Source: Erysipelotrichaceae bacterium (GTDB lineage Bacteria > Bacillota_I > Bacilli_A > Erysipelotrichales > Erysipelotrichaceae). From it: a stretch of DNA of 47,686 bases. This document shows, in pieces, positions 1 to 47,686 of the stretch (within the stretch, counting starts at the first letter, position 1; every line of letters begins with the position of its first letter). The stretch covers positions 1 through 47,686 of the forward strand of contig JAUNIH010000006.1 of NCBI GenBank assembly GCA_030523555.1. Reading direction: 5' to 3'. The notes beneath the pieces were generated by a model. The model was not told where the DNA came from, ran no database searches, and was given only the letters and a program-made list of their open reading frames with translations. The position numbers were made by a program, and so were the translations under genes.

Positions 1-43
1 CGATTACACTAACGTAAAGTGGGGGATTATTACATTTTCTTTT

Positions 44-54
44 TATAATATAAT
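44..54 (+). promoter_or_regulatory. Overlapping -10 boxes before trhP1
   Basis: Two overlapping TATAAT hexamers (44-49 and 49-54) lie 10-15 bases before the start codon at 65. No clear -35 box and no Shine-Dalgarno sequence are visible, so the mRNA may have almost no leader. The window edge limits what can be said. Confidence 0.4.
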
Positions 55-64
55 TAAATTAATT

Positions 65-943
65 ATGGAACTTGTAGTAACGATAAGAAGTTTTGATAAG
101 TACAGACAGTTTGTCCGTTTTTTTGATGGAATTATTATCGGTAAATATTTTACGAGTGCTTTTGATCTTTCTAAAGATGAAATGAAAGAACTTTCTGTTC
201 AATGTAAGAAAGATGATAAGAAATGTTATGTCGTAATAGATGATTTTATATCAGAAAATGATAAGTTATTCTTCTATGAATATTTTGATTTTGTTGTATC
301 TTTAAATCCTGATGGAATATATTTTCATGATCTGGCGGTTATGGATGCGGCTAAAAAATATGGAGTATTAAATAAGCTTATATATGATGGTAAGACCCTT
401 ATTTCTAACAGCTTGGAAGCTGCCTATTATCTTAATACCGGTATAGATTCTGTAGTAATCGCAAGAGAACTTACTTTGGAAGAGATTATGCCGATAATCA
501 TTATGAATAAGGATAGAGTTGATATGCAGCTATTCGGACATCTTAGAATGTCATATAGTAAGAGATGGTTTCTGAATAATTACTTTAAAGAGATAGATAC
601 CGAATATGATTACTATAAAAAAGAAAGTCTGACTATTACCGAAGAAAACAGAGACTATCATATGCCGATCTACGAAGATAAAAACGGGACCAAGATATAT
701 ACAGACTATATCTTTGACTGTTATGAAGAATATGAAAGTCTTAAGGATTATTTAAGAAGGGGAATTATAGATACACTGTTTGTATCTGATAAGGAAGTTA
801 TACAGTATTTAAGAGATTTAAGACGTATCAACAGATTCAATGCACAGTTTCTTAAATATTCATTTGAAAGAAAAAATCCTGAACATTATGGTACAGGATA
901 TCTATATGTAAAGACCAATAAGAGTAAAGATGAACAGGATTGA
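65..943 (+). CDS. U32-family small subunit, tRNA hydroxylation protein TrhP1-like
   Basis: This 292-residue protein resembles the smaller of the two U32-family proteins that sit side by side in Bacillota (YrrN/TrhP1 of Bacillus subtilis, about 309 residues). That family takes part in making 5-hydroxyuridine at the wobble position of certain tRNAs. Visible support is its position directly before a full U32 protein, a central stretch reading VVIARELTLEEI typical of the U32 barrel, and QLFGHLRMSYSKRWF after it. It lacks the cysteine-rich U32 signature of its neighbour, as expected for this paralogue. Its end overlaps the next gene by 14 bases, so the two are translationally coupled. The ATG at 65 has no ribosome-binding site. 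Confidence 0.7.
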   Translation: MELVVTIRSFDKYRQFVRFFDGIIIGKYFTSAFDLSKDEMKELSVQCKKDDKKCYVVIDDFISENDKLFFYEYFDFVVSLNPDGIYFHDLAVMDAAKKYGVLNKLIYDGKTLISNSLEAAYYLNTGIDSVVIARELTLEEIMPIIIMNKDRVDMQLFGHLRMSYSKRWFLNNYFKEIDTEYDYYKKESLTITEENRDYHMPIYEDKNGTKIYTDYIFDCYEEYESLKDYLRRGIIDTLFVSDKEVIQYLRDLRRINRFNAQFLKYSFERKNPEHYGTGYLYVKTNKSKDEQD

Positions 944-2135
944 ACTGCTGGCGCCTGCCAAGGATCTGGCAAAGGCTAAAATTGCGATAATGTATGGAGC
1001 GGATGCGGTATATATCGGCGGCAAACGTTTTTCTTTGCGTTATCGGGCTTCCAATTTTGAAATGGAAGATATTAAAGAATTATGTGAATTTGCGAAAAAA
1101 TATGAAAAGAAAGTCTATGTGACTGTCAATATGATCTTCCACGATGAAGATCTTATAGGTATAAAAGAATATCTTAAAGAATTAAAGGATGCGGGAGTTG
1201 ACGGTTTTATTATCTCCTCTGTATCTCTTATTCCGATTATTAAATCAGTAGCTCCTGGCGTAGAGATACATATGTCTACACAGCTTTCTACGGTTAATTC
1301 TTCAGCGGTAGAAGTATTAAGATCGTTCGGTGCCAAAAGGGTAGTCTTAGGTAGAGAATGCAGCATTGAAGAAATTGAAAAGATAGCTAAGAAGGTAGAT
1401 GTACCTTTAGAAGTCTTTATACATGGAGGCATGTGTTCAAACTATTCAGGAAGATGTACACTATCTAACCGTATGACTAATAGAGACGCCAACAGAGGTG
1501 GCTGTGCTCATTCATGCAGGTGGAAATATCATCTGTATGATGAAGATAAAGAAATAAGTAATGAAGAATGTCTTCTTTCTTTTTCAAGTAAGGATTTAAG
1601 GGCACCGGAATATATTGAAAGAATGATAGAGTGCGGTGTAGCTTCCTTAAAGATAGAAGGCAGAATGAAGTCTGAATACTATATAGCTCAGACTGTAAAG
1701 ACATATCGTAAGATGATAGATGAAATATATGAAAAAGGTCATCTTGATGAAGGCAGAATTGAATATTACGACAAAGAACTTGATAAGGCAGAAAACAGAC
1801 CGAGTGATGATGGCTTCCTGTCAGGAAAATGTGATGAAGATAAACATCTCTACGGCATAAACGGAGCTGGGGTAACTCATGATTATGTGGCATATGTTCA
1901 TAATTATGATGAAAATAGAGGTTTAGCGTTAATTGAAGTAAAAAATATCTTTAAGAGTGGAGATTCTTTAGAAGTATTTGGACCAAAGACTGATAATCTT
2001 CAGTTTAAGGCGGGACTGATATTTGATGATGAATGGAAGAAAGTAGATATCGCCAATAAACCGACACAGTTATTACTGATCAGGATACCTTTTAAAGTAT
2101 ATAAACACGATATGATCAGAAAGGTTAATGAATAA
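930..2135 (+). CDS. U32 family protein, tRNA hydroxylation protein TrhP2-like
   Basis: A 401-residue U32 protein, long annotated as a collagenase-like peptidase but now linked in Bacillus and E. coli to prephenate-dependent hydroxylation of wobble uridine in tRNA. It starts with the family opening ELLAPAKDLAKAKIAI. The U32 signature EVFIHGGMCSNYSGRC lies at residues 161-176, and four cysteines (C169, C176, C192, C196) fit the Fe-S site of the family. The C-terminal part (about 320-400) forms the usual small beta domain. The gene overlaps the gene before it by 14 bases and shares one base with the next (TAATG), marking an RNA-modification operon. The family assignment is firm; the tRNA role is by homology. 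Confidence 0.85.
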   Translation: MNRIELLAPAKDLAKAKIAIMYGADAVYIGGKRFSLRYRASNFEMEDIKELCEFAKKYEKKVYVTVNMIFHDEDLIGIKEYLKELKDAGVDGFIISSVSLIPIIKSVAPGVEIHMSTQLSTVNSSAVEVLRSFGAKRVVLGRECSIEEIEKIAKKVDVPLEVFIHGGMCSNYSGRCTLSNRMTNRDANRGGCAHSCRWKYHLYDEDKEISNEECLLSFSSKDLRAPEYIERMIECGVASLKIEGRMKSEYYIAQTVKTYRKMIDEIYEKGHLDEGRIEYYDKELDKAENRPSDDGFLSGKCDEDKHLYGINGAGVTHDYVAYVHNYDENRGLALIEVKNIFKSGDSLEVFGPKTDNLQFKAGLIFDDEWKKVDIANKPTQLLLIRIPFKVYKHDMIRKVNE

Positions 2136-2842
2136 TGATTATTGAAGGGGCAATATCGGTTAAAGCGGCAATCGAATCTAAAAAAAGAAAGATTGAAAAA
2201 GTATATATCAGAAATGATAAGAGTACTAAAGATCTTAAGTATATCGAAAGAATATGTCTTAGAAACAATATCCCGGTAATTAAGGAAGATAAAGAAACAA
2301 TCATGAATCTTTCTTCATCCAAAAGTTCTGGAGGTATTATTGCGCTGGCTGATATAAGAAAAATAGATGAATTTGATAATGGGGATATCTTTTTTCTTGA
2401 TGGGATAAAAGATCCTTTTAACTTAGGATATTCGATGCGTACCTTATATGCCTTTGGCTTTAGAAATGTCTTACTTAATAAAAGAGATTATTCCTTAATG
2501 GAAGCTCAGCTTTTAAAATCATCAGCTGGAGCCTACGATAAATTAAATATTCAGATTGCGGAAGATGAAATATCTATTTTAAATGAATATAAGAATAAGG
2601 GATATCATTTATACGGTTTATTCAGAGGGGATAACAGTAAAGATGTCTTTGATTGTGTCTTTGATGATAAATCTTTATTTATCCTGGGTGGCGAAAAAAG
2701 AGGGATATCTAGAGAGATATTATCATTATGTGATGAATATCTTTATATATCATATGGATCTGATTTCCGTAATGCCCTTAATGCCTGTGCAGCCTTAGAT
2801 GTCGTGGCGACACTTTTATATAAACAAAGGAAAGATAAATGA
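2135..2842 (+). CDS. Divergent TrmH/SpoU-family RNA methyltransferase (paralogue 1)
   Basis: This 235-residue protein has the architecture of SpoU/TrmH 2'-O-ribose methyltransferases: an N-terminal substrate-binding part, then the knotted SPOUT domain. Motif 1 reads DPFNLGYSMRTL (about residue 91), motif 2 reads LGGEKRGIS (about 188). Motif 3, normally with SLN-V-A, reads RNALNACAALDVVATLLY, so the usual serine is alanine. Its RNA target cannot be told. Start shares one base with the previous stop; its own stop overlaps the next gene by four bases (ATGA). Together with the following gene it forms a tandem pair of SpoU paralogues behind the U32 genes, probably all one transcript. Confidence 0.8.
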   Translation: MIIEGAISVKAAIESKKRKIEKVYIRNDKSTKDLKYIERICLRNNIPVIKEDKETIMNLSSSKSSGGIIALADIRKIDEFDNGDIFFLDGIKDPFNLGYSMRTLYAFGFRNVLLNKRDYSLMEAQLLKSSAGAYDKLNIQIAEDEISILNEYKNKGYHLYGLFRGDNSKDVFDCVFDDKSLFILGGEKRGISREILSLCDEYLYISYGSDFRNALNACAALDVVATLLYKQRKDK

Positions 2843-3552
2843 TAACCTCATTAGAAAATAAAACAGTTAAAGAGCTTTATAAGCTTCATCAGAAGAAATA
2901 CAGAACTGATCATTTTCTTCTTTTAAATGAAGAGCTCATTTTAAAGGCATTAGAGGCCGATAAACTTGAAAGACTCATCTATACAGGGGAGAAACCTTTT
3001 GACTTTGATAACGTTTTGGAAGTATCTCAGGAAGTACTTGATAAGATAGCCAAAAAAGAAGGTTTAAGCTATATCGGTGTTGGTAAAAGAATCAAAGAAA
3101 AAAAAGATTATGGAAAAAGAGTAATACTGTTAGATCATCTTCAGGATCCTTTGAATATTGGCAGGATTATGGAGTCATGTCTTTTATTCGGGTATGATTC
3201 TTTAATCATATCGAGGGGAAGCGCGGATATCTATAATGAAAAATGTCTGGAAAACTCTAAGGGTGGTATATATTCCTTAAATATAAGTCATGGGGATCTG
3301 ATAGAAGAAATAGATAATCTTAAAAAAGAAGGCTTTATGGTTTACGCTACCGGCTTAAAGGATAATACGAAGGAACTTCATGAACTTGATAAAAGCGAAA
3401 AGATGGCGTTTGTCTTAGGAAATGAAGGAAGTGGCGTAAGCGAAGAAGTAATGAATAAGGCTGATTATATTGTAAAGATAGATATGTGCAATATTGATTC
3501 TTTAAATGTCGCAATGGCTGCGAGTATCTGTATGTATGAATTTAGTAGGTAA
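2839..3552 (+). CDS. TrmH/SpoU-family RNA methyltransferase (paralogue 2)
   Basis: A 237-residue SpoU methyltransferase with more canonical motifs than its upstream neighbour: LDHLQDPLNIGRIME (motif 1, about residue 98), VLGNEGSGVSEEV (motif 2, about 193) and DSLNVAMAASICMYE (motif 3, about 219). Such enzymes transfer a methyl group from S-adenosylmethionine to a 2'-hydroxyl in rRNA or tRNA; RlmB-like activity is possible but not proven here. It is the last gene of the four-gene RNA-modification operon and overlaps the previous gene by four bases. Its 3' end overlaps the convergent acylphosphatase gene by 11 bases. Confidence 0.85.
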   Translation: MITSLENKTVKELYKLHQKKYRTDHFLLLNEELILKALEADKLERLIYTGEKPFDFDNVLEVSQEVLDKIAKKEGLSYIGVGKRIKEKKDYGKRVILLDHLQDPLNIGRIMESCLLFGYDSLIISRGSADIYNEKCLENSKGGIYSLNISHGDLIEEIDNLKKEGFMVYATGLKDNTKELHELDKSEKMAFVLGNEGSGVSEEVMNKADYIVKIDMCNIDSLNVAMAASICMYEFSR

Positions 3553-3805
3553 CTTTAAATTCTGTTTCATCCTTTAAAGGAAGTTCTTTGATGGAATAAT
3601 CGATGACATTGATAAAACGATCTCCTTCAAGGGATTTTTTAAAGAATTCATCGACATCTTCGCCCTGTACTTCAGCTTCTACGTTACCGTTATTCATATT
3701 GCGTACATAACCGGTGATATTGTATTTTAATGCGAGTCTATAGATATAGTAACGGAAGCCTACTCCCTGAACTCTGCCTTCATAGACGATATAATATCTT
3801 TTCAT
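3542..3805 (-). CDS. acyP: Acylphosphatase
   Basis: An 87-residue acylphosphatase, the usual length, hydrolysing carboxyl-phosphate bonds such as those of acetyl phosphate or 1,3-bisphosphoglycerate in the cytoplasm. The signature GRVQGVGFRYY holds the phosphate-binding arginine R18, and GYVRNMNNGNVE holds the catalytic asparagine N36. The C-terminal strand ETEFKVTY also fits. It is a lone gene on the minus strand, convergent with the RNA methyltransferase and sharing its last 11 bases. Divergent from the membrane protein at 3847, with about 40 AT-rich bases between that must hold both promoters. Confidence 0.93.
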   Translation of the reverse strand: MKRYYIVYEGRVQGVGFRYYIYRLALKYNITGYVRNMNNGNVEAEVQGEDVDEFFKKSLEGDRFINVIDYSIKELPLKDETEFKVTY

Positions 3806-3846
3806 GATTTAAATATATCATTTCTGCATTATGATTAAAGTAGTTT

Positions 3847-4275
3847 ATGTTATATCACCTGATACAGTTTAGCTGGGGTTTACCTCAGAATATCATCGGA
3901 TTGTTTATGTATCTTATTATGTTTAATAAGAAACATTTCCGTTACCATAAGGCCTATGTTACAGTATGGGATTTAAAGGTATCCTTATCGATGGGACAGT
4001 ATCTTTTTGTATCGAAGAACTATAACCGCTATCTTCTTATGCATGAATACGGGCACTCATTTCAGTCATTATATCTTGGACCGTTTTATCTCATTCTGGT
4101 CGGGATACCATCTATGATATGGTGTAAGGCTGGTATTATGGAAAATTACCGTAAAAGACATAATATCAGTTATTATGATGCGCCATTTGAAGCTAATGCG
4201 AATAAACTTGGAAGGATACATGTCTATAAAGTAAAAAGGGAGGACGAAAGCTATGAAGAAGATAATATTTCTTGA
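3847..4275 (+). CDS. Small membrane protein with HExxH zinc-peptidase-like motif
   Basis: A 142-residue protein with a hydrophobic N-terminal segment (about 10-28), a middle soluble part, the motif HEYGHSFQS (H66, E67, H70) and a second hydrophobic segment (about 77-95, LGPFYLILVGIPSMIW). HExxH is the zinc-binding helix of many metallopeptidases. After the second membrane segment it has a conserved-looking tail with an acidic residue (YDAPFEANANKLG) that could supply a third ligand. Proteins of this layout occur in gut Bacillota and Bacteroidota as uncharacterised. Function is unknown; a small membrane metalloprotease is an inference. It overlaps the HAD gene by 23 bases. Confidence 0.65.
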   Translation: MLYHLIQFSWGLPQNIIGLFMYLIMFNKKHFRYHKAYVTVWDLKVSLSMGQYLFVSKNYNRYLLMHEYGHSFQSLYLGPFYLILVGIPSMIWCKAGIMENYRKRHNISYYDAPFEANANKLGRIHVYKVKREDESYEEDNIS

Positions 4276-5077
4276 TGTGGATGGAACTTTAATCGATTAT
4301 AAAAGACACTTACCATCTTCAGCTGCCGATGCCATAAATAAGGCAAGAAAAAACGGTCATCTGGTATTTATCTGTACAGGATGTTCAAAAGGGGAGATCC
4401 TTGATCATCATTTCCCGATGGAACTTGATGGAATGATAGGTGCCAATGGGGGCTATATTGAATATCATGATGAAGTAATATTCCATAAGAGCTTCAGTAG
4501 AGAACAGATAGAACGCTTTGTGAACTGGTGTGAGTCAAGGGATCTCGCATTTCATCTTGAATGTGATGAAGGAATGTTTGGCTGTCCTGGATATATGGAA
4601 AAGGCCAAATATGCCTTCTATCAGTACGTTCATGGTAGAGGCGCAGTAATGCCTGAAGACTATAACGAAGACTTTGGCATAATTGAGACAGATAACTTTT
4701 ACAGGGATGATGTCAACAAGGTTGACTATGTGATTAAGACGATGGAAGACCTTGAAGACTGCAAGAAAGAATTCCCTGATATGAAATGTCTTTCCTGGGG
4801 AGGTAAAGGTGGAGATCCATTATTCGGGGATATCGGTTTAAACGGTATCGATAAGCTTACAGGTATTAAATATGTACTGGATTATCTTGGTATAGATAAA
4901 AAAGATACGATAGGTTTTGGTGATGCGAAAGTAGATGTGCCGATGTTTGAGATATGTGATTATTCTGTAGCCATGGGTAATGGTGATGAGATATGTAAAA
5001 ATGCCGCTGATTATATAACGGATGATGTCAATAATGATGGATTATATAAGGCATTTGAAAAACTGGGATTAATATAG
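4253..5077 (+). CDS. Cof-type HAD-superfamily phosphatase
   Basis: A 274-residue HAD IIB (Cof/YbhA-type) phosphatase. Motif I is FLDVDGTLID with nucleophile D8 and acid/base D10; motif II threonine lies in FICTGCSK; motif IV is GFGDAKVDVPMF. The cap region between about residues 85 and 190 is the C2 type. Members dephosphorylate sugar phosphates, FMN or pyridoxal phosphate; the substrate here is not predictable. The start at 4253 follows GGGAGGACGAAAGCT, a good ribosome-binding site lying inside the upstream gene. A strong terminator follows at 5131-5160. Confidence 0.88.
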   Translation: MKKIIFLDVDGTLIDYKRHLPSSAADAINKARKNGHLVFICTGCSKGEILDHHFPMELDGMIGANGGYIEYHDEVIFHKSFSREQIERFVNWCESRDLAFHLECDEGMFGCPGYMEKAKYAFYQYVHGRGAVMPEDYNEDFGIIETDNFYRDDVNKVDYVIKTMEDLEDCKKEFPDMKCLSWGGKGGDPLFGDIGLNGIDKLTGIKYVLDYLGIDKKDTIGFGDAKVDVPMFEICDYSVAMGNGDEICKNAADYITDDVNNDGLYKAFEKLGLI

Positions 5078-5130
5078 GAAGTACACCATCTGATGTGCAG
5101 ATAGCGTGTAAACTCAATACCAGATTGTGT

Positions 5131-5160
5131 AAAGGACATCGTTTATTGCGATGTCCTTTT
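5131..5160 (+). terminator. Rho-independent terminator after the HAD gene
   Basis: An 11-bp perfect stem, AAAGGACATCG (5131-5141) with CGATGTCCTTT (5149-5159), a 7-base loop, and a T-rich tail. It closes the operon 3847-5077. Confidence 0.9.
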
Positions 5161-5334
5161 AGTAAGTGCTAATACAAATACAGGGTTTACTTAAAAAACA
5201 GATATGAGTTTTACCTCGGCAATTAGCTCTGAATTATTAATTATATTTAGTTCAGAAATTTTGAAGATTTAATAATTAATGGGCGAAAATGCATTTAAAA
5301 AATAAGTTATCGCCCAATAATAAGGAAAGTTATT
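5161..5334. other. AT-rich leader-like stretch before an ATPase gene stump
   Basis: No gene is visible. The stretch holds a short inverted repeat TCTGAA/TTCAGA (about 5228-5256), AT-rich repeats around ATTAATTAT, and a GGGCGA (5281-5286) / TCGCCC (5310-5315) stem just before a ribosome-binding-like AAGGAAAG. It is probably the old 5' region of the truncated gene at 5335. Confidence 0.4.
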
Positions 5335-5406
5335 ATGATTGGAAGAGAAAAAGAACGTCGTGAGCTAGATAGATTATACAATTCCGGTCGAGCTATTTTA
5401 ATATAA
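5335..5406 (+). pseudogene. N-terminal stump of an AAA-type ATPase gene
   Basis: A 23-codon frame reads MIGREKERRELDRLYNSG and then stops. That opening is characteristic of the archaeal-type ATP-binding proteins (DUF234-linked AAA ATPases), where it is followed by a Walker A motif and some 400 more residues. Here the similarity ends after about 19 residues and a terminator begins at the stop codon. A ribosome-binding-like AAGGAAAG precedes it. The best reading is that the gene was deleted, leaving the start. A true micropeptide is possible but less likely. Confidence 0.65.
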
Positions 5407-5429
5407 AAACGGATCCGAGATCCGTTTTT
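5405..5429. terminator. Bidirectional terminator before darA
   Basis: AAAAACGGATC (5405-5415) pairs with GATCCGTTTTT (5419-5429) around a CGA loop. A-tract and T-tract flank it symmetrically, so it can end darA transcription from the minus strand and anything from the plus strand. Confidence 0.88.
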
Positions 5430-5431
5430 GT

Positions 5432-5755
5432 TTAGAGTTTTATAAAGTTTTCAACGTTCAGAATGAAGATGGTAGCTCCTCCGATTTCTACTTCTATCGG
5501 ATAGGATACCAGGCTTGACATATCCATAGACATTGAAGCCGGTACAGCTTCTTTTCTTCTCTTGGATTCAGAGCCGATGATTTCAATTGCGTGTTCTACC
5601 TTTTCATCTTCACAGCCTATTAACAGAGTAGTATTTCCTGAAGAAAGGAATCCACCTGTAGTAGCTAAACGTGTAACGTGATATGAGGCCTTGTTTAATG
5701 CGCTTGTACATGCCTTTGTATCATCATTTGAAATTATGGCCAATATAAGTTTCAT
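5432..5755 (-). CDS. darA: Cyclic-di-AMP receptor DarA (PstA, PII-like)
   Basis: A 107-residue PII-like trimeric protein that binds cyclic di-AMP in Bacillota; its downstream target is still unclear in the family. The opening MKLILAIISNDDTKAC, the TGGFLSSGNTTLLIGCED strand-loop region (about residues 34-51) and the end VEVEIGGATIFILNVENF-like tail match the family (former DUF970). The start is taken at 5755 because AGCGGAGGTTTATTTATG gives a strong ribosome-binding site there; a longer frame to 5830 has none. It stands alone, ended by the bidirectional terminator at 5405-5429, and is divergent from ftsE. Confidence 0.9.
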   Translation of the reverse strand: MKLILAIISNDDTKACTSALNKASYHVTRLATTGGFLSSGNTTLLIGCEDEKVEHAIEIIGSESKRRKEAVPASMSMDMSSLVSYPIEVEIGGATIFILNVENFIKL

Positions 5756-5850
5756 AAATAAACCTCCGCTTATCTTCTTAACATTATTATAAACTAATGT
5801 GAAGAATATATGAAAAAGTGTTTTACACATTTTTTAATATTTATAATAAA

Positions 5851-5859
5851 TGATATAAT
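5851..5859 (+). promoter_or_regulatory. Extended -10 promoter of the ftsEX operon
   Basis: TGATATAAT is an extended -10 box (TGnTATAAT). It ends only 8 bases before the ATG at 5868 and no Shine-Dalgarno sequence lies between, so the transcript would start within about two bases of the start codon. Confidence 0.6.
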
Positions 5860-5867
5860 TTTTTAGT

Positions 5868-6635
5868 ATGATAGAACTTAAAAATGTAAGTAAGACCTAT
5901 AAGAATGGTACACATGCGCTTTATGATGTAAATCTTAAAGTGGAAGATGGTGAATTTGTATATATTGTCGGACCTACAGGTTCAGGCAAATCAACTCTAA
6001 TAAAACTGCTGGATGGTGAAGAGATTCCTACAAAGGGAACAGTAACTGTATCCGGTGTAAATGTAGGACGTTTAAGAAGGGGTAAGGTATACCTTTACCG
6101 CAGAAAGATTGGGGTAGTCTTCCAGGATTATCTTCTTTTACCTGAAAAGACAGTCTATGAAAATGTGGCATACGCCTTGGAAGTTATTGATATGCCAGAT
6201 GATAAAATCAGAAAAAGAGTAAGACATGTCTTAAAACTTGTGGGACTTGCGGATAAATCTAACTCCAAACCTCGTGAATTATCAGGTGGCCAGAGACAGC
6301 GAGTAAGTATTGCCCGTGCCATTGCCAAAAAACCGGCTATTCTTATCGCGGACGAGCCCACAGGAAGCTTAGATCCTGTTACCTCAAACGATATAATCAC
6401 CTTACTTGAAAAGATCAACGTGGAAGAAAAGACCACGGTTTTGGTTGTTACACATGATAATCTTATGGTCAAAAGACATCCTAAGCGTCTTATTTCCATT
6501 GAATCAGGTCATATTACCAAGGATAAACCTTATGAACCTACAGTTAAGGCCTATGTAGCTGATCCTAATGCGAAGAAGGTTATGGAAGAAACTGTAGAAA
6601 TCAAAGGCAAGAGAAAGAAAGAGGCTGAACAATGA
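5868..6635 (+). CDS. ftsE: Cell division ABC ATPase FtsE
   Basis: A 255-residue ABC ATPase. Walker A is GPTGSGKST (residues 35-43), the signature is LSGGQRQR, and Walker B is ILIADEPTG followed by the H-loop in VVTHD. FtsE drives the membrane protein FtsX, which relays the ATP cycle across the membrane to a peptidoglycan hydrolase during growth or division. The usual length is about 228; here a charged tail (about 230-255, ending in ETVEIKGKRKKEAEQ) is added. It overlaps ftsX by four bases (ATGA). No ribosome-binding site precedes the start; see the promoter at 5851. Confidence 0.95.
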   Translation: MIELKNVSKTYKNGTHALYDVNLKVEDGEFVYIVGPTGSGKSTLIKLLDGEEIPTKGTVTVSGVNVGRLRRGKVYLYRRKIGVVFQDYLLLPEKTVYENVAYALEVIDMPDDKIRKRVRHVLKLVGLADKSNSKPRELSGGQRQRVSIARAIAKKPAILIADEPTGSLDPVTSNDIITLLEKINVEEKTTVLVVTHDNLMVKRHPKRLISIESGHITKDKPYEPTVKAYVADPNAKKVMEETVEIKGKRKKEAEQ

Positions 6636-7531
6636 GATTCTTCAGACGTTTTTTCAGACATATAAGAGATGGTTTCAGTGGCGTATTCCGCCATTTTTCG
6701 ATGGCTTTTTCTTCAATGTCAGCTGTTTCGATAACTTTATTATTAGTCGGTGTCTTTGCGGCTTTTGCGATAAATGTGAACTTCCTTACTCAGGAGATTC
6801 AGTCCAATATATCTTTAGTATGTCTTATTGATTATTCCGCAGATGAAGCTACAAAAACAAATATAGAAAATGAAATAAAGAAGATTGACGGTATAAGCAC
6901 CATTGAATACCGTACCAAGGATCAGGAATTTGACTATTATAAAGAGACTTATCCTGAACTGGCAGAATTCTCTGAATACTACCGTGAAGATAATCCTTTC
7001 CATGATACCTTTATCGTCTATATGAACGATAACGCAAGTCTTGAAAATATCAAATCATCAATCTCCAAGATAAGCGGTATCTCATCTGTAGAAGATGGTG
7101 GTTCAAATACCTATACTTTAATATCTATTTTAAGATCAACCAGAATCGCGGGGCTCGCCCTGATTGGGGCTCTTGTAGCTCTGGCGGTATATCTTATCTA
7201 TAACACGATCAAGATTACGATTTCGGCAAGAAAAGATGAAATTACAATCATGCGTACGGTCGGTGCCAAAAACAGTTATATCCGTGCACCATTCCTTGTA
7301 GAAGGTATAATCATCGGTATTATCGGATCACTTCTTCCGATTGGAATTATTATTTATCTCTACTACCGTCTCTATGAATTTACCGGTGGTGTTCTGGCGG
7401 GTGTTATAACCCTTGTTCCGGTATATCCATACGCCATTTATCTTGGTGTAGGCTTACTCGTTATCGGTATAGTTGTAGGATGGATCGGATCATTTATTTC
7501 CGTATGCCGCTTCCTGAGGTTGACACGCTGA
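6632..7531 (+). CDS. ftsX: Cell division protein FtsX
   Basis: A 299-residue FtsX: a cytoplasmic N-terminus, transmembrane helix 1 at about 24-46, a roughly 120-residue extracellular domain, then three more helices (about 178-200, 225-250, 270-292). The extracellular loop is the part that engages and activates a coiled-coil hydrolase in Gram-positive bacteria. It is flanked by ftsE and a PcsB-like hydrolase gene, precisely the expected partners. Start overlaps ftsE by four bases and its stop shares one base with the next ATG. Confidence 0.94.
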   Translation: MRFFRRFFRHIRDGFSGVFRHFSMAFSSMSAVSITLLLVGVFAAFAINVNFLTQEIQSNISLVCLIDYSADEATKTNIENEIKKIDGISTIEYRTKDQEFDYYKETYPELAEFSEYYREDNPFHDTFIVYMNDNASLENIKSSISKISGISSVEDGGSNTYTLISILRSTRIAGLALIGALVALAVYLIYNTIKITISARKDEITIMRTVGAKNSYIRAPFLVEGIIIGIIGSLLPIGIIIYLYYRLYEFTGGVLAGVITLVPVYPYAIYLGVGLLVIGIVVGWIGSFISVCRFLRLTR

Positions 7532-8892
7532 TGAAAAACAGCTTAATTAAGATTTTTCTTGTTCTGTTTATATTGCTTTCAGGTATAGGTGGTGTAAATG
7601 TCTATGCCGATGAAACCGATACAGGTACAACTACCGAAAAAACAGACTATGAAAAATGTATAGAAGATAAGGATAAGAATGCCTGCAGGGCCATATCCAA
7701 TAATATAAGTACTTCAATAAAGAATCTTGAAGATCAGATTGCGGCAGCTGAACAGGATCAGGAGGCCGCTTTTGCCTTGGCTGCAGAATACGCTGCCCAG
7801 GCTGATGATCTGCAGGCTGAAGTAGACAGTCTCAAGATTCAGGTTGAAGATCTCAAAAACAAAATCACAAATCTCGAAGAACAGATAGCGGCAAACGAAG
7901 AAAAGGTCGCTGCATTAAATAACCGTGTAAAAAACCGTATGGTCGAATCACAGAAGACCATGCATTTTAACGGATATCTCGAATTTATCCTGGGTTCCAA
8001 GTCTTTTTCAGATATGTTGCAGAGAATATATGGCGTTACGGCTATAACTTCCAAGGACAGACAGGATCGAGATGAATATATGGGAATTATCGAACAGTTA
8101 TCTGCTGATAAGGCAGAACTGGAAGTAGCTAAAGCTGATTTAGATGTAGCGTATGAAGAGATTGTTGCCAAACAGGCTGAGCTGATAGTCATGCAGGAAT
8201 ACTATGAAGATCAGGCTGCCAATATTCAGATGACTTTAGACGCACTCACGGAAGAAAGAGATCAGTACTATGAATCATTCTCCAACTTAAGAGATGTCTT
8301 AAAGAGTATCGGTGTAGTCTCCAATGCGGGCTTTGTAACACCGGTTCCCGGTTCCTGGATTGTAGAAACAGTATGGAACTATTCTCCGGATTTCCAGAAC
8401 GGTAAATGGCATTTAGGTGTAGACTATGCGGCGTCACGTGGTACGCCAATCCACGCTCCTGCCGGTGGTATCGTCATCCGTGCCGATGACAGCTGTGCAG
8501 ACCCAGGCTATCTTGGATCATACTGCGGTGCCTGGATATCAGGTGGCGGCAATCAGGTATACCTTGTTTGCGAAGTTGATGGTAAGATTTACGGTCTTAT
8601 CTTCTTCCATCTTAATTCTGTAAGTGTCAGCTATGGTGAATTTGTCATGCAGGATGAAATTATCGGTTACGTCGGATCTTCCGGTTCTTCTACCGGTCCG
8701 CACTGTCATATCGAAATGTATTATCTGGGGTCAGGCACATTATCTGATGCCTTATTGCAGAGCTGGAACGTAACTTTCTCGGTTGGTCGAGGCGCTACAG
8801 CGTACGGCAACCGCTGTTACTATGATGATGGTACATACCGTCAGGGTGCTCCATGTATCCTGAATCCTGAATGGTATCTTCCACAAGGTTAA
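7531..8892 (+). CDS. FtsEX-dependent peptidoglycan hydrolase, PcsB/CwlO-like with M23 domain
   Basis: A 453-residue secreted hydrolase or hydrolase activator. It has a signal peptide (residues 1-27, ending NVYADE), a long coiled coil (about 50-255, with repeated QVEDLKNKITNLEEQI-like heptads) and a C-terminal LytM/M23 domain. The zinc site looks complete: HLGVD near residue 294 and HCH near 391-393. Coiled-coil plus FtsX is the known way such enzymes are kept off until FtsEX signals. Unlike streptococcal PcsB (CHAP) or CwlO (NlpC/P60), the catalytic module here is M23, closer to EnvC but with its catalytic residues kept. The start at 7531 is chosen because it overlaps the ftsX stop and begins the signal peptide. 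Confidence 0.9.
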   Translation: MKNSLIKIFLVLFILLSGIGGVNVYADETDTGTTTEKTDYEKCIEDKDKNACRAISNNISTSIKNLEDQIAAAEQDQEAAFALAAEYAAQADDLQAEVDSLKIQVEDLKNKITNLEEQIAANEEKVAALNNRVKNRMVESQKTMHFNGYLEFILGSKSFSDMLQRIYGVTAITSKDRQDRDEYMGIIEQLSADKAELEVAKADLDVAYEEIVAKQAELIVMQEYYEDQAANIQMTLDALTEERDQYYESFSNLRDVLKSIGVVSNAGFVTPVPGSWIVETVWNYSPDFQNGKWHLGVDYAASRGTPIHAPAGGIVIRADDSCADPGYLGSYCGAWISGGGNQVYLVCEVDGKIYGLIFFHLNSVSVSYGEFVMQDEIIGYVGSSGSSTGPHCHIEMYYLGSGTLSDALLQSWNVTFSVGRGATAYGNRCYYDDGTYRQGAPCILNPEWYLPQG

Positions 8893-10370
8893 TGTCTATG
8901 AATGAAGAAAACGAAAATATCTATCTGGATTTAAAGAAGAAACCTCTTGAATCTGAAAGAAAAGAAATCAGGCAGAAAAGAAAAAAGACGATCCTTATGG
9001 TCGTCTTATGTGTTTTGATATTCCTTACAGGTTTTGGCATAGGCTTTTTCCTGCCGCGCACACCAAACAGTATCAACTACAGTTTTACCAGTGTCTTACA
9101 GGAAATAGAATATATCCTGCAGAACAGGTATCTTTACTCTGATCAAAGTGATGAGTTTGTTGCGGAGCTGGAAGATAAGGCTTTAAAGGGTATGACGACA
9201 TTTGAAGATGATCCTTATACCTACTATATGTCTGAAGAAGAACTTAACTCTTTCTATTCAGGTATCAATCAGTCCTTTGTAGGTATCGGTATTCAGTATA
9301 CAAAGGTATCAGAGGCAGCCTTAGTTACTAAGGTCTTCTTTGATTCACCAGGCGAAAGAGCCGGTTTAAAAGAAGGGGATATGATCATTGAAATAGATGG
9401 TGTATCCCTGGCTGATAAAAACGCTGATGAAATAAAAGAACTCGCTTTAGGTGAAGAAGGAAGTGAAGTAAGACTTACTGTACTTAGAGATACCCAGACA
9501 ATAATTATTCCGGTAATAAGAGGAACAGTTGACTATACTGTCTTATGTGATCAGGTTGATGATTATCTTTATCTCGTGATTGAATCTTTCGGTTCAAATA
9601 CCGGTAAAGAAATCATGAACTATCTTGATCATTATTCCAATATTAAGAAAATAATCATCGATGTCAGAGATAACGGTGGTGGTTTCCAGTCATCGGTATC
9701 TGAAGTATGTGGCTTATTTATCGGTAATAATGAAGTATATCTTCAGCAGCAGGATAACAGTGGAAATATGTTCTCGGATCTGACCAAATGTTCAAAGACT
9801 TATTCATTTGATAAGATTGTGGTTCTGGTAAATCAGAATACCGCATCAGCTGCCGAAGTATTTGCCATCTGTATGAAAGAAAAGTGTGATACCGCGACAA
9901 TTGTTGGTACGACAACCTATGGCAAGGGTGTCATACAGAATACGACGATGCTGTCTAATGGGGGATCACTAAAGTTTACGGACTATTACTGGTATTCTCC
10001 TAACGGTATAAGTATTCATAAGACAGGTGTAGAACCTGATATTACAGTGGAAAATGATGAAGTATGGACACTTCTTTATGAAGAGATGGCGGATGATGAA
10101 ACATTTGTAAAGGAAGATGTATCGGATGTCGTAAGACTATGCGAAAAATGTCTCAAGTTCCTGGGATATCCAGTTGAACATACAAACGGTTATTTTGATG
10201 AATCATTTGAAACAATCATCAATGAATATAAGAATAAACAGGGCATGGAAGAAGATGGAGTGCTGACTAAAGATATCTATGAGGCAATTCTATCAAGTGC
10301 CGTCTATGAAATGTCTGCCAATGAAAGCCTGGATGCCCAGCTTGTAAAGGCCAAGGAGTTAATGAAATGA
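8892..10370 (+). CDS. Carboxy-terminal processing protease, CtpA/S41 family
   Basis: A 492-residue membrane-anchored S41 protease. It has a short basic cytoplasmic start, one transmembrane helix (about 35-57), a PDZ domain (about 125-200, IGIQYTKVSEAAL onward), and the S41 catalytic core with the serine in NTASAAEVF (about 318) and lysine in TTYGKGVIQ (about 344). A peptidoglycan-binding_1 domain (about 415-465) closes it. Such proteases trim or degrade secreted cell-wall enzymes, so the PcsB-like protein encoded just upstream is a reasonable candidate substrate. The start is placed at the TAATG overlap with the previous gene; an ATG six bases later is an alternative. Confidence 0.9.
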   Translation: MSMNEENENIYLDLKKKPLESERKEIRQKRKKTILMVVLCVLIFLTGFGIGFFLPRTPNSINYSFTSVLQEIEYILQNRYLYSDQSDEFVAELEDKALKGMTTFEDDPYTYYMSEEELNSFYSGINQSFVGIGIQYTKVSEAALVTKVFFDSPGERAGLKEGDMIIEIDGVSLADKNADEIKELALGEEGSEVRLTVLRDTQTIIIPVIRGTVDYTVLCDQVDDYLYLVIESFGSNTGKEIMNYLDHYSNIKKIIIDVRDNGGGFQSSVSEVCGLFIGNNEVYLQQQDNSGNMFSDLTKCSKTYSFDKIVVLVNQNTASAAEVFAICMKEKCDTATIVGTTTYGKGVIQNTTMLSNGGSLKFTDYYWYSPNGISIHKTGVEPDITVENDEVWTLLYEEMADDETFVKEDVSDVVRLCEKCLKFLGYPVEHTNGYFDESFETIINEYKNKQGMEEDGVLTKDIYEAILSSAVYEMSANESLDAQLVKAKELMK

Positions 10371-10978
10371 AGATAAGTATCAATTGCCACAGTTCAATAC
10401 GTATTGAAGGTGATAAGGTTATCTATTTTGATCCTTTCAAGATAAATGAAGAAGTTCATGATGCGGATATCATCTTTGTGACTCATGATCATTTTGATCA
10501 TTTCTCTATCGATGATATAAAAAAGATTGAAAAAGAAGATACCATCTATGTGATACCCGAATGTATGTATAATCTGTTGGGTGGTGAAAATGTGATTACC
10601 GTAAATCCTCTTGAAGAATTCATGGTAGAAAACTATAAGTGTAAAGCCGTTAGATCGTATAATGTCGGAAAAGATTTCCATAAGAAAGAATTCGGATATC
10701 TTGGATATATCGTAAATATTGAAGGAAAAGATGTATATGTCTTTGGTGATGGAAATGTCAATGAAGATGTATTAAAGGTAAAATGCGATATAGCACTTGT
10801 TCCGGTAGGTGGCTTATATACAATGGACTATAAGGAAGCTGCTGAATATATCAACACGATTAAACCATTAAAAGCCATACCTACACACTATGGTGATCTG
10901 ACTGGTGATAAGGAAGATGGTTTAAGGTTTAAGGAACTTGTCGATAAGGATATTGAAGTTGAGATCTTAATTTATTGA
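10367..10978 (+). CDS. Metallo-beta-lactamase-fold hydrolase (UlaG/YtkL-like)
   Basis: A 203-residue MBL-fold protein. The zinc motif is THDHFDHFS, with IYFDPFKI before it and a conserved PTHYGD near the C-terminus, the layout of the L-ascorbate-6-phosphate-lactonase-like / YtkL subgroup. It is cytoplasmic, with no signal. Substrate is not known for this subgroup as a whole. It overlaps the S41 protease by four bases (ATGA), so it ends the ftsEX operon, though it is unlikely to share that function. Confidence 0.83.
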   Translation: MKISINCHSSIRIEGDKVIYFDPFKINEEVHDADIIFVTHDHFDHFSIDDIKKIEKEDTIYVIPECMYNLLGGENVITVNPLEEFMVENYKCKAVRSYNVGKDFHKKEFGYLGYIVNIEGKDVYVFGDGNVNEDVLKVKCDIALVPVGGLYTMDYKEAAEYINTIKPLKAIPTHYGDLTGDKEDGLRFKELVDKDIEVEILIY

Positions 10979-10999
10979 AAAAGATTATCTAAAAGATTA

Positions 11000-11187
11000 A
11001 ACTTAAATAGTAATCGTTAAAAGTATTAGTCATGAAAAACCTATAGAGAGTCAGGTGTGGTGGAAACTGATGGCGGGAAGTGATGAACTTGTTTAACAGA
11101 ATGATTAAGCGTATGTCTGCGTTAAAGATTAAAGTTAAAAGTAAAGGTGGTACCGCGCTTTATGCGCCCTTGTGTCACCTTTTTATT
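11000..11187 (+). promoter_or_regulatory. T-box leader of leuS (leucine, CUU specifier)
   Basis: The leader has the conserved T-box AAAGGTGGTACCGCG at 11143-11157, followed by a terminator formed by AAAGGTG and TCACCTTTTT (to about 11185) with a small GCGC hairpin inside. Upstream, the stem I region has GAACTT at 11085-11090, giving CUU as the likely specifier codon, in keeping with leuS downstream. Uncharged tRNA-Leu would bind the specifier and the T-box bulge and favour the antiterminator. The 5' boundary is approximate. Confidence 0.92.
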
Positions 11188-11203
11188 TGTATAAGGGGGA
11201 AGT

Positions 11204-13603
11204 ATGAGCGTATTTGATTATAAGAAGATTGAAAAGAAATGGCAGAATTTCTGGGAAGTAAACAGGACTTTCAAAACTGATGCGTATGATTTCAGTAAGC
11301 CTAAGTTCTATGCCTTGGATATGTTTCCATATCCTTCTGGAGTAGGTTTACACGCAGGTCATCCTGAAGGTTATACCGCGACAGATGTAGTTAGCCGATA
11401 CAAGAGAATGAAAGGTTTTAATGTCCTTCATCCAATGGGCTTTGACTCCTTTGGTTTACCTGCTGAACAGTATGCGATTTCTACAGGTAATCATCCTGCA
11501 GGATTTACCAAGAGAAATATTGAACATTTTACAGAACAGCTTAAAGGTTTAGGTTTTTCTTATGACTGGGACAGAGTATTTTCTACTTCTGATCCAGATT
11601 TCTATAAGTGGACACAGTGGATCTTTAAACAGTTATTCAATGACGGATACGCAAGATGTGTCGAAATGCCGGTAAACTGGTGCGAAGAACTGGGCTGTGT
11701 ACTGGCAAACGATGAAGTAATCGATGGTAAATCTGAAAGAGGCGGCTATCCGGTTGTCAGAAAGAATATGAAACAGTGGATTATCGATATTCCAGCTTAC
11801 GCTGAAAAGCTTCTTAACAATCTCGATACCATTGACTGGCCGGAATCAACAAAAGAAATACAGCGTAACTGGATAGGTAAATCCATCGGTGCTGAAGTAA
11901 CATTTAAAATCGATAAGACTGATAAAGACTTTACAGTCTTTACCACAAGATGTGATACATTGTTTGGAGCTACCTATTGCGTTTTATCGCCTGAACATCC
12001 TTTGGTTGATGTGATCAGCTCAGATGAACAGAAAGAAGCTGTAGAGGCTTATAAAAAAGAATGTGCGACCAAGTCTGAGATGGAAAGAACCGAACTCAAC
12101 AAGAACAAAACCGGTGTCTTTACCGGAGCTTACGCCATCAATCCGGTCAATGATACAAGAATTCCTATCTGGATTTCTGACTATGTCTTAATGACCTATG
12201 GTACAGGTGCTATCATGGCGGTTCCTGCCCATGATGAAAGAGACTATGAATTCGCTAAGAAGTTCGATATTAAAATCATTCAGGTACTTGAAGGCGGCGA
12301 TATCTCTAAGGAAGCCTATACCGGTGATGGTACCCATATCAATTCCGGATTCTTAAACGGAATGGACAAACAGACAGCCATTAATACGATGATTGAATGG
12401 CTGGAAGAAAGAAATCTTGGTAAGAAAAAGATCAACTATAAATTAAGAGACTGGATCTTTGCAAGACAGAGATACTGGGGCGAACCTATCCCGGTAATTC
12501 ACTATGAAGATGGTACAATAGGCGTTCTTGATGATGAAGATCTGCCGCTTATTTTACCGGAACTTGAAGACTATGGTCCAAGCAAGACCGGTGCACCTTT
12601 AGATAAGGCGACTGAGTGGGTAAACATTGAATATAATGGCAGAAAAGGTAAAAGAGAAACATCTACCATGCCTGGATCTGCCGGATCTTCATGGTACTTC
12701 TTAAGATATATCGACCCGCATAATGATAAGGAACTCGCTGACCAGGAACTGTTGAAGCACTGGATGCCTGTAGATCTTTATGTCGGTGGCCCAGAACACG
12801 CCGTAGGACATCTACTTTATTCCCGTATGTGGAACAACTATCTTTACGATAAAGGATATTCACCTGTAGCTGAACCGTTCCAGAAACTGGTACATCAGGG
12901 ATATATCCTTGGTGCCAATGGTATCAAGATGGGTAAAAGATATCCGGAATACGTGGTTAATCCAAGTGATATCGTTGAAAAATACGGTGCCGATACATTA
13001 AGGCTGTATGAAATGTTTATGGGGCCTTTAGAGGCTGATAAACCATGGTCTACCCAGGGTATTGAAGGTGCCCACAGATGGCTTGAAAGAGTATATCGTT
13101 TACTTATCGAAAACAAAGACAAACTCGTTAAGGAAAACAGTGGTAAGCTTGATTATTCATACAACTATACTGTTAAGAAGGTGAGTGATGATATTGAAAG
13201 TTTAAGACTCAATACCGCAATATCGCAGATGATGATCTTCATCAATGACTGTTACAAGGAAGGTGAAGTATATTACGATTATGCGATAGACTTCATCCAG
13301 TTATTATCGCCATTTGCCCCACACCTCTGTTCTGAGATGTATGAGATATTAACCGGTAAGACTGATCTTGATTACCGTCCATGGCCTACATATGATGAAA
13401 GTAAACTTCAGGTATCAGAAAAAGAGATTGCCGTGCAGGTAAACGGCAAATTAAGAGGCAAGTTTGTAGCTTCTACCGATGCGAGTGATGAAGAACTCTA
13501 CGCCAAGGCACTTGAACAGGAAAATGTTCAAAGATACATAGACGGTAAAGAAATCAGAAAACACTTTGTTATCAAGGGCAGGGTAGTCAATATCGTTGTA
13601 TAA
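11204..13603 (+). CDS. leuS: Leucyl-tRNA synthetase
   Basis: A 799-residue class I synthetase charging tRNA-Leu. The HIGH motif is HAGH (residues 50-53, in [15 protein letters not shown]). The CP1 editing domain shows [12 protein letters not shown] and [15 protein letters not shown] with the editing aspartate. The KMSKS loop reads KMGKR (about 575-579), a variant rather than a lesion because the surrounding [13 protein letters not shown] context is intact. The anticodon-binding and C-terminal domains are complete. GGGGGA precedes the ATG at 11204. Expression is under the T-box just upstream, and a terminator follows at 13610. Confidence 0.97.
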
Positions 13604-13609
13604 AGATTT

Positions 13610-13637
13610 AGAGAACTTATTAAAAGTTCTCTTTTTT
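13610..13637 (+). terminator. Terminator of leuS
   Basis: AGAGAACTT (13610-13618) pairs with AAGTTCTCT (13624-13632), followed by a T-run. Confidence 0.9.
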
Positions 13638-13644
13638 ATTAAAA

Positions 13645-13712
13645 CCACAAAAAATTGTAATATAATAAAAAAATTTGTGACAAAAAATTGTAATGGATGC
13701 AGTTTTTTGTGG
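13645..13712 (+). promoter_or_regulatory. Repeated operator-like elements before the FruK-like gene
   Basis: The 15-mer ACAAAAAATTGTAAT occurs twice, at 13647-13661 and 13680-13694, exactly 33 bases apart (about three helical turns). Outside these, CCACAAAAAA (13645-13654) is mirrored by TTTTTTGTGG (13703-13712). A TATAAT lies at 13660-13665. Direct repeats at a whole number of turns suggest binding by a repressor such as a DeoR/FruR-type regulator; the regulator is not in the window. Confidence 0.5.
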
Positions 13713-13752
13713 TATTGTCTTAAATGTGTCAGAAGGTTTATCATTAAATCAG

Positions 13753-14634
13753 ATGATTGTTACCATTACCTGTAATCCGGCTATTGATAGAAGTATCACT
13801 GATAAAGGTGAATATTTTAGCGTTGGCGGTAAAGGCATAAATGTATCCAAGGTATTAAAAAATGTGGGTACAGATTCAATAGCTTCAGGTTTTATCGGGA
13901 AAGATAATAAGGATATCGTTTATGATTATCTTGATTCTATCGGGGTAAGACATAACTTTATAGAGATAGAAGGAAAAGTAAGAACCAACACCAAGAAAAT
14001 AGTAGATGGTGATCTTGAGGAACATAATGAAGAAGGACCTTTAATTGATGATATATCAAAAGAAAAACTCAAAGATTACTGCAGAACATTGAGAAACGAT
14101 ATTGTCGTAATTTCGGGGAGTGCTCCTAAAAATATCGGTGATGACTATTATTATCAGCTCATAAAAATCTTAAAAGAAAATGATAACTATGTCATTGTGG
14201 ACTGTGATAAAAATCTTCTGAAAGAAGCTGTTAAGGCTAAACCTGATGTGATTAAACCCAATATAAAAGAGTTTGAAAGATTATTTGATAAAGATATGAA
14301 TGAAGAGGATATCATTTATAGGGCTAAAAATCTGGGTATTAAAACTGTATGTGTATCCATGGGTTCAAAAGGGGCTTTATTTATAGGGGAAAAAGTAATA
14401 AGGTGTAAACCTTTAAGTGTGAACTTTGTATCACCTTTAGGAGCAGGAGACAGTATGGTGGCGGCTTTTGCGTATTCTAAAGATAAGAATCTGGATTATA
14501 TTGATACGATCAGAAATGCCATGGCTTTTTCCGCTGCCCAGTGTGAGACAGAAGGTTCTGAACCATTTGAAAAAGATAGAATGGTTTATTACAGGGAACT
14601 TATAGATTATCAGGAAGTACCTGATATAAGGTAA
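13753..14634 (+). CDS. PfkB-family 1-phosphofructokinase / tagatose-6-phosphate kinase-like
   Basis: A 294-residue PfkB kinase. The substrate-binding motif SVGGKGINVSKVLKNVG near the N-terminus and SPLGAGDSMVAAFAY (catalytic aspartate in GAGD) near the C-terminus fit the FruK/LacC branch, whose members phosphorylate fructose 1-phosphate or tagatose 6-phosphate. No PTS transporter gene lies beside it, so the sugar is uncertain. The start at 13753 (MIVTITCNPAID) matches where the family begins; a longer frame from 13693 adds 20 atypical residues. Neither has a good ribosome-binding site. The region just upstream holds paired operator-like repeats. Confidence 0.8.
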   Translation: MIVTITCNPAIDRSITDKGEYFSVGGKGINVSKVLKNVGTDSIASGFIGKDNKDIVYDYLDSIGVRHNFIEIEGKVRTNTKKIVDGDLEEHNEEGPLIDDISKEKLKDYCRTLRNDIVVISGSAPKNIGDDYYYQLIKILKENDNYVIVDCDKNLLKEAVKAKPDVIKPNIKEFERLFDKDMNEEDIIYRAKNLGIKTVCVSMGSKGALFIGEKVIRCKPLSVNFVSPLGAGDSMVAAFAYSKDKNLDYIDTIRNAMAFSAAQCETEGSEPFEKDRMVYYRELIDYQEVPDIR

Positions 14635-14643
14635 AATATAGGT

Positions 14644-15051
14644 ATGAAGAAGACGAATGTATTACTTTTACTGACACCACGCATATCTTTGGTGTGTCTG
14701 GAAGAAGATATGAATGTCCGTCAGGCATATGAAAAAATGAGAGCTCATGGATTTATGGCTGTACCTTTGATAAGTAAGGGTGGAGAATATATCGGTACCA
14801 TTTCTGAAGGGGATATCCTTCACTGCATGGTCAATTATGATAAAAAACTGAATGAACTGAACAACGTCAGTGTCATGGAAATCCTGAGAAAAGAGTATAC
14901 TCCGGCAGTAAGCTATGATGCGGATATCTCGGAAATTCTGGAGATGGTCATGAGACAGAACTTTGTTCCGGTGGTTGATGACCGTAATATTCTGATGGGA
15001 ATAGTAACAAGACAGGCTATCCTGAAGGAACTCACAAAAGAAGATGATTAG
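14644..15051 (+). CDS. CBS-domain protein
   Basis: A 135-residue protein made of a tandem CBS pair and nothing else: the first repeat at about 15-65 (PLISKGGEYIGTISEGDIL) and the second at about 78-132 (VPVVDDRNILMGIVTRQAI). CBS pairs bind adenosyl ligands such as AMP, ATP, SAM or c-di-AMP. Stand-alone proteins of this kind in Bacillota are of unknown or sensor function. It follows the kinase by nine bases and may share its transcript, although a TAAAAT box at 14632-14637 could start a separate one. Its terminator overlaps the stop codon. Confidence 0.82.
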   Translation: MKKTNVLLLLTPRISLVCLEEDMNVRQAYEKMRAHGFMAVPLISKGGEYIGTISEGDILHCMVNYDKKLNELNNVSVMEILRKEYTPAVSYDADISEILEMVMRQNFVPVVDDRNILMGIVTRQAILKELTKEDD

Positions 15052-15062
15052 TCTTCTTTTTT
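15036..15062 (+). terminator. Terminator overlapping the CBS-gene stop codon
   Basis: AAAAGAAGA (15036-15044) pairs with TCTTCTTTT (15052-15060), with the stop codon inside the loop and T-run after. Confidence 0.85.
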
Positions 15063-15096
15063 GCTGGAAATTGATAACTTTAATATACTTGCTAAG

Positions 15097-15111
15097 TATC
15101 CAATATGGATA
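15097..15111. promoter_or_regulatory. Palindrome TATCCA-ATA-TGGATA, likely operator
   Basis: A perfect six-base inverted repeat with a 3-base centre lies 23 bases before the first possible start of the XRE regulator and beside AT-rich -10-like sequence (TATATATAAC). It is a plausible self-regulation site for that gene. Confidence 0.45.
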
Positions 15112-15133
15112 TTAAAATATATATATAACCAGA

Positions 15134-15556
15134 ATGGGTACTAAGATGAATATAAAAGAAATAAGAAAAAGAACCAATATGACCCAGAAAGCATTTGCCG
15201 AATATTTTGGTATCCCTATAAGCACTTTAAGAAAATGGGAACAGAATGAATCCAGGCCTGCAGATTATTTTGTAGAACTGCTGATTAAAAGCTTGCCGTG
15301 CTGTAACGAAGACCTTAAAGAGTTAGAAGGTCTCCATGGTGAAAAATACTATTATGACAAGGAACGTAAGATAGTGTTTGATCAGAAAATGAACTCTATC
15401 AGAATTGAAGATGACAACCTGAATGAAATAAAGAGTTCCAATCTGAGAATCTATCTTAACTGGATGTTTAAAAGCCTTTATGAAGGACAGGAACAGTTTG
15501 AAATGGACTGCAAACACGATAGAATATCCGATGCGATATGGAGTGTAGAGAATTAA
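15134..15556 (+). CDS. XRE-type helix-turn-helix regulator
   Basis: A 140-residue protein whose first 60 residues form an XRE/Cro-type HTH: MTQKAFAEYFGIPISTLRKWEQ, the first glutamine-alanine helix and recognition helix being clear, with RPADYFVELLIKSL after it. That domain resembles antitoxin-type HTH proteins. The C-terminal 80 residues (KYYYDKERKIVFDQKMN onward) are not recognised. No toxin gene adjoins. The start may be 15134 or MNIKEIRKRT at 15146; neither has a clear ribosome-binding site. A palindrome at 15097-15111 suggests autoregulation. Confidence 0.72.
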   Translation: MGTKMNIKEIRKRTNMTQKAFAEYFGIPISTLRKWEQNESRPADYFVELLIKSLPCCNEDLKELEGLHGEKYYYDKERKIVFDQKMNSIRIEDDNLNEIKSSNLRIYLNWMFKSLYEGQEQFEMDCKHDRISDAIWSVEN

Positions 15557-15629
15557 GATGAGTCTGTATTTCTAACGCCTAAAGATTTGGATACGGAAGT
15601 AAAATATTAAAAATATTATTGAATATTTA

Positions 15630-15658
15630 TTGATATTTAATGTTAAATCCTATAGAAT
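15630..15658 (+). promoter_or_regulatory. Promoter of rplM-rpsI
   Basis: TTGATA (15630-15635), a 17-base spacer and TAGAAT (15653-15658). The transcript would have a leader of about 50 bases before rplM; this could hold the L13-leader type autoregulatory structure known in Bacillota, but I cannot confirm a fold. Confidence 0.65.
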
Positions 15659-15714
15659 AAATAGTGCCTTATTTTTTAATATTGGAGCCCCGGAAACTTC
15701 AAAGGAGAAAAATT

Positions 15715-16143
15715 ATGCGTCAGACAACAATGCTGAAACCAGCAGAAGTCAAAAAAGACTGGTATGTAGTTGATGCAAGCGGCAAGACTTTAGGACGTTT
15801 AGCAACTCAGTGTGCTACAATCCTCAGAGGCAAGCACAAGCCAACATACACACCAAACGTTGACTGTGGTGACTATGTTATCATCGTTAACGCTGAAAAG
15901 GTCGTTACAACAGGCGACCAGGAAAACAAGAAAGTCTACTACCACCACACAATGTACCCAGGAGGTCTTAAGTCAAGATCAATCGGTGTCATGAAAAGGG
16001 AATATCCTGTAGAACTAGTGGAAAAAGCAGTCAAGGGTATGCTTCCACACAACAAACTGGGTGATGTTATCAGAACCCATCTCTTCGTTTATGAAGGTGC
16101 TGAGCATCCACACGCAGCTCAGAAGCCAATTGAGCTTAAGTAA
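15715..16143 (+). CDS. rplM: 50S ribosomal protein L13
   Basis: A 142-residue L13, the usual length. Motifs include WYVVDASGKTLGRLAT, ILRGKHKPTYTPN, HHTMYPGGLKS and GMLPHNKLG. The start at 15715 follows AAAGGAGAAAAATT, an ideal ribosome-binding site; upstream codons in frame are not part of the family. It is followed ten bases later by rpsI, the conserved pair. Codon choice is richer in GC-ending codons than its neighbours, as for highly expressed genes. Confidence 0.98.
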   Translation: MRQTTMLKPAEVKKDWYVVDASGKTLGRLATQCATILRGKHKPTYTPNVDCGDYVIIVNAEKVVTTGDQENKKVYYHHTMYPGGLKSRSIGVMKREYPVELVEKAVKGMLPHNKLGDVIRTHLFVYEGAEHPHAAQKPIELK

Positions 16144-16153
16144 GGAGTAATCA

Positions 16154-16558
16154 ATGCCAAAGAAGAAAACAAACGTTAGTTACCTTGGAACAGGTAGACG
16201 TAAATCATCTGTAGCACGTGTTTATATGACACCTGGTACAGGTAAGATTATGGTCGGAGAAAAAACCCTTGAACAGTATTTACCTCAGGAAATCCTGAGA
16301 ATGGTAGTAAAATCACCTTTAGTTGAAACTGGTACAGACGGTCAGTATGACATCTTTATCAATGTTTACGGCGGAGGTTTAACAGGTCAGGCTGGTGCCA
16401 TGAGACATGGTATTGCCCGTGCTTTACTCGAAGTTGGTGAAGACTTCAGACCTGTATTAAAGAAAGCAGGCTTCTTGACTCGTGATTCTCGTGTTAAAGA
16501 ACGTAAGAAGTACGGTCTTAAAGGTGCTCGTAGAGCTCCTCAGTACTCTAAGCGTTAA
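16154..16558 (+). CDS. rpsI: 30S ribosomal protein S9
   Basis: A 134-residue S9 with the start [33 protein letters not shown] and the invariant C-terminal RRAPQYSKR, whose last residues reach the P-site tRNA. GGAGTAATC precedes the ATG. It is the second gene of the rplM-rpsI operon, with a terminator at 16586. Confidence 0.98.
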
Positions 16559-16585
16559 TCACTGGAAAAACACAAAACAAAGATC

Positions 16586-16614
16586 AAGGATTTCCTTATG
16601 GAAGTCCTTTTTCT
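16586..16614 (+). terminator. Terminator of rplM-rpsI
   Basis: AAGGATTTCC (16586-16595) pairs with GGAAGTCCTT (16600-16609), with one internal mismatch, a TTAT loop and a T-rich tail. Confidence 0.85.
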
Positions 16615-16659
16615 TTTTGCGTCTAGCACAATAAATACTACTATAAAATCTATGTCAAA

Positions 16660-16682
16660 TTTGTCACCACTGGTGATACAAA
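16660..16682. other. Hairpin TTTGT-CACC / GGTG-ACAAA
   Basis: An inverted repeat around TCACCACTGGTGA lies between the convergent ends of rpsI and the DUF3800 gene. It has no good T-run on either strand, so it is only a weak terminator candidate for the minus-strand gene. Confidence 0.4.
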
Positions 16683-16728
16683 ATAAAATCGGGTTTAGTA
16701 AAAATGGCTAATATAAATGCACTGTATC

Positions 16729-17418
16729 TTAAAGTTTTTTTCTAGAAATTTGTTTGTAATAGTTTTTCTTGAATAGTCTTGGATTTCCAAAGAATATCAT
16801 TTCTGATTTAGAGAATGTTGAACTGGTACATTTAAGATTTAATAATTCAAATGTACAGATCAAGTCAGCCACCTGAAACAGGCGGTAATGGTGAGTATCT
16901 TTGGATTCTGGTGGAAGATAATTAGTCAACCTTGAAAAGAAAGTGCTGTTCAGGATGGTGGTAATTTCCTTTTGACCGAAGTCGTAGTACATTTTAACCT
17001 GATCAAACGACATAAGATATTCAAAATGTTCAGTAATAAAAAAGTTAAGCTGCTTTAAAAGCTGGTTGTTTAACCACATAAAACTTCCATCATCTTTTCT
17101 TTTATCAACAGAAAATGTTTTGTAGCGTATATCTGATGAAATAGCAAAGTAAAAAAGAGAGTTAAATATATGCCTTCTGTCTTTAAGCCCAATATATTCA
17201 AATTCTTTTTCTTTTCTGATAATAGGGCCTGAATGAACATATGAATCTTTTTTTGAAGGGAAATATTTTACTAGGTCGTTATTGATTTTGTTCAGTTTGA
17301 AAGTAGATAACGGTCTTGATTGTTCATGAAGAACCAGCGTCAAAAGATAAAAAGGAGCTATGGAATCATACTTTCCAAAATCTCCACTTTCATCAACAAA
17401 TATAGACAAGATGTTCAT
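16729..17418 (-). CDS. DUF3800 domain protein
   Basis: A 229-residue DUF3800 protein. The family opening IFVDESGDFG (D9, E10, D13) and the C-terminal YRLFQVADLICTFELL fit its RNase H-like fold with acidic catalytic candidates. DUF3800 genes are common in mobile and defence contexts and their function is not known. The start at 17418 is set by CGGGAGGTATT just upstream; the longer frame to 17520 runs through a structured leader and is not coding. The gene stands alone between a ribosomal operon and the C69 gene. Confidence 0.82.
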   Translation of the reverse strand: MNILSIFVDESGDFGKYDSIAPFYLLTLVLHEQSRPLSTFKLNKINNDLVKYFPSKKDSYVHSGPIIRKEKEFEYIGLKDRRHIFNSLFYFAISSDIRYKTFSVDKRKDDGSFMWLNNQLLKQLNFFITEHFEYLMSFDQVKMYYDFGQKEITTILNSTFFSRLTNYLPPESKDTHHYRLFQVADLICTFELLNLKCTSSTFSKSEMIFFGNPRLFKKNYYKQISRKKL

Positions 17419-17486
17419 AATACCTCCCGAAATATAAAAGGCGAGGGATACCCCCGCCATGGTTGGACCCTTAAGCCCATCTTGTA
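17419..17486 (-). ncRNA. Structured leader of the DUF3800 gene (DUF3800 RNA-motif candidate)
   Basis: On the minus strand, a stem GGCGGGGG/CCCTCGCC (17440-17458, one non-canonical pair, 3-base loop) is followed by TTTTATAT, like an intrinsic terminator, yet it sits between the promoter and the ribosome-binding site. Just before it an ATGG/CCAT pair encloses GCTTAAGGGTCC. Short conserved RNAs ahead of DUF3800 genes were described by comparative genomics as the DUF3800 motifs; whether this one matches a known class needs a covariance search. Two stems and a terminator-like end suggest attenuation. Confidence 0.55.
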
Positions 17487-17489
17487 AAA

Positions 17490-17520
17490 TTATATTATCA
17501 CAAAAATAAGCAGGGTTCAA
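17490..17520 (-). promoter_or_regulatory. Probable promoter of the DUF3800 leader
   Basis: On the minus strand TTGAAC is followed 15 bases later by the extended -10 TGTGATAAT, with TATAAT overlapping just downstream. Transcription would start near the first leader stem. Confidence 0.45.
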
Positions 17521-17767
17521 TTTAGTGTTTAGATGAATTTTTATTCAGTATTTTAGAATTCAATTTTATAAAACACATACTAAGCTATGCAGAAACTATC
17601 CGTTGAAAGTTTGTTATAGCAAGTCAACTGATATATAAAGATTCTTTCATATATATCCAGATGCACATTAATCTATCTTACATATTTATTATACCATTTA
17701 ACTTGAAAAAAAATCTTATTAAATAAATAAAATATAAAATAAATCTAGTTTACATTACTTATTAAAA
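17521..17767. other. Gene-free AT-rich spacer
   Basis: About 250 bases of very AT-rich DNA between the DUF3800 promoter and the C69 terminator. I see no reading frame, repeat or RNA structure of note in it. Confidence 0.6.
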
Positions 17768-17792
17768 AAGGCAGAATATAATATTCTGCCTT
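17768..17792 (-). terminator. Terminator of the C69 dipeptidase gene
   Basis: A nearly perfect inverted repeat AAGGCAGAATAT / ATATTCTGCCTT (17768-17779 and 17781-17792). On the minus strand it is followed by a run of six T. Confidence 0.88.
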
Positions 17793-17817
17793 GTACGTAT
17801 CAGTATCTTTATTCTAA

Positions 17818-19545
17818 TTATTTCTTTCTACTCTTGGCTATTATTAAAGCTACAGCTGCTGCAGCTGCACATACACCAAGCACTACGTACATTGTATTGT
17901 TTGCAGAAGAAGTTTCTGGTGCAGCAGGTGTAACTGATTCAGGATTATATTCATAATGATAATTTGAATTATCAAGTTTTACAGTCATGGGTGTTACAAC
18001 CTTATCGGTATCAGTAGCTTCGTGAGTTTCCGGATTTCTTCCGCGTTTCATTGTGTTGGAATTCTGTGACATATACCACAGCAGATCATTCATAAGTTGT
18101 TTGCCGTCTGCGAATGCCTGTTCTTCCATGGCTGTACAGTAATCGGTGATTACGGCAGATGCTTCAGAGGAATCCATATCTTTTGTCATCACAAGAAGAT
18201 CTCTTATTTCTTTGGACATGATTGCTTCACATGATTCAAAGTAATCTTTGATAGGTGCACCATAGGCATTATAGTCAGTTACGGCTAATGTAGTAAGGCC
18301 TTTAAAGGTATAGTAGGCATAGGTGTTATAGTCAAACTGTCCGAAATCATCATATGACTGATTCAGACCGTAACAGTCAGCTATACTGGTTACCGCATTT
18401 GATACCGGTACAAAGACACCGGCAATGGCAGGTCCTGAACTTACCCAGGTAATGGCAGATCTATCAGCTGGAAGATCAGAATAAATCTGAATGGCGTGTA
18501 CACTTAAGGCAGTATCCGTACCGGCAACTCTCATATCGGTTCTTTTTGTATCATCAGGTGAATATTCTGTACCTTCATAACGGTTTCTTATAAGATCAAG
18601 ACAGTCGTTGAGAGATACTTTATTATCAGGTGTAAACACCAGAGGATATCTTTCATCAATACTGTAGTCACCATATGCAGATGGAGCCATTGTCTTATGA
18701 CCAATCCAGGTACGCATGTGAGAGTAATTGATGAATTCTAAAGAATATGTCGCCAACAGATCAAGTTCACCGTTTTCGTTATACTTGGCAAAACCGTTTT
18801 CTTCAGGAAGAGATAAGAGATGATCAGATACAATTGATTCTTCATAGTCAGAAAGATATTCCAGAGAGAATTCATTACCGAAATAACATACCTTATCTTT
18901 TGGAAGTTTTACTGCCGCATATTCATGTCCGGTATACATTTCGACATACCAGGCTTCGCTTTGATCGGCAATCAAGGCGATATTGCATTCAGAACTTCCA
19001 TAGGTATCTATAAGATTCGCAAGAACTTCAACAGCTTCTCTTGCGGTTTTTGACTGACAGATGACTAAAGAGTCAGCTGTAAATTCCGTAAGACCGTTTT
19101 CAATTAATGGGTCGGCATTTAAAGCTTCATCATTTGAGAAAGCGGAAATAGACATGGTCATGCTTACGCCGTATTCATTGACAGCTGCTGCCGCATCAGA
19201 TTCAAGGCCGTTATATTCAGTAGCTGAATCCATCCATGGTGTACAGGTGTATTTATAGGTTGTCGCAGGAAGTTCAGCAAATACCGTATCATCATTATCT
19301 ACAGGTGCTGTTCTTCCAGGAACATTTTCTACAGCCTCACAGACCATCACATAGTTAGGCCACACATCCTGATAGTCATTGGAACGGACAATGATGGTTG
19401 ACCCATCATCACTTACTTCCGGTCCTATATAGATAGCCGTACACGCAAAGACTGAACTGGCACACACAAATGTTGCCACAGCTGCAGTTATTATTACCGC
19501 AAATGTCTTTGTAAGAAAGTTTCTTATATTTTTCTTTGTTTTCAT
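17818..19545 (-). CDS. Membrane-anchored C69-family dipeptidase
   Basis: A 575-residue secreted C69 (PepD-type) Ntn hydrolase, cleaving dipeptides outside the membrane. The signal peptide ends at ASSVFA and leaves C35 (ACTAIYIG) as the new N-terminus, the catalytic nucleophile of the family. Following DDGSTIIVRSNDYQD is typical of the fold. After the catalytic domain (to about 480) comes a linker and a C-terminal transmembrane helix (about 550-568) with a basic KSRKK tail; no LPxTG motif is present. GAGGAAAATATTT precedes the start. It stands alone and is ended by a strong terminator. Codon use is like that of its neighbours. Confidence 0.9.
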   Translation of the reverse strand: MKTKKNIRNFLTKTFAVIITAAVATFVCASSVFACTAIYIGPEVSDDGSTIIVRSNDYQDVWPNYVMVCEAVENVPGRTAPVDNDDTVFAELPATTYKYTCTPWMDSATEYNGLESDAAAAVNEYGVSMTMSISAFSNDEALNADPLIENGLTEFTADSLVICQSKTAREAVEVLANLIDTYGSSECNIALIADQSEAWYVEMYTGHEYAAVKLPKDKVCYFGNEFSLEYLSDYEESIVSDHLLSLPEENGFAKYNENGELDLLATYSLEFINYSHMRTWIGHKTMAPSAYGDYSIDERYPLVFTPDNKVSLNDCLDLIRNRYEGTEYSPDDTKRTDMRVAGTDTALSVHAIQIYSDLPADRSAITWVSSGPAIAGVFVPVSNAVTSIADCYGLNQSYDDFGQFDYNTYAYYTFKGLTTLAVTDYNAYGAPIKDYFESCEAIMSKEIRDLLVMTKDMDSSEASAVITDYCTAMEEQAFADGKQLMNDLLWYMSQNSNTMKRGRNPETHEATDTDKVVTPMTVKLDNSNYHYEYNPESVTPAAPETSSANNTMYVVLGVCAAAAAVALIIAKSRKK

Positions 19546-19634
19546 AAATATTTTCCTCTTTTACTAAACCTAATTTTAGCACCATTAAAGAATGTGTGAA
19601 TCCAAAGCGATTTTGTCCCAATTTTTCTTTAATA

Positions 19635-19934
19635 TTAGCACAGATCTTTAGTGTATTCAGGTCTGTGCTTTTGTTTGGCAAGAAAGCCCAGGAAGTCATC
19701 ATATCTCCATGGTGAGATTCTAGGCTTGATAGTACATGGAATTTCCTCTTCATCATCATCTTCCTTAAGATCGAAGACCTCTGATTTCTTTCTGTTTTTA
19801 AGTACTTCCCTTACTTCGTATATGTTGTCAAACGCATTGAGCAGCAGTCTGCCGTCAAGTGTTTCTATCATGATGACAGTCATGCCTTCCTGAAGATAGA
19901 GTCTGTGGCCGTTACTGTTTACAGGCATATACAC
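19635..19934 (-). pseudogene. Possible C-terminal fragment of a DDE transposase
   Basis: A 99-codon frame (GTG at 19934) with LQEGMTVIMIETLDGRLLL, an acidic linker, and an end reading SPWRYDDFLGFLAKQKHRP. Beta-rich tail followed by a proline-tryptophan segment and KQKHR is how several DDE transposases (ISNCY/IS1202- or IS481-like) finish, from memory of the families rather than a search. The catalytic part is missing and the frame abuts the surface-protein remnant, which runs the other way. A short real gene with AGGA as ribosome-binding site is the alternative. Confidence 0.4.
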
Positions 19935-19940
19935 TTTATT

Positions 19941-20456
19941 CCTGAAACTTATACAGTGACCGTGGTCTATGACTCTTGTGGATAATACCGCCAGATTATT
20001 GTAGATATAGATGGCTATGTTCCTCAGGCATATAACCTGGCAATGACTTTAAAGGATACCGGTAATGTCTTCACATTTGTGTATTCACCAGATCCTACTG
20101 GTACCTACAGACTTATTGATCTTGGTACACAGTATGTTATAGGGCCTACTGTTGTAGTAAATAACGGTGGCGCTGGTGGTACAGCGGGAACTGATACAAC
20201 TACTCCAGCTGATCAGACCGGAACCGATACAACACCATCGCAGACTGTAGTAGACAATACTACTCCAGCTGCCAATACACCTGCTGAAGTCATTGATATC
20301 GACAACAGCGCAACTCCTACATCCGGCTTATTCGGATCAATCAGCACTCCGCTTGTGATTGGTGGTGCTGCTGCTCTTGCAGGTTTGGGAGGTCTTGTCT
20401 TCTTCCTTGTTAAGAGAAAGAAAGATGAAGACGAAGAAGAAACAAGCGAAGCTTAA
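19941..20456 (+). pseudogene. C-terminal remnant of a cell-surface protein (MucBP-like repeat plus membrane anchor)
   Basis: The frame reads ETYTVTVVYDSCG, then a TAA stop at 19983-19985, then continues as YRQIIVDIDGYVPQAYN and on to 20456. The two halves together look like one MucBP-type repeat (IDGYVP...GNVFTFVY) interrupted by a nonsense codon. It is followed by a Thr/Asp/Gly-rich linker with TDTT and TTPA repeats, a hydrophobic segment (LVIGGAAALAGLGGLVFFLV) and a KRKK tail, a membrane anchor without LPxTG. No start, signal peptide or ribosome-binding site survives; the first possible ATG is 20043. This is what remains of a much larger adhesin-like gene. Confidence 0.65.
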
Positions 20457-20485
20457 TATCGTTCCTTAATAAAAAATATTTCATG

Positions 20486-20514
20486 AAGAGTATCTGAAAA
20501 GATACTCTTTTTTT
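20486..20514 (+). terminator. Terminator after the surface-protein remnant
   Basis: AAGAGTATCT (20486-20495), GAAA loop, AGATACTCTT (20500-20509), then a run of T. It insulates the T7SS promoter from upstream reading. Confidence 0.93.
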
Positions 20515-20550
20515 ATGTGAAATAAAAAAATTAAAAAAAAATGAAAAAAA

Positions 20551-20584
20551 TTTAGGAATTTTGATTTTTCTTACGAATAATGTA
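20551..20584 (+). promoter_or_regulatory. Sigma-H/ComX-type promoter of the T7SS operon
   Basis: AGGAATT (20554-20560) is followed after 14 bases by GAAT (20575-20578), which lies in TACGAATA (20572-20579). Box sequences and spacing equal those of Bacillus sigma-H promoters such as spoVG, and TACGAATA is the streptococcal com-box octamer. The 34-bp stretch matches that at 34994-35027 in 32 of 34 positions. An A-rich tract (20522-20550) just upstream may act as an UP element. The transcript would start at or just before the ribosome-binding site AAGGAGGT (20588-20595). Confidence 0.82.
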
Positions 20585-20599
20585 TCGAAGGAGGTAAAA

Positions 20600-20902
20600 A
20601 TGAGATCGATACAAGTTGAACCAGAAAGACTGGAAGCTGTCGCATCTAACATTGAAAACGCCAATAGTGAATATCAGCGCTATGTGTCTATGATGTACGC
20701 TTCCATCGAGCGAATGTCTGCGTCATGGCAGGGAAAGGACAATACGGCTTTTACCAATCAGATAAAGACATTTGAAGATGACCTTAAACAGATTTCCATC
20801 ATTATGACCGAATATTCCAATTTCTTGAGAAATTCGGCAAGAGCCTACAGAGAAACACAGGATGAACTGTATGCTCAGGCATCCAAATTAAGAACGATCT
20901 AA
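20600..20902 (+). CDS. WXG100-family protein (EsxA-like)
   Basis: A 100-residue all-helical WXG100 protein, the exact family size. The hairpin turn motif is SWQGKDN (about residues 41-47), between two amphipathic helices. WXG100 proteins are exported as dimers by type VII secretion and can act as substrates or as structural partners of other substrates. The start is set at 20600 by AAGGAGGTAAAA; the longer frame begins upstream of the predicted transcript. First gene of the T7SS operon, ten bases before a second WXG100-like gene. Confidence 0.92.
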   Translation: MRSIQVEPERLEAVASNIENANSEYQRYVSMMYASIERMSASWQGKDNTAFTNQIKTFEDDLKQISIIMTEYSNFLRNSARAYRETQDELYAQASKLRTI

Positions 20903-20911
20903 GGAGGTTAT

Positions 20912-21214
20912 ATGGATCAGAATTCTATCAGAATTACACTTCATGAAGTAAGTAATATCGCTTCAGAAATCAGAAACTGTAACGGCAATATGGATGCGAC
21001 ATTATCGACTGTTACCAGATTAATGAATGAATTAAACAGTGTCTGGCAGTCAGAAGGTCAGGAAACATTACTTGCACGTTTTCAGAGATTTTCATCAGTA
21101 TTCAATGATGAATCTGAAATTATCGAATCCTATGCTCGATTTTTAGATGATACCGTATCATCTTACGATTCATTAGAATCGACAATTGTTGCGAATGCTG
21201 CCAACTTCGATTAA
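20912..21214 (+). CDS. Second WXG100-like protein (EsxB-like) with YxxxE export signal
   Basis: Also 100 residues and helical. The turn reads VWQSEGQE, so the glycine of W-x-G is serine with glycine two further on, a relaxed WXG. Near the C-terminus SYDSLES gives Y-x-x-x-E, the general T7SS export signal, which the first protein lacks in clear form. The pair therefore looks like a heterodimer in which this one carries the signal. Strong ribosome-binding site AAGGAGGTTAT. The 3' end overlaps the next gene by 20 bases. Confidence 0.88.
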   Translation: MDQNSIRITLHEVSNIASEIRNCNGNMDATLSTVTRLMNELNSVWQSEGQETLLARFQRFSSVFNDESEIIESYARFLDDTVSSYDSLESTIVANAANFD

Positions 21215-23093
21215 TAAGACTGTTCTTCGTCTTGCAGTGATTTTTATGTTTGTTGTCTGCGCATCCTGCAGGGCGGAGACGCCTTATTATGTCAAAAACT
21301 ATTTAAATGATTTATCCACTCTCAGTGGCATAGGGAATGCTGAAGATCTGATGGGAAATCTTCAGAGTCTGAGAGAATGGGAAATCATAGATGAAGAAGA
21401 CATAAATCATCTCGACGATAAACTGGATTATTTATTTCTTACTTCAACCATTTCCCGCTTTACCGGTTTGGACAACAGTATGTCAGCTCTAGTAAGAGAG
21501 GGCTGGATATCATCCAAAGCCCTTCCAAGAGAAAAGGTAAGCTATGAAACAGGATTAAAGGTGATTCAAAGTGCAATCGAATACAGGAATAATCCGGTAA
21601 CAGATTTCACCTATGAAACAGCCTACACCGATAATGTTGTTTCGGAAGATGAAGCGAGTAATGTGGGAGATGTCTATTTCAGCAATGAAAAAGGTACTTA
21701 TCAGAAAATCACTCAGACAGATGATGGAAACATTGGAACAGAAGACGCTTCATTCAGCGATGTATTTGATAATTATGATTATTCTGATACCTATGAAGTA
21801 GACTTTTCTCTAGCTGAAGTCATTCCTTATGAGCCTGATCCGGAAGCTGATATCTATGTCAATCATAAATATCAGCTGATGGCGGCCAAAAGCCAGTCTT
21901 TTCGTAAGAATGGCTTTTCCATATCATATTCTCTTTCTTCGTCCGGTATAAGCTTTCATATCTCGAAGAATGTCAATGGTATAAATTTCTTCAGTGATAT
22001 TGATATCTATTCCGTAAAACCGACAATAAAGTGGAAATACCGTGAAGGAGATATCAAGAACTGTTTCTTTGATGTGAAGTTCAATTCAACCCAGAAACTG
22101 GGTATGAGTATCGGTAAATACGGTAACTATTACCTGCAGTTTAAAGACCTTGATTCAAGCAGTTTCATGTCTTTACTTAAAACCATGGTACAGCCTCACA
22201 ATGATTATGTTGAGGCAAGTTTTCCCTTGGCTCAGGTAAAGACCCCGATTCCTAATGTTCCTACAGCTTTTCTTAATCTTGATCTCTTAGTGAATCTTTA
22301 TGTATCAGGAAAGGTGGAAGTCGTTTTATACAACGCTCATGAAATGGGTTTTGAAACGAGCAATGGAAGTTTAAGAACCATATCTTCACATTCCAATAAG
22401 ATGGATGGAGATATAGGAGGAAGCACTAAAGCGGCTTTAGGCGTTAATTTTGCCCTGGAGGCGGTAAATACCAGACTTGCGGATATTGAAGTCGATGGGG
22501 GCCTCAGAACAAAGCTGAAGAGCACTCTTCATCTATATAACGAAGATGGAAAGAAAACAGGGGAAGAGACAAGCGATATTGACTATTCAATACTTCAGGA
22601 AATCACCAAAGAAAACAATAATGTCAAAGTGTGCGGCGATATCTCTTTGAGCTGGCTTTTTGATATAAGACTCAATACACCTAAGACGAAACTTTATTCT
22701 TTAGGTTTAGGAAGAACACTCAATATTCTTGATGAAAGTGATCAGATATTTGGAAATCTTTCGCATATTGAAAATGGGATGTTTGTAAAGAAATGTACGC
22801 GAAGTGATAAACCATCATTAAGCTCACAGGCTATACCTGTCGCATCAAATAAGATAGTTCTTAATTCCTATGCGGAAGTGCTCAATGTCAATGAAACATT
22901 TGTGATTGAAGTTGAAAGTCTGCCGGAAGGGTATACTATTGATGATTTAAGATATTCAAGCAGCGATAATACTATCGCATCAGTGAGCGGTAAAACCATC
23001 AAAGCCTTAAAACCGGGATCATGTCAGATACATGTATCATCCAGTGACGACAAATACACATCCTATATCAATATTCTGGTGAGTACAGGCTGA
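21195..23093 (+). CDS. Large secreted T7SS-operon protein with Big-like C-terminal domain
   Basis: A 632-residue exported protein. Residues 1-25 form a signal segment (LAVIFMFVVCASC); C25 could be a lipidation site, though the lipobox is imperfect. Residues about 40-125 hold two helical repeats (LREWEIIDEEDINHLDDK; VREGWISSKALPREKV) that recall degenerate SLH repeats. A long beta-rich middle (about 230-520) is unrecognised. The end (about 550-632, NKIVLNSYAEVLNVNETF ... YSSSDNTIASVSG) is a bacterial Ig-like (Big_2-type) domain. It fills the place between WXG100 and essC genes where membrane T7SS parts usually lie, and overlaps both neighbours. A structural or surface role in secretion is inferred, not shown. 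Confidence 0.75.
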   Translation: MLPTSINKTVLRLAVIFMFVVCASCRAETPYYVKNYLNDLSTLSGIGNAEDLMGNLQSLREWEIIDEEDINHLDDKLDYLFLTSTISRFTGLDNSMSALVREGWISSKALPREKVSYETGLKVIQSAIEYRNNPVTDFTYETAYTDNVVSEDEASNVGDVYFSNEKGTYQKITQTDDGNIGTEDASFSDVFDNYDYSDTYEVDFSLAEVIPYEPDPEADIYVNHKYQLMAAKSQSFRKNGFSISYSLSSSGISFHISKNVNGINFFSDIDIYSVKPTIKWKYREGDIKNCFFDVKFNSTQKLGMSIGKYGNYYLQFKDLDSSSFMSLLKTMVQPHNDYVEASFPLAQVKTPIPNVPTAFLNLDLLVNLYVSGKVEVVLYNAHEMGFETSNGSLRTISSHSNKMDGDIGGSTKAALGVNFALEAVNTRLADIEVDGGLRTKLKSTLHLYNEDGKKTGEETSDIDYSILQEITKENNNVKVCGDISLSWLFDIRLNTPKTKLYSLGLGRTLNILDESDQIFGNLSHIENGMFVKKCTRSDKPSLSSQAIPVASNKIVLNSYAEVLNVNETFVIEVESLPEGYTIDDLRYSSSDNTIASVSGKTIKALKPGSCQIHVSSSDDKYTSYINILVSTG

Positions 23094-26000
23094 TGTTTCT
23101 GATAATCGATGATCGAAGAATTCTACAGTTCTTTGATGTAAAAGAAGATCATCTAATAGAAGGAATATATCTTAAAAAGAAGAAAGATATCTTTTATCTG
23201 TGTCTAGAAAACGGGTATGTCTTTTCTGATCACTGTAAGATCAAAAGACTGAAGGCTGATAAATATACCATTCATCATGAACTCTTCTATAACGAGATAA
23301 ATATCTATGTCTATGAAGATGATAAGGGTATAAATGATTATAACTTCTATAAAAGAAAAGACTTTATCATATCAGCTAGTGAAAACAGTCATATTATTAC
23401 TAGAGACAGATATCTCAAGAACGCATATTTGTCTTTGGTGGATGATGTGCTCAGCGCTAATTTTCCGGTATATCTTAATAAGTGTTTTGCCCATGATGAA
23501 GAAAAGATTAAAAGTGGAGACAGAATAGATTTTCTGGGTATACGTATCTATGTCTTTGATGATTTCTATTATATGAACGGGTTTATGATGGATAATCATC
23601 TTCCTTTATATGATACAGATCCTAAGATCATAAAGTATCATCACAAGAAAGAAAAAGCGGTCTACAATATCTCGGGACATGTGAAAAGATATGAACTGAA
23701 ACCTTTAAAGAAATATGAAAAACCGAAGATTCAGAAAAAAGAAATAAACAGTATCTTTCCAAATCTCATAATGGTTATCTCTTTATCATGTATCGCGGGA
23801 ATAAGTTTCTATAATTCCTATCTTCATGATCAGCCGTTATTAAACAGGATATCATTTGTCGTTATGCCTGTAGCGATGATGATAAGTGGAATATTCATAC
23901 CATTGATATCCTATCTTCTTAATGAAAGAAAAAACCGAAAGATTATCAACAGAAGTATTGAAGATTATCTTTCGTATCTTGATGAATATGAAAAAGAATC
24001 ATTATCGAAAATAGAAGAATATCTGAACAGATGTAACAGCTATTATTTTTCTTTAAGAGATACTTCAGGAAAACTGTTTTCATGTCAGAAGAAGGATGAT
24101 TATTTTATGCATATATCCTTAGGAAAGATGAAGACATCTTTTCCTTTGGAATATGAAAATACAAATGAAGAAAAGATAGACAGAAGACTTGATGAAATAA
24201 AAAGAAGATTTATGGATATTGATGGATATCCATTGATGTTTGATCTTATGAAATATAGAAGAATGAGTCTTGTCTCTATAAAGGAAGAAAAGGATTTCTT
24301 TTTCAATAAGATACTTCTGGAACTATCCTATAAACATCATTATGATGATGTGCTCATTGCCTTATATTCTAAAGATTCAAGAATCTATAATTCTTTCTAT
24401 AATCTTCCGCATCTTTTCTATAAGGGTATGAGACTAACCTTCAACAGTGAAAAACAGCTTAAACTCTTAAACAGTATCGAAGAAGAAAAACCTGTAATCC
24501 TGATGATGTATGATTACCTTGATATAAAAGGTCTGAATGATAATATCCATTGTCTTTATTTTTCAGATGATATTAGAAATCTTCTCAAAGACAATGAAGC
24601 TCTTATTGAATACCGGAACTCTAAGGCCTATCTTTTTGAAAATGAAAAAAGAGAATTTCACTACGAGATAGAAAGAATCAATTTTGAAGAATACTATACA
24701 TATCTAGGGAAAATAAAAACTTTTAAAGGAAGCGAGAATATCAGCAGCTTCAATCAGTATTTCGATATAAGAAAAATTGATGATTATTATCATCACCATG
24801 ACAAAAGGCTTAAGGCCATCTTTGCCTTAGGAAGTGAAGAGGTTCTTAAATTGGATCTTCATGAAAAGGGTTATGGTCCTCATGGGCTTATCGGAGGATC
24901 TACCGGTTCAGGAAAGTCAGAACTGATAGTATCCTTACTTTTGTCATTATGCATAAAATATCCGCCTGATTATCTTAATATTGTCCTTATCGACTATAAG
25001 GGTGGAGGCATAAAAGAGTCTTTATCATACAAGGGACAAAGTGTTCTCCATATCATTGCCTGCGTGAGTAATCTAGAACATAACGCCCTTGAAAGACTGA
25101 TAATTGCCTTAAATCTTGAGTGCAAGAAAAGACAGTCATCTTTCAATGAGATGTCGCATATTCTGAATACTTCAATCATGAATCTTGATGATTATCTTGA
25201 TAATCTTAATAGGTGTAAAGATTCTGAAAAGATGGCACATCTTCTGATTGTGGTGGATGAGTTTGCGGAGCTTAAAAAACTTCATCCTGAAGAGATAAAG
25301 GAGCTGATCTCCATCTCAAGAATCGGAAGAAGCTTAGGCATACATCTCATACTTGCCACCCAGAAACCGGCAGGCGTCATCGATGAAGAGATATGGTCCA
25401 ATTCAAGATTCAAGATAGCGCTGAAGATGTTTGATGAGAAAGATTCAAATGATGTTTTAAAGGTTCCGGATGCGGCATATCTAAGTGAACCTGGCTCATT
25501 TCTTTTAAGAGTAGATGATGAAATAAACAGATACAGAAGTATCTACGCCAGAAACGATATGAGTGATTATGATCCTTATAGAGTCAGTCTTTTTGATAAT
25601 CTATTAAGAAAAGAAAAAGAGACAAAAAAAGAAATCTCAGGATCCAAGACACAATGTGAAGCGTACTGTGAAAAGATAAATGAGATATCATCAGCCAAAG
25701 GATATCATTTAAAGGACTTTGATTTTTTATCACCATTACCTATGGAAAGAAAGAAACTGTGCAGTCAGAAATGTTTTGTGATAGGGGAAAGTGATGATTA
25801 TCTCAATAATAAAAAGGGTCTTGTGGCTTATGGTTTAAAAGAAAATATTCTTATATGTTCATCAAGAAAAAAAGAGATAAATTCATTTCTTAATACGCTT
25901 AATGAATATAAAAGAAAGACAATTGTCATATCTAACAGATATTATCAGAATGAAATGATATCCGACAGTATTCTATATCATGAAACAGAAGATATCATTT

Positions 26001-26707
26001 ATCTGTTTAAGATACTGTTAAAGGAAGACCTTGATATATGTCTCCTGATAGAAGATGTCTTTTCTTTTCTTTCATACAGTGAAGATTATCTTAATCTTCT
26101 GATAAACCTTCTGAAACAGAATGAAGGAAAGAAGATGAATATCCTGTGTTTTACAAATAATTCTTCCATCAGTTACCGTCTGATAAACTGTTTCAAGAAA
26201 CGTATTCTTATTGAAATCAGTGAATTAAGCAGTATTGTCGATTTCTATTCGATGAAGAGTATGTATAAGGGAAGAAGTTTCTATTATAAGAATGAACCGA
26301 TAACTTTTGTACCGGTAGTGACTGAAGAGTTTATGTATGGAGAAAGGGAGCAGAGAAATATCGTCCGTCATATCCCTAAAAAGATTAAGCCGATGATTAT
26401 CGAAAACCACAGCCTTATCGGTTATGACCTTAAAAACCGTTCCAAGATCTTTGTGAAACAGAATCTTAAGATTTTCTCTTTAAAGGAAGATTTATTAAAA
26501 CCATACAGGAAATATTCAGATATGGATGTCCAGGTATATGACTATAAGACTGTAAAACTGGAAGGTAAGGATATCTTATGGCTGGGTCCTGGTATCTTTG
26601 AACAGCGTCTTTTCATTACTTCTTTAAGAAATGATCTAAGTGATGATGAAGGTGTATATGTACATCTGGGACAGCCGTATAAGATAAGGATACTAAATGA
26701 TGAATAG
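23093..26707 (+). CDS. essC: Type VII secretion ATPase EssC-like (FHA-FtsK/SpoIIIE)
   Basis: A 1204-residue EssC-type motor. It has an N-terminal FHA-like region (about 1-190, second repeat with KSGDRIDFLGIRIYVF), two transmembrane helices (about 224-245 and 255-277), a linker, then FtsK/SpoIIIE ATPase domain 1 with Walker A GGSTGSGKSE (about 600-609), DYKGGG, and Walker B LLIVVDEFAEL (about 715-724). After it, a second domain has no P-loop (ENILICSSRKKEINSFLNTL, about 922) and a third is fragmentary. Staphylococcal EssC is about 1480 residues with three domains, so this one is some 275 shorter. It begins on the stop codon of the preceding gene (TGATG). Confidence 0.9.
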   Translation: MFLIIDDRRILQFFDVKEDHLIEGIYLKKKKDIFYLCLENGYVFSDHCKIKRLKADKYTIHHELFYNEINIYVYEDDKGINDYNFYKRKDFIISASENSHIITRDRYLKNAYLSLVDDVLSANFPVYLNKCFAHDEEKIKSGDRIDFLGIRIYVFDDFYYMNGFMMDNHLPLYDTDPKIIKYHHKKEKAVYNISGHVKRYELKPLKKYEKPKIQKKEINSIFPNLIMVISLSCIAGISFYNSYLHDQPLLNRISFVVMPVAMMISGIFIPLISYLLNERKNRKIINRSIEDYLSYLDEYEKESLSKIEEYLNRCNSYYFSLRDTSGKLFSCQKKDDYFMHISLGKMKTSFPLEYENTNEEKIDRRLDEIKRRFMDIDGYPLMFDLMKYRRMSLVSIKEEKDFFFNKILLELSYKHHYDDVLIALYSKDSRIYNSFYNLPHLFYKGMRLTFNSEKQLKLLNSIEEEKPVILMMYDYLDIKGLNDNIHCLYFSDDIRNLLKDNEALIEYRNSKAYLFENEKREFHYEIERINFEEYYTYLGKIKTFKGSENISSFNQYFDIRKIDDYYHHHDKRLKAIFALGSEEVLKLDLHEKGYGPHGLIGGSTGSGKSELIVSLLLSLCIKYPPDYLNIVLIDYKGGGIKESLSYKGQSVLHIIACVSNLEHNALERLIIALNLECKKRQSSFNEMSHILNTSIMNLDDYLDNLNRCKDSEKMAHLLIVVDEFAELKKLHPEEIKELISISRIGRSLGIHLILATQKPAGVIDEEIWSNSRFKIALKMFDEKDSNDVLKVPDAAYLSEPGSFLLRVDDEINRYRSIYARNDMSDYDPYRVSLFDNLLRKEKETKKEISGSKTQCEAYCEKINEISSAKGYHLKDFDFLSPLPMERKKLCSQKCFVIGESDDYLNNKKGLVAYGLKENILICSSRKKEINSFLNTLNEYKRKTIVISNRYYQNEMISDSILYHETEDIIYLFKILLKEDLDICLLIEDVFSFLSYSEDYLNLLINLLKQNEGKKMNILCFTNNSSISYRLINCFKKRILIEISELSSIVDFYSMKSMYKGRSFYYKNEPITFVPVVTEEFMYGEREQRNIVRHIPKKIKPMIIENHSLIGYDLKNRSKIFVKQNLKIFSLKEDLLKPYRKYSDMDVQVYDYKTVKLEGKDILWLGPGIFEQRLFITSLRNDLSDDEGVYVHLGQPYKIRILNDE

Positions 26708-26930
26708 TGTAAATCTGCGTTTCTATGTCCTCAAGAATGATCAGGTGTATGAAGTATCATTTGATACAAGGATATCATTTAAAGATAATATGGGGATGTT
26801 AAAGGTGATGGAAGATATCGTTAATGAAGATATGAAGGTTTATGACAACACAAAAGGTATATTTTTAAGGATGGATGTGCCTTTAAAAGAAATGGAGATA
26901 GAGTGTTTTACGAGCTTTTATCTGCTATAG
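26697..26930 (+). CDS. YukD/EsaB-like ubiquitin-fold protein
   Basis: A 77-residue protein of the size and place of YukD/EsaB, the small ubiquitin-like component of Bacillota T7SS. Strand-helix-strand pattern NLRFYVLKNDQVYEVSFDTRI (shown to residue 21 only in part here) with a C-terminal hydrophobic strand FTSFYLL is compatible with the fold, but sequence identity to known members looks low. It overlaps essC by 11 bases and ends the T7SS operon. EsaB in Staphylococcus is cytoplasmic and regulates the system. Confidence 0.6.
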   Translation: MMNSVNLRFYVLKNDQVYEVSFDTRISFKDNMGMLKVMEDIVNEDMKVYDNTKGIFLRMDVPLKEMEIECFTSFYLL

Positions 26931-26958
26931 TGATATAATTTTCTACGGAGGTAGATTT

Positions 26959-27768
26959 ATGTCTGAATGTACTCATAACTGTTCTGGATGTTCTAAAGAC
27001 TGTGGCACAAGAAAGCCTGTAGCACCTTTAGAAGGAACTGAAATAAAACATATCATTGGCATCTTAAGCGGTAAGGGAGGCGTAGGTAAATCCATGGTCT
27101 CTTCTTTACTGGCGGTTGAACTGGCTAAGAAAGGATACAGCGTAGGTATTCTGGACGCTGATATTACCGGTCCAAGTATTCCTAATATCTTCAATATTCA
27201 TGGACAGCTTCTGGGTGATGGAAAGGGTATTTTCCCTGCCGAAACCCCACTTGGTATTCATGTCGTATCCATCAACAATATGGTGGAAAGCGAAGACATG
27301 CCGGTTATCTGGAAGGGACCAATCCTCGGCAATGTCATCAAACAGTTCTATACGGAAGTATACTGGGGATCTCTTGATTATCTTCTGATTGATATGCCTC
27401 CAGGAACATCCGATGTAGCCATTGCTGTCTTACAGGAAATTCCGGTTGACAGTTTTGTGATGGTGACAACGCCTTCAAAACTCGTATCCATGGTTGTGGG
27501 TAAAGCTATCAATATGACAAAGAATGTCGGTAAACCGATCCTTGGTTTAGTAGAAAATATGGCTTATGTAAAGTGTGACGAATGCGGTCATGAAATAAAT
27601 ATCTATGCCCACGATGAGACAGAAGATACAGCCAAGAAGTATGGAATTGAACTTCTGGCTAAGTTACCTATAGATCCTGTACTCGCAAATCTTACTGATG
27701 AAGGAAAGATTGAAGAATACGAAGAAAAATATCTTTCAAAGGTAGTAGAAACACTGGAAAAAGAATAA
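26959..27768 (+). CDS. Mrp/ApbC-family Fe-S cluster carrier ATPase
   Basis: A 269-residue Mrp/NBP35 P-loop ATPase that carries and delivers iron-sulphur clusters. The deviant Walker A is SGKGGVGKSMV (GKGGVGKS at 38-45), a switch region contains DADITGPSIPN, and a CxxC pair (C206, C209 in VKCDECGH) makes the dimer-bridging cluster site. The N-terminus adds a cysteine-rich CTHNCSGCSKDC (residues 4-15) as in NBP35-type members. ACGGAGGTAGATTT precedes the start. It follows the T7SS operon by 28 bases, which contain a TATAAT, so it is likely transcribed separately as well. Confidence 0.9.
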   Translation: MSECTHNCSGCSKDCGTRKPVAPLEGTEIKHIIGILSGKGGVGKSMVSSLLAVELAKKGYSVGILDADITGPSIPNIFNIHGQLLGDGKGIFPAETPLGIHVVSINNMVESEDMPVIWKGPILGNVIKQFYTEVYWGSLDYLLIDMPPGTSDVAIAVLQEIPVDSFVMVTTPSKLVSMVVGKAINMTKNVGKPILGLVENMAYVKCDECGHEINIYAHDETEDTAKKYGIELLAKLPIDPVLANLTDEGKIEEYEEKYLSKVVETLEKE

Positions 27769-27787
27769 AGCACGAAAGTGCTTTTTC
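27769..27787 (+). terminator. Terminator of mrp
   Basis: AGCAC-GAAA-GTGCT stem-loop followed by TTTTTC, directly after the stop codon. Confidence 0.85.
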
Positions 27788-27837
27788 TTGTATAATGGAA
27801 ATAGACTCTCTAAAAATATTAAAAGTATAGATTTTTA

Positions 27838-27866
27838 TTGAAAAGAGAAATTACTTTTGGTATGAT
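27838..27866 (+). promoter_or_regulatory. Promoter of rplU-prp-rpmA
   Basis: TTGAAA (27838-27843), exactly 17 bases, TATGAT (27861-27866). A leader of about 100 bases follows. Confidence 0.82.
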
Positions 27867-27872
27867 ACTTAT

Positions 27873-27968
27873 GTTATGGTCTCTCCTTAGAGGGGATTAT
27901 AACCGCACAGAAAAGGTTTATTAAGACATTAGTCACCTTCATGGCGAGTCTGAATCTAAATAAAGGAG
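27873..27968 (+). ncRNA. L21 leader RNA
   Basis: The leader ahead of rplU contains a hairpin TCTCCT/AGGGGA, a conserved-looking AACCGCACAGAAAAGG segment and a second stem closed by AGAC/GTCT around TCACC...GGCGA. This arrangement matches my recollection of the L21-leader autoregulatory RNA of Bacillota. The 5' end is inferred from the promoter. Confidence 0.65.
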
Positions 27969-27975
27969 GTAAACT

Positions 27976-28284
27976 ATGTACGCAATTATTGAAACAGGCG
28001 GCAAACAGCTGATGGTAGAAGAAGGCCAGACAATCTATGTTGAAAAACTGGATGTTGAAGCTGGTCAGGACTACACATTTGATAAGGTTGTTGCCTTAGA
28101 AAACAACGGTCTGACAGTTGGTGCTCCATATGTTGATGGTGCAACTGTTACCTGCAAAGTTGAAAAGCAGGGTAAGGAAAAGAAGATTGTTATCTTCAAG
28201 TACAAGGCTAAGACTGGCTCTACCAGACGTAAACAGGGTCATCGTCAGCCATACACCAAACTGACTGTTACCAAAATCGGCTAA
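27976..28284 (+). CDS. rplU: 50S ribosomal protein L21
   Basis: A 102-residue L21 with the opening [11 protein letters not shown] and the C-terminal [18 protein letters not shown] that binds 23S rRNA. AAAGGAGGTAAACT precedes it. First gene of the conserved rplU-prp-rpmA set; its stop shares one base with the prp start. Confidence 0.98.
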
Positions 28285-28589
28285 TGGTTAAAGTTGTATA
28301 TGAAGCAGATGAAAATCATTATCTGACACTTGAAGTAAGCGGACACGCTGAAGCAGGTGAATATGGAAATGATCTGATATGTGCTTCCGTAAGCAGTATC
28401 GTCTTCGGACTTATGAATGCGCTAGACGCATTAGAGAAAGAAATCGATATTGAGGTGTACGAAAATTTGATTTCGATTGATATTCATGAAGTTTCAGATA
28501 TTACAGACAATTATATGGAACTTGTGATGATCCAGTTAAAAACGATTGAAGAATCCTATGGAGACTTCATAAAGGTAGAAAGGAAGTAA
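28284..28589 (+). CDS. prp: Ribosomal-processing cysteine protease Prp
   Basis: A 101-residue Prp, the protease that removes the N-terminal extension of L27 in Bacillota before ribosome assembly. Catalytic H21 and C33 lie in [18 protein letters not shown], the family motif. It sits between its substrate gene rpmA and rplU, as in other Bacillota, overlapping rplU by one base. Confidence 0.96.
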
Positions 28590-28594
28590 AACAA

Positions 28595-28879
28595 ATGAAA
28601 TATGTTTTAGATATTCAGTATTTCGCTTCTAAAAAGGGTGTTAGTTCGACCAAGAACGGACGTGATTCACATTCAAAGCGTTTAGGTGCGAAATTGGCAG
28701 ATGGTCAGTTTGCGACAGCGGGCTCAATCATATACCGTCAAAGAGGCACAAAGATTCATCCTGGTACAAATGTAGGCAAGGGTGGAGATGATACATTATT
28801 CTGTCTTGTTGATGGTGTTGTTAAGTATGAACATTTAGGCAAAGACAAAACAAAGGTTTCTGTTTATCCAGTCGCTTAA
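28595..28879 (+). CDS. rpmA: 50S ribosomal protein L27 with Prp-cleaved leader peptide
   Basis: A 94-residue L27. The N-terminus [25 protein letters not shown] has the extension cut by Prp after phenylalanine, here QYF rather than the commoner QFF. Mature L27 begins ASKKG and its tail reaches the peptidyl transferase centre. The ribosome-binding site lies in the end of prp. A terminator follows at 28891. Confidence 0.98.
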
Positions 28880-30215
<1,336 letters not shown>

Positions 30216-30247
30216 TTTACTCAAAGAGTATAAAGAGTAATCAATGT

Positions 30248-30253
30248 TATAAT
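30248..30253 (+). promoter_or_regulatory. -10 box of ruvAB, leaderless arrangement
   Basis: TATAAT ends six bases before the ruvA ATG at 30260, so the start codon would be at about +1. There is no Shine-Dalgarno sequence and no good -35 box. Confidence 0.5.
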
Positions 30254-30259
30254 AGAAAC

Positions 30260-30820
30260 ATGATTGGATTTGTAAGAGGTATCGTTCACGCATTCGGTAT
30301 GGATTGGGTATTGGTAGATGTCCATGATGTCGGTTACCGTATTAACTTTTATCATCCTGAAAGTCTTAAAACCGGCGAAGAAATCATCATCTATACCTAT
30401 CAGAATGTCCGTGAAGATGAACTCAGTCTCTATGGTTTTCTGTCACTGAAAGAGTATGACCTTTTTGTTGATCTGATTTCGGTAAAAGGATTAGGTCCAA
30501 AGATCGCTTCAGGTATTCTTGCCAAGGCATCTGTTGAGTCTATAATTGCCGCTATTGAAGAGGGTAATGTCGACTTTATGCAGAGAATGCCTGGTGTCGG
30601 CAAAAAGACCGCTTCACAGATTATCCTTGACTTAAAGGGTAAACTTGTTGAAAGTTCTGAACAGGTTATCGATAATGAAAAACTTAAAGATGTTCAGGAA
30701 GTATTAAAGGCTTTAGGCTATAAACCGATGGAAATAAAACCGGTAATAAAGAGACTGGAAAATGAAGATGGTTCAACGGATGAGCTCGTTAAAAAAGCTT
30801 TATCGATGTTAAAGAAGTAA
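30260..30820 (+). CDS. ruvA: Holliday junction complex subunit RuvA
   Basis: A 186-residue RuvA that binds four-way junctions as a tetramer and recruits RuvB. Domain I (OB fold, 1-64, MIGFVRGIV), domain II with helix-hairpin-helix motifs VKGLGPKIASGIL and MPGVGKKTASQIIL (about 73-120), and C-terminal domain III that contacts RuvB. Three bases separate it from ruvB. No ribosome-binding site is present before the start. Confidence 0.96.
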   Translation: MIGFVRGIVHAFGMDWVLVDVHDVGYRINFYHPESLKTGEEIIIYTYQNVREDELSLYGFLSLKEYDLFVDLISVKGLGPKIASGILAKASVESIIAAIEEGNVDFMQRMPGVGKKTASQIILDLKGKLVESSEQVIDNEKLKDVQEVLKALGYKPMEIKPVIKRLENEDGSTDELVKKALSMLKK

Positions 30821-30823
30821 GAA

Positions 30824-31825
30824 ATGGAAGAAACTGTTTTAAGTGCTGAAAGAACTAAGGAAGATGAAGACGCTTCGCTTAGACCGCAATCATTGAATGA
30901 ATATGTAGGACAGAAAGATCTGAAAGAAAATCTGGAGGTTTTTATCAAGGCTGCAAAGCTAAGAGATGAATCTTTGGATCACGTTCTTTTATATGGCCCT
31001 CCAGGTTTAGGTAAAACGACTATGGCGATGATTATCGCCAATGAGATGAATTCGCATATTCATATCACCTCAGGTCCAAGTATTGAAAGAAGCGGAGATC
31101 TCGCAGCTATTCTATCAAGTATAGAAGCGGGTGATGTCCTGTTCATAGATGAAATTCATCGTTTACCTAAAGTGGTAGAAGAAGTATTATATCCCGCCAT
31201 GGAAGATTTCTGTATTGATGTCGTTATCGGTAAGGAAGAAGGCGCAAGATCAATAAGACTTGATCTTCCACCGTTTACACTTGTTGGCGCTACCACAAGA
31301 GCGGGCGCCATATCTTCGCCATTAAGAGACCGTTTCGGTATAACCGCAAAACTCAATTACTATAATGAAGAAGAACTGGCGACAATTGTAAGAAGAACTT
31401 CAAGAGTCTTTGATACAAAGATTGATGAAGAAGCAGTCATTGAAATTGCCAAGAGATCACGTGGTACACCACGTATCGCCAACAGGTTATTCAGAAGAGT
31501 AAGAGATTTCGCTCAGGTTAAAAACGATGGAAAGATAGATCTTGAAATTGCCAAGAGCGCCTTACAGAGACTCAAGGTTGATTCATTAGGTTTGGATGAT
31601 GTAGACATCCGTTATCTTAAGGGTATTATTGAAAGATATCATGGTGGTCCGGTAGGTGTAGAAGCCATCGCTTCAGCGATCGGTGAAGAAGCTATTACTT
31701 TAGAAGATGTCAATGAACCGTATCTCTTACAGATCGGCTTTATCAACCGTACGGCAAGAGGCAGAACGGTTACGGAAAAAGCCTATGAACATTTAAGGAT
31801 TGAAACCGAACAGCGATTATTCTAA
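30824..31825 (+). CDS. ruvB: Holliday junction helicase motor RuvB
   Basis: A 333-residue AAA+ ATPase driving branch migration with RuvA. It shows the start [13 protein letters not shown], Walker [10 protein letters not shown] (about 57-65), Walker B LFIDEIHR, sensor 1 LVGATTRAG, the arginine finger region SPLRDRFG, and a winged-helix C-terminus with [10 protein letters not shown]. Operon with ruvA. Confidence 0.97.
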
Positions 31826-31840
31826 ATATTTTAAATAAAA

Positions 31841-31870
31841 TTGATATTTTAAAAGTTATTATGATAGAAT
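31841..31870 (+). promoter_or_regulatory. Promoter of rpmG
   Basis: TTGATA (31841-31846), 18-base spacer, TAGAAT (31865-31870). Both boxes are the same as at rplM. Confidence 0.65.
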
Positions 31871-31898
31871 AAATTAGCGTAAATGGAGGGAAATATAA

Positions 31899-32051
31899 AT
31901 GCCTAGAGATTTTATAACATTCAAGTGCACTGAATGTGGTGAAGAAAACTACACAGGTTCTAGAAATAAGAAGAAACATCCAGAAAAGATGGAAATCAAA
32001 AAGTTCTGTTCTAGATGCAATAAGATGACTGTTCATAAGGAGAAAAAATAG
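31899..32051 (+). CDS. rpmG: 50S ribosomal protein L33
   Basis: A 50-codon gene: MPRDFITFKCTECGEENYTG and onward, ending KMTVHKEKK. Two CxxC pairs (CTEC, CSRC) make it the zinc-binding type of L33. GGAGGGAAATATAA precedes the ATG. The stop codon lies in the stem of its terminator. Confidence 0.95.
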   Translation: MPRDFITFKCTECGEENYTGSRNKKKHPEKMEIKKFCSRCNKMTVHKEKK

Positions 32052-32068
32052 GCTATGCCTATTTTTTT
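32043..32068 (+). terminator. Terminator overlapping the rpmG stop codon
   Basis: AAAAAATAGGC (32043-32053) pairs with GCCTATTTTTT (32057-32067) around TAT. Confidence 0.9.
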
Positions 32069-32075
32069 ATAAGAT

Positions 32076-32669
32076 ATGGAAATAAGGACATATGTTTTAG
32101 GTCCGATAGAGACCAATACCTATCTTCTTACAGACGGTAATGATGCGTTGCTGATAGACCCGGCATCAAAACCGGAAAAGTGTATTGAAATACTCAAAGA
32201 CTATAATCTTGCGGGTATTCTGCTTACCCATGGTCATTTTGATCACATCAAGGCTGTAGATGGTCTGTATAATAAATACCACTGTCCGGTATATCTTCAT
32301 GAAGATGATGAGTTTCTCGCAAGAGATAAAAACTCCGGTGCATCTTTTGGATTGGTTGCCTATATCAGTGTACCTACCATTCCTTTAAAGGAAGGTAAGA
32401 TGAAGATTCATGATTTTGAATTTGAAGTTATATTTACTCCTGGACATACACCAGGTTCCGTAATCTATGTCTTTGAAGATGCGATCTTTACCGGTGATAC
32501 TTTATTCAGATGTTCGGTGGGAAGAACTGATCTTGAAGGTGGAAACTTTAGAGACTTAAACAGTTCCCTCCAGATCTTTAAATCATTTAAGAAGGATTAT
32601 CTCATCTATCCGGGACATGAAGCGCCAAGTACCTTATACTTTGAACTTGACAATAACCCTTATCTTTAA
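32076..32669 (+). CDS. Metallo-beta-lactamase-fold hydrolase, glyoxalase II-like (YqgX type)
   Basis: A 197-residue cytoplasmic MBL hydrolase. The metal motif is LLTHGHFDHIKAV, followed by FTPGHTPGSVIY, FTGDTLFRCSVGRTDL and YPGHEAPSTL, giving the full two-metal site of the GloB-like short hydrolases found in all Bacillota. It begins eight bases after the rpmG terminator with no ribosome-binding site, so how it is expressed is unclear; terminator read-through is one option. Confidence 0.88.
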   Translation: MEIRTYVLGPIETNTYLLTDGNDALLIDPASKPEKCIEILKDYNLAGILLTHGHFDHIKAVDGLYNKYHCPVYLHEDDEFLARDKNSGASFGLVAYISVPTIPLKEGKMKIHDFEFEVIFTPGHTPGSVIYVFEDAIFTGDTLFRCSVGRTDLEGGNFRDLNSSLQIFKSFKKDYLIYPGHEAPSTLYFELDNNPYL

Positions 32670-32670
32670 G

Positions 32671-32694
32671 AAAACGCTCTAATCGAGCGTTTTT
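32671..32694. terminator. Bidirectional terminator between MBL and SIS genes
   Basis: AAAACGCTC (32671-32679) pairs with GAGCGTTTT (32685-32693), with A and T runs on each side. It serves the convergent genes. Confidence 0.9.
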
Positions 32695-33601
32695 ACATTT
32701 CCTTATTAAAGAGATAAAAGAGATCATTATCTTCAAGTTCTTTCATATCGGAAATATCATAATGATGATTGAGCGCGATTTTAATAATCAGAATCATCGA
32801 AAGATAAGAACAGTAATAATCGTTTATGACAGGATCATCATATTTTTTATCAATAATGATCATTGAATTAAAATGTGATGGAAGCTGACTAATCATCATC
32901 TCATCAATATCCTTAAAGGAATTGAAATAGATAAGGTCGTAATTATCAGTTCTTGAAAGATTGAGTCTGCCGTGACAGTAGTTATACTTGTCGCTGAGGA
33001 TACACGATGCCATACCTGATTCATTGAATGATGATTCCAGAAGCACTGCGGCACATCTGTTTTCATAACCGTATATCACCTGGTAGTTTTTATTACGACT
33101 GTCAGTTTCAATATCTGAAGAGATGATATCTTTTAAGAGTTTTATATCATTACAGTAATATAAGAATAGTAAACTGAGTGGAACCATGGTTGCACTGATG
33201 GAAACATATGATACTTCCTCATTCATCTTATAGAGAAGACAGTCTATGCCTTCTTTTTTATTTCCGGTAAAAAGATAGTGGTGAAGATCATTGTCGAAGG
33301 AGACATCAACTCCGATATTTCTTCCGGAATAGGAGACGCTGATGATATTCTTATATCCGCTTAAATCCATATATTTAATATCTCGAGGAGAGACATATGT
33401 AGCGATGATGTGGTTCTTTTCACTTAAGACTTTAGCCATGAATGTGGCAACAACGCTCGAACCGCCAACGCCGGTGACAAGAGTCGGTTCTTGAATATTT
33501 TCAAGCTGTCTGAAAAGTGTATCCGTATCCGTATCTTTTATGGAATCAAGGATATTGGAATTAAGATTTGTATAACAGTCATTCATTGAATCATAGATCA
33601 T
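32693..33601 (-). CDS. SIS-domain phosphosugar-binding protein
   Basis: A 302-residue protein with a SIS-type fold: LVTGVGGSSVVATFMAKVL near residue 40 and ISVSYSGRNIGVD near 90 are the phosphosugar-binding segments, with SFNESGMAS later as in two-domain sugar isomerases. No DNA-binding part is present, so it is an enzyme or binding protein and not an RpiR regulator. It overlaps the PfkB gene by 11 bases, implying a kinase-isomerase pair acting on the same sugar phosphate. The sugar is unknown. The start at 33601 begins MIYDSMNDCY; the longer frame lies inside the upstream gene. Confidence 0.75.
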   Translation of the reverse strand: MIYDSMNDCYTNLNSNILDSIKDTDTDTLFRQLENIQEPTLVTGVGGSSVVATFMAKVLSEKNHIIATYVSPRDIKYMDLSGYKNIISVSYSGRNIGVDVSFDNDLHHYLFTGNKKEGIDCLLYKMNEEVSYVSISATMVPLSLLFLYYCNDIKLLKDIISSDIETDSRNKNYQVIYGYENRCAAVLLESSFNESGMASCILSDKYNYCHGRLNLSRTDNYDLIYFNSFKDIDEMMISQLPSHFNSMIIIDKKYDDPVINDYYCSYLSMILIIKIALNHHYDISDMKELEDNDLFYLFNKEM

Positions 33602-34517
33602 AATTGTGTTCCTTTGCGAAATTTTCGAGGGCTTCAAAAGAGGCGACACCACCTAAACCTCCAAGTACTGTACAGGCATAGGCTCCAGAAATACTGGCAT
33701 ATCTTAAAGCTCTTTCATATTCAAAACCTTTTATAAGGCAAGCCAGGAAGGTTCCCGCAAAAGAATCTCCGGCACCGGTTGAATCCTTGACGTTTATATT
33801 CTTTACGCTTTCAGCGTAGTATTCCTTATCTTTTGTGTAAAGATGAGTTCCATTTGAACCATCTGTTACACAGATGAATTCGGCATTATTGTTAAAAAGA
33901 ATTGTTTTGGGATCTTCTGAGGAATGTTTCTTTAAACGCTGATAATCGGTTTTATTGATAAACAGTCCATCCGCAAGATCATACAGCATCTTTACCCTTA
34001 TCGGATCATCATATTTACTTGTTCCATCAATAATAATTCTGGATCCATGTCTTTTGGCTTCAAGTAAGGGTTCAATCGAAGAAAAAGAACGGTTGATGAT
34101 ATGCAAAAGGGAATATGCATACTTTGAACTGTTAAGAAGATCCTGCATCTTTTCATCAACTTCATAGTGAGGTCTTATCGGATCCACCACAAACATCGTT
34201 CTCTTATCACCTGTATTGATGATGATAACTTTACCGTTGGATACCTTTTCTCTGATTATGATATTTTCACAGTCCATGTTGAGGCGTCTGGCTTCACTTA
34301 TAAGAAAAGCTGTACTTTCATCATCTTTCCCCAACATATCCAGTGCTTTGACACTTATCTTTTTACTGGCAGCGACTGCCCCTGCATTGAAAGGACAGCC
34401 ACCGGCACTTGAGCCTGTATAACGGGCATGAGAAAAATCACCTTCTATAGGATAGCTTTCAGCTTCATAGAAATAATCGACACTGCTTCCAAGTATTGTC
34501 AGTAAGTAATCTTCCAT
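33591..34517 (-). CDS. PfkB-family carbohydrate kinase
   Basis: A 308-residue ribokinase-like kinase: SSAGGCPFNAGAVAASK is the sugar-binding motif and DSTGAGDSFAGTFLA holds the catalytic aspartate. VVDPIRPHYEV and DGTSKYDDPIR between are not typical of ribokinase, fructokinase or adenosine kinase, so the substrate is open. It is the first gene of a two-gene operon with the SIS protein. A TATAAT lies seven bases before the ATG and there is no ribosome-binding site. Confidence 0.82.
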   Translation of the reverse strand: MEDYLLTILGSSVDYFYEAESYPIEGDFSHARYTGSSAGGCPFNAGAVAASKKISVKALDMLGKDDESTAFLISEARRLNMDCENIIIREKVSNGKVIIINTGDKRTMFVVDPIRPHYEVDEKMQDLLNSSKYAYSLLHIINRSFSSIEPLLEAKRHGSRIIIDGTSKYDDPIRVKMLYDLADGLFINKTDYQRLKKHSSEDPKTILFNNNAEFICVTDGSNGTHLYTKDKEYYAESVKNINVKDSTGAGDSFAGTFLACLIKGFEYERALRYASISGAYACTVLGGLGGVASFEALENFAKEHNYDL

Positions 34518-34524
34518 TAACTAA

Positions 34525-34530
34525 ATTATA
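34525..34530 (-). promoter_or_regulatory. -10 box of the PfkB-SIS operon, leaderless arrangement
   Basis: On the minus strand TATAAT is followed by seven bases and the ATG at 34517, with no Shine-Dalgarno sequence. Confidence 0.5.
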
Positions 34531-34579
34531 GCCAAAATATATTAAAATATAATTAACTTGAATCTCTTAAGGAGGGCAT

Positions 34580-34963
34580 ATGGAAGAAATTGAAAAGAAA
34601 GAAGTCAGTAATGAAGAACTGATGGAAAAACTCGATCAGCTGATTGAAGTAAATAATGAACAGCGTGAATATATCAGAAGACAGAAACTTATGTCGCAGA
34701 TTAGTATGGGTATAAATCTTGTGATGATCATAGCTGTTGTCGTTGTACTGTGGATATATGTACCTAAAGTAATGAACTTTGTGAATGAAGTTCAGAGTAT
34801 GGTTGATGAGTTTAGCGCAATCGGCGATACGATGAGTAAGCAGCTGCCTGGTATTATGGATAATCTCAATTCAATAGACTTTGAAGGATTGAGTTCAATG
34901 ATTGATGAAGTCTCGGCAACTCTTACGCCATTGAAAGATTTTCTCAGTATTTTTCAAAGATAA
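34580..34963 (+). CDS. Single-pass membrane protein with coiled-coil N-terminus
   Basis: A 127-residue protein of unknown function. Residues 5-40 are charged and heptad-like (EEIEKKEVSNEELMEKLDQL), a transmembrane helix spans about 50-70 (INLVMIIAVVVVLWIYV), and the rest is an extracytoplasmic helical region with repeated hydrophobic spacing (about 75-127). AAGGAGGGCAT precedes the start. It lies just before comGA but is separated by a terminator. No family is recognised. Confidence 0.7.
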   Translation: MEEIEKKEVSNEELMEKLDQLIEVNNEQREYIRRQKLMSQISMGINLVMIIAVVVVLWIYVPKVMNFVNEVQSMVDEFSAIGDTMSKQLPGIMDNLNSIDFEGLSSMIDEVSATLTPLKDFLSIFQR

Positions 34964-34967
34964 TTAA

Positions 34968-34993
34968 AAAAAGTCACGAAAGTGACTTTTTCT
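34968..34993 (+). terminator. Terminator just before the comG promoter
   Basis: AAAAAGTCAC-GAAA-GTGACTTTTT with T-rich tail. The tail runs directly into the AGGAATT box of the comG promoter. Confidence 0.9.
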
Positions 34994-35027
34994 TTTAGGA
35001 ATTTTCGTTTTTCTTACGAATAATGTA
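34994..35027 (+). promoter_or_regulatory. Sigma-H/ComX-type promoter of the comG operon
   Basis: AGGAATT (34997-35003) is followed after 14 bases by GAAT (35018-35021) within TACGAATA (35015-35022). It is the twin of the T7SS promoter at 20551-20584; only the two bases at 35006-35007 (CG instead of GA) differ. Start codon choices are GTG 35028 and ATG 35031, so the transcript would begin within a few bases of the start codon. Confidence 0.83.
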
Positions 35028-35030
35028 GTG

Positions 35031-35981
35031 ATGGAAGAAAGACTGCTTGCACTACTGAAACTGGCCCTTAAATATCATGCGAGTGATATTCATTTTCTGG
35101 TGGTGAAAAATGAATGCTCAATTGAGATGAGGGTCGATGGTAAATGCCGTAAAGTCAAAGGTAAAGCTCAGGACTACAAACTCGTAAGGTACCTGCAGTA
35201 TCTCTCCAACCTTGATGTCGGCATGATCACGAAACCCCAGACGGGGCAGTTTGAAATGGATGTTGAAGGGAATCTCCTGTCTTTACGATTTGCGATCATC
35301 CATGAGCTCAATATGATCAACGGTGTATTGCGTATTCTTAATTCCAGAATCAACCTGTCGGTTCATAGCCTTTCTTTACTTGATTTTCAGAACCGTTATC
35401 TTGAACGGATACTGAAGAAACCAAATGGCCTGATTATTTTTTCCGGTCCTACAGGTTCGGGAAAGACGACTTCCGTCTATACCCTCTTGAAACACATAAA
35501 AGGGAAGAAGATCTTTTCTGTAGAGGACCCGATTGAAGTGTATCACGACGAATTTGTTCAGCTCTCCATAAACGAATCGACAGGTTTTGATTACTCTAAA
35601 GCCGTAGAACAGATACTCCGACATGATCCGGATATCATCATGATTGGCGAAATAAGAGAAGCCAAGGCGGCAAGATGGGCAGTAAACGCCGCCAATACCG
35701 GGCATCTTGTCTTAACGACCATCCATACTTCCAAGGCTTCAGGCTGTATCTCAAGAATGAAGGAACTCGGAGTAAGTGAAGACTATATCTATGAGAACCT
35801 TATATGTCTAATCAATCAGAGAATGATGTATAACGTAAAGACCAGAAAGAAACAGGTACTCTTTGAAATAATGGATGCCAGGGAAATTGAATATTTCAGG
35901 GAACACGGAAGAAACTCTAAAGATTTCTTAAGTATCGACAGACAGATAGAGATGGGAATTAAAGATGGATTATTCACGTAG
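35031..35981 (+). CDS. comGA: Competence pilus assembly ATPase ComGA
   Basis: A 316-residue PilT/PulE-type ATPase that powers the transformation pseudopilus. Walker A is FSGPTGSGKTTS (about 137-148), the Asp box is VEDPIEV, Walker B is IIMIGEIREAKAA, and a His box is HLVLTTIHTSK. Length fits ComGA (about 356 in Bacillus), slightly shorter. No ribosome-binding site precedes either GTG 35028 or ATG 35031. It overlaps comGB by 17 bases and heads the comG operon. Confidence 0.93.
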   Translation: MEERLLALLKLALKYHASDIHFLVVKNECSIEMRVDGKCRKVKGKAQDYKLVRYLQYLSNLDVGMITKPQTGQFEMDVEGNLLSLRFAIIHELNMINGVLRILNSRINLSVHSLSLLDFQNRYLERILKKPNGLIIFSGPTGSGKTTSVYTLLKHIKGKKIFSVEDPIEVYHDEFVQLSINESTGFDYSKAVEQILRHDPDIIMIGEIREAKAARWAVNAANTGHLVLTTIHTSKASGCISRMKELGVSEDYIYENLICLINQRMMYNVKTRKKQVLFEIMDAREIEYFREHGRNSKDFLSIDRQIEMGIKDGLFT

Positions 35982-36972
35982 TATTTTTTCTAAAAAAGAA
36001 TTAAGTATTGATGATCTTTACTATATGAGAAAACTGTTGGAGACAAATATGCCACTTAATTACTGTATGGATCTATTGGAGAATTCAAAAAACAGAGACA
36101 GTTTTACGAAAATCAGAGAAAAACTAAGTGGAGGAAAGCTGATAGAAGAGATTATCAGTGAATATCTTCCAACTTCCATTAAGGAATATATGTTACCTTT
36201 ACTGGGACATTTCTCTTTTGCGGAATCTTTATCACTGTCTCTGGATTTCTATGAAAAAAACAGTGGAGGATTATCTACATTTATCGGACAGATTGCCTAT
36301 CCGTGCGTGCTTCTGTTTGTGACGGTATCCGCCTTATATCTTTTTGATCTTTATGGACTTGATTCAATCTTTGGACTTCTTAAATCATTTACTTCAGACC
36401 TTGGGATATATCAGGATTTAAGAATCATGTTCAGGATATTTATCAGGATCTTCTATTACGGGATGTTAGGTATGATTGTCATTATTGTCTATTTTATCAG
36501 TCCCAAAAGAATCAGTTTTCTCTACATTGTAGTCTCAAGATATTTTCCTGATTCACTGCTTAATATCTATTACAGTGAAGAGTTTGTATCACTATTACTG
36601 ATATGTGTATCCAAGGGTTATGGATCCAGACAGTCATTAGATATTTTAAAAAGGATGAAACACAAACCCATCATATCTTTACTGGCTTTTCATCTTGATG
36701 AAAGTCTGCTTGAAGGAGAGAGTCTACAGGCTGCGGTTAAAAAGAAATACTATGATATGTCCTTATCGAGGTTTATCAGAATCGCATCTTCATCTGATGA
36801 TTTTGAAGGGATATTAGGATCCTATACATCTATGGCTCAGGAAAGGATCAGAAGAAGGATGAAGAGGGCATCAGGGACCATACAGGTTTTCAATTATACG
36901 ATTATCGGTCTGATTATTATTTTTATCTATCAGGTACTATTTATGCCTATGCAGGCTATTTCAGCCTATTAA
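35965..36972 (+). CDS. comGB: Competence pilus inner-membrane protein ComGB
   Basis: A 335-residue PilC/GspF-type protein: two copies of the T2SSF domain, with membrane helices at about 110-130, 155-178 and 310-330. The second half shows YSEEFVSLLLICVSKGYGSRQSLDIL, a T2SSF hallmark in part. It anchors ComGA at the membrane in the pseudopilus machine. Operon with comGA and comGC. Confidence 0.87.
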   Translation: MDYSRSIFSKKELSIDDLYYMRKLLETNMPLNYCMDLLENSKNRDSFTKIREKLSGGKLIEEIISEYLPTSIKEYMLPLLGHFSFAESLSLSLDFYEKNSGGLSTFIGQIAYPCVLLFVTVSALYLFDLYGLDSIFGLLKSFTSDLGIYQDLRIMFRIFIRIFYYGMLGMIVIIVYFISPKRISFLYIVVSRYFPDSLLNIYYSEEFVSLLLICVSKGYGSRQSLDILKRMKHKPIISLLAFHLDESLLEGESLQAAVKKKYYDMSLSRFIRIASSSDDFEGILGSYTSMAQERIRRRMKRASGTIQVFNYTIIGLIIIFIYQVLFMPMQAISAY

Positions 36973-36982
36973 AGGAGGATTA

Positions 36983-37276
36983 ATGAAAAAAGGTTTTACA
37001 TTACTGGAAATGATTGTGGTGGTGATTATTGTATCGGTACTGATGCTGCTGACGATACCGAATATTTCTAAAGTTATTGATTCGGTTGACTCCAAGGCAT
37101 GTGATGCGATGACGAAAGTTGTAGACAGCGGCATTGTAGAATTCAAACTGGATTATGGAACAATGCCTAACAGTATTACTGATTTAGTCAATGGGGGATA
37201 TATTGATTCTAGTCAGACCTCATGTTCTAACGGAAAGGCTTTATCTATTGTAAATGGTCACTGTGTTCATGAATAA
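36983..37276 (+). CDS. comGC: Major competence pseudopilin ComGC
   Basis: A 97-residue type IV prepilin. The leader KKG-FTLLEMIVVVIIVSVL has the cut site after G4 and glutamate E5 of the mature chain, followed by the hydrophobic helix. Two cysteines in the C-terminal half (SSQTSCSNG, NGHC) may form the disulphide typical of ComGC. AAAGGAGGATTA precedes the ATG. It overlaps comGD by eight bases. Confidence 0.93.
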   Translation: MKKGFTLLEMIVVVIIVSVLMLLTIPNISKVIDSVDSKACDAMTKVVDSGIVEFKLDYGTMPNSITDLVNGGYIDSSQTSCSNGKALSIVNGHCVHE

Positions 37277-37559
37277 GAAGGGTTATTCGATGGCAGAACT
37301 ATTGGTTCTTTTGATATTTGTGATGGCAGCTACAGTCCTCAGTTTAAGCAACTATCATGAACTCAATATGGAACACTACTATTTTATGAATGAATATCTT
37401 CTCAATCAGTCTATATCCATAAATGAATATACAGATATTCCTATGGATCATAATGTCTATTTCAATTCCATGGGAAGAGTAAGAAACGGGGATACCATTC
37501 ATTTTGATACCCATTCCGTTATTGTTCATCTGGGTAATGGATATATCACTTATGAATAA
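37269..37559 (+). CDS. comGD: Minor pseudopilin ComGD-like
   Basis: A 96-residue prepilin-like protein. NKKG-YSMAELLVLLIFVMAA has the processing site and E5 of the mature form, with Y instead of F at +1. The start at 37269 is preferred since it puts the leader at usual length; the longer frame starts inside comGC. Order after comGC and size fit ComGD. Confidence 0.8.
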   Translation: MNKKGYSMAELLVLLIFVMAATVLSLSNYHELNMEHYYFMNEYLLNQSISINEYTDIPMDHNVYFNSMGRVRNGDTIHFDTHSVIVHLGNGYITYE

Positions 37560-37800
37560 GAAGGGTTTTCTTTTACTGGATAGTCTTTTATGTGTCTTTA
37601 TTGGTGTCAATATGTGTCTGTTATGTTTTTCAATTTATCGAATCATCAATTCTGATATAGACGTTAATCGAAGATATAACGAAAGAGAAAATGATTTCTA
37701 TTATGAACTGTTCAATTCTTTTGAATACTGCGAAAGATGTGTCATAAATGAACCTGATGAGGAATCTATTGGGACTGATGATTATAGTGATGATGCTTAA
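37552..37800 (+). CDS. comGE: Minor pseudopilin ComGE-like
   Basis: An 82-residue protein opening NKKG-FLLLDSLLCVFIGVN. It has the prepilin cut site, but the glutamate at +5 of mature pilins is aspartate. The same ATGAATAAGAAGGG start sequence as comGD suggests duplication. It overlaps comGD by eight bases and the next gene by 53. ComGE is by position and size; sequence is too short for more. Confidence 0.65.
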   Translation: MNKKGFLLLDSLLCVFIGVNMCLLCFSIYRIINSDIDVNRRYNERENDFYYELFNSFEYCERCVINEPDEESIGTDDYSDDA

Positions 37801-38212
37801 TATCAGTCTGCTGGCCTATAGTATTACGGGTAATATATCATTTGACTACAATCAGATAAATGATGATCTTTCATTCTGTCAGTTAAGAAGGATTATGCTG
37901 ATAGCTTATGATCAAAGTCTCAGTCATGACTCTATAACATTTACCTATCATAATAAGGAATTCAGATTGAGTCTTGTGAACAGTAAACTTCTTTTGCAGC
38001 CAGGTACCCAGATCTTTCTCAATGATGTTGAAAGTCTTTATTTTATCGAAATAAACGGGTGCTATGTTGTGAGGTATACAAGAAAGGGGAAGGAGTATGA
38101 AAAAGTCATCTGTTCAAAAAGCGGGATTTATATCGACGACTTTTCTGATTGTGATGTGCTTCCTGAGCTCAATAGTGATGGCGAAAGCGGATTATATAAT
38201 CAAGACACGTAA
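37748..38212 (+). CDS. comGF: ComGF-like protein
   Basis: A 154-residue protein with an N-terminal hydrophobic segment (about 5-25) and a beta-rich rest, RLSLVNSKLLLQPGTQIFLNDVESLYF, fitting the ComGF pattern of a short anti-parallel sheet. No prepilin cut site is visible. It overlaps comGE by 53 bases, so a later start may be used, and overlaps the following gene by 116 bases. Confidence 0.65.
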   Translation: MNLMRNLLGLMIIVMMLNISLLAYSITGNISFDYNQINDDLSFCQLRRIMLIAYDQSLSHDSITFTYHNKEFRLSLVNSKLLLQPGTQIFLNDVESLYFIEINGCYVVRYTRKGKEYEKVICSKSGIYIDDFSDCDVLPELNSDGESGLYNQDT

Positions 38213-38444
38213 TGCCTTATATAATCTTCAGGAATTTGAAAGTTCATTTTCTTTAGAGGCAAAAGTCATAGAACACTGCAAATGTATACTTATGCAGAAT
38301 ATAGATCTTGAAGATTTTTATACTGATGGTGTTTATGTCAGCGTTCATGAATCAAAGGATGGCTATACTCTTTACTATGATAAATATGTAATGGAGCTTA
38401 CAGTATATGAAAAACAGATCATCGATTATACGGTAAGTTCATGA
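38097..38444 (+). CDS. comGG: ComGG-like protein
   Basis: A 115-residue protein starting MKKSSVQKAGFISTTFLIVM, with a G-F junction and following hydrophobic helix like a prepilin, but T in place of E5. It has a good ribosome-binding site (GGGGAAGGAGT) inside comGF. Last gene of the comG operon. The 116-base overlap with comGF in another frame is large for bacteria. ComGG is inferred from position and size. Confidence 0.65.
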   Translation: MKKSSVQKAGFISTTFLIVMCFLSSIVMAKADYIIKTRNALYNLQEFESSFSLEAKVIEHCKCILMQNIDLEDFYTDGVYVSVHESKDGYTLYYDKYVMELTVYEKQIIDYTVSS

Positions 38445-38467
38445 AAACACTTTATTTATCGTATTCC

Positions 38468-38496
38468 TTGACTTACATATTTATAGCCCATAGAAT
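38468..38496 (+). promoter_or_regulatory. Promoter of the MATE gene, leaderless arrangement
   Basis: TTGACT (38468-38473), 17-base spacer, TAGAAT (38491-38496), then nine bases to the ATG at 38506 and no Shine-Dalgarno sequence. It is the clearest case here of a complete -35/-10 pair placed so that the transcript begins at or within about three bases of the start codon. Confidence 0.7.
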
Positions 38497-38505
38497 GGTC
38501 TTGTT

Positions 38506-39882
38506 ATGGATGAAAATATCAACACCATAGGTAAGGATTTTACGCTGACTCAGCTTATAGCCTTTACAGCCGGTCCGGTATTTACCAATCTGCTGGTATC
38601 GGTTTTACAGACACTCGATGACAGTTTATTCATATCAAGATACTGCGGTCAGGATGCATTGGCCGCTTTTTCGGTATCCTTTCCTTTCTTTATGCTGATG
38701 GACGCCATTGGAATGGTGCTTTCGGCAGTATCGGTAGGCTGTTCCATCAAGATGGGACAGAAGAAGAATGATGAAGCCAATTCGGATTTTACGACAGTCA
38801 CGATAATCACATTTCTTTCAGGACTGGCATTTTCCATTATTCTTTTCTTTTTCGGTGAACCGATCTTAAGACTTATGGGAGAAACGGATATTCTGATGCC
38901 ATATGCTTTGACTTACGTAAGAATATCCCTATATACTTTGCCGTTACTGATGACAGGTTATGTCTTTTCAAGATTCTATGTCATAGCGGGCAAACCGCAG
39001 TATGCCGTTATTACGACAGCTATGGCGACATTTATCAACCTCTTCTTTGACTGGCTGTTTATTGTAGTGATGAAGATGGGTATAGCCGGTACGGCACTGG
39101 CCAACTCTATCAACTATGTGACAGTATTCGTCTTTTCGATGTTTGTGTTTGCCAATCCCAAACAGGAAGTTCATTTTGTCAAACCGGAAAGTAAGATATG
39201 GCCTTTACTTAAATCAACATTCCTATATGGAAGATCACAGTTTATTACTTCTCTTTCAATTTCCGTTAACGGCTTTATCGCCAATAATGTTCAATTGGCA
39301 TTAGGTGGAGAAGTCTTTGTGGCGGCCTATACGATTGTCACGAATGTGCAATGGCTCTTTATGAATTCATATTTTGCGTTTTTAGGAACAGTTTCACCGA
39401 TTGTATCCTATGCCTATGGTGAAAAAAACGCTCCTAAACTGTCCAAGACTTTCAGACAGATCTTTATTCTGGTTACCTTACTGATGATAATGATTGTCAT
39501 TATCTTTGTATCGGGTAAGGATCTGATTATGTTACTTTATCTGACGGAAGAAAGTAATCCGGCAATAAGGGATATCATTAATTATGGTGTAAAGATAGTA
39601 CCTTATGGTTTTCTGTTCTTTGGTTATAACGTCATGGTTCAGGAGCTGGCCACATCAGTCGGTAATACAAAAACTTCGATGATCCTTTCTATGATTCAGC
39701 ATATCCTGGTTCAGAATGTACTGATGCTGGCGATACCTTATATCTTTGGGGTTAACGGTATCTGGTTTGTCTTTACCGTAACCCAGATTATAACGCTGTT
39801 CTTCTCCCTCTATGTCATCAATGCCTATAAGGATGTCTATGGATATGGAAGAAGCGGTATAGCGACATTTGTGAATGAATAA
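38506..39882 (+). CDS. MATE-family efflux transporter
   Basis: A 458-residue MATE exporter with twelve predicted membrane helices, moving cationic compounds out by a cation gradient. The first half has GPVFTNLLVSVLQTLDDSLF and IALANSINY-like turns (GMAGTALANS variant GIAGTALANSINY), the second half mirrors it. It belongs to the MepA-like bacterial branch by general look; the substrate cannot be told. Terminator at 39887. No regulator gene adjoins. Confidence 0.88.
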   Translation: MDENINTIGKDFTLTQLIAFTAGPVFTNLLVSVLQTLDDSLFISRYCGQDALAAFSVSFPFFMLMDAIGMVLSAVSVGCSIKMGQKKNDEANSDFTTVTIITFLSGLAFSIILFFFGEPILRLMGETDILMPYALTYVRISLYTLPLLMTGYVFSRFYVIAGKPQYAVITTAMATFINLFFDWLFIVVMKMGIAGTALANSINYVTVFVFSMFVFANPKQEVHFVKPESKIWPLLKSTFLYGRSQFITSLSISVNGFIANNVQLALGGEVFVAAYTIVTNVQWLFMNSYFAFLGTVSPIVSYAYGEKNAPKLSKTFRQIFILVTLLMIMIVIIFVSGKDLIMLLYLTEESNPAIRDIINYGVKIVPYGFLFFGYNVMVQELATSVGNTKTSMILSMIQHILVQNVLMLAIPYIFGVNGIWFVFTVTQIITLFFSLYVINAYKDVYGYGRSGIATFVNE

Positions 39883-39886
39883 AAAG

Positions 39887-39908
39887 AAAAAGCCCGATGG
39901 GCTTTTTT
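39887..39908 (+). terminator. Terminator after the MATE gene
   Basis: AAAAAGCCC-GAT-GGGCTTTTTT. It lies between the MATE gene and the 3' end of the convergent tRNA and can serve both. Confidence 0.9.
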
Positions 39909-39916
39909 GTTACATA

Positions 39917-39990
39917 TGGCAGGGGAGGAAGGAGTTGAACCCACACACGCGGTTTTGGAGACCGATGTACTACCGCTATACTACTCCCCT
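39917..39990 (-). tRNA. tRNA-Trp (CCA anticodon)
   Basis: A 74-base tRNA on the minus strand. The acceptor stem is AGGGGAG paired with CTCCCCT, discriminator G, encoded CCA at the 3' end. The anticodon loop reads CTCCAAA, giving CCA, which decodes UGG. D-loop GTAGTATAGCGGTAGTAC and T-loop GGTTCAACTCC are normal. Single tRNA, no cluster. Confidence 0.95.
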
Positions 39991-40002
39991 ATGTGCTTAA
40001 TT

Positions 40003-40031
40003 ATTTTAACCTAAAGAATACCTTTATGCAA
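40003..40031 (-). promoter_or_regulatory. Promoter of tRNA-Trp
   Basis: On the minus strand TTGCAT (40026-40031), 17 bases, TAAAAT (40003-40008), 12 bases before the mature tRNA end. It lies against the GNAT gene's start region on the other strand. Confidence 0.72.
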
Positions 40032-40034
40032 GTT

Positions 40035-40040
40035 TATAAT
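40035..40040 (+). promoter_or_regulatory. -10 box of the GNAT gene, leaderless arrangement
   Basis: TATAAT ends six bases before the ATG at 40047, and no Shine-Dalgarno sequence intervenes. It is back to back with the tRNA-Trp promoter. Confidence 0.45.
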
Positions 40041-40046
40041 AGGGTT

Positions 40047-40571
40047 ATGAGTGCTTATTTCTCAAAGATAAAAAAAGAATATTATGATTCATTGAATGAA
40101 TATCGAAAAGAACTTATGGAAACGGGTTCTTCTTTTGATGGATGTGCTAATCTTGAGAATTTTGATGATATGGAAAAGTGGCATCTTGACTGTATATTGT
40201 ATGAAAGTAAAGATACTGTTCCACCTCTATATTCCATAGGTTATCAGTATCTTTATATTGAAGATGATGAGGTGATTGGACTTCTTAATTTCCGTCCTGA
40301 AGCCATGAGCCATCCCTATCTTAAAACCTTTGGCGGACATATCGGATATAATATCAGACCTTCCAAAAGAAAAATGGGATATGGGGTAAGGATGCTGAAA
40401 GATTTTCTTCCAATCGCAAAAACATATGGATTAAAAGAAGTGCTTTTAACCTGTCTTGAACATAACGAAGGGTCTAAAAAGATTATTATGGCAAACGGGG
40501 GAAAATACGACTGCAGTCTTTTCTATAAACCTGAAAACTGCAATGTTGAGCGATATATTATCACGCTATAG
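40047..40571 (+). CDS. GNAT-family N-acetyltransferase
   Basis: A 174-residue GNAT protein: YLYIEDDEVIGLLNFRP is strand beta4, GGHIGYNIRPSKRKMGYG is the acetyl-CoA-binding loop (R/Q-x-x-G-x-G as KRKMGYG), and LLTCLEHNEGSKKIIMANGG is the beta5-alpha region with the usual asparagine. It acetylates an unknown small molecule or amine. The start at 40047 is taken because a -10 box sits six bases upstream; ATG 40026 is an alternative without ribosome-binding site. Confidence 0.83.
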   Translation: MSAYFSKIKKEYYDSLNEYRKELMETGSSFDGCANLENFDDMEKWHLDCILYESKDTVPPLYSIGYQYLYIEDDEVIGLLNFRPEAMSHPYLKTFGGHIGYNIRPSKRKMGYGVRMLKDFLPIAKTYGLKEVLLTCLEHNEGSKKIIMANGGKYDCSLFYKPENCNVERYIITL

Positions 40572-40621
40572 GCAATGATATAATAAAGAAAAAGTATACA
40601 CATAATAAACGGAGGAATAAT

Positions 40622-41344
40622 ATGGCTACACCACATAATAAGGCCTTAAAGGGCGAAATCGCCAGGACAGTAATCATGCCTGGAGATCCGCTTCGTGCAA
40701 AATTCATCGCCGATACATTTCTTGAAGATGTAAAGATGTTTAACGATGTAAGAAACATGTTCGGCTTTACCGGAACATACAAAGGCAAAAAAGTGTCCGT
40801 TATGGGTTCAGGTATGGGTATACCATCCATCAGTCTCTATGCCTATGAATTATATGAATTCTATGAAGTAGAAAATATCATTCGAGTAGGTTCAGCTGGT
40901 GCCTATGCGGAAGATCTGGATATCTTTGATACAGTTCTTGTGACTGGTTCCTTCTCTGAATCTTCATTTGCGAAAGCGTATGGAAACTATGATGGAAAGA
41001 TCATGTATCCTGATGAAGACCTAAATGATAAATTAAGAGACTCAGCGCAAAACAGCGGTATCGATCTTCATGAAGGTCTTATCTGTTCTTCTGATCCTTT
41101 CTATTATGTCAACGGTATGGATGAACATTCTCTGGAAAATGCCAGAACATATAATCTGCTGGCAGTAGAAATGGAATCATTCGGTTTGTTTACAGTTGCC
41201 AAGAGCCTGAATAAGAAGGCGGCGTGTCTATTGACGATATCAGATCATCTGATTAATCATAAGGAAACTTCCGCACAGGAAAGACAGACAAGGCTGCTCG
41301 ATATGATCAAGATCGCTCTTGACGCTGATATCTACGGGGAATAA
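40622..41344 (+). CDS. deoD: Purine-nucleoside phosphorylase DeoD type
   Basis: A 240-residue hexameric-type PNP that splits purine nucleosides with phosphate into base and ribose 1-phosphate. It shows TPHNKALKGEIA, VIMPGDPLRAKFIA (phosphate-binding loop), VGSAGAY, and AVEMESFGLF with the ribose-binding MES residues, and TISDHLI with the catalytic aspartate. GGAGGAATAAT precedes the ATG. First gene of a salvage operon with the kinase and dipeptidase behind it. Confidence 0.96.
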   Translation: MATPHNKALKGEIARTVIMPGDPLRAKFIADTFLEDVKMFNDVRNMFGFTGTYKGKKVSVMGSGMGIPSISLYAYELYEFYEVENIIRVGSAGAYAEDLDIFDTVLVTGSFSESSFAKAYGNYDGKIMYPDEDLNDKLRDSAQNSGIDLHEGLICSSDPFYYVNGMDEHSLENARTYNLLAVEMESFGLFTVAKSLNKKAACLLTISDHLINHKETSAQERQTRLLDMIKIALDADIYGE

Positions 41345-41346
41345 TC

Positions 41347-42225
41347 ATGAAAGTATTAAGTTTTGGGTCTTTAAACTATGACCATGTCTATGAAGTTGAA
41401 CATTTTACAGAGCCTAAGGAAACCCAGTCATCACTTGGATATCTCCGTAATTTTGGCGGTAAAGGTTTAAACCAGTCTATCGCTTTAGCCAAGGCAGGCT
41501 TGGATGTCTATCATGCCGGCAGAGTTGGAAGTGATGGTCAGGACTTTATCGATTATCTTAATAAATACGGTGTTAAAACAGACTATCTTTTAAAGGATGA
41601 TAGTATGGCGACCGGTCACGCCATTATTGAAATATGCAATGGTCAGAACCGTATCCTCTTACATGGTGGCGCCAATCAGTCTATAGATGAAGCGCAGATT
41701 GATGATGTCCTTGAACATTTTGAAGAGGGCGATGTATTACTTATTCAGAATGAGATATCCAATCTTTCATATCTGATTGAATCAGCACATGAAAAGGGCA
41801 TGATGATCATCTTTAATACCGCACCGATGAATGATAAGGTCTTTACCTATCCTCTTAATCTTATTGATATCTTTGTGGTAAATGAAATTGAGGCAGCAGG
41901 TCTGGCTGAAATTGACAGTAAGGATGAAAAGGAAGTTATTCCTGTTCTGTCAAAAAAATATCCTGATAAGGCAATTGTCTTAACGGCAGGAGAAAGAGGT
42001 TCTTATTATATTAAAGGTGATGATGTCATTCATCAGGATGCCTATATGGTAGAGGCAGTTGATACAACAGCGGCAGGAGATACTTTTACCGGTTTCTTCC
42101 TGGCTTCATATCTTAAATATCAGGATGTAAAAAAGGCTTTGGATCTTGCCTCAAGAGCTTCAAGTATCGCCGTCACAAGAAGAGGGGCAGCACAATCTAT
42201 CCCTTCTATAGAGGAACTCGCATAA
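41347..42225 (+). CDS. Ribokinase-like PfkB kinase
   Basis: A 292-residue ribokinase-type enzyme. It opens LSFGSLNYDHVYEV, with NFGGKGLNQSIALAKAG as the sugar loop and VDTTAAGDTFTGFFLAS with the catalytic aspartate (TAAGD). Ribose is a good candidate substrate since it lies between PNP and nucleoside-handling genes. Two bases separate it from deoD and it shares one base with the dipeptidase gene start. Confidence 0.87.
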   Translation: MKVLSFGSLNYDHVYEVEHFTEPKETQSSLGYLRNFGGKGLNQSIALAKAGLDVYHAGRVGSDGQDFIDYLNKYGVKTDYLLKDDSMATGHAIIEICNGQNRILLHGGANQSIDEAQIDDVLEHFEEGDVLLIQNEISNLSYLIESAHEKGMMIIFNTAPMNDKVFTYPLNLIDIFVVNEIEAAGLAEIDSKDEKEVIPVLSKKYPDKAIVLTAGERGSYYIKGDDVIHQDAYMVEAVDTTAAGDTFTGFFLASYLKYQDVKKALDLASRASSIAVTRRGAAQSIPSIEELA

Positions 42226-43187
42226 TGAAATATATTGATATGCACTGTGATACCATTACCGCTTTATACAGGGAAAATGGAAGTTTATCAGAAAACAATC
42301 TTCATAATGATCTGAATAAGATGAAAAAGGGTGAATGCATGTTACAGAACTTCGCTGTTTTTACCCATATTCAGAAAGATGATTCATCATTTACGAAGAA
42401 AGCCATCGATTATTACTATAAGGAAATAGAAGAAAACAAGGATATCATCAGACCTGTATATACATATCAGGATATTCTCGATAATGATTCAAAGGGATAT
42501 ATTTCAGGTATGCTGACACTGGAAGAAGGAAGCGTCATTGATGGAGATCTTAAAAATCTTGAATGGTATTACGATAAGGGTGTAAGAATGATTACCCTGA
42601 CCTGGAACTTTGTGAACGGTATAGGATATCCGAACTTTATACCTGGAGAAACCGAAGGTGATATCATGTATCACTATGACAGAGAACATGGACTTACTGA
42701 CTTTGGTATAGAGTATGTAAGGAAGATGGAAGAACTCGGAATGATTGTCGATGTATCACATCTTTCCGATGCCGGATTCTACGATGTCTTAAAATACACC
42801 AGTAAACCATTTGTGGCATCACATTCCAATGCCCGTGCCTTATGTGGGGTAGCCAGAAATCTTGATGATGATATGATCAGGAAACTGTCAGAAAGAGGTG
42901 GGGTTACCGGTCTGAATTTCTGCAGTGTCTTTATTGAAGATCACAACGAAGAAATGACTACCATTGAAAATATGGTAAGACATATAAGACATATCGCTGA
43001 TATAGGTGGAATCGACTGTATTGGTCTTGGATCTGATTTTGATGGTATCGGCAATAAACTTGAGATAGTTGATGCCTCAGGTATGCAGAAACTCTATATG
43101 GCCTTAAAACCTTATTTCTCTGAAGAAGATATTGAAAAAATCTTCTATAAGAATGTCCTGAGAGTTTATAAGGAAGTATTAAAATAA
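42225..43187 (+). CDS. M19-family (renal-type) dipeptidase
   Basis: A 320-residue M19 zinc dipeptidase in the amidohydrolase fold. The metal motif YIDMHCDTIT (H-x-D) is at residues 4-10, the bridging glutamate in LTLEEGSVI, then VDVSHLSDAGF and ASHSNARALCG for the two later histidines, and LGSDFDGI. No signal peptide, so it acts in the cytoplasm. Overlaps the kinase gene by one base; terminator at its end. Confidence 0.9.
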   Translation: MKYIDMHCDTITALYRENGSLSENNLHNDLNKMKKGECMLQNFAVFTHIQKDDSSFTKKAIDYYYKEIEENKDIIRPVYTYQDILDNDSKGYISGMLTLEEGSVIDGDLKNLEWYYDKGVRMITLTWNFVNGIGYPNFIPGETEGDIMYHYDREHGLTDFGIEYVRKMEELGMIVDVSHLSDAGFYDVLKYTSKPFVASHSNARALCGVARNLDDDMIRKLSERGGVTGLNFCSVFIEDHNEEMTTIENMVRHIRHIADIGGIDCIGLGSDFDGIGNKLEIVDASGMQKLYMALKPYFSEEDIEKIFYKNVLRVYKEVLK

Positions 43188-43211
43188 GAGACTTACAGAT
43201 GTAAGTCTCTT
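43186..43211. terminator. Bidirectional terminator between M19 and adenosine deaminase genes
   Basis: AAGAGACTTAC (43186-43196), AGAT loop, GTAAGTCTCTT (43201-43211); A and T runs on both sides. Confidence 0.92.
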
Positions 43212-43217
43212 TTATGT

Positions 43218-44243
43218 TTATACAAGTTTATCGAGTTCTGATTCAAGCTTTTCAATAAGCTTCTTTTTGTCTTCATCTTTCATGAAGGAAGATTTGACAG
43301 AATTTATATTCATGAGAATGAGATCCTCATATTCAAAGCCCATATCATTAAGACAGTGATCATATTCATCATCAAGGCATACTCTTGACATGGTCATATT
43401 GTCAGTATTGATGGTTACAGGAATACCCATCTGGTAAAGATTCCAGGCAGGATGTAAACCGTAGGTCTTTCTGGTCTGACACTGAATATTGGATGTAGGA
43501 CAGATTTCTAAAGCGATATTGTGTTCTGCTGCATAGCGGCAGAGTTCAGGGTTTTCATAGATATGATGACCGTGTCCGATTCTTACAGCACCCATATCGA
43601 TGGCGTCTTTGACGGTTGTCCAGTCCTGAGAATCACCCGCATGGCAGATGATAGGTGTTCCGTGGTCTCTGGCAACTTTGAATATTGGGGCGAAATTGCT
43701 TAAAGGTACAAAACCTTCAGCACCCGCCAGGTCTATACATACGACACCCTTATTGAGGTATTCATGAACGATATTGGCTGTTTCCATATTGGCATCCCAG
43801 TTGACGGTTTCCGGACCCTGGCACATCAGACAGCAGATAATTCCGATTTTGATATCGGGATTTTCTTCCATACCGATTCTTCTTCCTTCAAGAACGGCTT
43901 CTATCGCATCTCTCTGGCTCATTCCTTTATTGGTGTGAAGCTGTGGGGCAAATCTTATTTCAGCATACGCTACACCGAGTTTTGCGATATCTTCAATAAG
44001 TTCTTTGGTGATACGGACAATAGAATCCTTATCCTGCATAACCTTTAATGGTGCATCAAACATCTCCAGGAACTGGTTTACACTTCCGGACTGGGAATGT
44101 TCTTCCATCCATTTTTCAAATTCTTCTTCGGTATTTACCGGCATCGTAACGCCCTGTGCCGATACGAGTTCCCAGATGGTAGAATTTCGAAATGAGCCAT
44201 CAAGGTGCAGGTGCAGATCAACTTTAGGGAAATTATATTTCAT
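43218..44243 (-). CDS. add: Adenosine deaminase
   Basis: A 341-residue adenosine deaminase converting adenosine to inosine. It has KVDLHLHLDGS (zinc ligands H11, H13), AEIRFAPQLH, ICHAGDS with the third zinc histidine, GHGHHI, and VTINTDNM with the metal aspartate (the usual NTDDP is NTDNM here). The start has AGGAGACAAATAAG as ribosome-binding site. It is on the minus strand, convergent with the PNP operon and divergent from the nucleoside hydrolases. Confidence 0.92.
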   Translation of the reverse strand: MKYNFPKVDLHLHLDGSFRNSTIWELVSAQGVTMPVNTEEEFEKWMEEHSQSGSVNQFLEMFDAPLKVMQDKDSIVRITKELIEDIAKLGVAYAEIRFAPQLHTNKGMSQRDAIEAVLEGRRIGMEENPDIKIGIICCLMCQGPETVNWDANMETANIVHEYLNKGVVCIDLAGAEGFVPLSNFAPIFKVARDHGTPIICHAGDSQDWTTVKDAIDMGAVRIGHGHHIYENPELCRYAAEHNIALEICPTSNIQCQTRKTYGLHPAWNLYQMGIPVTINTDNMTMSRVCLDDEYDHCLNDMGFEYEDLILMNINSVKSSFMKDEDKKKLIEKLESELDKLV

Positions 44244-44324
44244 CTTATTTGTCTCCTATAAAGATATTATAAATCAAAATATTTGATAGAATTAGATAGT
44301 ACACTGTTAAACAAGAGGATAATT

Positions 44325-45275
44325 ATGAGCGATATTAAAAAAAGACCGGTCATTCTTGATGGCGACCCGGGGCATGATGATGCGATTGCCTGGGTTCTTG
44401 CGGCAACCTGTCCGGAATTTGATATAAAAGCTATTACGACTGTTGCCGGAAATCAGACGCTGGAAAAGGTAACCTATAATGCCAGAAGAATTGCGGCTTT
44501 ACTGCATTTGGATATCGAGGTGGCAAAAGGAAGAAACAGACCTTTATGCGGAGATCTGATTATCGCTCCCAACTTTCATGGAGAAACAGGACTGGATGGT
44601 CCTAAACTTCCTGAACCGCATCTTCCTTTAAGCAGTCTTTCCGCCATAGAAATGATGGCTAAAGTATTAAGAGAATCAGAAGAAAAAGTTACGATTATCT
44701 CTACCGGTGCCCAAACCAATACTGCAGCTTTACTGATAGCCCATCCTGAACTTCATGAGAAGATCGAAATGATCTCAACCATGGGTGGCGGTCTAAGAAA
44801 CGGAAACTGGACTGCCGGTGCGGAATTCAATATTCTGGTAGATCCTGAAGCTGCGCATATTGTGGCTCATAGCGGTTTACCTGTACAGATGTGCGGACTG
44901 GATGTTACAGAAAAGGCGCTCGTCTATCCTGAAGAATGGGATAGGATCAGAGCTTTACATAATCCTGTTGCCGAAGTAGTTGCCGGATGGTTTGACTTCT
45001 TCTTTATCCATGTCTCTTCTTTAGGCTGGGCCGGGGCAACAACACATGATCCATGTGCCGTTATGTCACTTGTTCATCCGGAGATTTTTGATATCCGTGA
45101 CTACTATGTCGATATTGAATTAAACGGTAAATACACCCGTGGTGCAACCGTAGCTGACTTCGATAATATCAGCGGTAATAAACCTAATATGCGCTGTGTT
45201 GTAGGTTTAAACAGAGAAAAATTTGTTGACTATCTTGTAGAAGCCTGCAGTAGATTTGAAGGATGGGAGATCTAG
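44325..45275 (+). CDS. Inosine-uridine-type nucleoside hydrolase (first copy)
   Basis: A 316-residue IUNH-family hydrolase that splits the N-glycosidic bond of ribonucleosides. The calcium motif is LDGDPGHDDAIAWVLA (D12, D14, D18, D19 pattern). NFHGETGLDGP, MGGGLRNGNWTAGAEFNI with the asparagine and metal-binding region, and the late THDPCAV histidine-aspartate complete the site. The start is 44325 after AGAGGATAATT; the longer frame has none. It is directly followed by a second copy. Confidence 0.9.
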   Translation: MSDIKKRPVILDGDPGHDDAIAWVLAATCPEFDIKAITTVAGNQTLEKVTYNARRIAALLHLDIEVAKGRNRPLCGDLIIAPNFHGETGLDGPKLPEPHLPLSSLSAIEMMAKVLRESEEKVTIISTGAQTNTAALLIAHPELHEKIEMISTMGGGLRNGNWTAGAEFNILVDPEAAHIVAHSGLPVQMCGLDVTEKALVYPEEWDRIRALHNPVAEVVAGWFDFFFIHVSSLGWAGATTHDPCAVMSLVHPEIFDIRDYYVDIELNGKYTRGATVADFDNISGNKPNMRCVVGLNREKFVDYLVEACSRFEGWEI

Positions 45276-46214
45276 ATGAATAAGAAAGCGATTTGGATAG
45301 ACTGTGATACCGGTGTTGATGATGCGTTCGCCTTATTTACAGCCTTAAAAATAGAAGAACTTGATATTCTTGGCATCTCTGTCACTGACGGAAATACAAG
45401 TCTCGATAACGGATTCAGAAATACCCGGAATGTTGTGTCACTGGCTGGTAAAGAAGATATCAGAATATACAAGGGTGCGAATAAACCTTTAATCGGTAAA
45501 AGCGCTATGGATGCATCAGAATTTCATGGCGAAGACGGTCTTGGAGGTGTAATACTTCCTGAATCAAAGGCTGAAGTTGAAAGGAAACTGGCATGGGATG
45601 CCCTATATGAAGCAGTTAAAAATTCGAAAGAAAAGGTTACTGTCTGCGCTATTGCACCTTTGACCAATATCGCGACAGCTATCGCCAAACATCCTGATAT
45701 TGTCGACTATATAGAAGAAATCAATATGATGGGTGGAGCAGCAGCAGGAGGTAATACAACGTGCTGCGCAGAGTTCAATGTCTATCATGATCCGGAAGCT
45801 GCGGAAAATATCTTCAAGAGCGGTATACCGGTAAATATGTTTGGACTGGATGTCACAATGAAAGTCAATTTCTCTAGAGCTGATATAAAAGAAATGGAAA
45901 CATATGGTAATCCGGTAGCTGAAGCTTTAAAGGAAATGGTAAAATATCCTCTGGCATATCTAGATACTGTATCTTATCAGAATGATATCTGCCTGCATGA
46001 TACTCTGCCGATTCTCTATGCAGTAAAACCTGAACTATTCAAGGGTGAAAAATGTGCTGTCTATGCAGAGACACAGGGCAGCATCACCAGAGGCAAGACT
46101 GTTACGGATTTATGGACGGATTTCAAGTTTGAAGACCGTCACTGCAGATTATTTTTGGACGCAGACCGTGAGGAAATTGTTAAAATAACTAAGGAAGCTA
46201 TAAAAAATTATTAA
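45276..46214 (+). CDS. Inosine-uridine-type nucleoside hydrolase (second copy)
   Basis: A 312-residue IUNH-family protein, paralogue of the preceding one. The motif is IDCDTGVDDAFALF (D9, D11, D15, D16). EFHGEDGLGG, MGGAAAGGNTTCCAEFNVY and LHDTLPILY follow. No bases separate the previous stop from this ATG. The two copies differ in their middle loops, so probably take different nucleosides. Confidence 0.9.
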   Translation: MNKKAIWIDCDTGVDDAFALFTALKIEELDILGISVTDGNTSLDNGFRNTRNVVSLAGKEDIRIYKGANKPLIGKSAMDASEFHGEDGLGGVILPESKAEVERKLAWDALYEAVKNSKEKVTVCAIAPLTNIATAIAKHPDIVDYIEEINMMGGAAAGGNTTCCAEFNVYHDPEAAENIFKSGIPVNMFGLDVTMKVNFSRADIKEMETYGNPVAEALKEMVKYPLAYLDTVSYQNDICLHDTLPILYAVKPELFKGEKCAVYAETQGSITRGKTVTDLWTDFKFEDRHCRLFLDADREEIVKITKEAIKNY

Positions 46215-46229
46215 AGGAGATAGATTATT

Positions 46230-47594
46230 TTGGAAACAGCGTGGAAAAAATACAGCGATGAAAAGCTCAAAGAAGTAATGGAATTTGTTCAGGGATATAA
46301 AAAGTTCCTGGCTGATGCCAAAACTGAAAGAGAGTTTACAGAAAACGCCATCATCGCTGCAAAGAAGAAAGGATTCAGACCTTTCAATAAGAATGAAAAA
46401 CTGAAGGCAGGGGATAAGGTTTATTTCAACAACCGTGGTAAAAACGTAGCCCTGTTCGTTATCGGTAAAAAACCGGTAGAAGAAGGACTCAATATCCTTG
46501 GTGCTCATATAGATTCACCAAGAATTGATATCAAGATGAATCCGTTATATGAAGATAATGGACTGGTACTGATGGATACTCATTATTATGGTGGAATTAA
46601 AAAATACCAGTGGGTAGCCATTCCTTTATCCTTGCATGGTGTTATCTGTAAGAAAGACGGCTCATCAGTAAAGATCAATATCGGTGAAAAGGATGAAGAT
46701 CCTGTACTGGGTATTTCTGATCTTCTGATACATCTTGCGAAAGATCAGATGCAGAAGACTGCTGCTTCTGTAATAGACGGTGAAGACCTGAACGCTTTAG
46801 TAGGATCTATTCCATCAGACAGTGATTCAAAAGAAACTGTAAAAGAGAATATCCTCAATATTCTTAAAAAAGAATACGGTATAGAAGAAAGTGATTTTAT
46901 TTCTGCGGAACTTGAACTTGTACCAGCCGGCAAACCTAGAGATTTCGGTTTAGACCGTTCTATGGTTATGGCTTATGGACAGGATGATCGTGCCTGCGCC
47001 TATACATCTTTGATGGGTATACTCGACTCTGAAGTTACAGATAAAACAGTTTCATGTATCCTGGTGGATAAGGAAGAAGTAGGATCTAACGGTACTACCG
47101 GCGCTCACTCAAGCTTCTTTGAAAACTGTGTAGCTGAAATACTGGAGGCAACAGACGGCAACAGTGATCTCAAGTTAAGACATGCCTTAGAAAACTCTTC
47201 ACTTATTTCTTCAGATGTATCTATGGCATATGATCCTAACTATCCTAATGTCTTTGAAAACAAGAATACGGCTTTCTTTGGAAAAGGTATTTCCTTCAAT
47301 AAGTTCACCGGTTCTAGAGGAAAGTCTGGTGCCAATGATGCATCAGCTGAATATGTTGCGAAAATCAGAAAGGTGATGGATGACAATAATGTATCCTGTC
47401 AGTTCTCTGAACTCGGTAAGGTTGATCAGGGTGGTGGCGGAACAATTGCCTATATCCTCGCCAACAAGAATATGAATGTCATCGATGCCGGTATTCCGGT
47501 TCAGAATATGCACGCTCCATTTGAGACAGCTTCCAAGGCTGATATCTATGAAGCATATCAGGCATACAAAGCTTTCTTAAAAGATATGGATTAG
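46230..47594 (+). CDS. M18-family aminopeptidase
   Basis: A 454-residue M18 (aspartyl aminopeptidase-type, PepC/ApeB-like) dodecameric zinc peptidase. LGAHIDSPRIDIK carries the first metal histidine and aspartate, DKEEVGSNGTTGAHS the catalytic glutamate, and MHAPFETASKADI the last histidine. The start is TTG at 46230, since AAAGGAGATAGATTA lies at the right distance and the residues METAWKKYSDEKL fit the family start; the next ATG at 46278 would remove that helix. 15 bases after the nucleoside hydrolase gene, thus likely the same transcript. Confidence 0.9.
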   Translation: METAWKKYSDEKLKEVMEFVQGYKKFLADAKTEREFTENAIIAAKKKGFRPFNKNEKLKAGDKVYFNNRGKNVALFVIGKKPVEEGLNILGAHIDSPRIDIKMNPLYEDNGLVLMDTHYYGGIKKYQWVAIPLSLHGVICKKDGSSVKINIGEKDEDPVLGISDLLIHLAKDQMQKTAASVIDGEDLNALVGSIPSDSDSKETVKENILNILKKEYGIEESDFISAELELVPAGKPRDFGLDRSMVMAYGQDDRACAYTSLMGILDSEVTDKTVSCILVDKEEVGSNGTTGAHSSFFENCVAEILEATDGNSDLKLRHALENSSLISSDVSMAYDPNYPNVFENKNTAFFGKGISFNKFTGSRGKSGANDASAEYVAKIRKVMDDNNVSCQFSELGKVDQGGGGTIAYILANKNMNVIDAGIPVQNMHAPFETASKADIYEAYQAYKAFLKDMD

Positions 47595-47630
47595 TTTCCC
47601 GTATGTATCCCATATGGACTACAAGCATTA

Positions 47631-47686
47631 AAAAAAGGGGCTGTAACGAAACCTATTGACTAGGTTAGAGGTTACCAGCCTCTTTT
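47631..47686 (+). terminator. Branched stem structure, probably a terminator
   Basis: AAAGGGGCTG-TAAC (about 47634-47647) pairs with GTTA-C-CAGCCTCTTT at the window end with one bulge. Inside, ACCTA/TAGGT makes a smaller hairpin. The T-rich tail is cut by the window edge, so a longer element cannot be excluded. Confidence 0.6.

What the first reader, a model, noticed from the sequence alone, without database searches (positions are those of the whole stretch)
20551..35027. T7SS and comG operons share one near-identical sigma-H/ComX-type promoter
Positions 20551-20584 and 34994-35027 are identical in 32 of 34 bases and nothing else around them is alike. Both have AGGAATT, 14 bases, GAAT. That is the box sequence and spacing of Bacillus sigma-H promoters, and the octamer TACGAATA is the com-box read by streptococcal ComX/SigX. 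By eye I found no third copy in the window on either strand. One promoter leads the pilus genes for DNA uptake, the other leads WXG100-essC. The inference is a single competence-type sigma factor that turns on type VII secretion with transformation, which would couple attack on neighbours to DNA capture, as other bacteria do with bacteriocins or T6SS. I know of no description of T7SS in such a regulon.
Basis: partly seen in the sequence, partly recalled or inferred. Interest (0 to 1): 0.93.

Follow-up and report, generated by a model that had tools for sequence, protein, structure and literature searches.

The report
Secretion machine wired to DNA uptake
In a bacterium related to Solobacterium, one promoter sequence stands before the DNA-uptake and recombination genes, a type VII secretion operon and several toxin-antitoxin pairs, so that all of these are likely switched on together when the cell takes up foreign DNA.

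Summary
The box at the T7SS and comG operons (32 of 34 bases identical) is one of 22 copies in the genome at up to 2 mismatches, against 0 for the reversed pattern. Of the 22, seven stand before transformation and recombination operons (comG, comEA, comFA, dprA, recA, recN, a JAB-like gene), one before the T7SS, nine before toxin-antitoxin-type genes, and five before small or unclear places. The box fits the SigH consensus and spacing; a SigH-like sigma gene is present and no sporulation sigma was found. Across the genus the box is kept at both promoters and drifts in step: in 20 genomes the comG and T7SS boxes match better within than between genomes (0 of 200,000 permutations). EssC and comGA also tend to be absent together. 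This strongly supports the regulatory inference, by sequence only. The 'attack' half is not shown: no LXG toxin in the 37 genomes searched, 23 of them of the genus, and no toxin-immunity cassette recognised beside the operon. Five searches pairing T7SS with competence terms found no report of such a link.

The parts
20551..20584 (+). competence-type (SigH/ComX-like) promoter box of the T7SS operon: AGGAATT ... TACGAATAAT
   Evidence: in-step drift with comG in 20 genomes
20600..20902 (+). WXG100 protein (100 aa), first gene of the T7SS operon, preceded by GGAGG
   Evidence: TIGR03930 56.3 bits over cut-off 44.85; PF06013
20912..21214 (+). second WXG100 protein (100 aa), NCBIfam 'pore-forming ESAT-6 family'
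   Evidence: NF035934 110.2 bits over cut-off 100; PF06013
21189..23093 (+). predicted lipoprotein (634 aa): SLH-like domain, long-stranded beta domain, C-terminal Ig-like domain
23093..26707 (+). EssC-like FtsK/SpoIIIE ATPase (1204 aa)
   Evidence: PF01580 69.3 bits; TIGR03928 339 bits, below its cut-off 778; EssC-like match in 30 of 36 genus genomes, some of them contig-end fragments
26700..26930 (+). 76-aa ubiquitin-fold protein, EsaB/YukD-like, last gene of the T7SS operon
   Evidence: AlphaFold2 pLDDT 89.5; Foldseek to ubiquitin-like folds, TM 0.68-0.80; a 71-96-aa ORF after EssC in 18 of 18 relatives' loci examined, 17 of them aligned at 14-41% identity
34994..35027 (+). competence-type promoter box of the comG operon
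35028..35981 (+). comGA, traffic ATPase; GTG 35028 or ATG 35031, so the mRNA is likely leaderless or nearly so
   Evidence: PF00437 233 bits over cut-off; NF041000 249.9 bits, cut-off 300
35965..36972 (+). comGB
   Evidence: NF041012 88.8 bits, below its cut-off 240; PF00482 over cut-off
36983..37276 (+). comGC major pilin
   Evidence: NF040999 87.1 bits over cut-off 75
37254..38444 (+). four small ORFs, likely ComG minor pilins (order and size only)
   Evidence: ORF list; no family search run

Best explanation
The T7SS operon carries the same promoter box as comG, comE, comF, dprA, recA and recN in this genome, and that box is likely read by the SigH/ComX-like sigma factor encoded on contig C27, so that T7SS would be made together with the DNA-uptake machine. 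Shown by sequence: the box, its spacing, its 22 copies, the genes behind them, and its in-step drift at comG and T7SS across the genus. Inferred: that the C27 sigma reads it, and that the regulon is silent outside competence. Role of the T7SS, inferred and weaker (about 0.4): a competence-phase envelope machine that exports its own WXG100 pair and helps the cell acquire DNA, through contact or wall remodelling, as ESX-4 does in mycobacterial recipients, rather than an injector of diverse toxins. The toxin-antitoxin operons behind the same box would set a reversible growth brake while the cell is competent.
For: 22 sites at <=2 mismatches against 0 reversed controls, 7 of them before transformation/recombination operons. 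Match to the SigH consensus of PMC4754846 at spacer 11 (passage; 13 of 16 consensus positions by my count). Sigma-70 region 2/4 protein on C27, next to genes I read as rlmB, mrnC and cysS; the only other sigma-70 region 2 genes over the cut-off are SigA-sized C89 and ECF-like C56. Box regex at comG in 23 of 26 and at T7SS in 21 of 23 genus genomes, shuffles 0.135 and 0.193. Within- vs between-genome box similarity 21.2 vs 11.9, 0 of 200,000 permutations; 8 representatives below 70% ComGA identity still 2 of 100,000. EssC and comGA: both 27, EssC only 3, comGA only 2, neither 4 of 36 (Fisher p 0.008); among 17 genomes >=90% complete, both 15, neither 2, discordant 0 (p 0.007). For the envelope role: SLH-type lipoprotein, no LXG in 37 genomes, ESX-4 induced in the DCT recipient (PMC9040860, passages).
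Against: No transcript, binding or expression data. The sigma is below all NCBIfam SigH cut-offs. The comparative tests do not fully remove shared ancestry; the two >=90% complete genomes lacking both genes may be one loss. The own-genome pattern is not enriched in relatives: 43 hits against 51 reversed controls in 60 genomes, which I put down to drift of the box. In G006, G021, G026 and G029 the two boxes of a genome are no closer than between genomes (scores 10-12). Five of 22 sites have no clear gene of this kind behind them. No box was seen before ssb, which was not located. EsaA, EssA and EssB are not in the operon. The adjacent murein-hydrolase-like gene in 8 of 16 relatives fits killing at least as well.
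Confidence: 0.82

Rival explanations
1. Same regulation, but the T7SS is a weapon: in competence it would lyse neighbours, through the WXG100 pair ('pore-forming ESAT-6 family') or unrecognised substrates, and so release DNA, like SigX-controlled bacteriocins and fratricide hydrolases.
For: Precedents: SigX-controlled bacteriocin synthesis in S. mutans (PMC4497675, abstract); the competence-controlled murein hydrolase CrfP of S. suis (PMC8401462 and PMC9652813, passages). NF035934 name. A glucosaminidase-type secreted protein directly downstream in 8 of 16 relatives, over the Pfam cut-off in 4 of 8. A CdiA_C-like protein behind a 3-mismatch box on C92, E 1.7e-4, below cut-off.
Against: No LXG protein in the 37 genomes searched, B. 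subtilis control positive. No toxin/immunity cassette recognised downstream in 16 relatives, read from ORF starts with nine proteins family-searched. The same five genes recur in relatives.
Confidence: 0.35
2. The box is read by the ECF sigma on C56, or bound by an activator, not read by a SigH-type sigma.
For: An ECF-like gene exists (C56); a GGAA/CGAA pair looks superficially ECF-like.
Against: The GGAAT to CGAAT gap is 14 bases, short of the roughly 16 usual for ECF promoters (recalled), whereas the spacer of 11 is that of SigH. In six genes the start codon lies 5-9 bases after GAAT, where a -10 element would be. The C56 gene sits beside a membrane-protein gene, not competence genes.
Confidence: 0.08
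3. The two window copies are a recent local duplication or gene conversion without regulatory meaning.
For: They lie 14 kb apart in the same orientation and are 94% identical.
Against: 20 more copies on other contigs, most before functionally related genes. In relatives the two operons mostly lie on different contigs (G001 is an exception), and their boxes differ between genomes but match within them.
Confidence: 0.01

Closest known systems
SigX/ComX (cin-box, com-box) regulon of streptococci; SigH competence promoters of Listeria and Staphylococcus aureus
   Same: Box type, spacing, and late competence genes under one alternative sigma; extra functions such as bacteriocins (S. mutans, PMC4497675, abstract) or toxin-antitoxin genes (S. 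aureus, PMC10182052, passages) can belong.
   Different: The main texts of PMC10182052 (S. aureus) and PMC4754846 (Listeria) hold none of the T7SS terms I looked for. Here a T7SS operon and nine toxin-antitoxin-type sites carry the box directly.
ESX-4 of Mycobacterium smegmatis in distributive conjugal transfer
   Same: A small T7SS induced in the DNA-receiving cell; the cited Clark 2018 title names SigM as the sigma (PMC9040860 passages).
   Different: Conjugation between live cells in an actinobacterium, not transformation with com genes; homology of regulation not implied.
T7SSb of Firmicutes (Staphylococcus aureus Ess, Bacillus subtilis Yuk)
   Same: WXG100, EssC-type FtsK ATPase, ubiquitin-fold EsaB-like protein.
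   Different: No EsaA, EssA or EssB in the operon, an SLH-type lipoprotein instead; no LXG effectors in the 23 genus genomes searched (component lists recalled).
Competence-regulated toxTA of Haemophilus influenzae
   Same: A toxin-antitoxin operon under a competence promoter (PMC6957337, abstract).
   Different: One operon under CRP/Sxy there; here nine sites of several families under a sigma-type box.

Membership tests
SigH/ComX-type competence sigma regulon | AGGAWWW / GAAT boxes with an 11-12 base spacer | tested here: met
   Spacer 11; 13 of 16 positions of the Listeria SigH consensus by my count; 22 copies.
SigH/ComX-type competence sigma regulon | box before late competence operons (comG, comE, comF, dprA) | tested here: met
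   relatives: dprA in G003 and G019, comFA in G001 (by reading).
SigH/ComX-type competence sigma regulon | box before ssbB, coiA, comC | tested here: inconclusive
   Not among the 22 sites; these genes were not located one by one.
SigH/ComX-type competence sigma regulon | a SigH-family sigma gene in the genome | tested here: inconclusive
   C27 sigma-70 r2 and r4 over Pfam cut-offs, beside genes read as rlmB-mrnC-cysS (the B. subtilis order is recalled); NCBIfam SigH models 29.8-39.9 bits, cut-offs 208-295.
SigH/ComX-type competence sigma regulon | transcription depends on that sigma | not testable with these tools
   No expression data.
T7SSb | WXG100 substrate genes | tested here: met
T7SSb | EssC ATPase | tested here: inconclusive
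   FtsK_SpoIIIE over the Pfam cut-off; TIGR03928 339 bits, cut-off 778.
T7SSb | EsaB-like ubiquitin-fold protein | tested here: met
   Fold only; no sequence family hit.
T7SSb | EsaA, EssA, EssB in the operon | tested here: not met
   Not among the five operon genes; the rest of the genome was not searched for them.
T7SSb | LXG effectors (typical, not obligatory) | tested here: not met
   0 of 37 genomes (23 of the genus, own included, and 14 of the order), B. subtilis control positive.
Type II / type IV toxin-antitoxin modules (box-driven) | toxin and antitoxin genes adjacent behind the box | tested here: met
   Six pairs at <=2 mismatches: three RHH/DUF6290-ParE, two HigB(Gp49)-HTH, one NTase-HEPN; one AbiEi-AbiEii at 3 mismatches; three sites with a lone antitoxin-type gene (RelB, HicB-like, AbiEi).

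The most novel reading that the evidence does not exclude
[quoted passage not shown] Together with ESX-4 in mycobacterial recipients, this would make DNA acquisition an old and recurrent job of type VII secretion.
Probability: 0.3. Interest if true: 0.95.

Novelty: new variant of a known kind. Interest (0 to 1): 0.82.

Why it matters
What T7SSs do in Firmicutes other than LXG-mediated antagonism, and when they are made, is poorly known. A shared promoter box that is kept and drifts in step with comG across a genus gives a direct, testable answer to 'when': during competence. It would link T7SS to DNA acquisition in Gram-positive bacteria, parallel to ESX-4 in mycobacterial DNA recipients and to bacteriocins under SigX. 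It also shows a competence regulon in which toxin-antitoxin operons carry the sigma box themselves, including all three ParE-family toxins found in the genome.

Tried and rejected
Rejected: local duplication of the window (20 other copies; in-step drift in relatives). Rejected: box as an accident of AT-rich sequence (22 against 0 reversed controls at <=2 mismatches; 31 against 9 at <=3). At 3 mismatches I kept only C71, C83 and C92, which have an exact CGAATAAT, and treated six others (C5, C10, C15:78564, C29, C52, C75) as background; these nine are not in the count of 22.

A result that looks against the reading: the own-genome consensus is not enriched in relatives (43 hits against 51 reversed controls in 60 genomes, my sum; 0-4 hits per genome against 0-5). 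I put this down to drift of the box, seen when the promoters were read directly. I followed up 16 of these 43 hits, picked for likeness to the own sites, not at random. dprA (2), recN (2, about 320 bases downstream), comFA (1), a BrnT-BrnA pair (1) and a lone HTH_3 gene (1) stood behind them; nine stood before other or unclear ORFs.

Dropped before the permutation test: 16 of 36 genus genomes. Four lack both genes (G005, G007, G013, G022); in twelve a gene is missing or one promoter could not be extracted by my regex or contig (G012, G018, G019, G023-G025, G030-G035). That leaves 20. G024's extracted comG upstream shows no box. In family f2 of the same order I saw no such box before comGA in the nine genomes whose upstream was printed, and EssC-like matches are rare there (2 of 24, FtsK domain only).

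Literature: paired T7SS with competence or transformation terms; (Erysipelotrichaceae and competence) found no paper. Of their listings I opened passages of PMC10865971, PMC4754846, PMC4474612, PMC9317001, PMC8401462, PMC3102119 and PMC9652813; none links a T7SS to a competence regulon; the rest were seen as listings only. Searches covered toxin-antitoxin modules, ESX-4, another the box. Clark 2018 (SigM/ESX-4) is not held and is known only from its title in PMC9040860's reference list.

Structure: Foldseek and VIA-align rows for the lipoprotein cover the SLH-like and Ig-like ends; the central beta domain was not folded alone, so no claim of a new fold is made. PADLOC gave AbiE hits and weak hits to other models for the nucleotidyltransferase and HEPN proteins.

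Slips: the patterns had a spacer off by one; one search is the correct one. In one search one Fisher table used 16 genomes instead of 15; one search has the right one. In one search the C62 row took the flanks of C65 because the cores are identical.
Full report
The observation. AGGAATT-N14-GAAT occurs twice in the window against 0.11 expected. A matrix built without the T7SS site scores that site at 43 bits, comG at 50 and the next window position at 6.5.

The genome. The window is contig C61 of a 1.79-Mb, 95-contig, 95% complete assembly. The 20 best EssC matches in named records (80 listed of 113) are titled Erysipelotrichaceae, Solobacterium, Colivicinus or Firmicutes, many from ruminant guts. 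With AGGAATTT-N10-TM-CGAATAAT the genome gives 31 sites at <=3 mismatches against 9 reversed and 22 at <=2 against 0. Seven of the 22 stand before transformation and recombination genes: comG; a comE operon (221-aa ORF, comEA, then a 607-aa ORF I read as comEC); comFA followed by an ORF I read as comFC; dprA (TIGR00732 174 bits, cut-off 191); recA; recN (by reading, AAA_23 over cut-off); and a JAB/RadC-like gene (weak, Prok-JAB E 0.012). One stands before the T7SS. Nine stand before toxin-antitoxin-type genes: three RHH/DUF6290-ParE pairs, two HigB-HTH pairs, one NTase-HEPN pair, and lone RelB, HicB-like and AbiEi genes. The other five are a 53-aa ORF, a region with a possible 23-aa hydrophobic peptide, a HAD ORF with an in-frame stop, a place with no ORF, and a contig end. 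All three ParE-family toxins found in the genome are in this set.

The promoter type. The box fits the SigH consensus used for Listeria (passage of PMC4754846) at 13 of 16 positions by my count, with the 11-base spacer. TACGAATA as the streptococcal com-box core is recalled; PMC7218084 (passages) uses the combox but does not print that word. The genome has three sigma-70 region 2 genes over the cut-off: SigA-sized C89, an ECF-like gene on C56, and C27, a 215-aa protein beside genes I read as rlmB, mrnC and cysS. That neighbourhood is the sigH locus of B. subtilis (recalled). No sporulation sigma was found by that search, so a SigH-like sigma here is likely free for competence.

Relatives. EssC-like matches occur in 30 of 36 genus genomes (some, such as G025 and G033, are contig-end fragments) and comGA in 29 of 36: both 27, EssC only 3, comGA only 2, neither 4 (Fisher p 0.008). 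The discordant five are all under 79% complete; among the 17 at >=90%, 15 have both and 2 neither (p 0.007). Upstream sequence could be extracted for comG in 26 genomes and for T7SS in 23. A loose box regex matches 23 of 26 and 21 of 23, against 0.135 and 0.193 in shuffles. More telling, the box differs between genomes but agrees within them: G014 has GTAGGTGAA and TTTTTTGCAGATAAAGATAT at both operons, G009 CCTGTCAATAAAGA, G008 ATTTTCACAATAA, G016 GGCTCATAAAGAATAG, and G004 lacks the AGG at both. In the 20 genomes with both, mean within-genome alignment score is 21.2 against 11.9 between (0 of 200,000 permutations). This holds without the own genome, for the last 42 bases only, and for representatives below 85, 80, 75 and 70% ComGA identity (0, 0, 0, 0, 0 and 2 of 100,000). 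The own T7SS box is the best partner for 11 of 20 comG boxes; G006, G021, G026 and G029 do not show the effect individually. The operons mostly lie on different contigs in relatives, so local gene conversion does not explain this.

The T7SS itself. Five genes: two WXG100 proteins, a lipoprotein with a predicted SLH-like domain, a beta domain and an Ig-like domain, an EssC-like ATPase, and a ubiquitin-fold protein. EsaA, EssA and EssB are not in the operon. No LXG protein was found in the 37 genomes searched, 23 of them of the genus. I recognised no toxin/immunity cassette downstream in 16 relatives, reading ORF starts; nine downstream proteins were family-searched. Eight of the 16 have a ~900-aa secreted protein on the same strand 9-50 bases after the ubiquitin-fold gene; a Glucosaminidase domain is over the Pfam cut-off in four, below it in three, and not found in one. 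A TAATGATAAAAT-like stretch before this gene in several of them may be its own promoter, so co-transcription is not claimed.

Mechanism. Best supported: a competence sigma makes the T7SS together with the DNA-uptake machinery. For its role I lean to an envelope machine aiding DNA acquisition (about 0.4), because the same five genes recur, the lipoprotein looks wall-bound, EssC and comGA tend to be absent together, no polymorphic toxins were recognised, and ESX-4 is induced in mycobacterial DNA recipients (PMC9040860, passages). Killing of neighbours (about 0.35) has good precedent in SigX-controlled bacteriocins (PMC4497675, abstract) and the competence-controlled murein hydrolase CrfP (PMC8401462, PMC9652813, passages), and gains from the adjacent glucosaminidase. 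The toxin-antitoxin modules may act as a growth brake. Precedents: one competence-regulated operon in H. influenzae (PMC6957337, abstract) and toxin-antitoxin genes in the S. aureus competence programme (PMC10182052, passages).

Novelty. Searches of the held library, with seven listed papers opened for passages, found no report of a T7SS in a competence regulon; subscription journals are largely missing from it. I rate it a new variant of a known kind, a competence sigma regulon with T7SS and toxin-antitoxin modules as likely members.

Noticed in passing
G000 sites C18, C19, C39, C65, C74 (x3), C77, C84, and C71 at 3 mismatches (loci L014, L082, L096, L018, L031, L330, L020, L099, L013): Nine (ten with C71) toxin-antitoxin-type operons or lone antitoxin genes carry the competence box; all three ParE-family toxins found in the genome are among them.
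   Followed up: partly
window 35018-35031; C59 dprA, C20 comFA, C15 recN, C62, C39: Start codon only 5-9 bases after GAAT of the -10 box, so several competence mRNAs are likely leaderless; by reading, the same holds for comGA in G001, G002, G018 and G019.
   Followed up: partly
L250, L253, L254, L242, L251, L243, L245, L247, just after the T7SS operon: A ~900-aa secreted protein with a Glucosaminidase domain (over cut-off in 4 of 8) follows the T7SS operon on the same strand; not at this place in the window's genome.
   Followed up: partly
G000:C92:681-708 (L094): A box with 3 mismatches precedes a 183-aa protein with a weak CdiA_C nuclease match and no obvious partner gene.
   Followed up: partly
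G000:C24:14590 (L101): A box followed by a possible 23-aa hydrophobic peptide and short inverted repeats, reminiscent of a type I toxin.
   Followed up: no
G000:C74:27486-29323: A second set of pilB/pilT-like traffic ATPases, so the genome likely has another type IV pilus besides ComG.
   Followed up: no
L255-L262 (Solobacterium and relatives): A more distant version of the same T7SS operon lies downstream of a gene I read as rbfA, with TTTTTAGGGGA-like sequences before the first WXG100 gene in some.
   Followed up: no
G000:C13:20432 (L100): A box stands before a HAD-family ORF interrupted by an in-frame stop.
   Followed up: no
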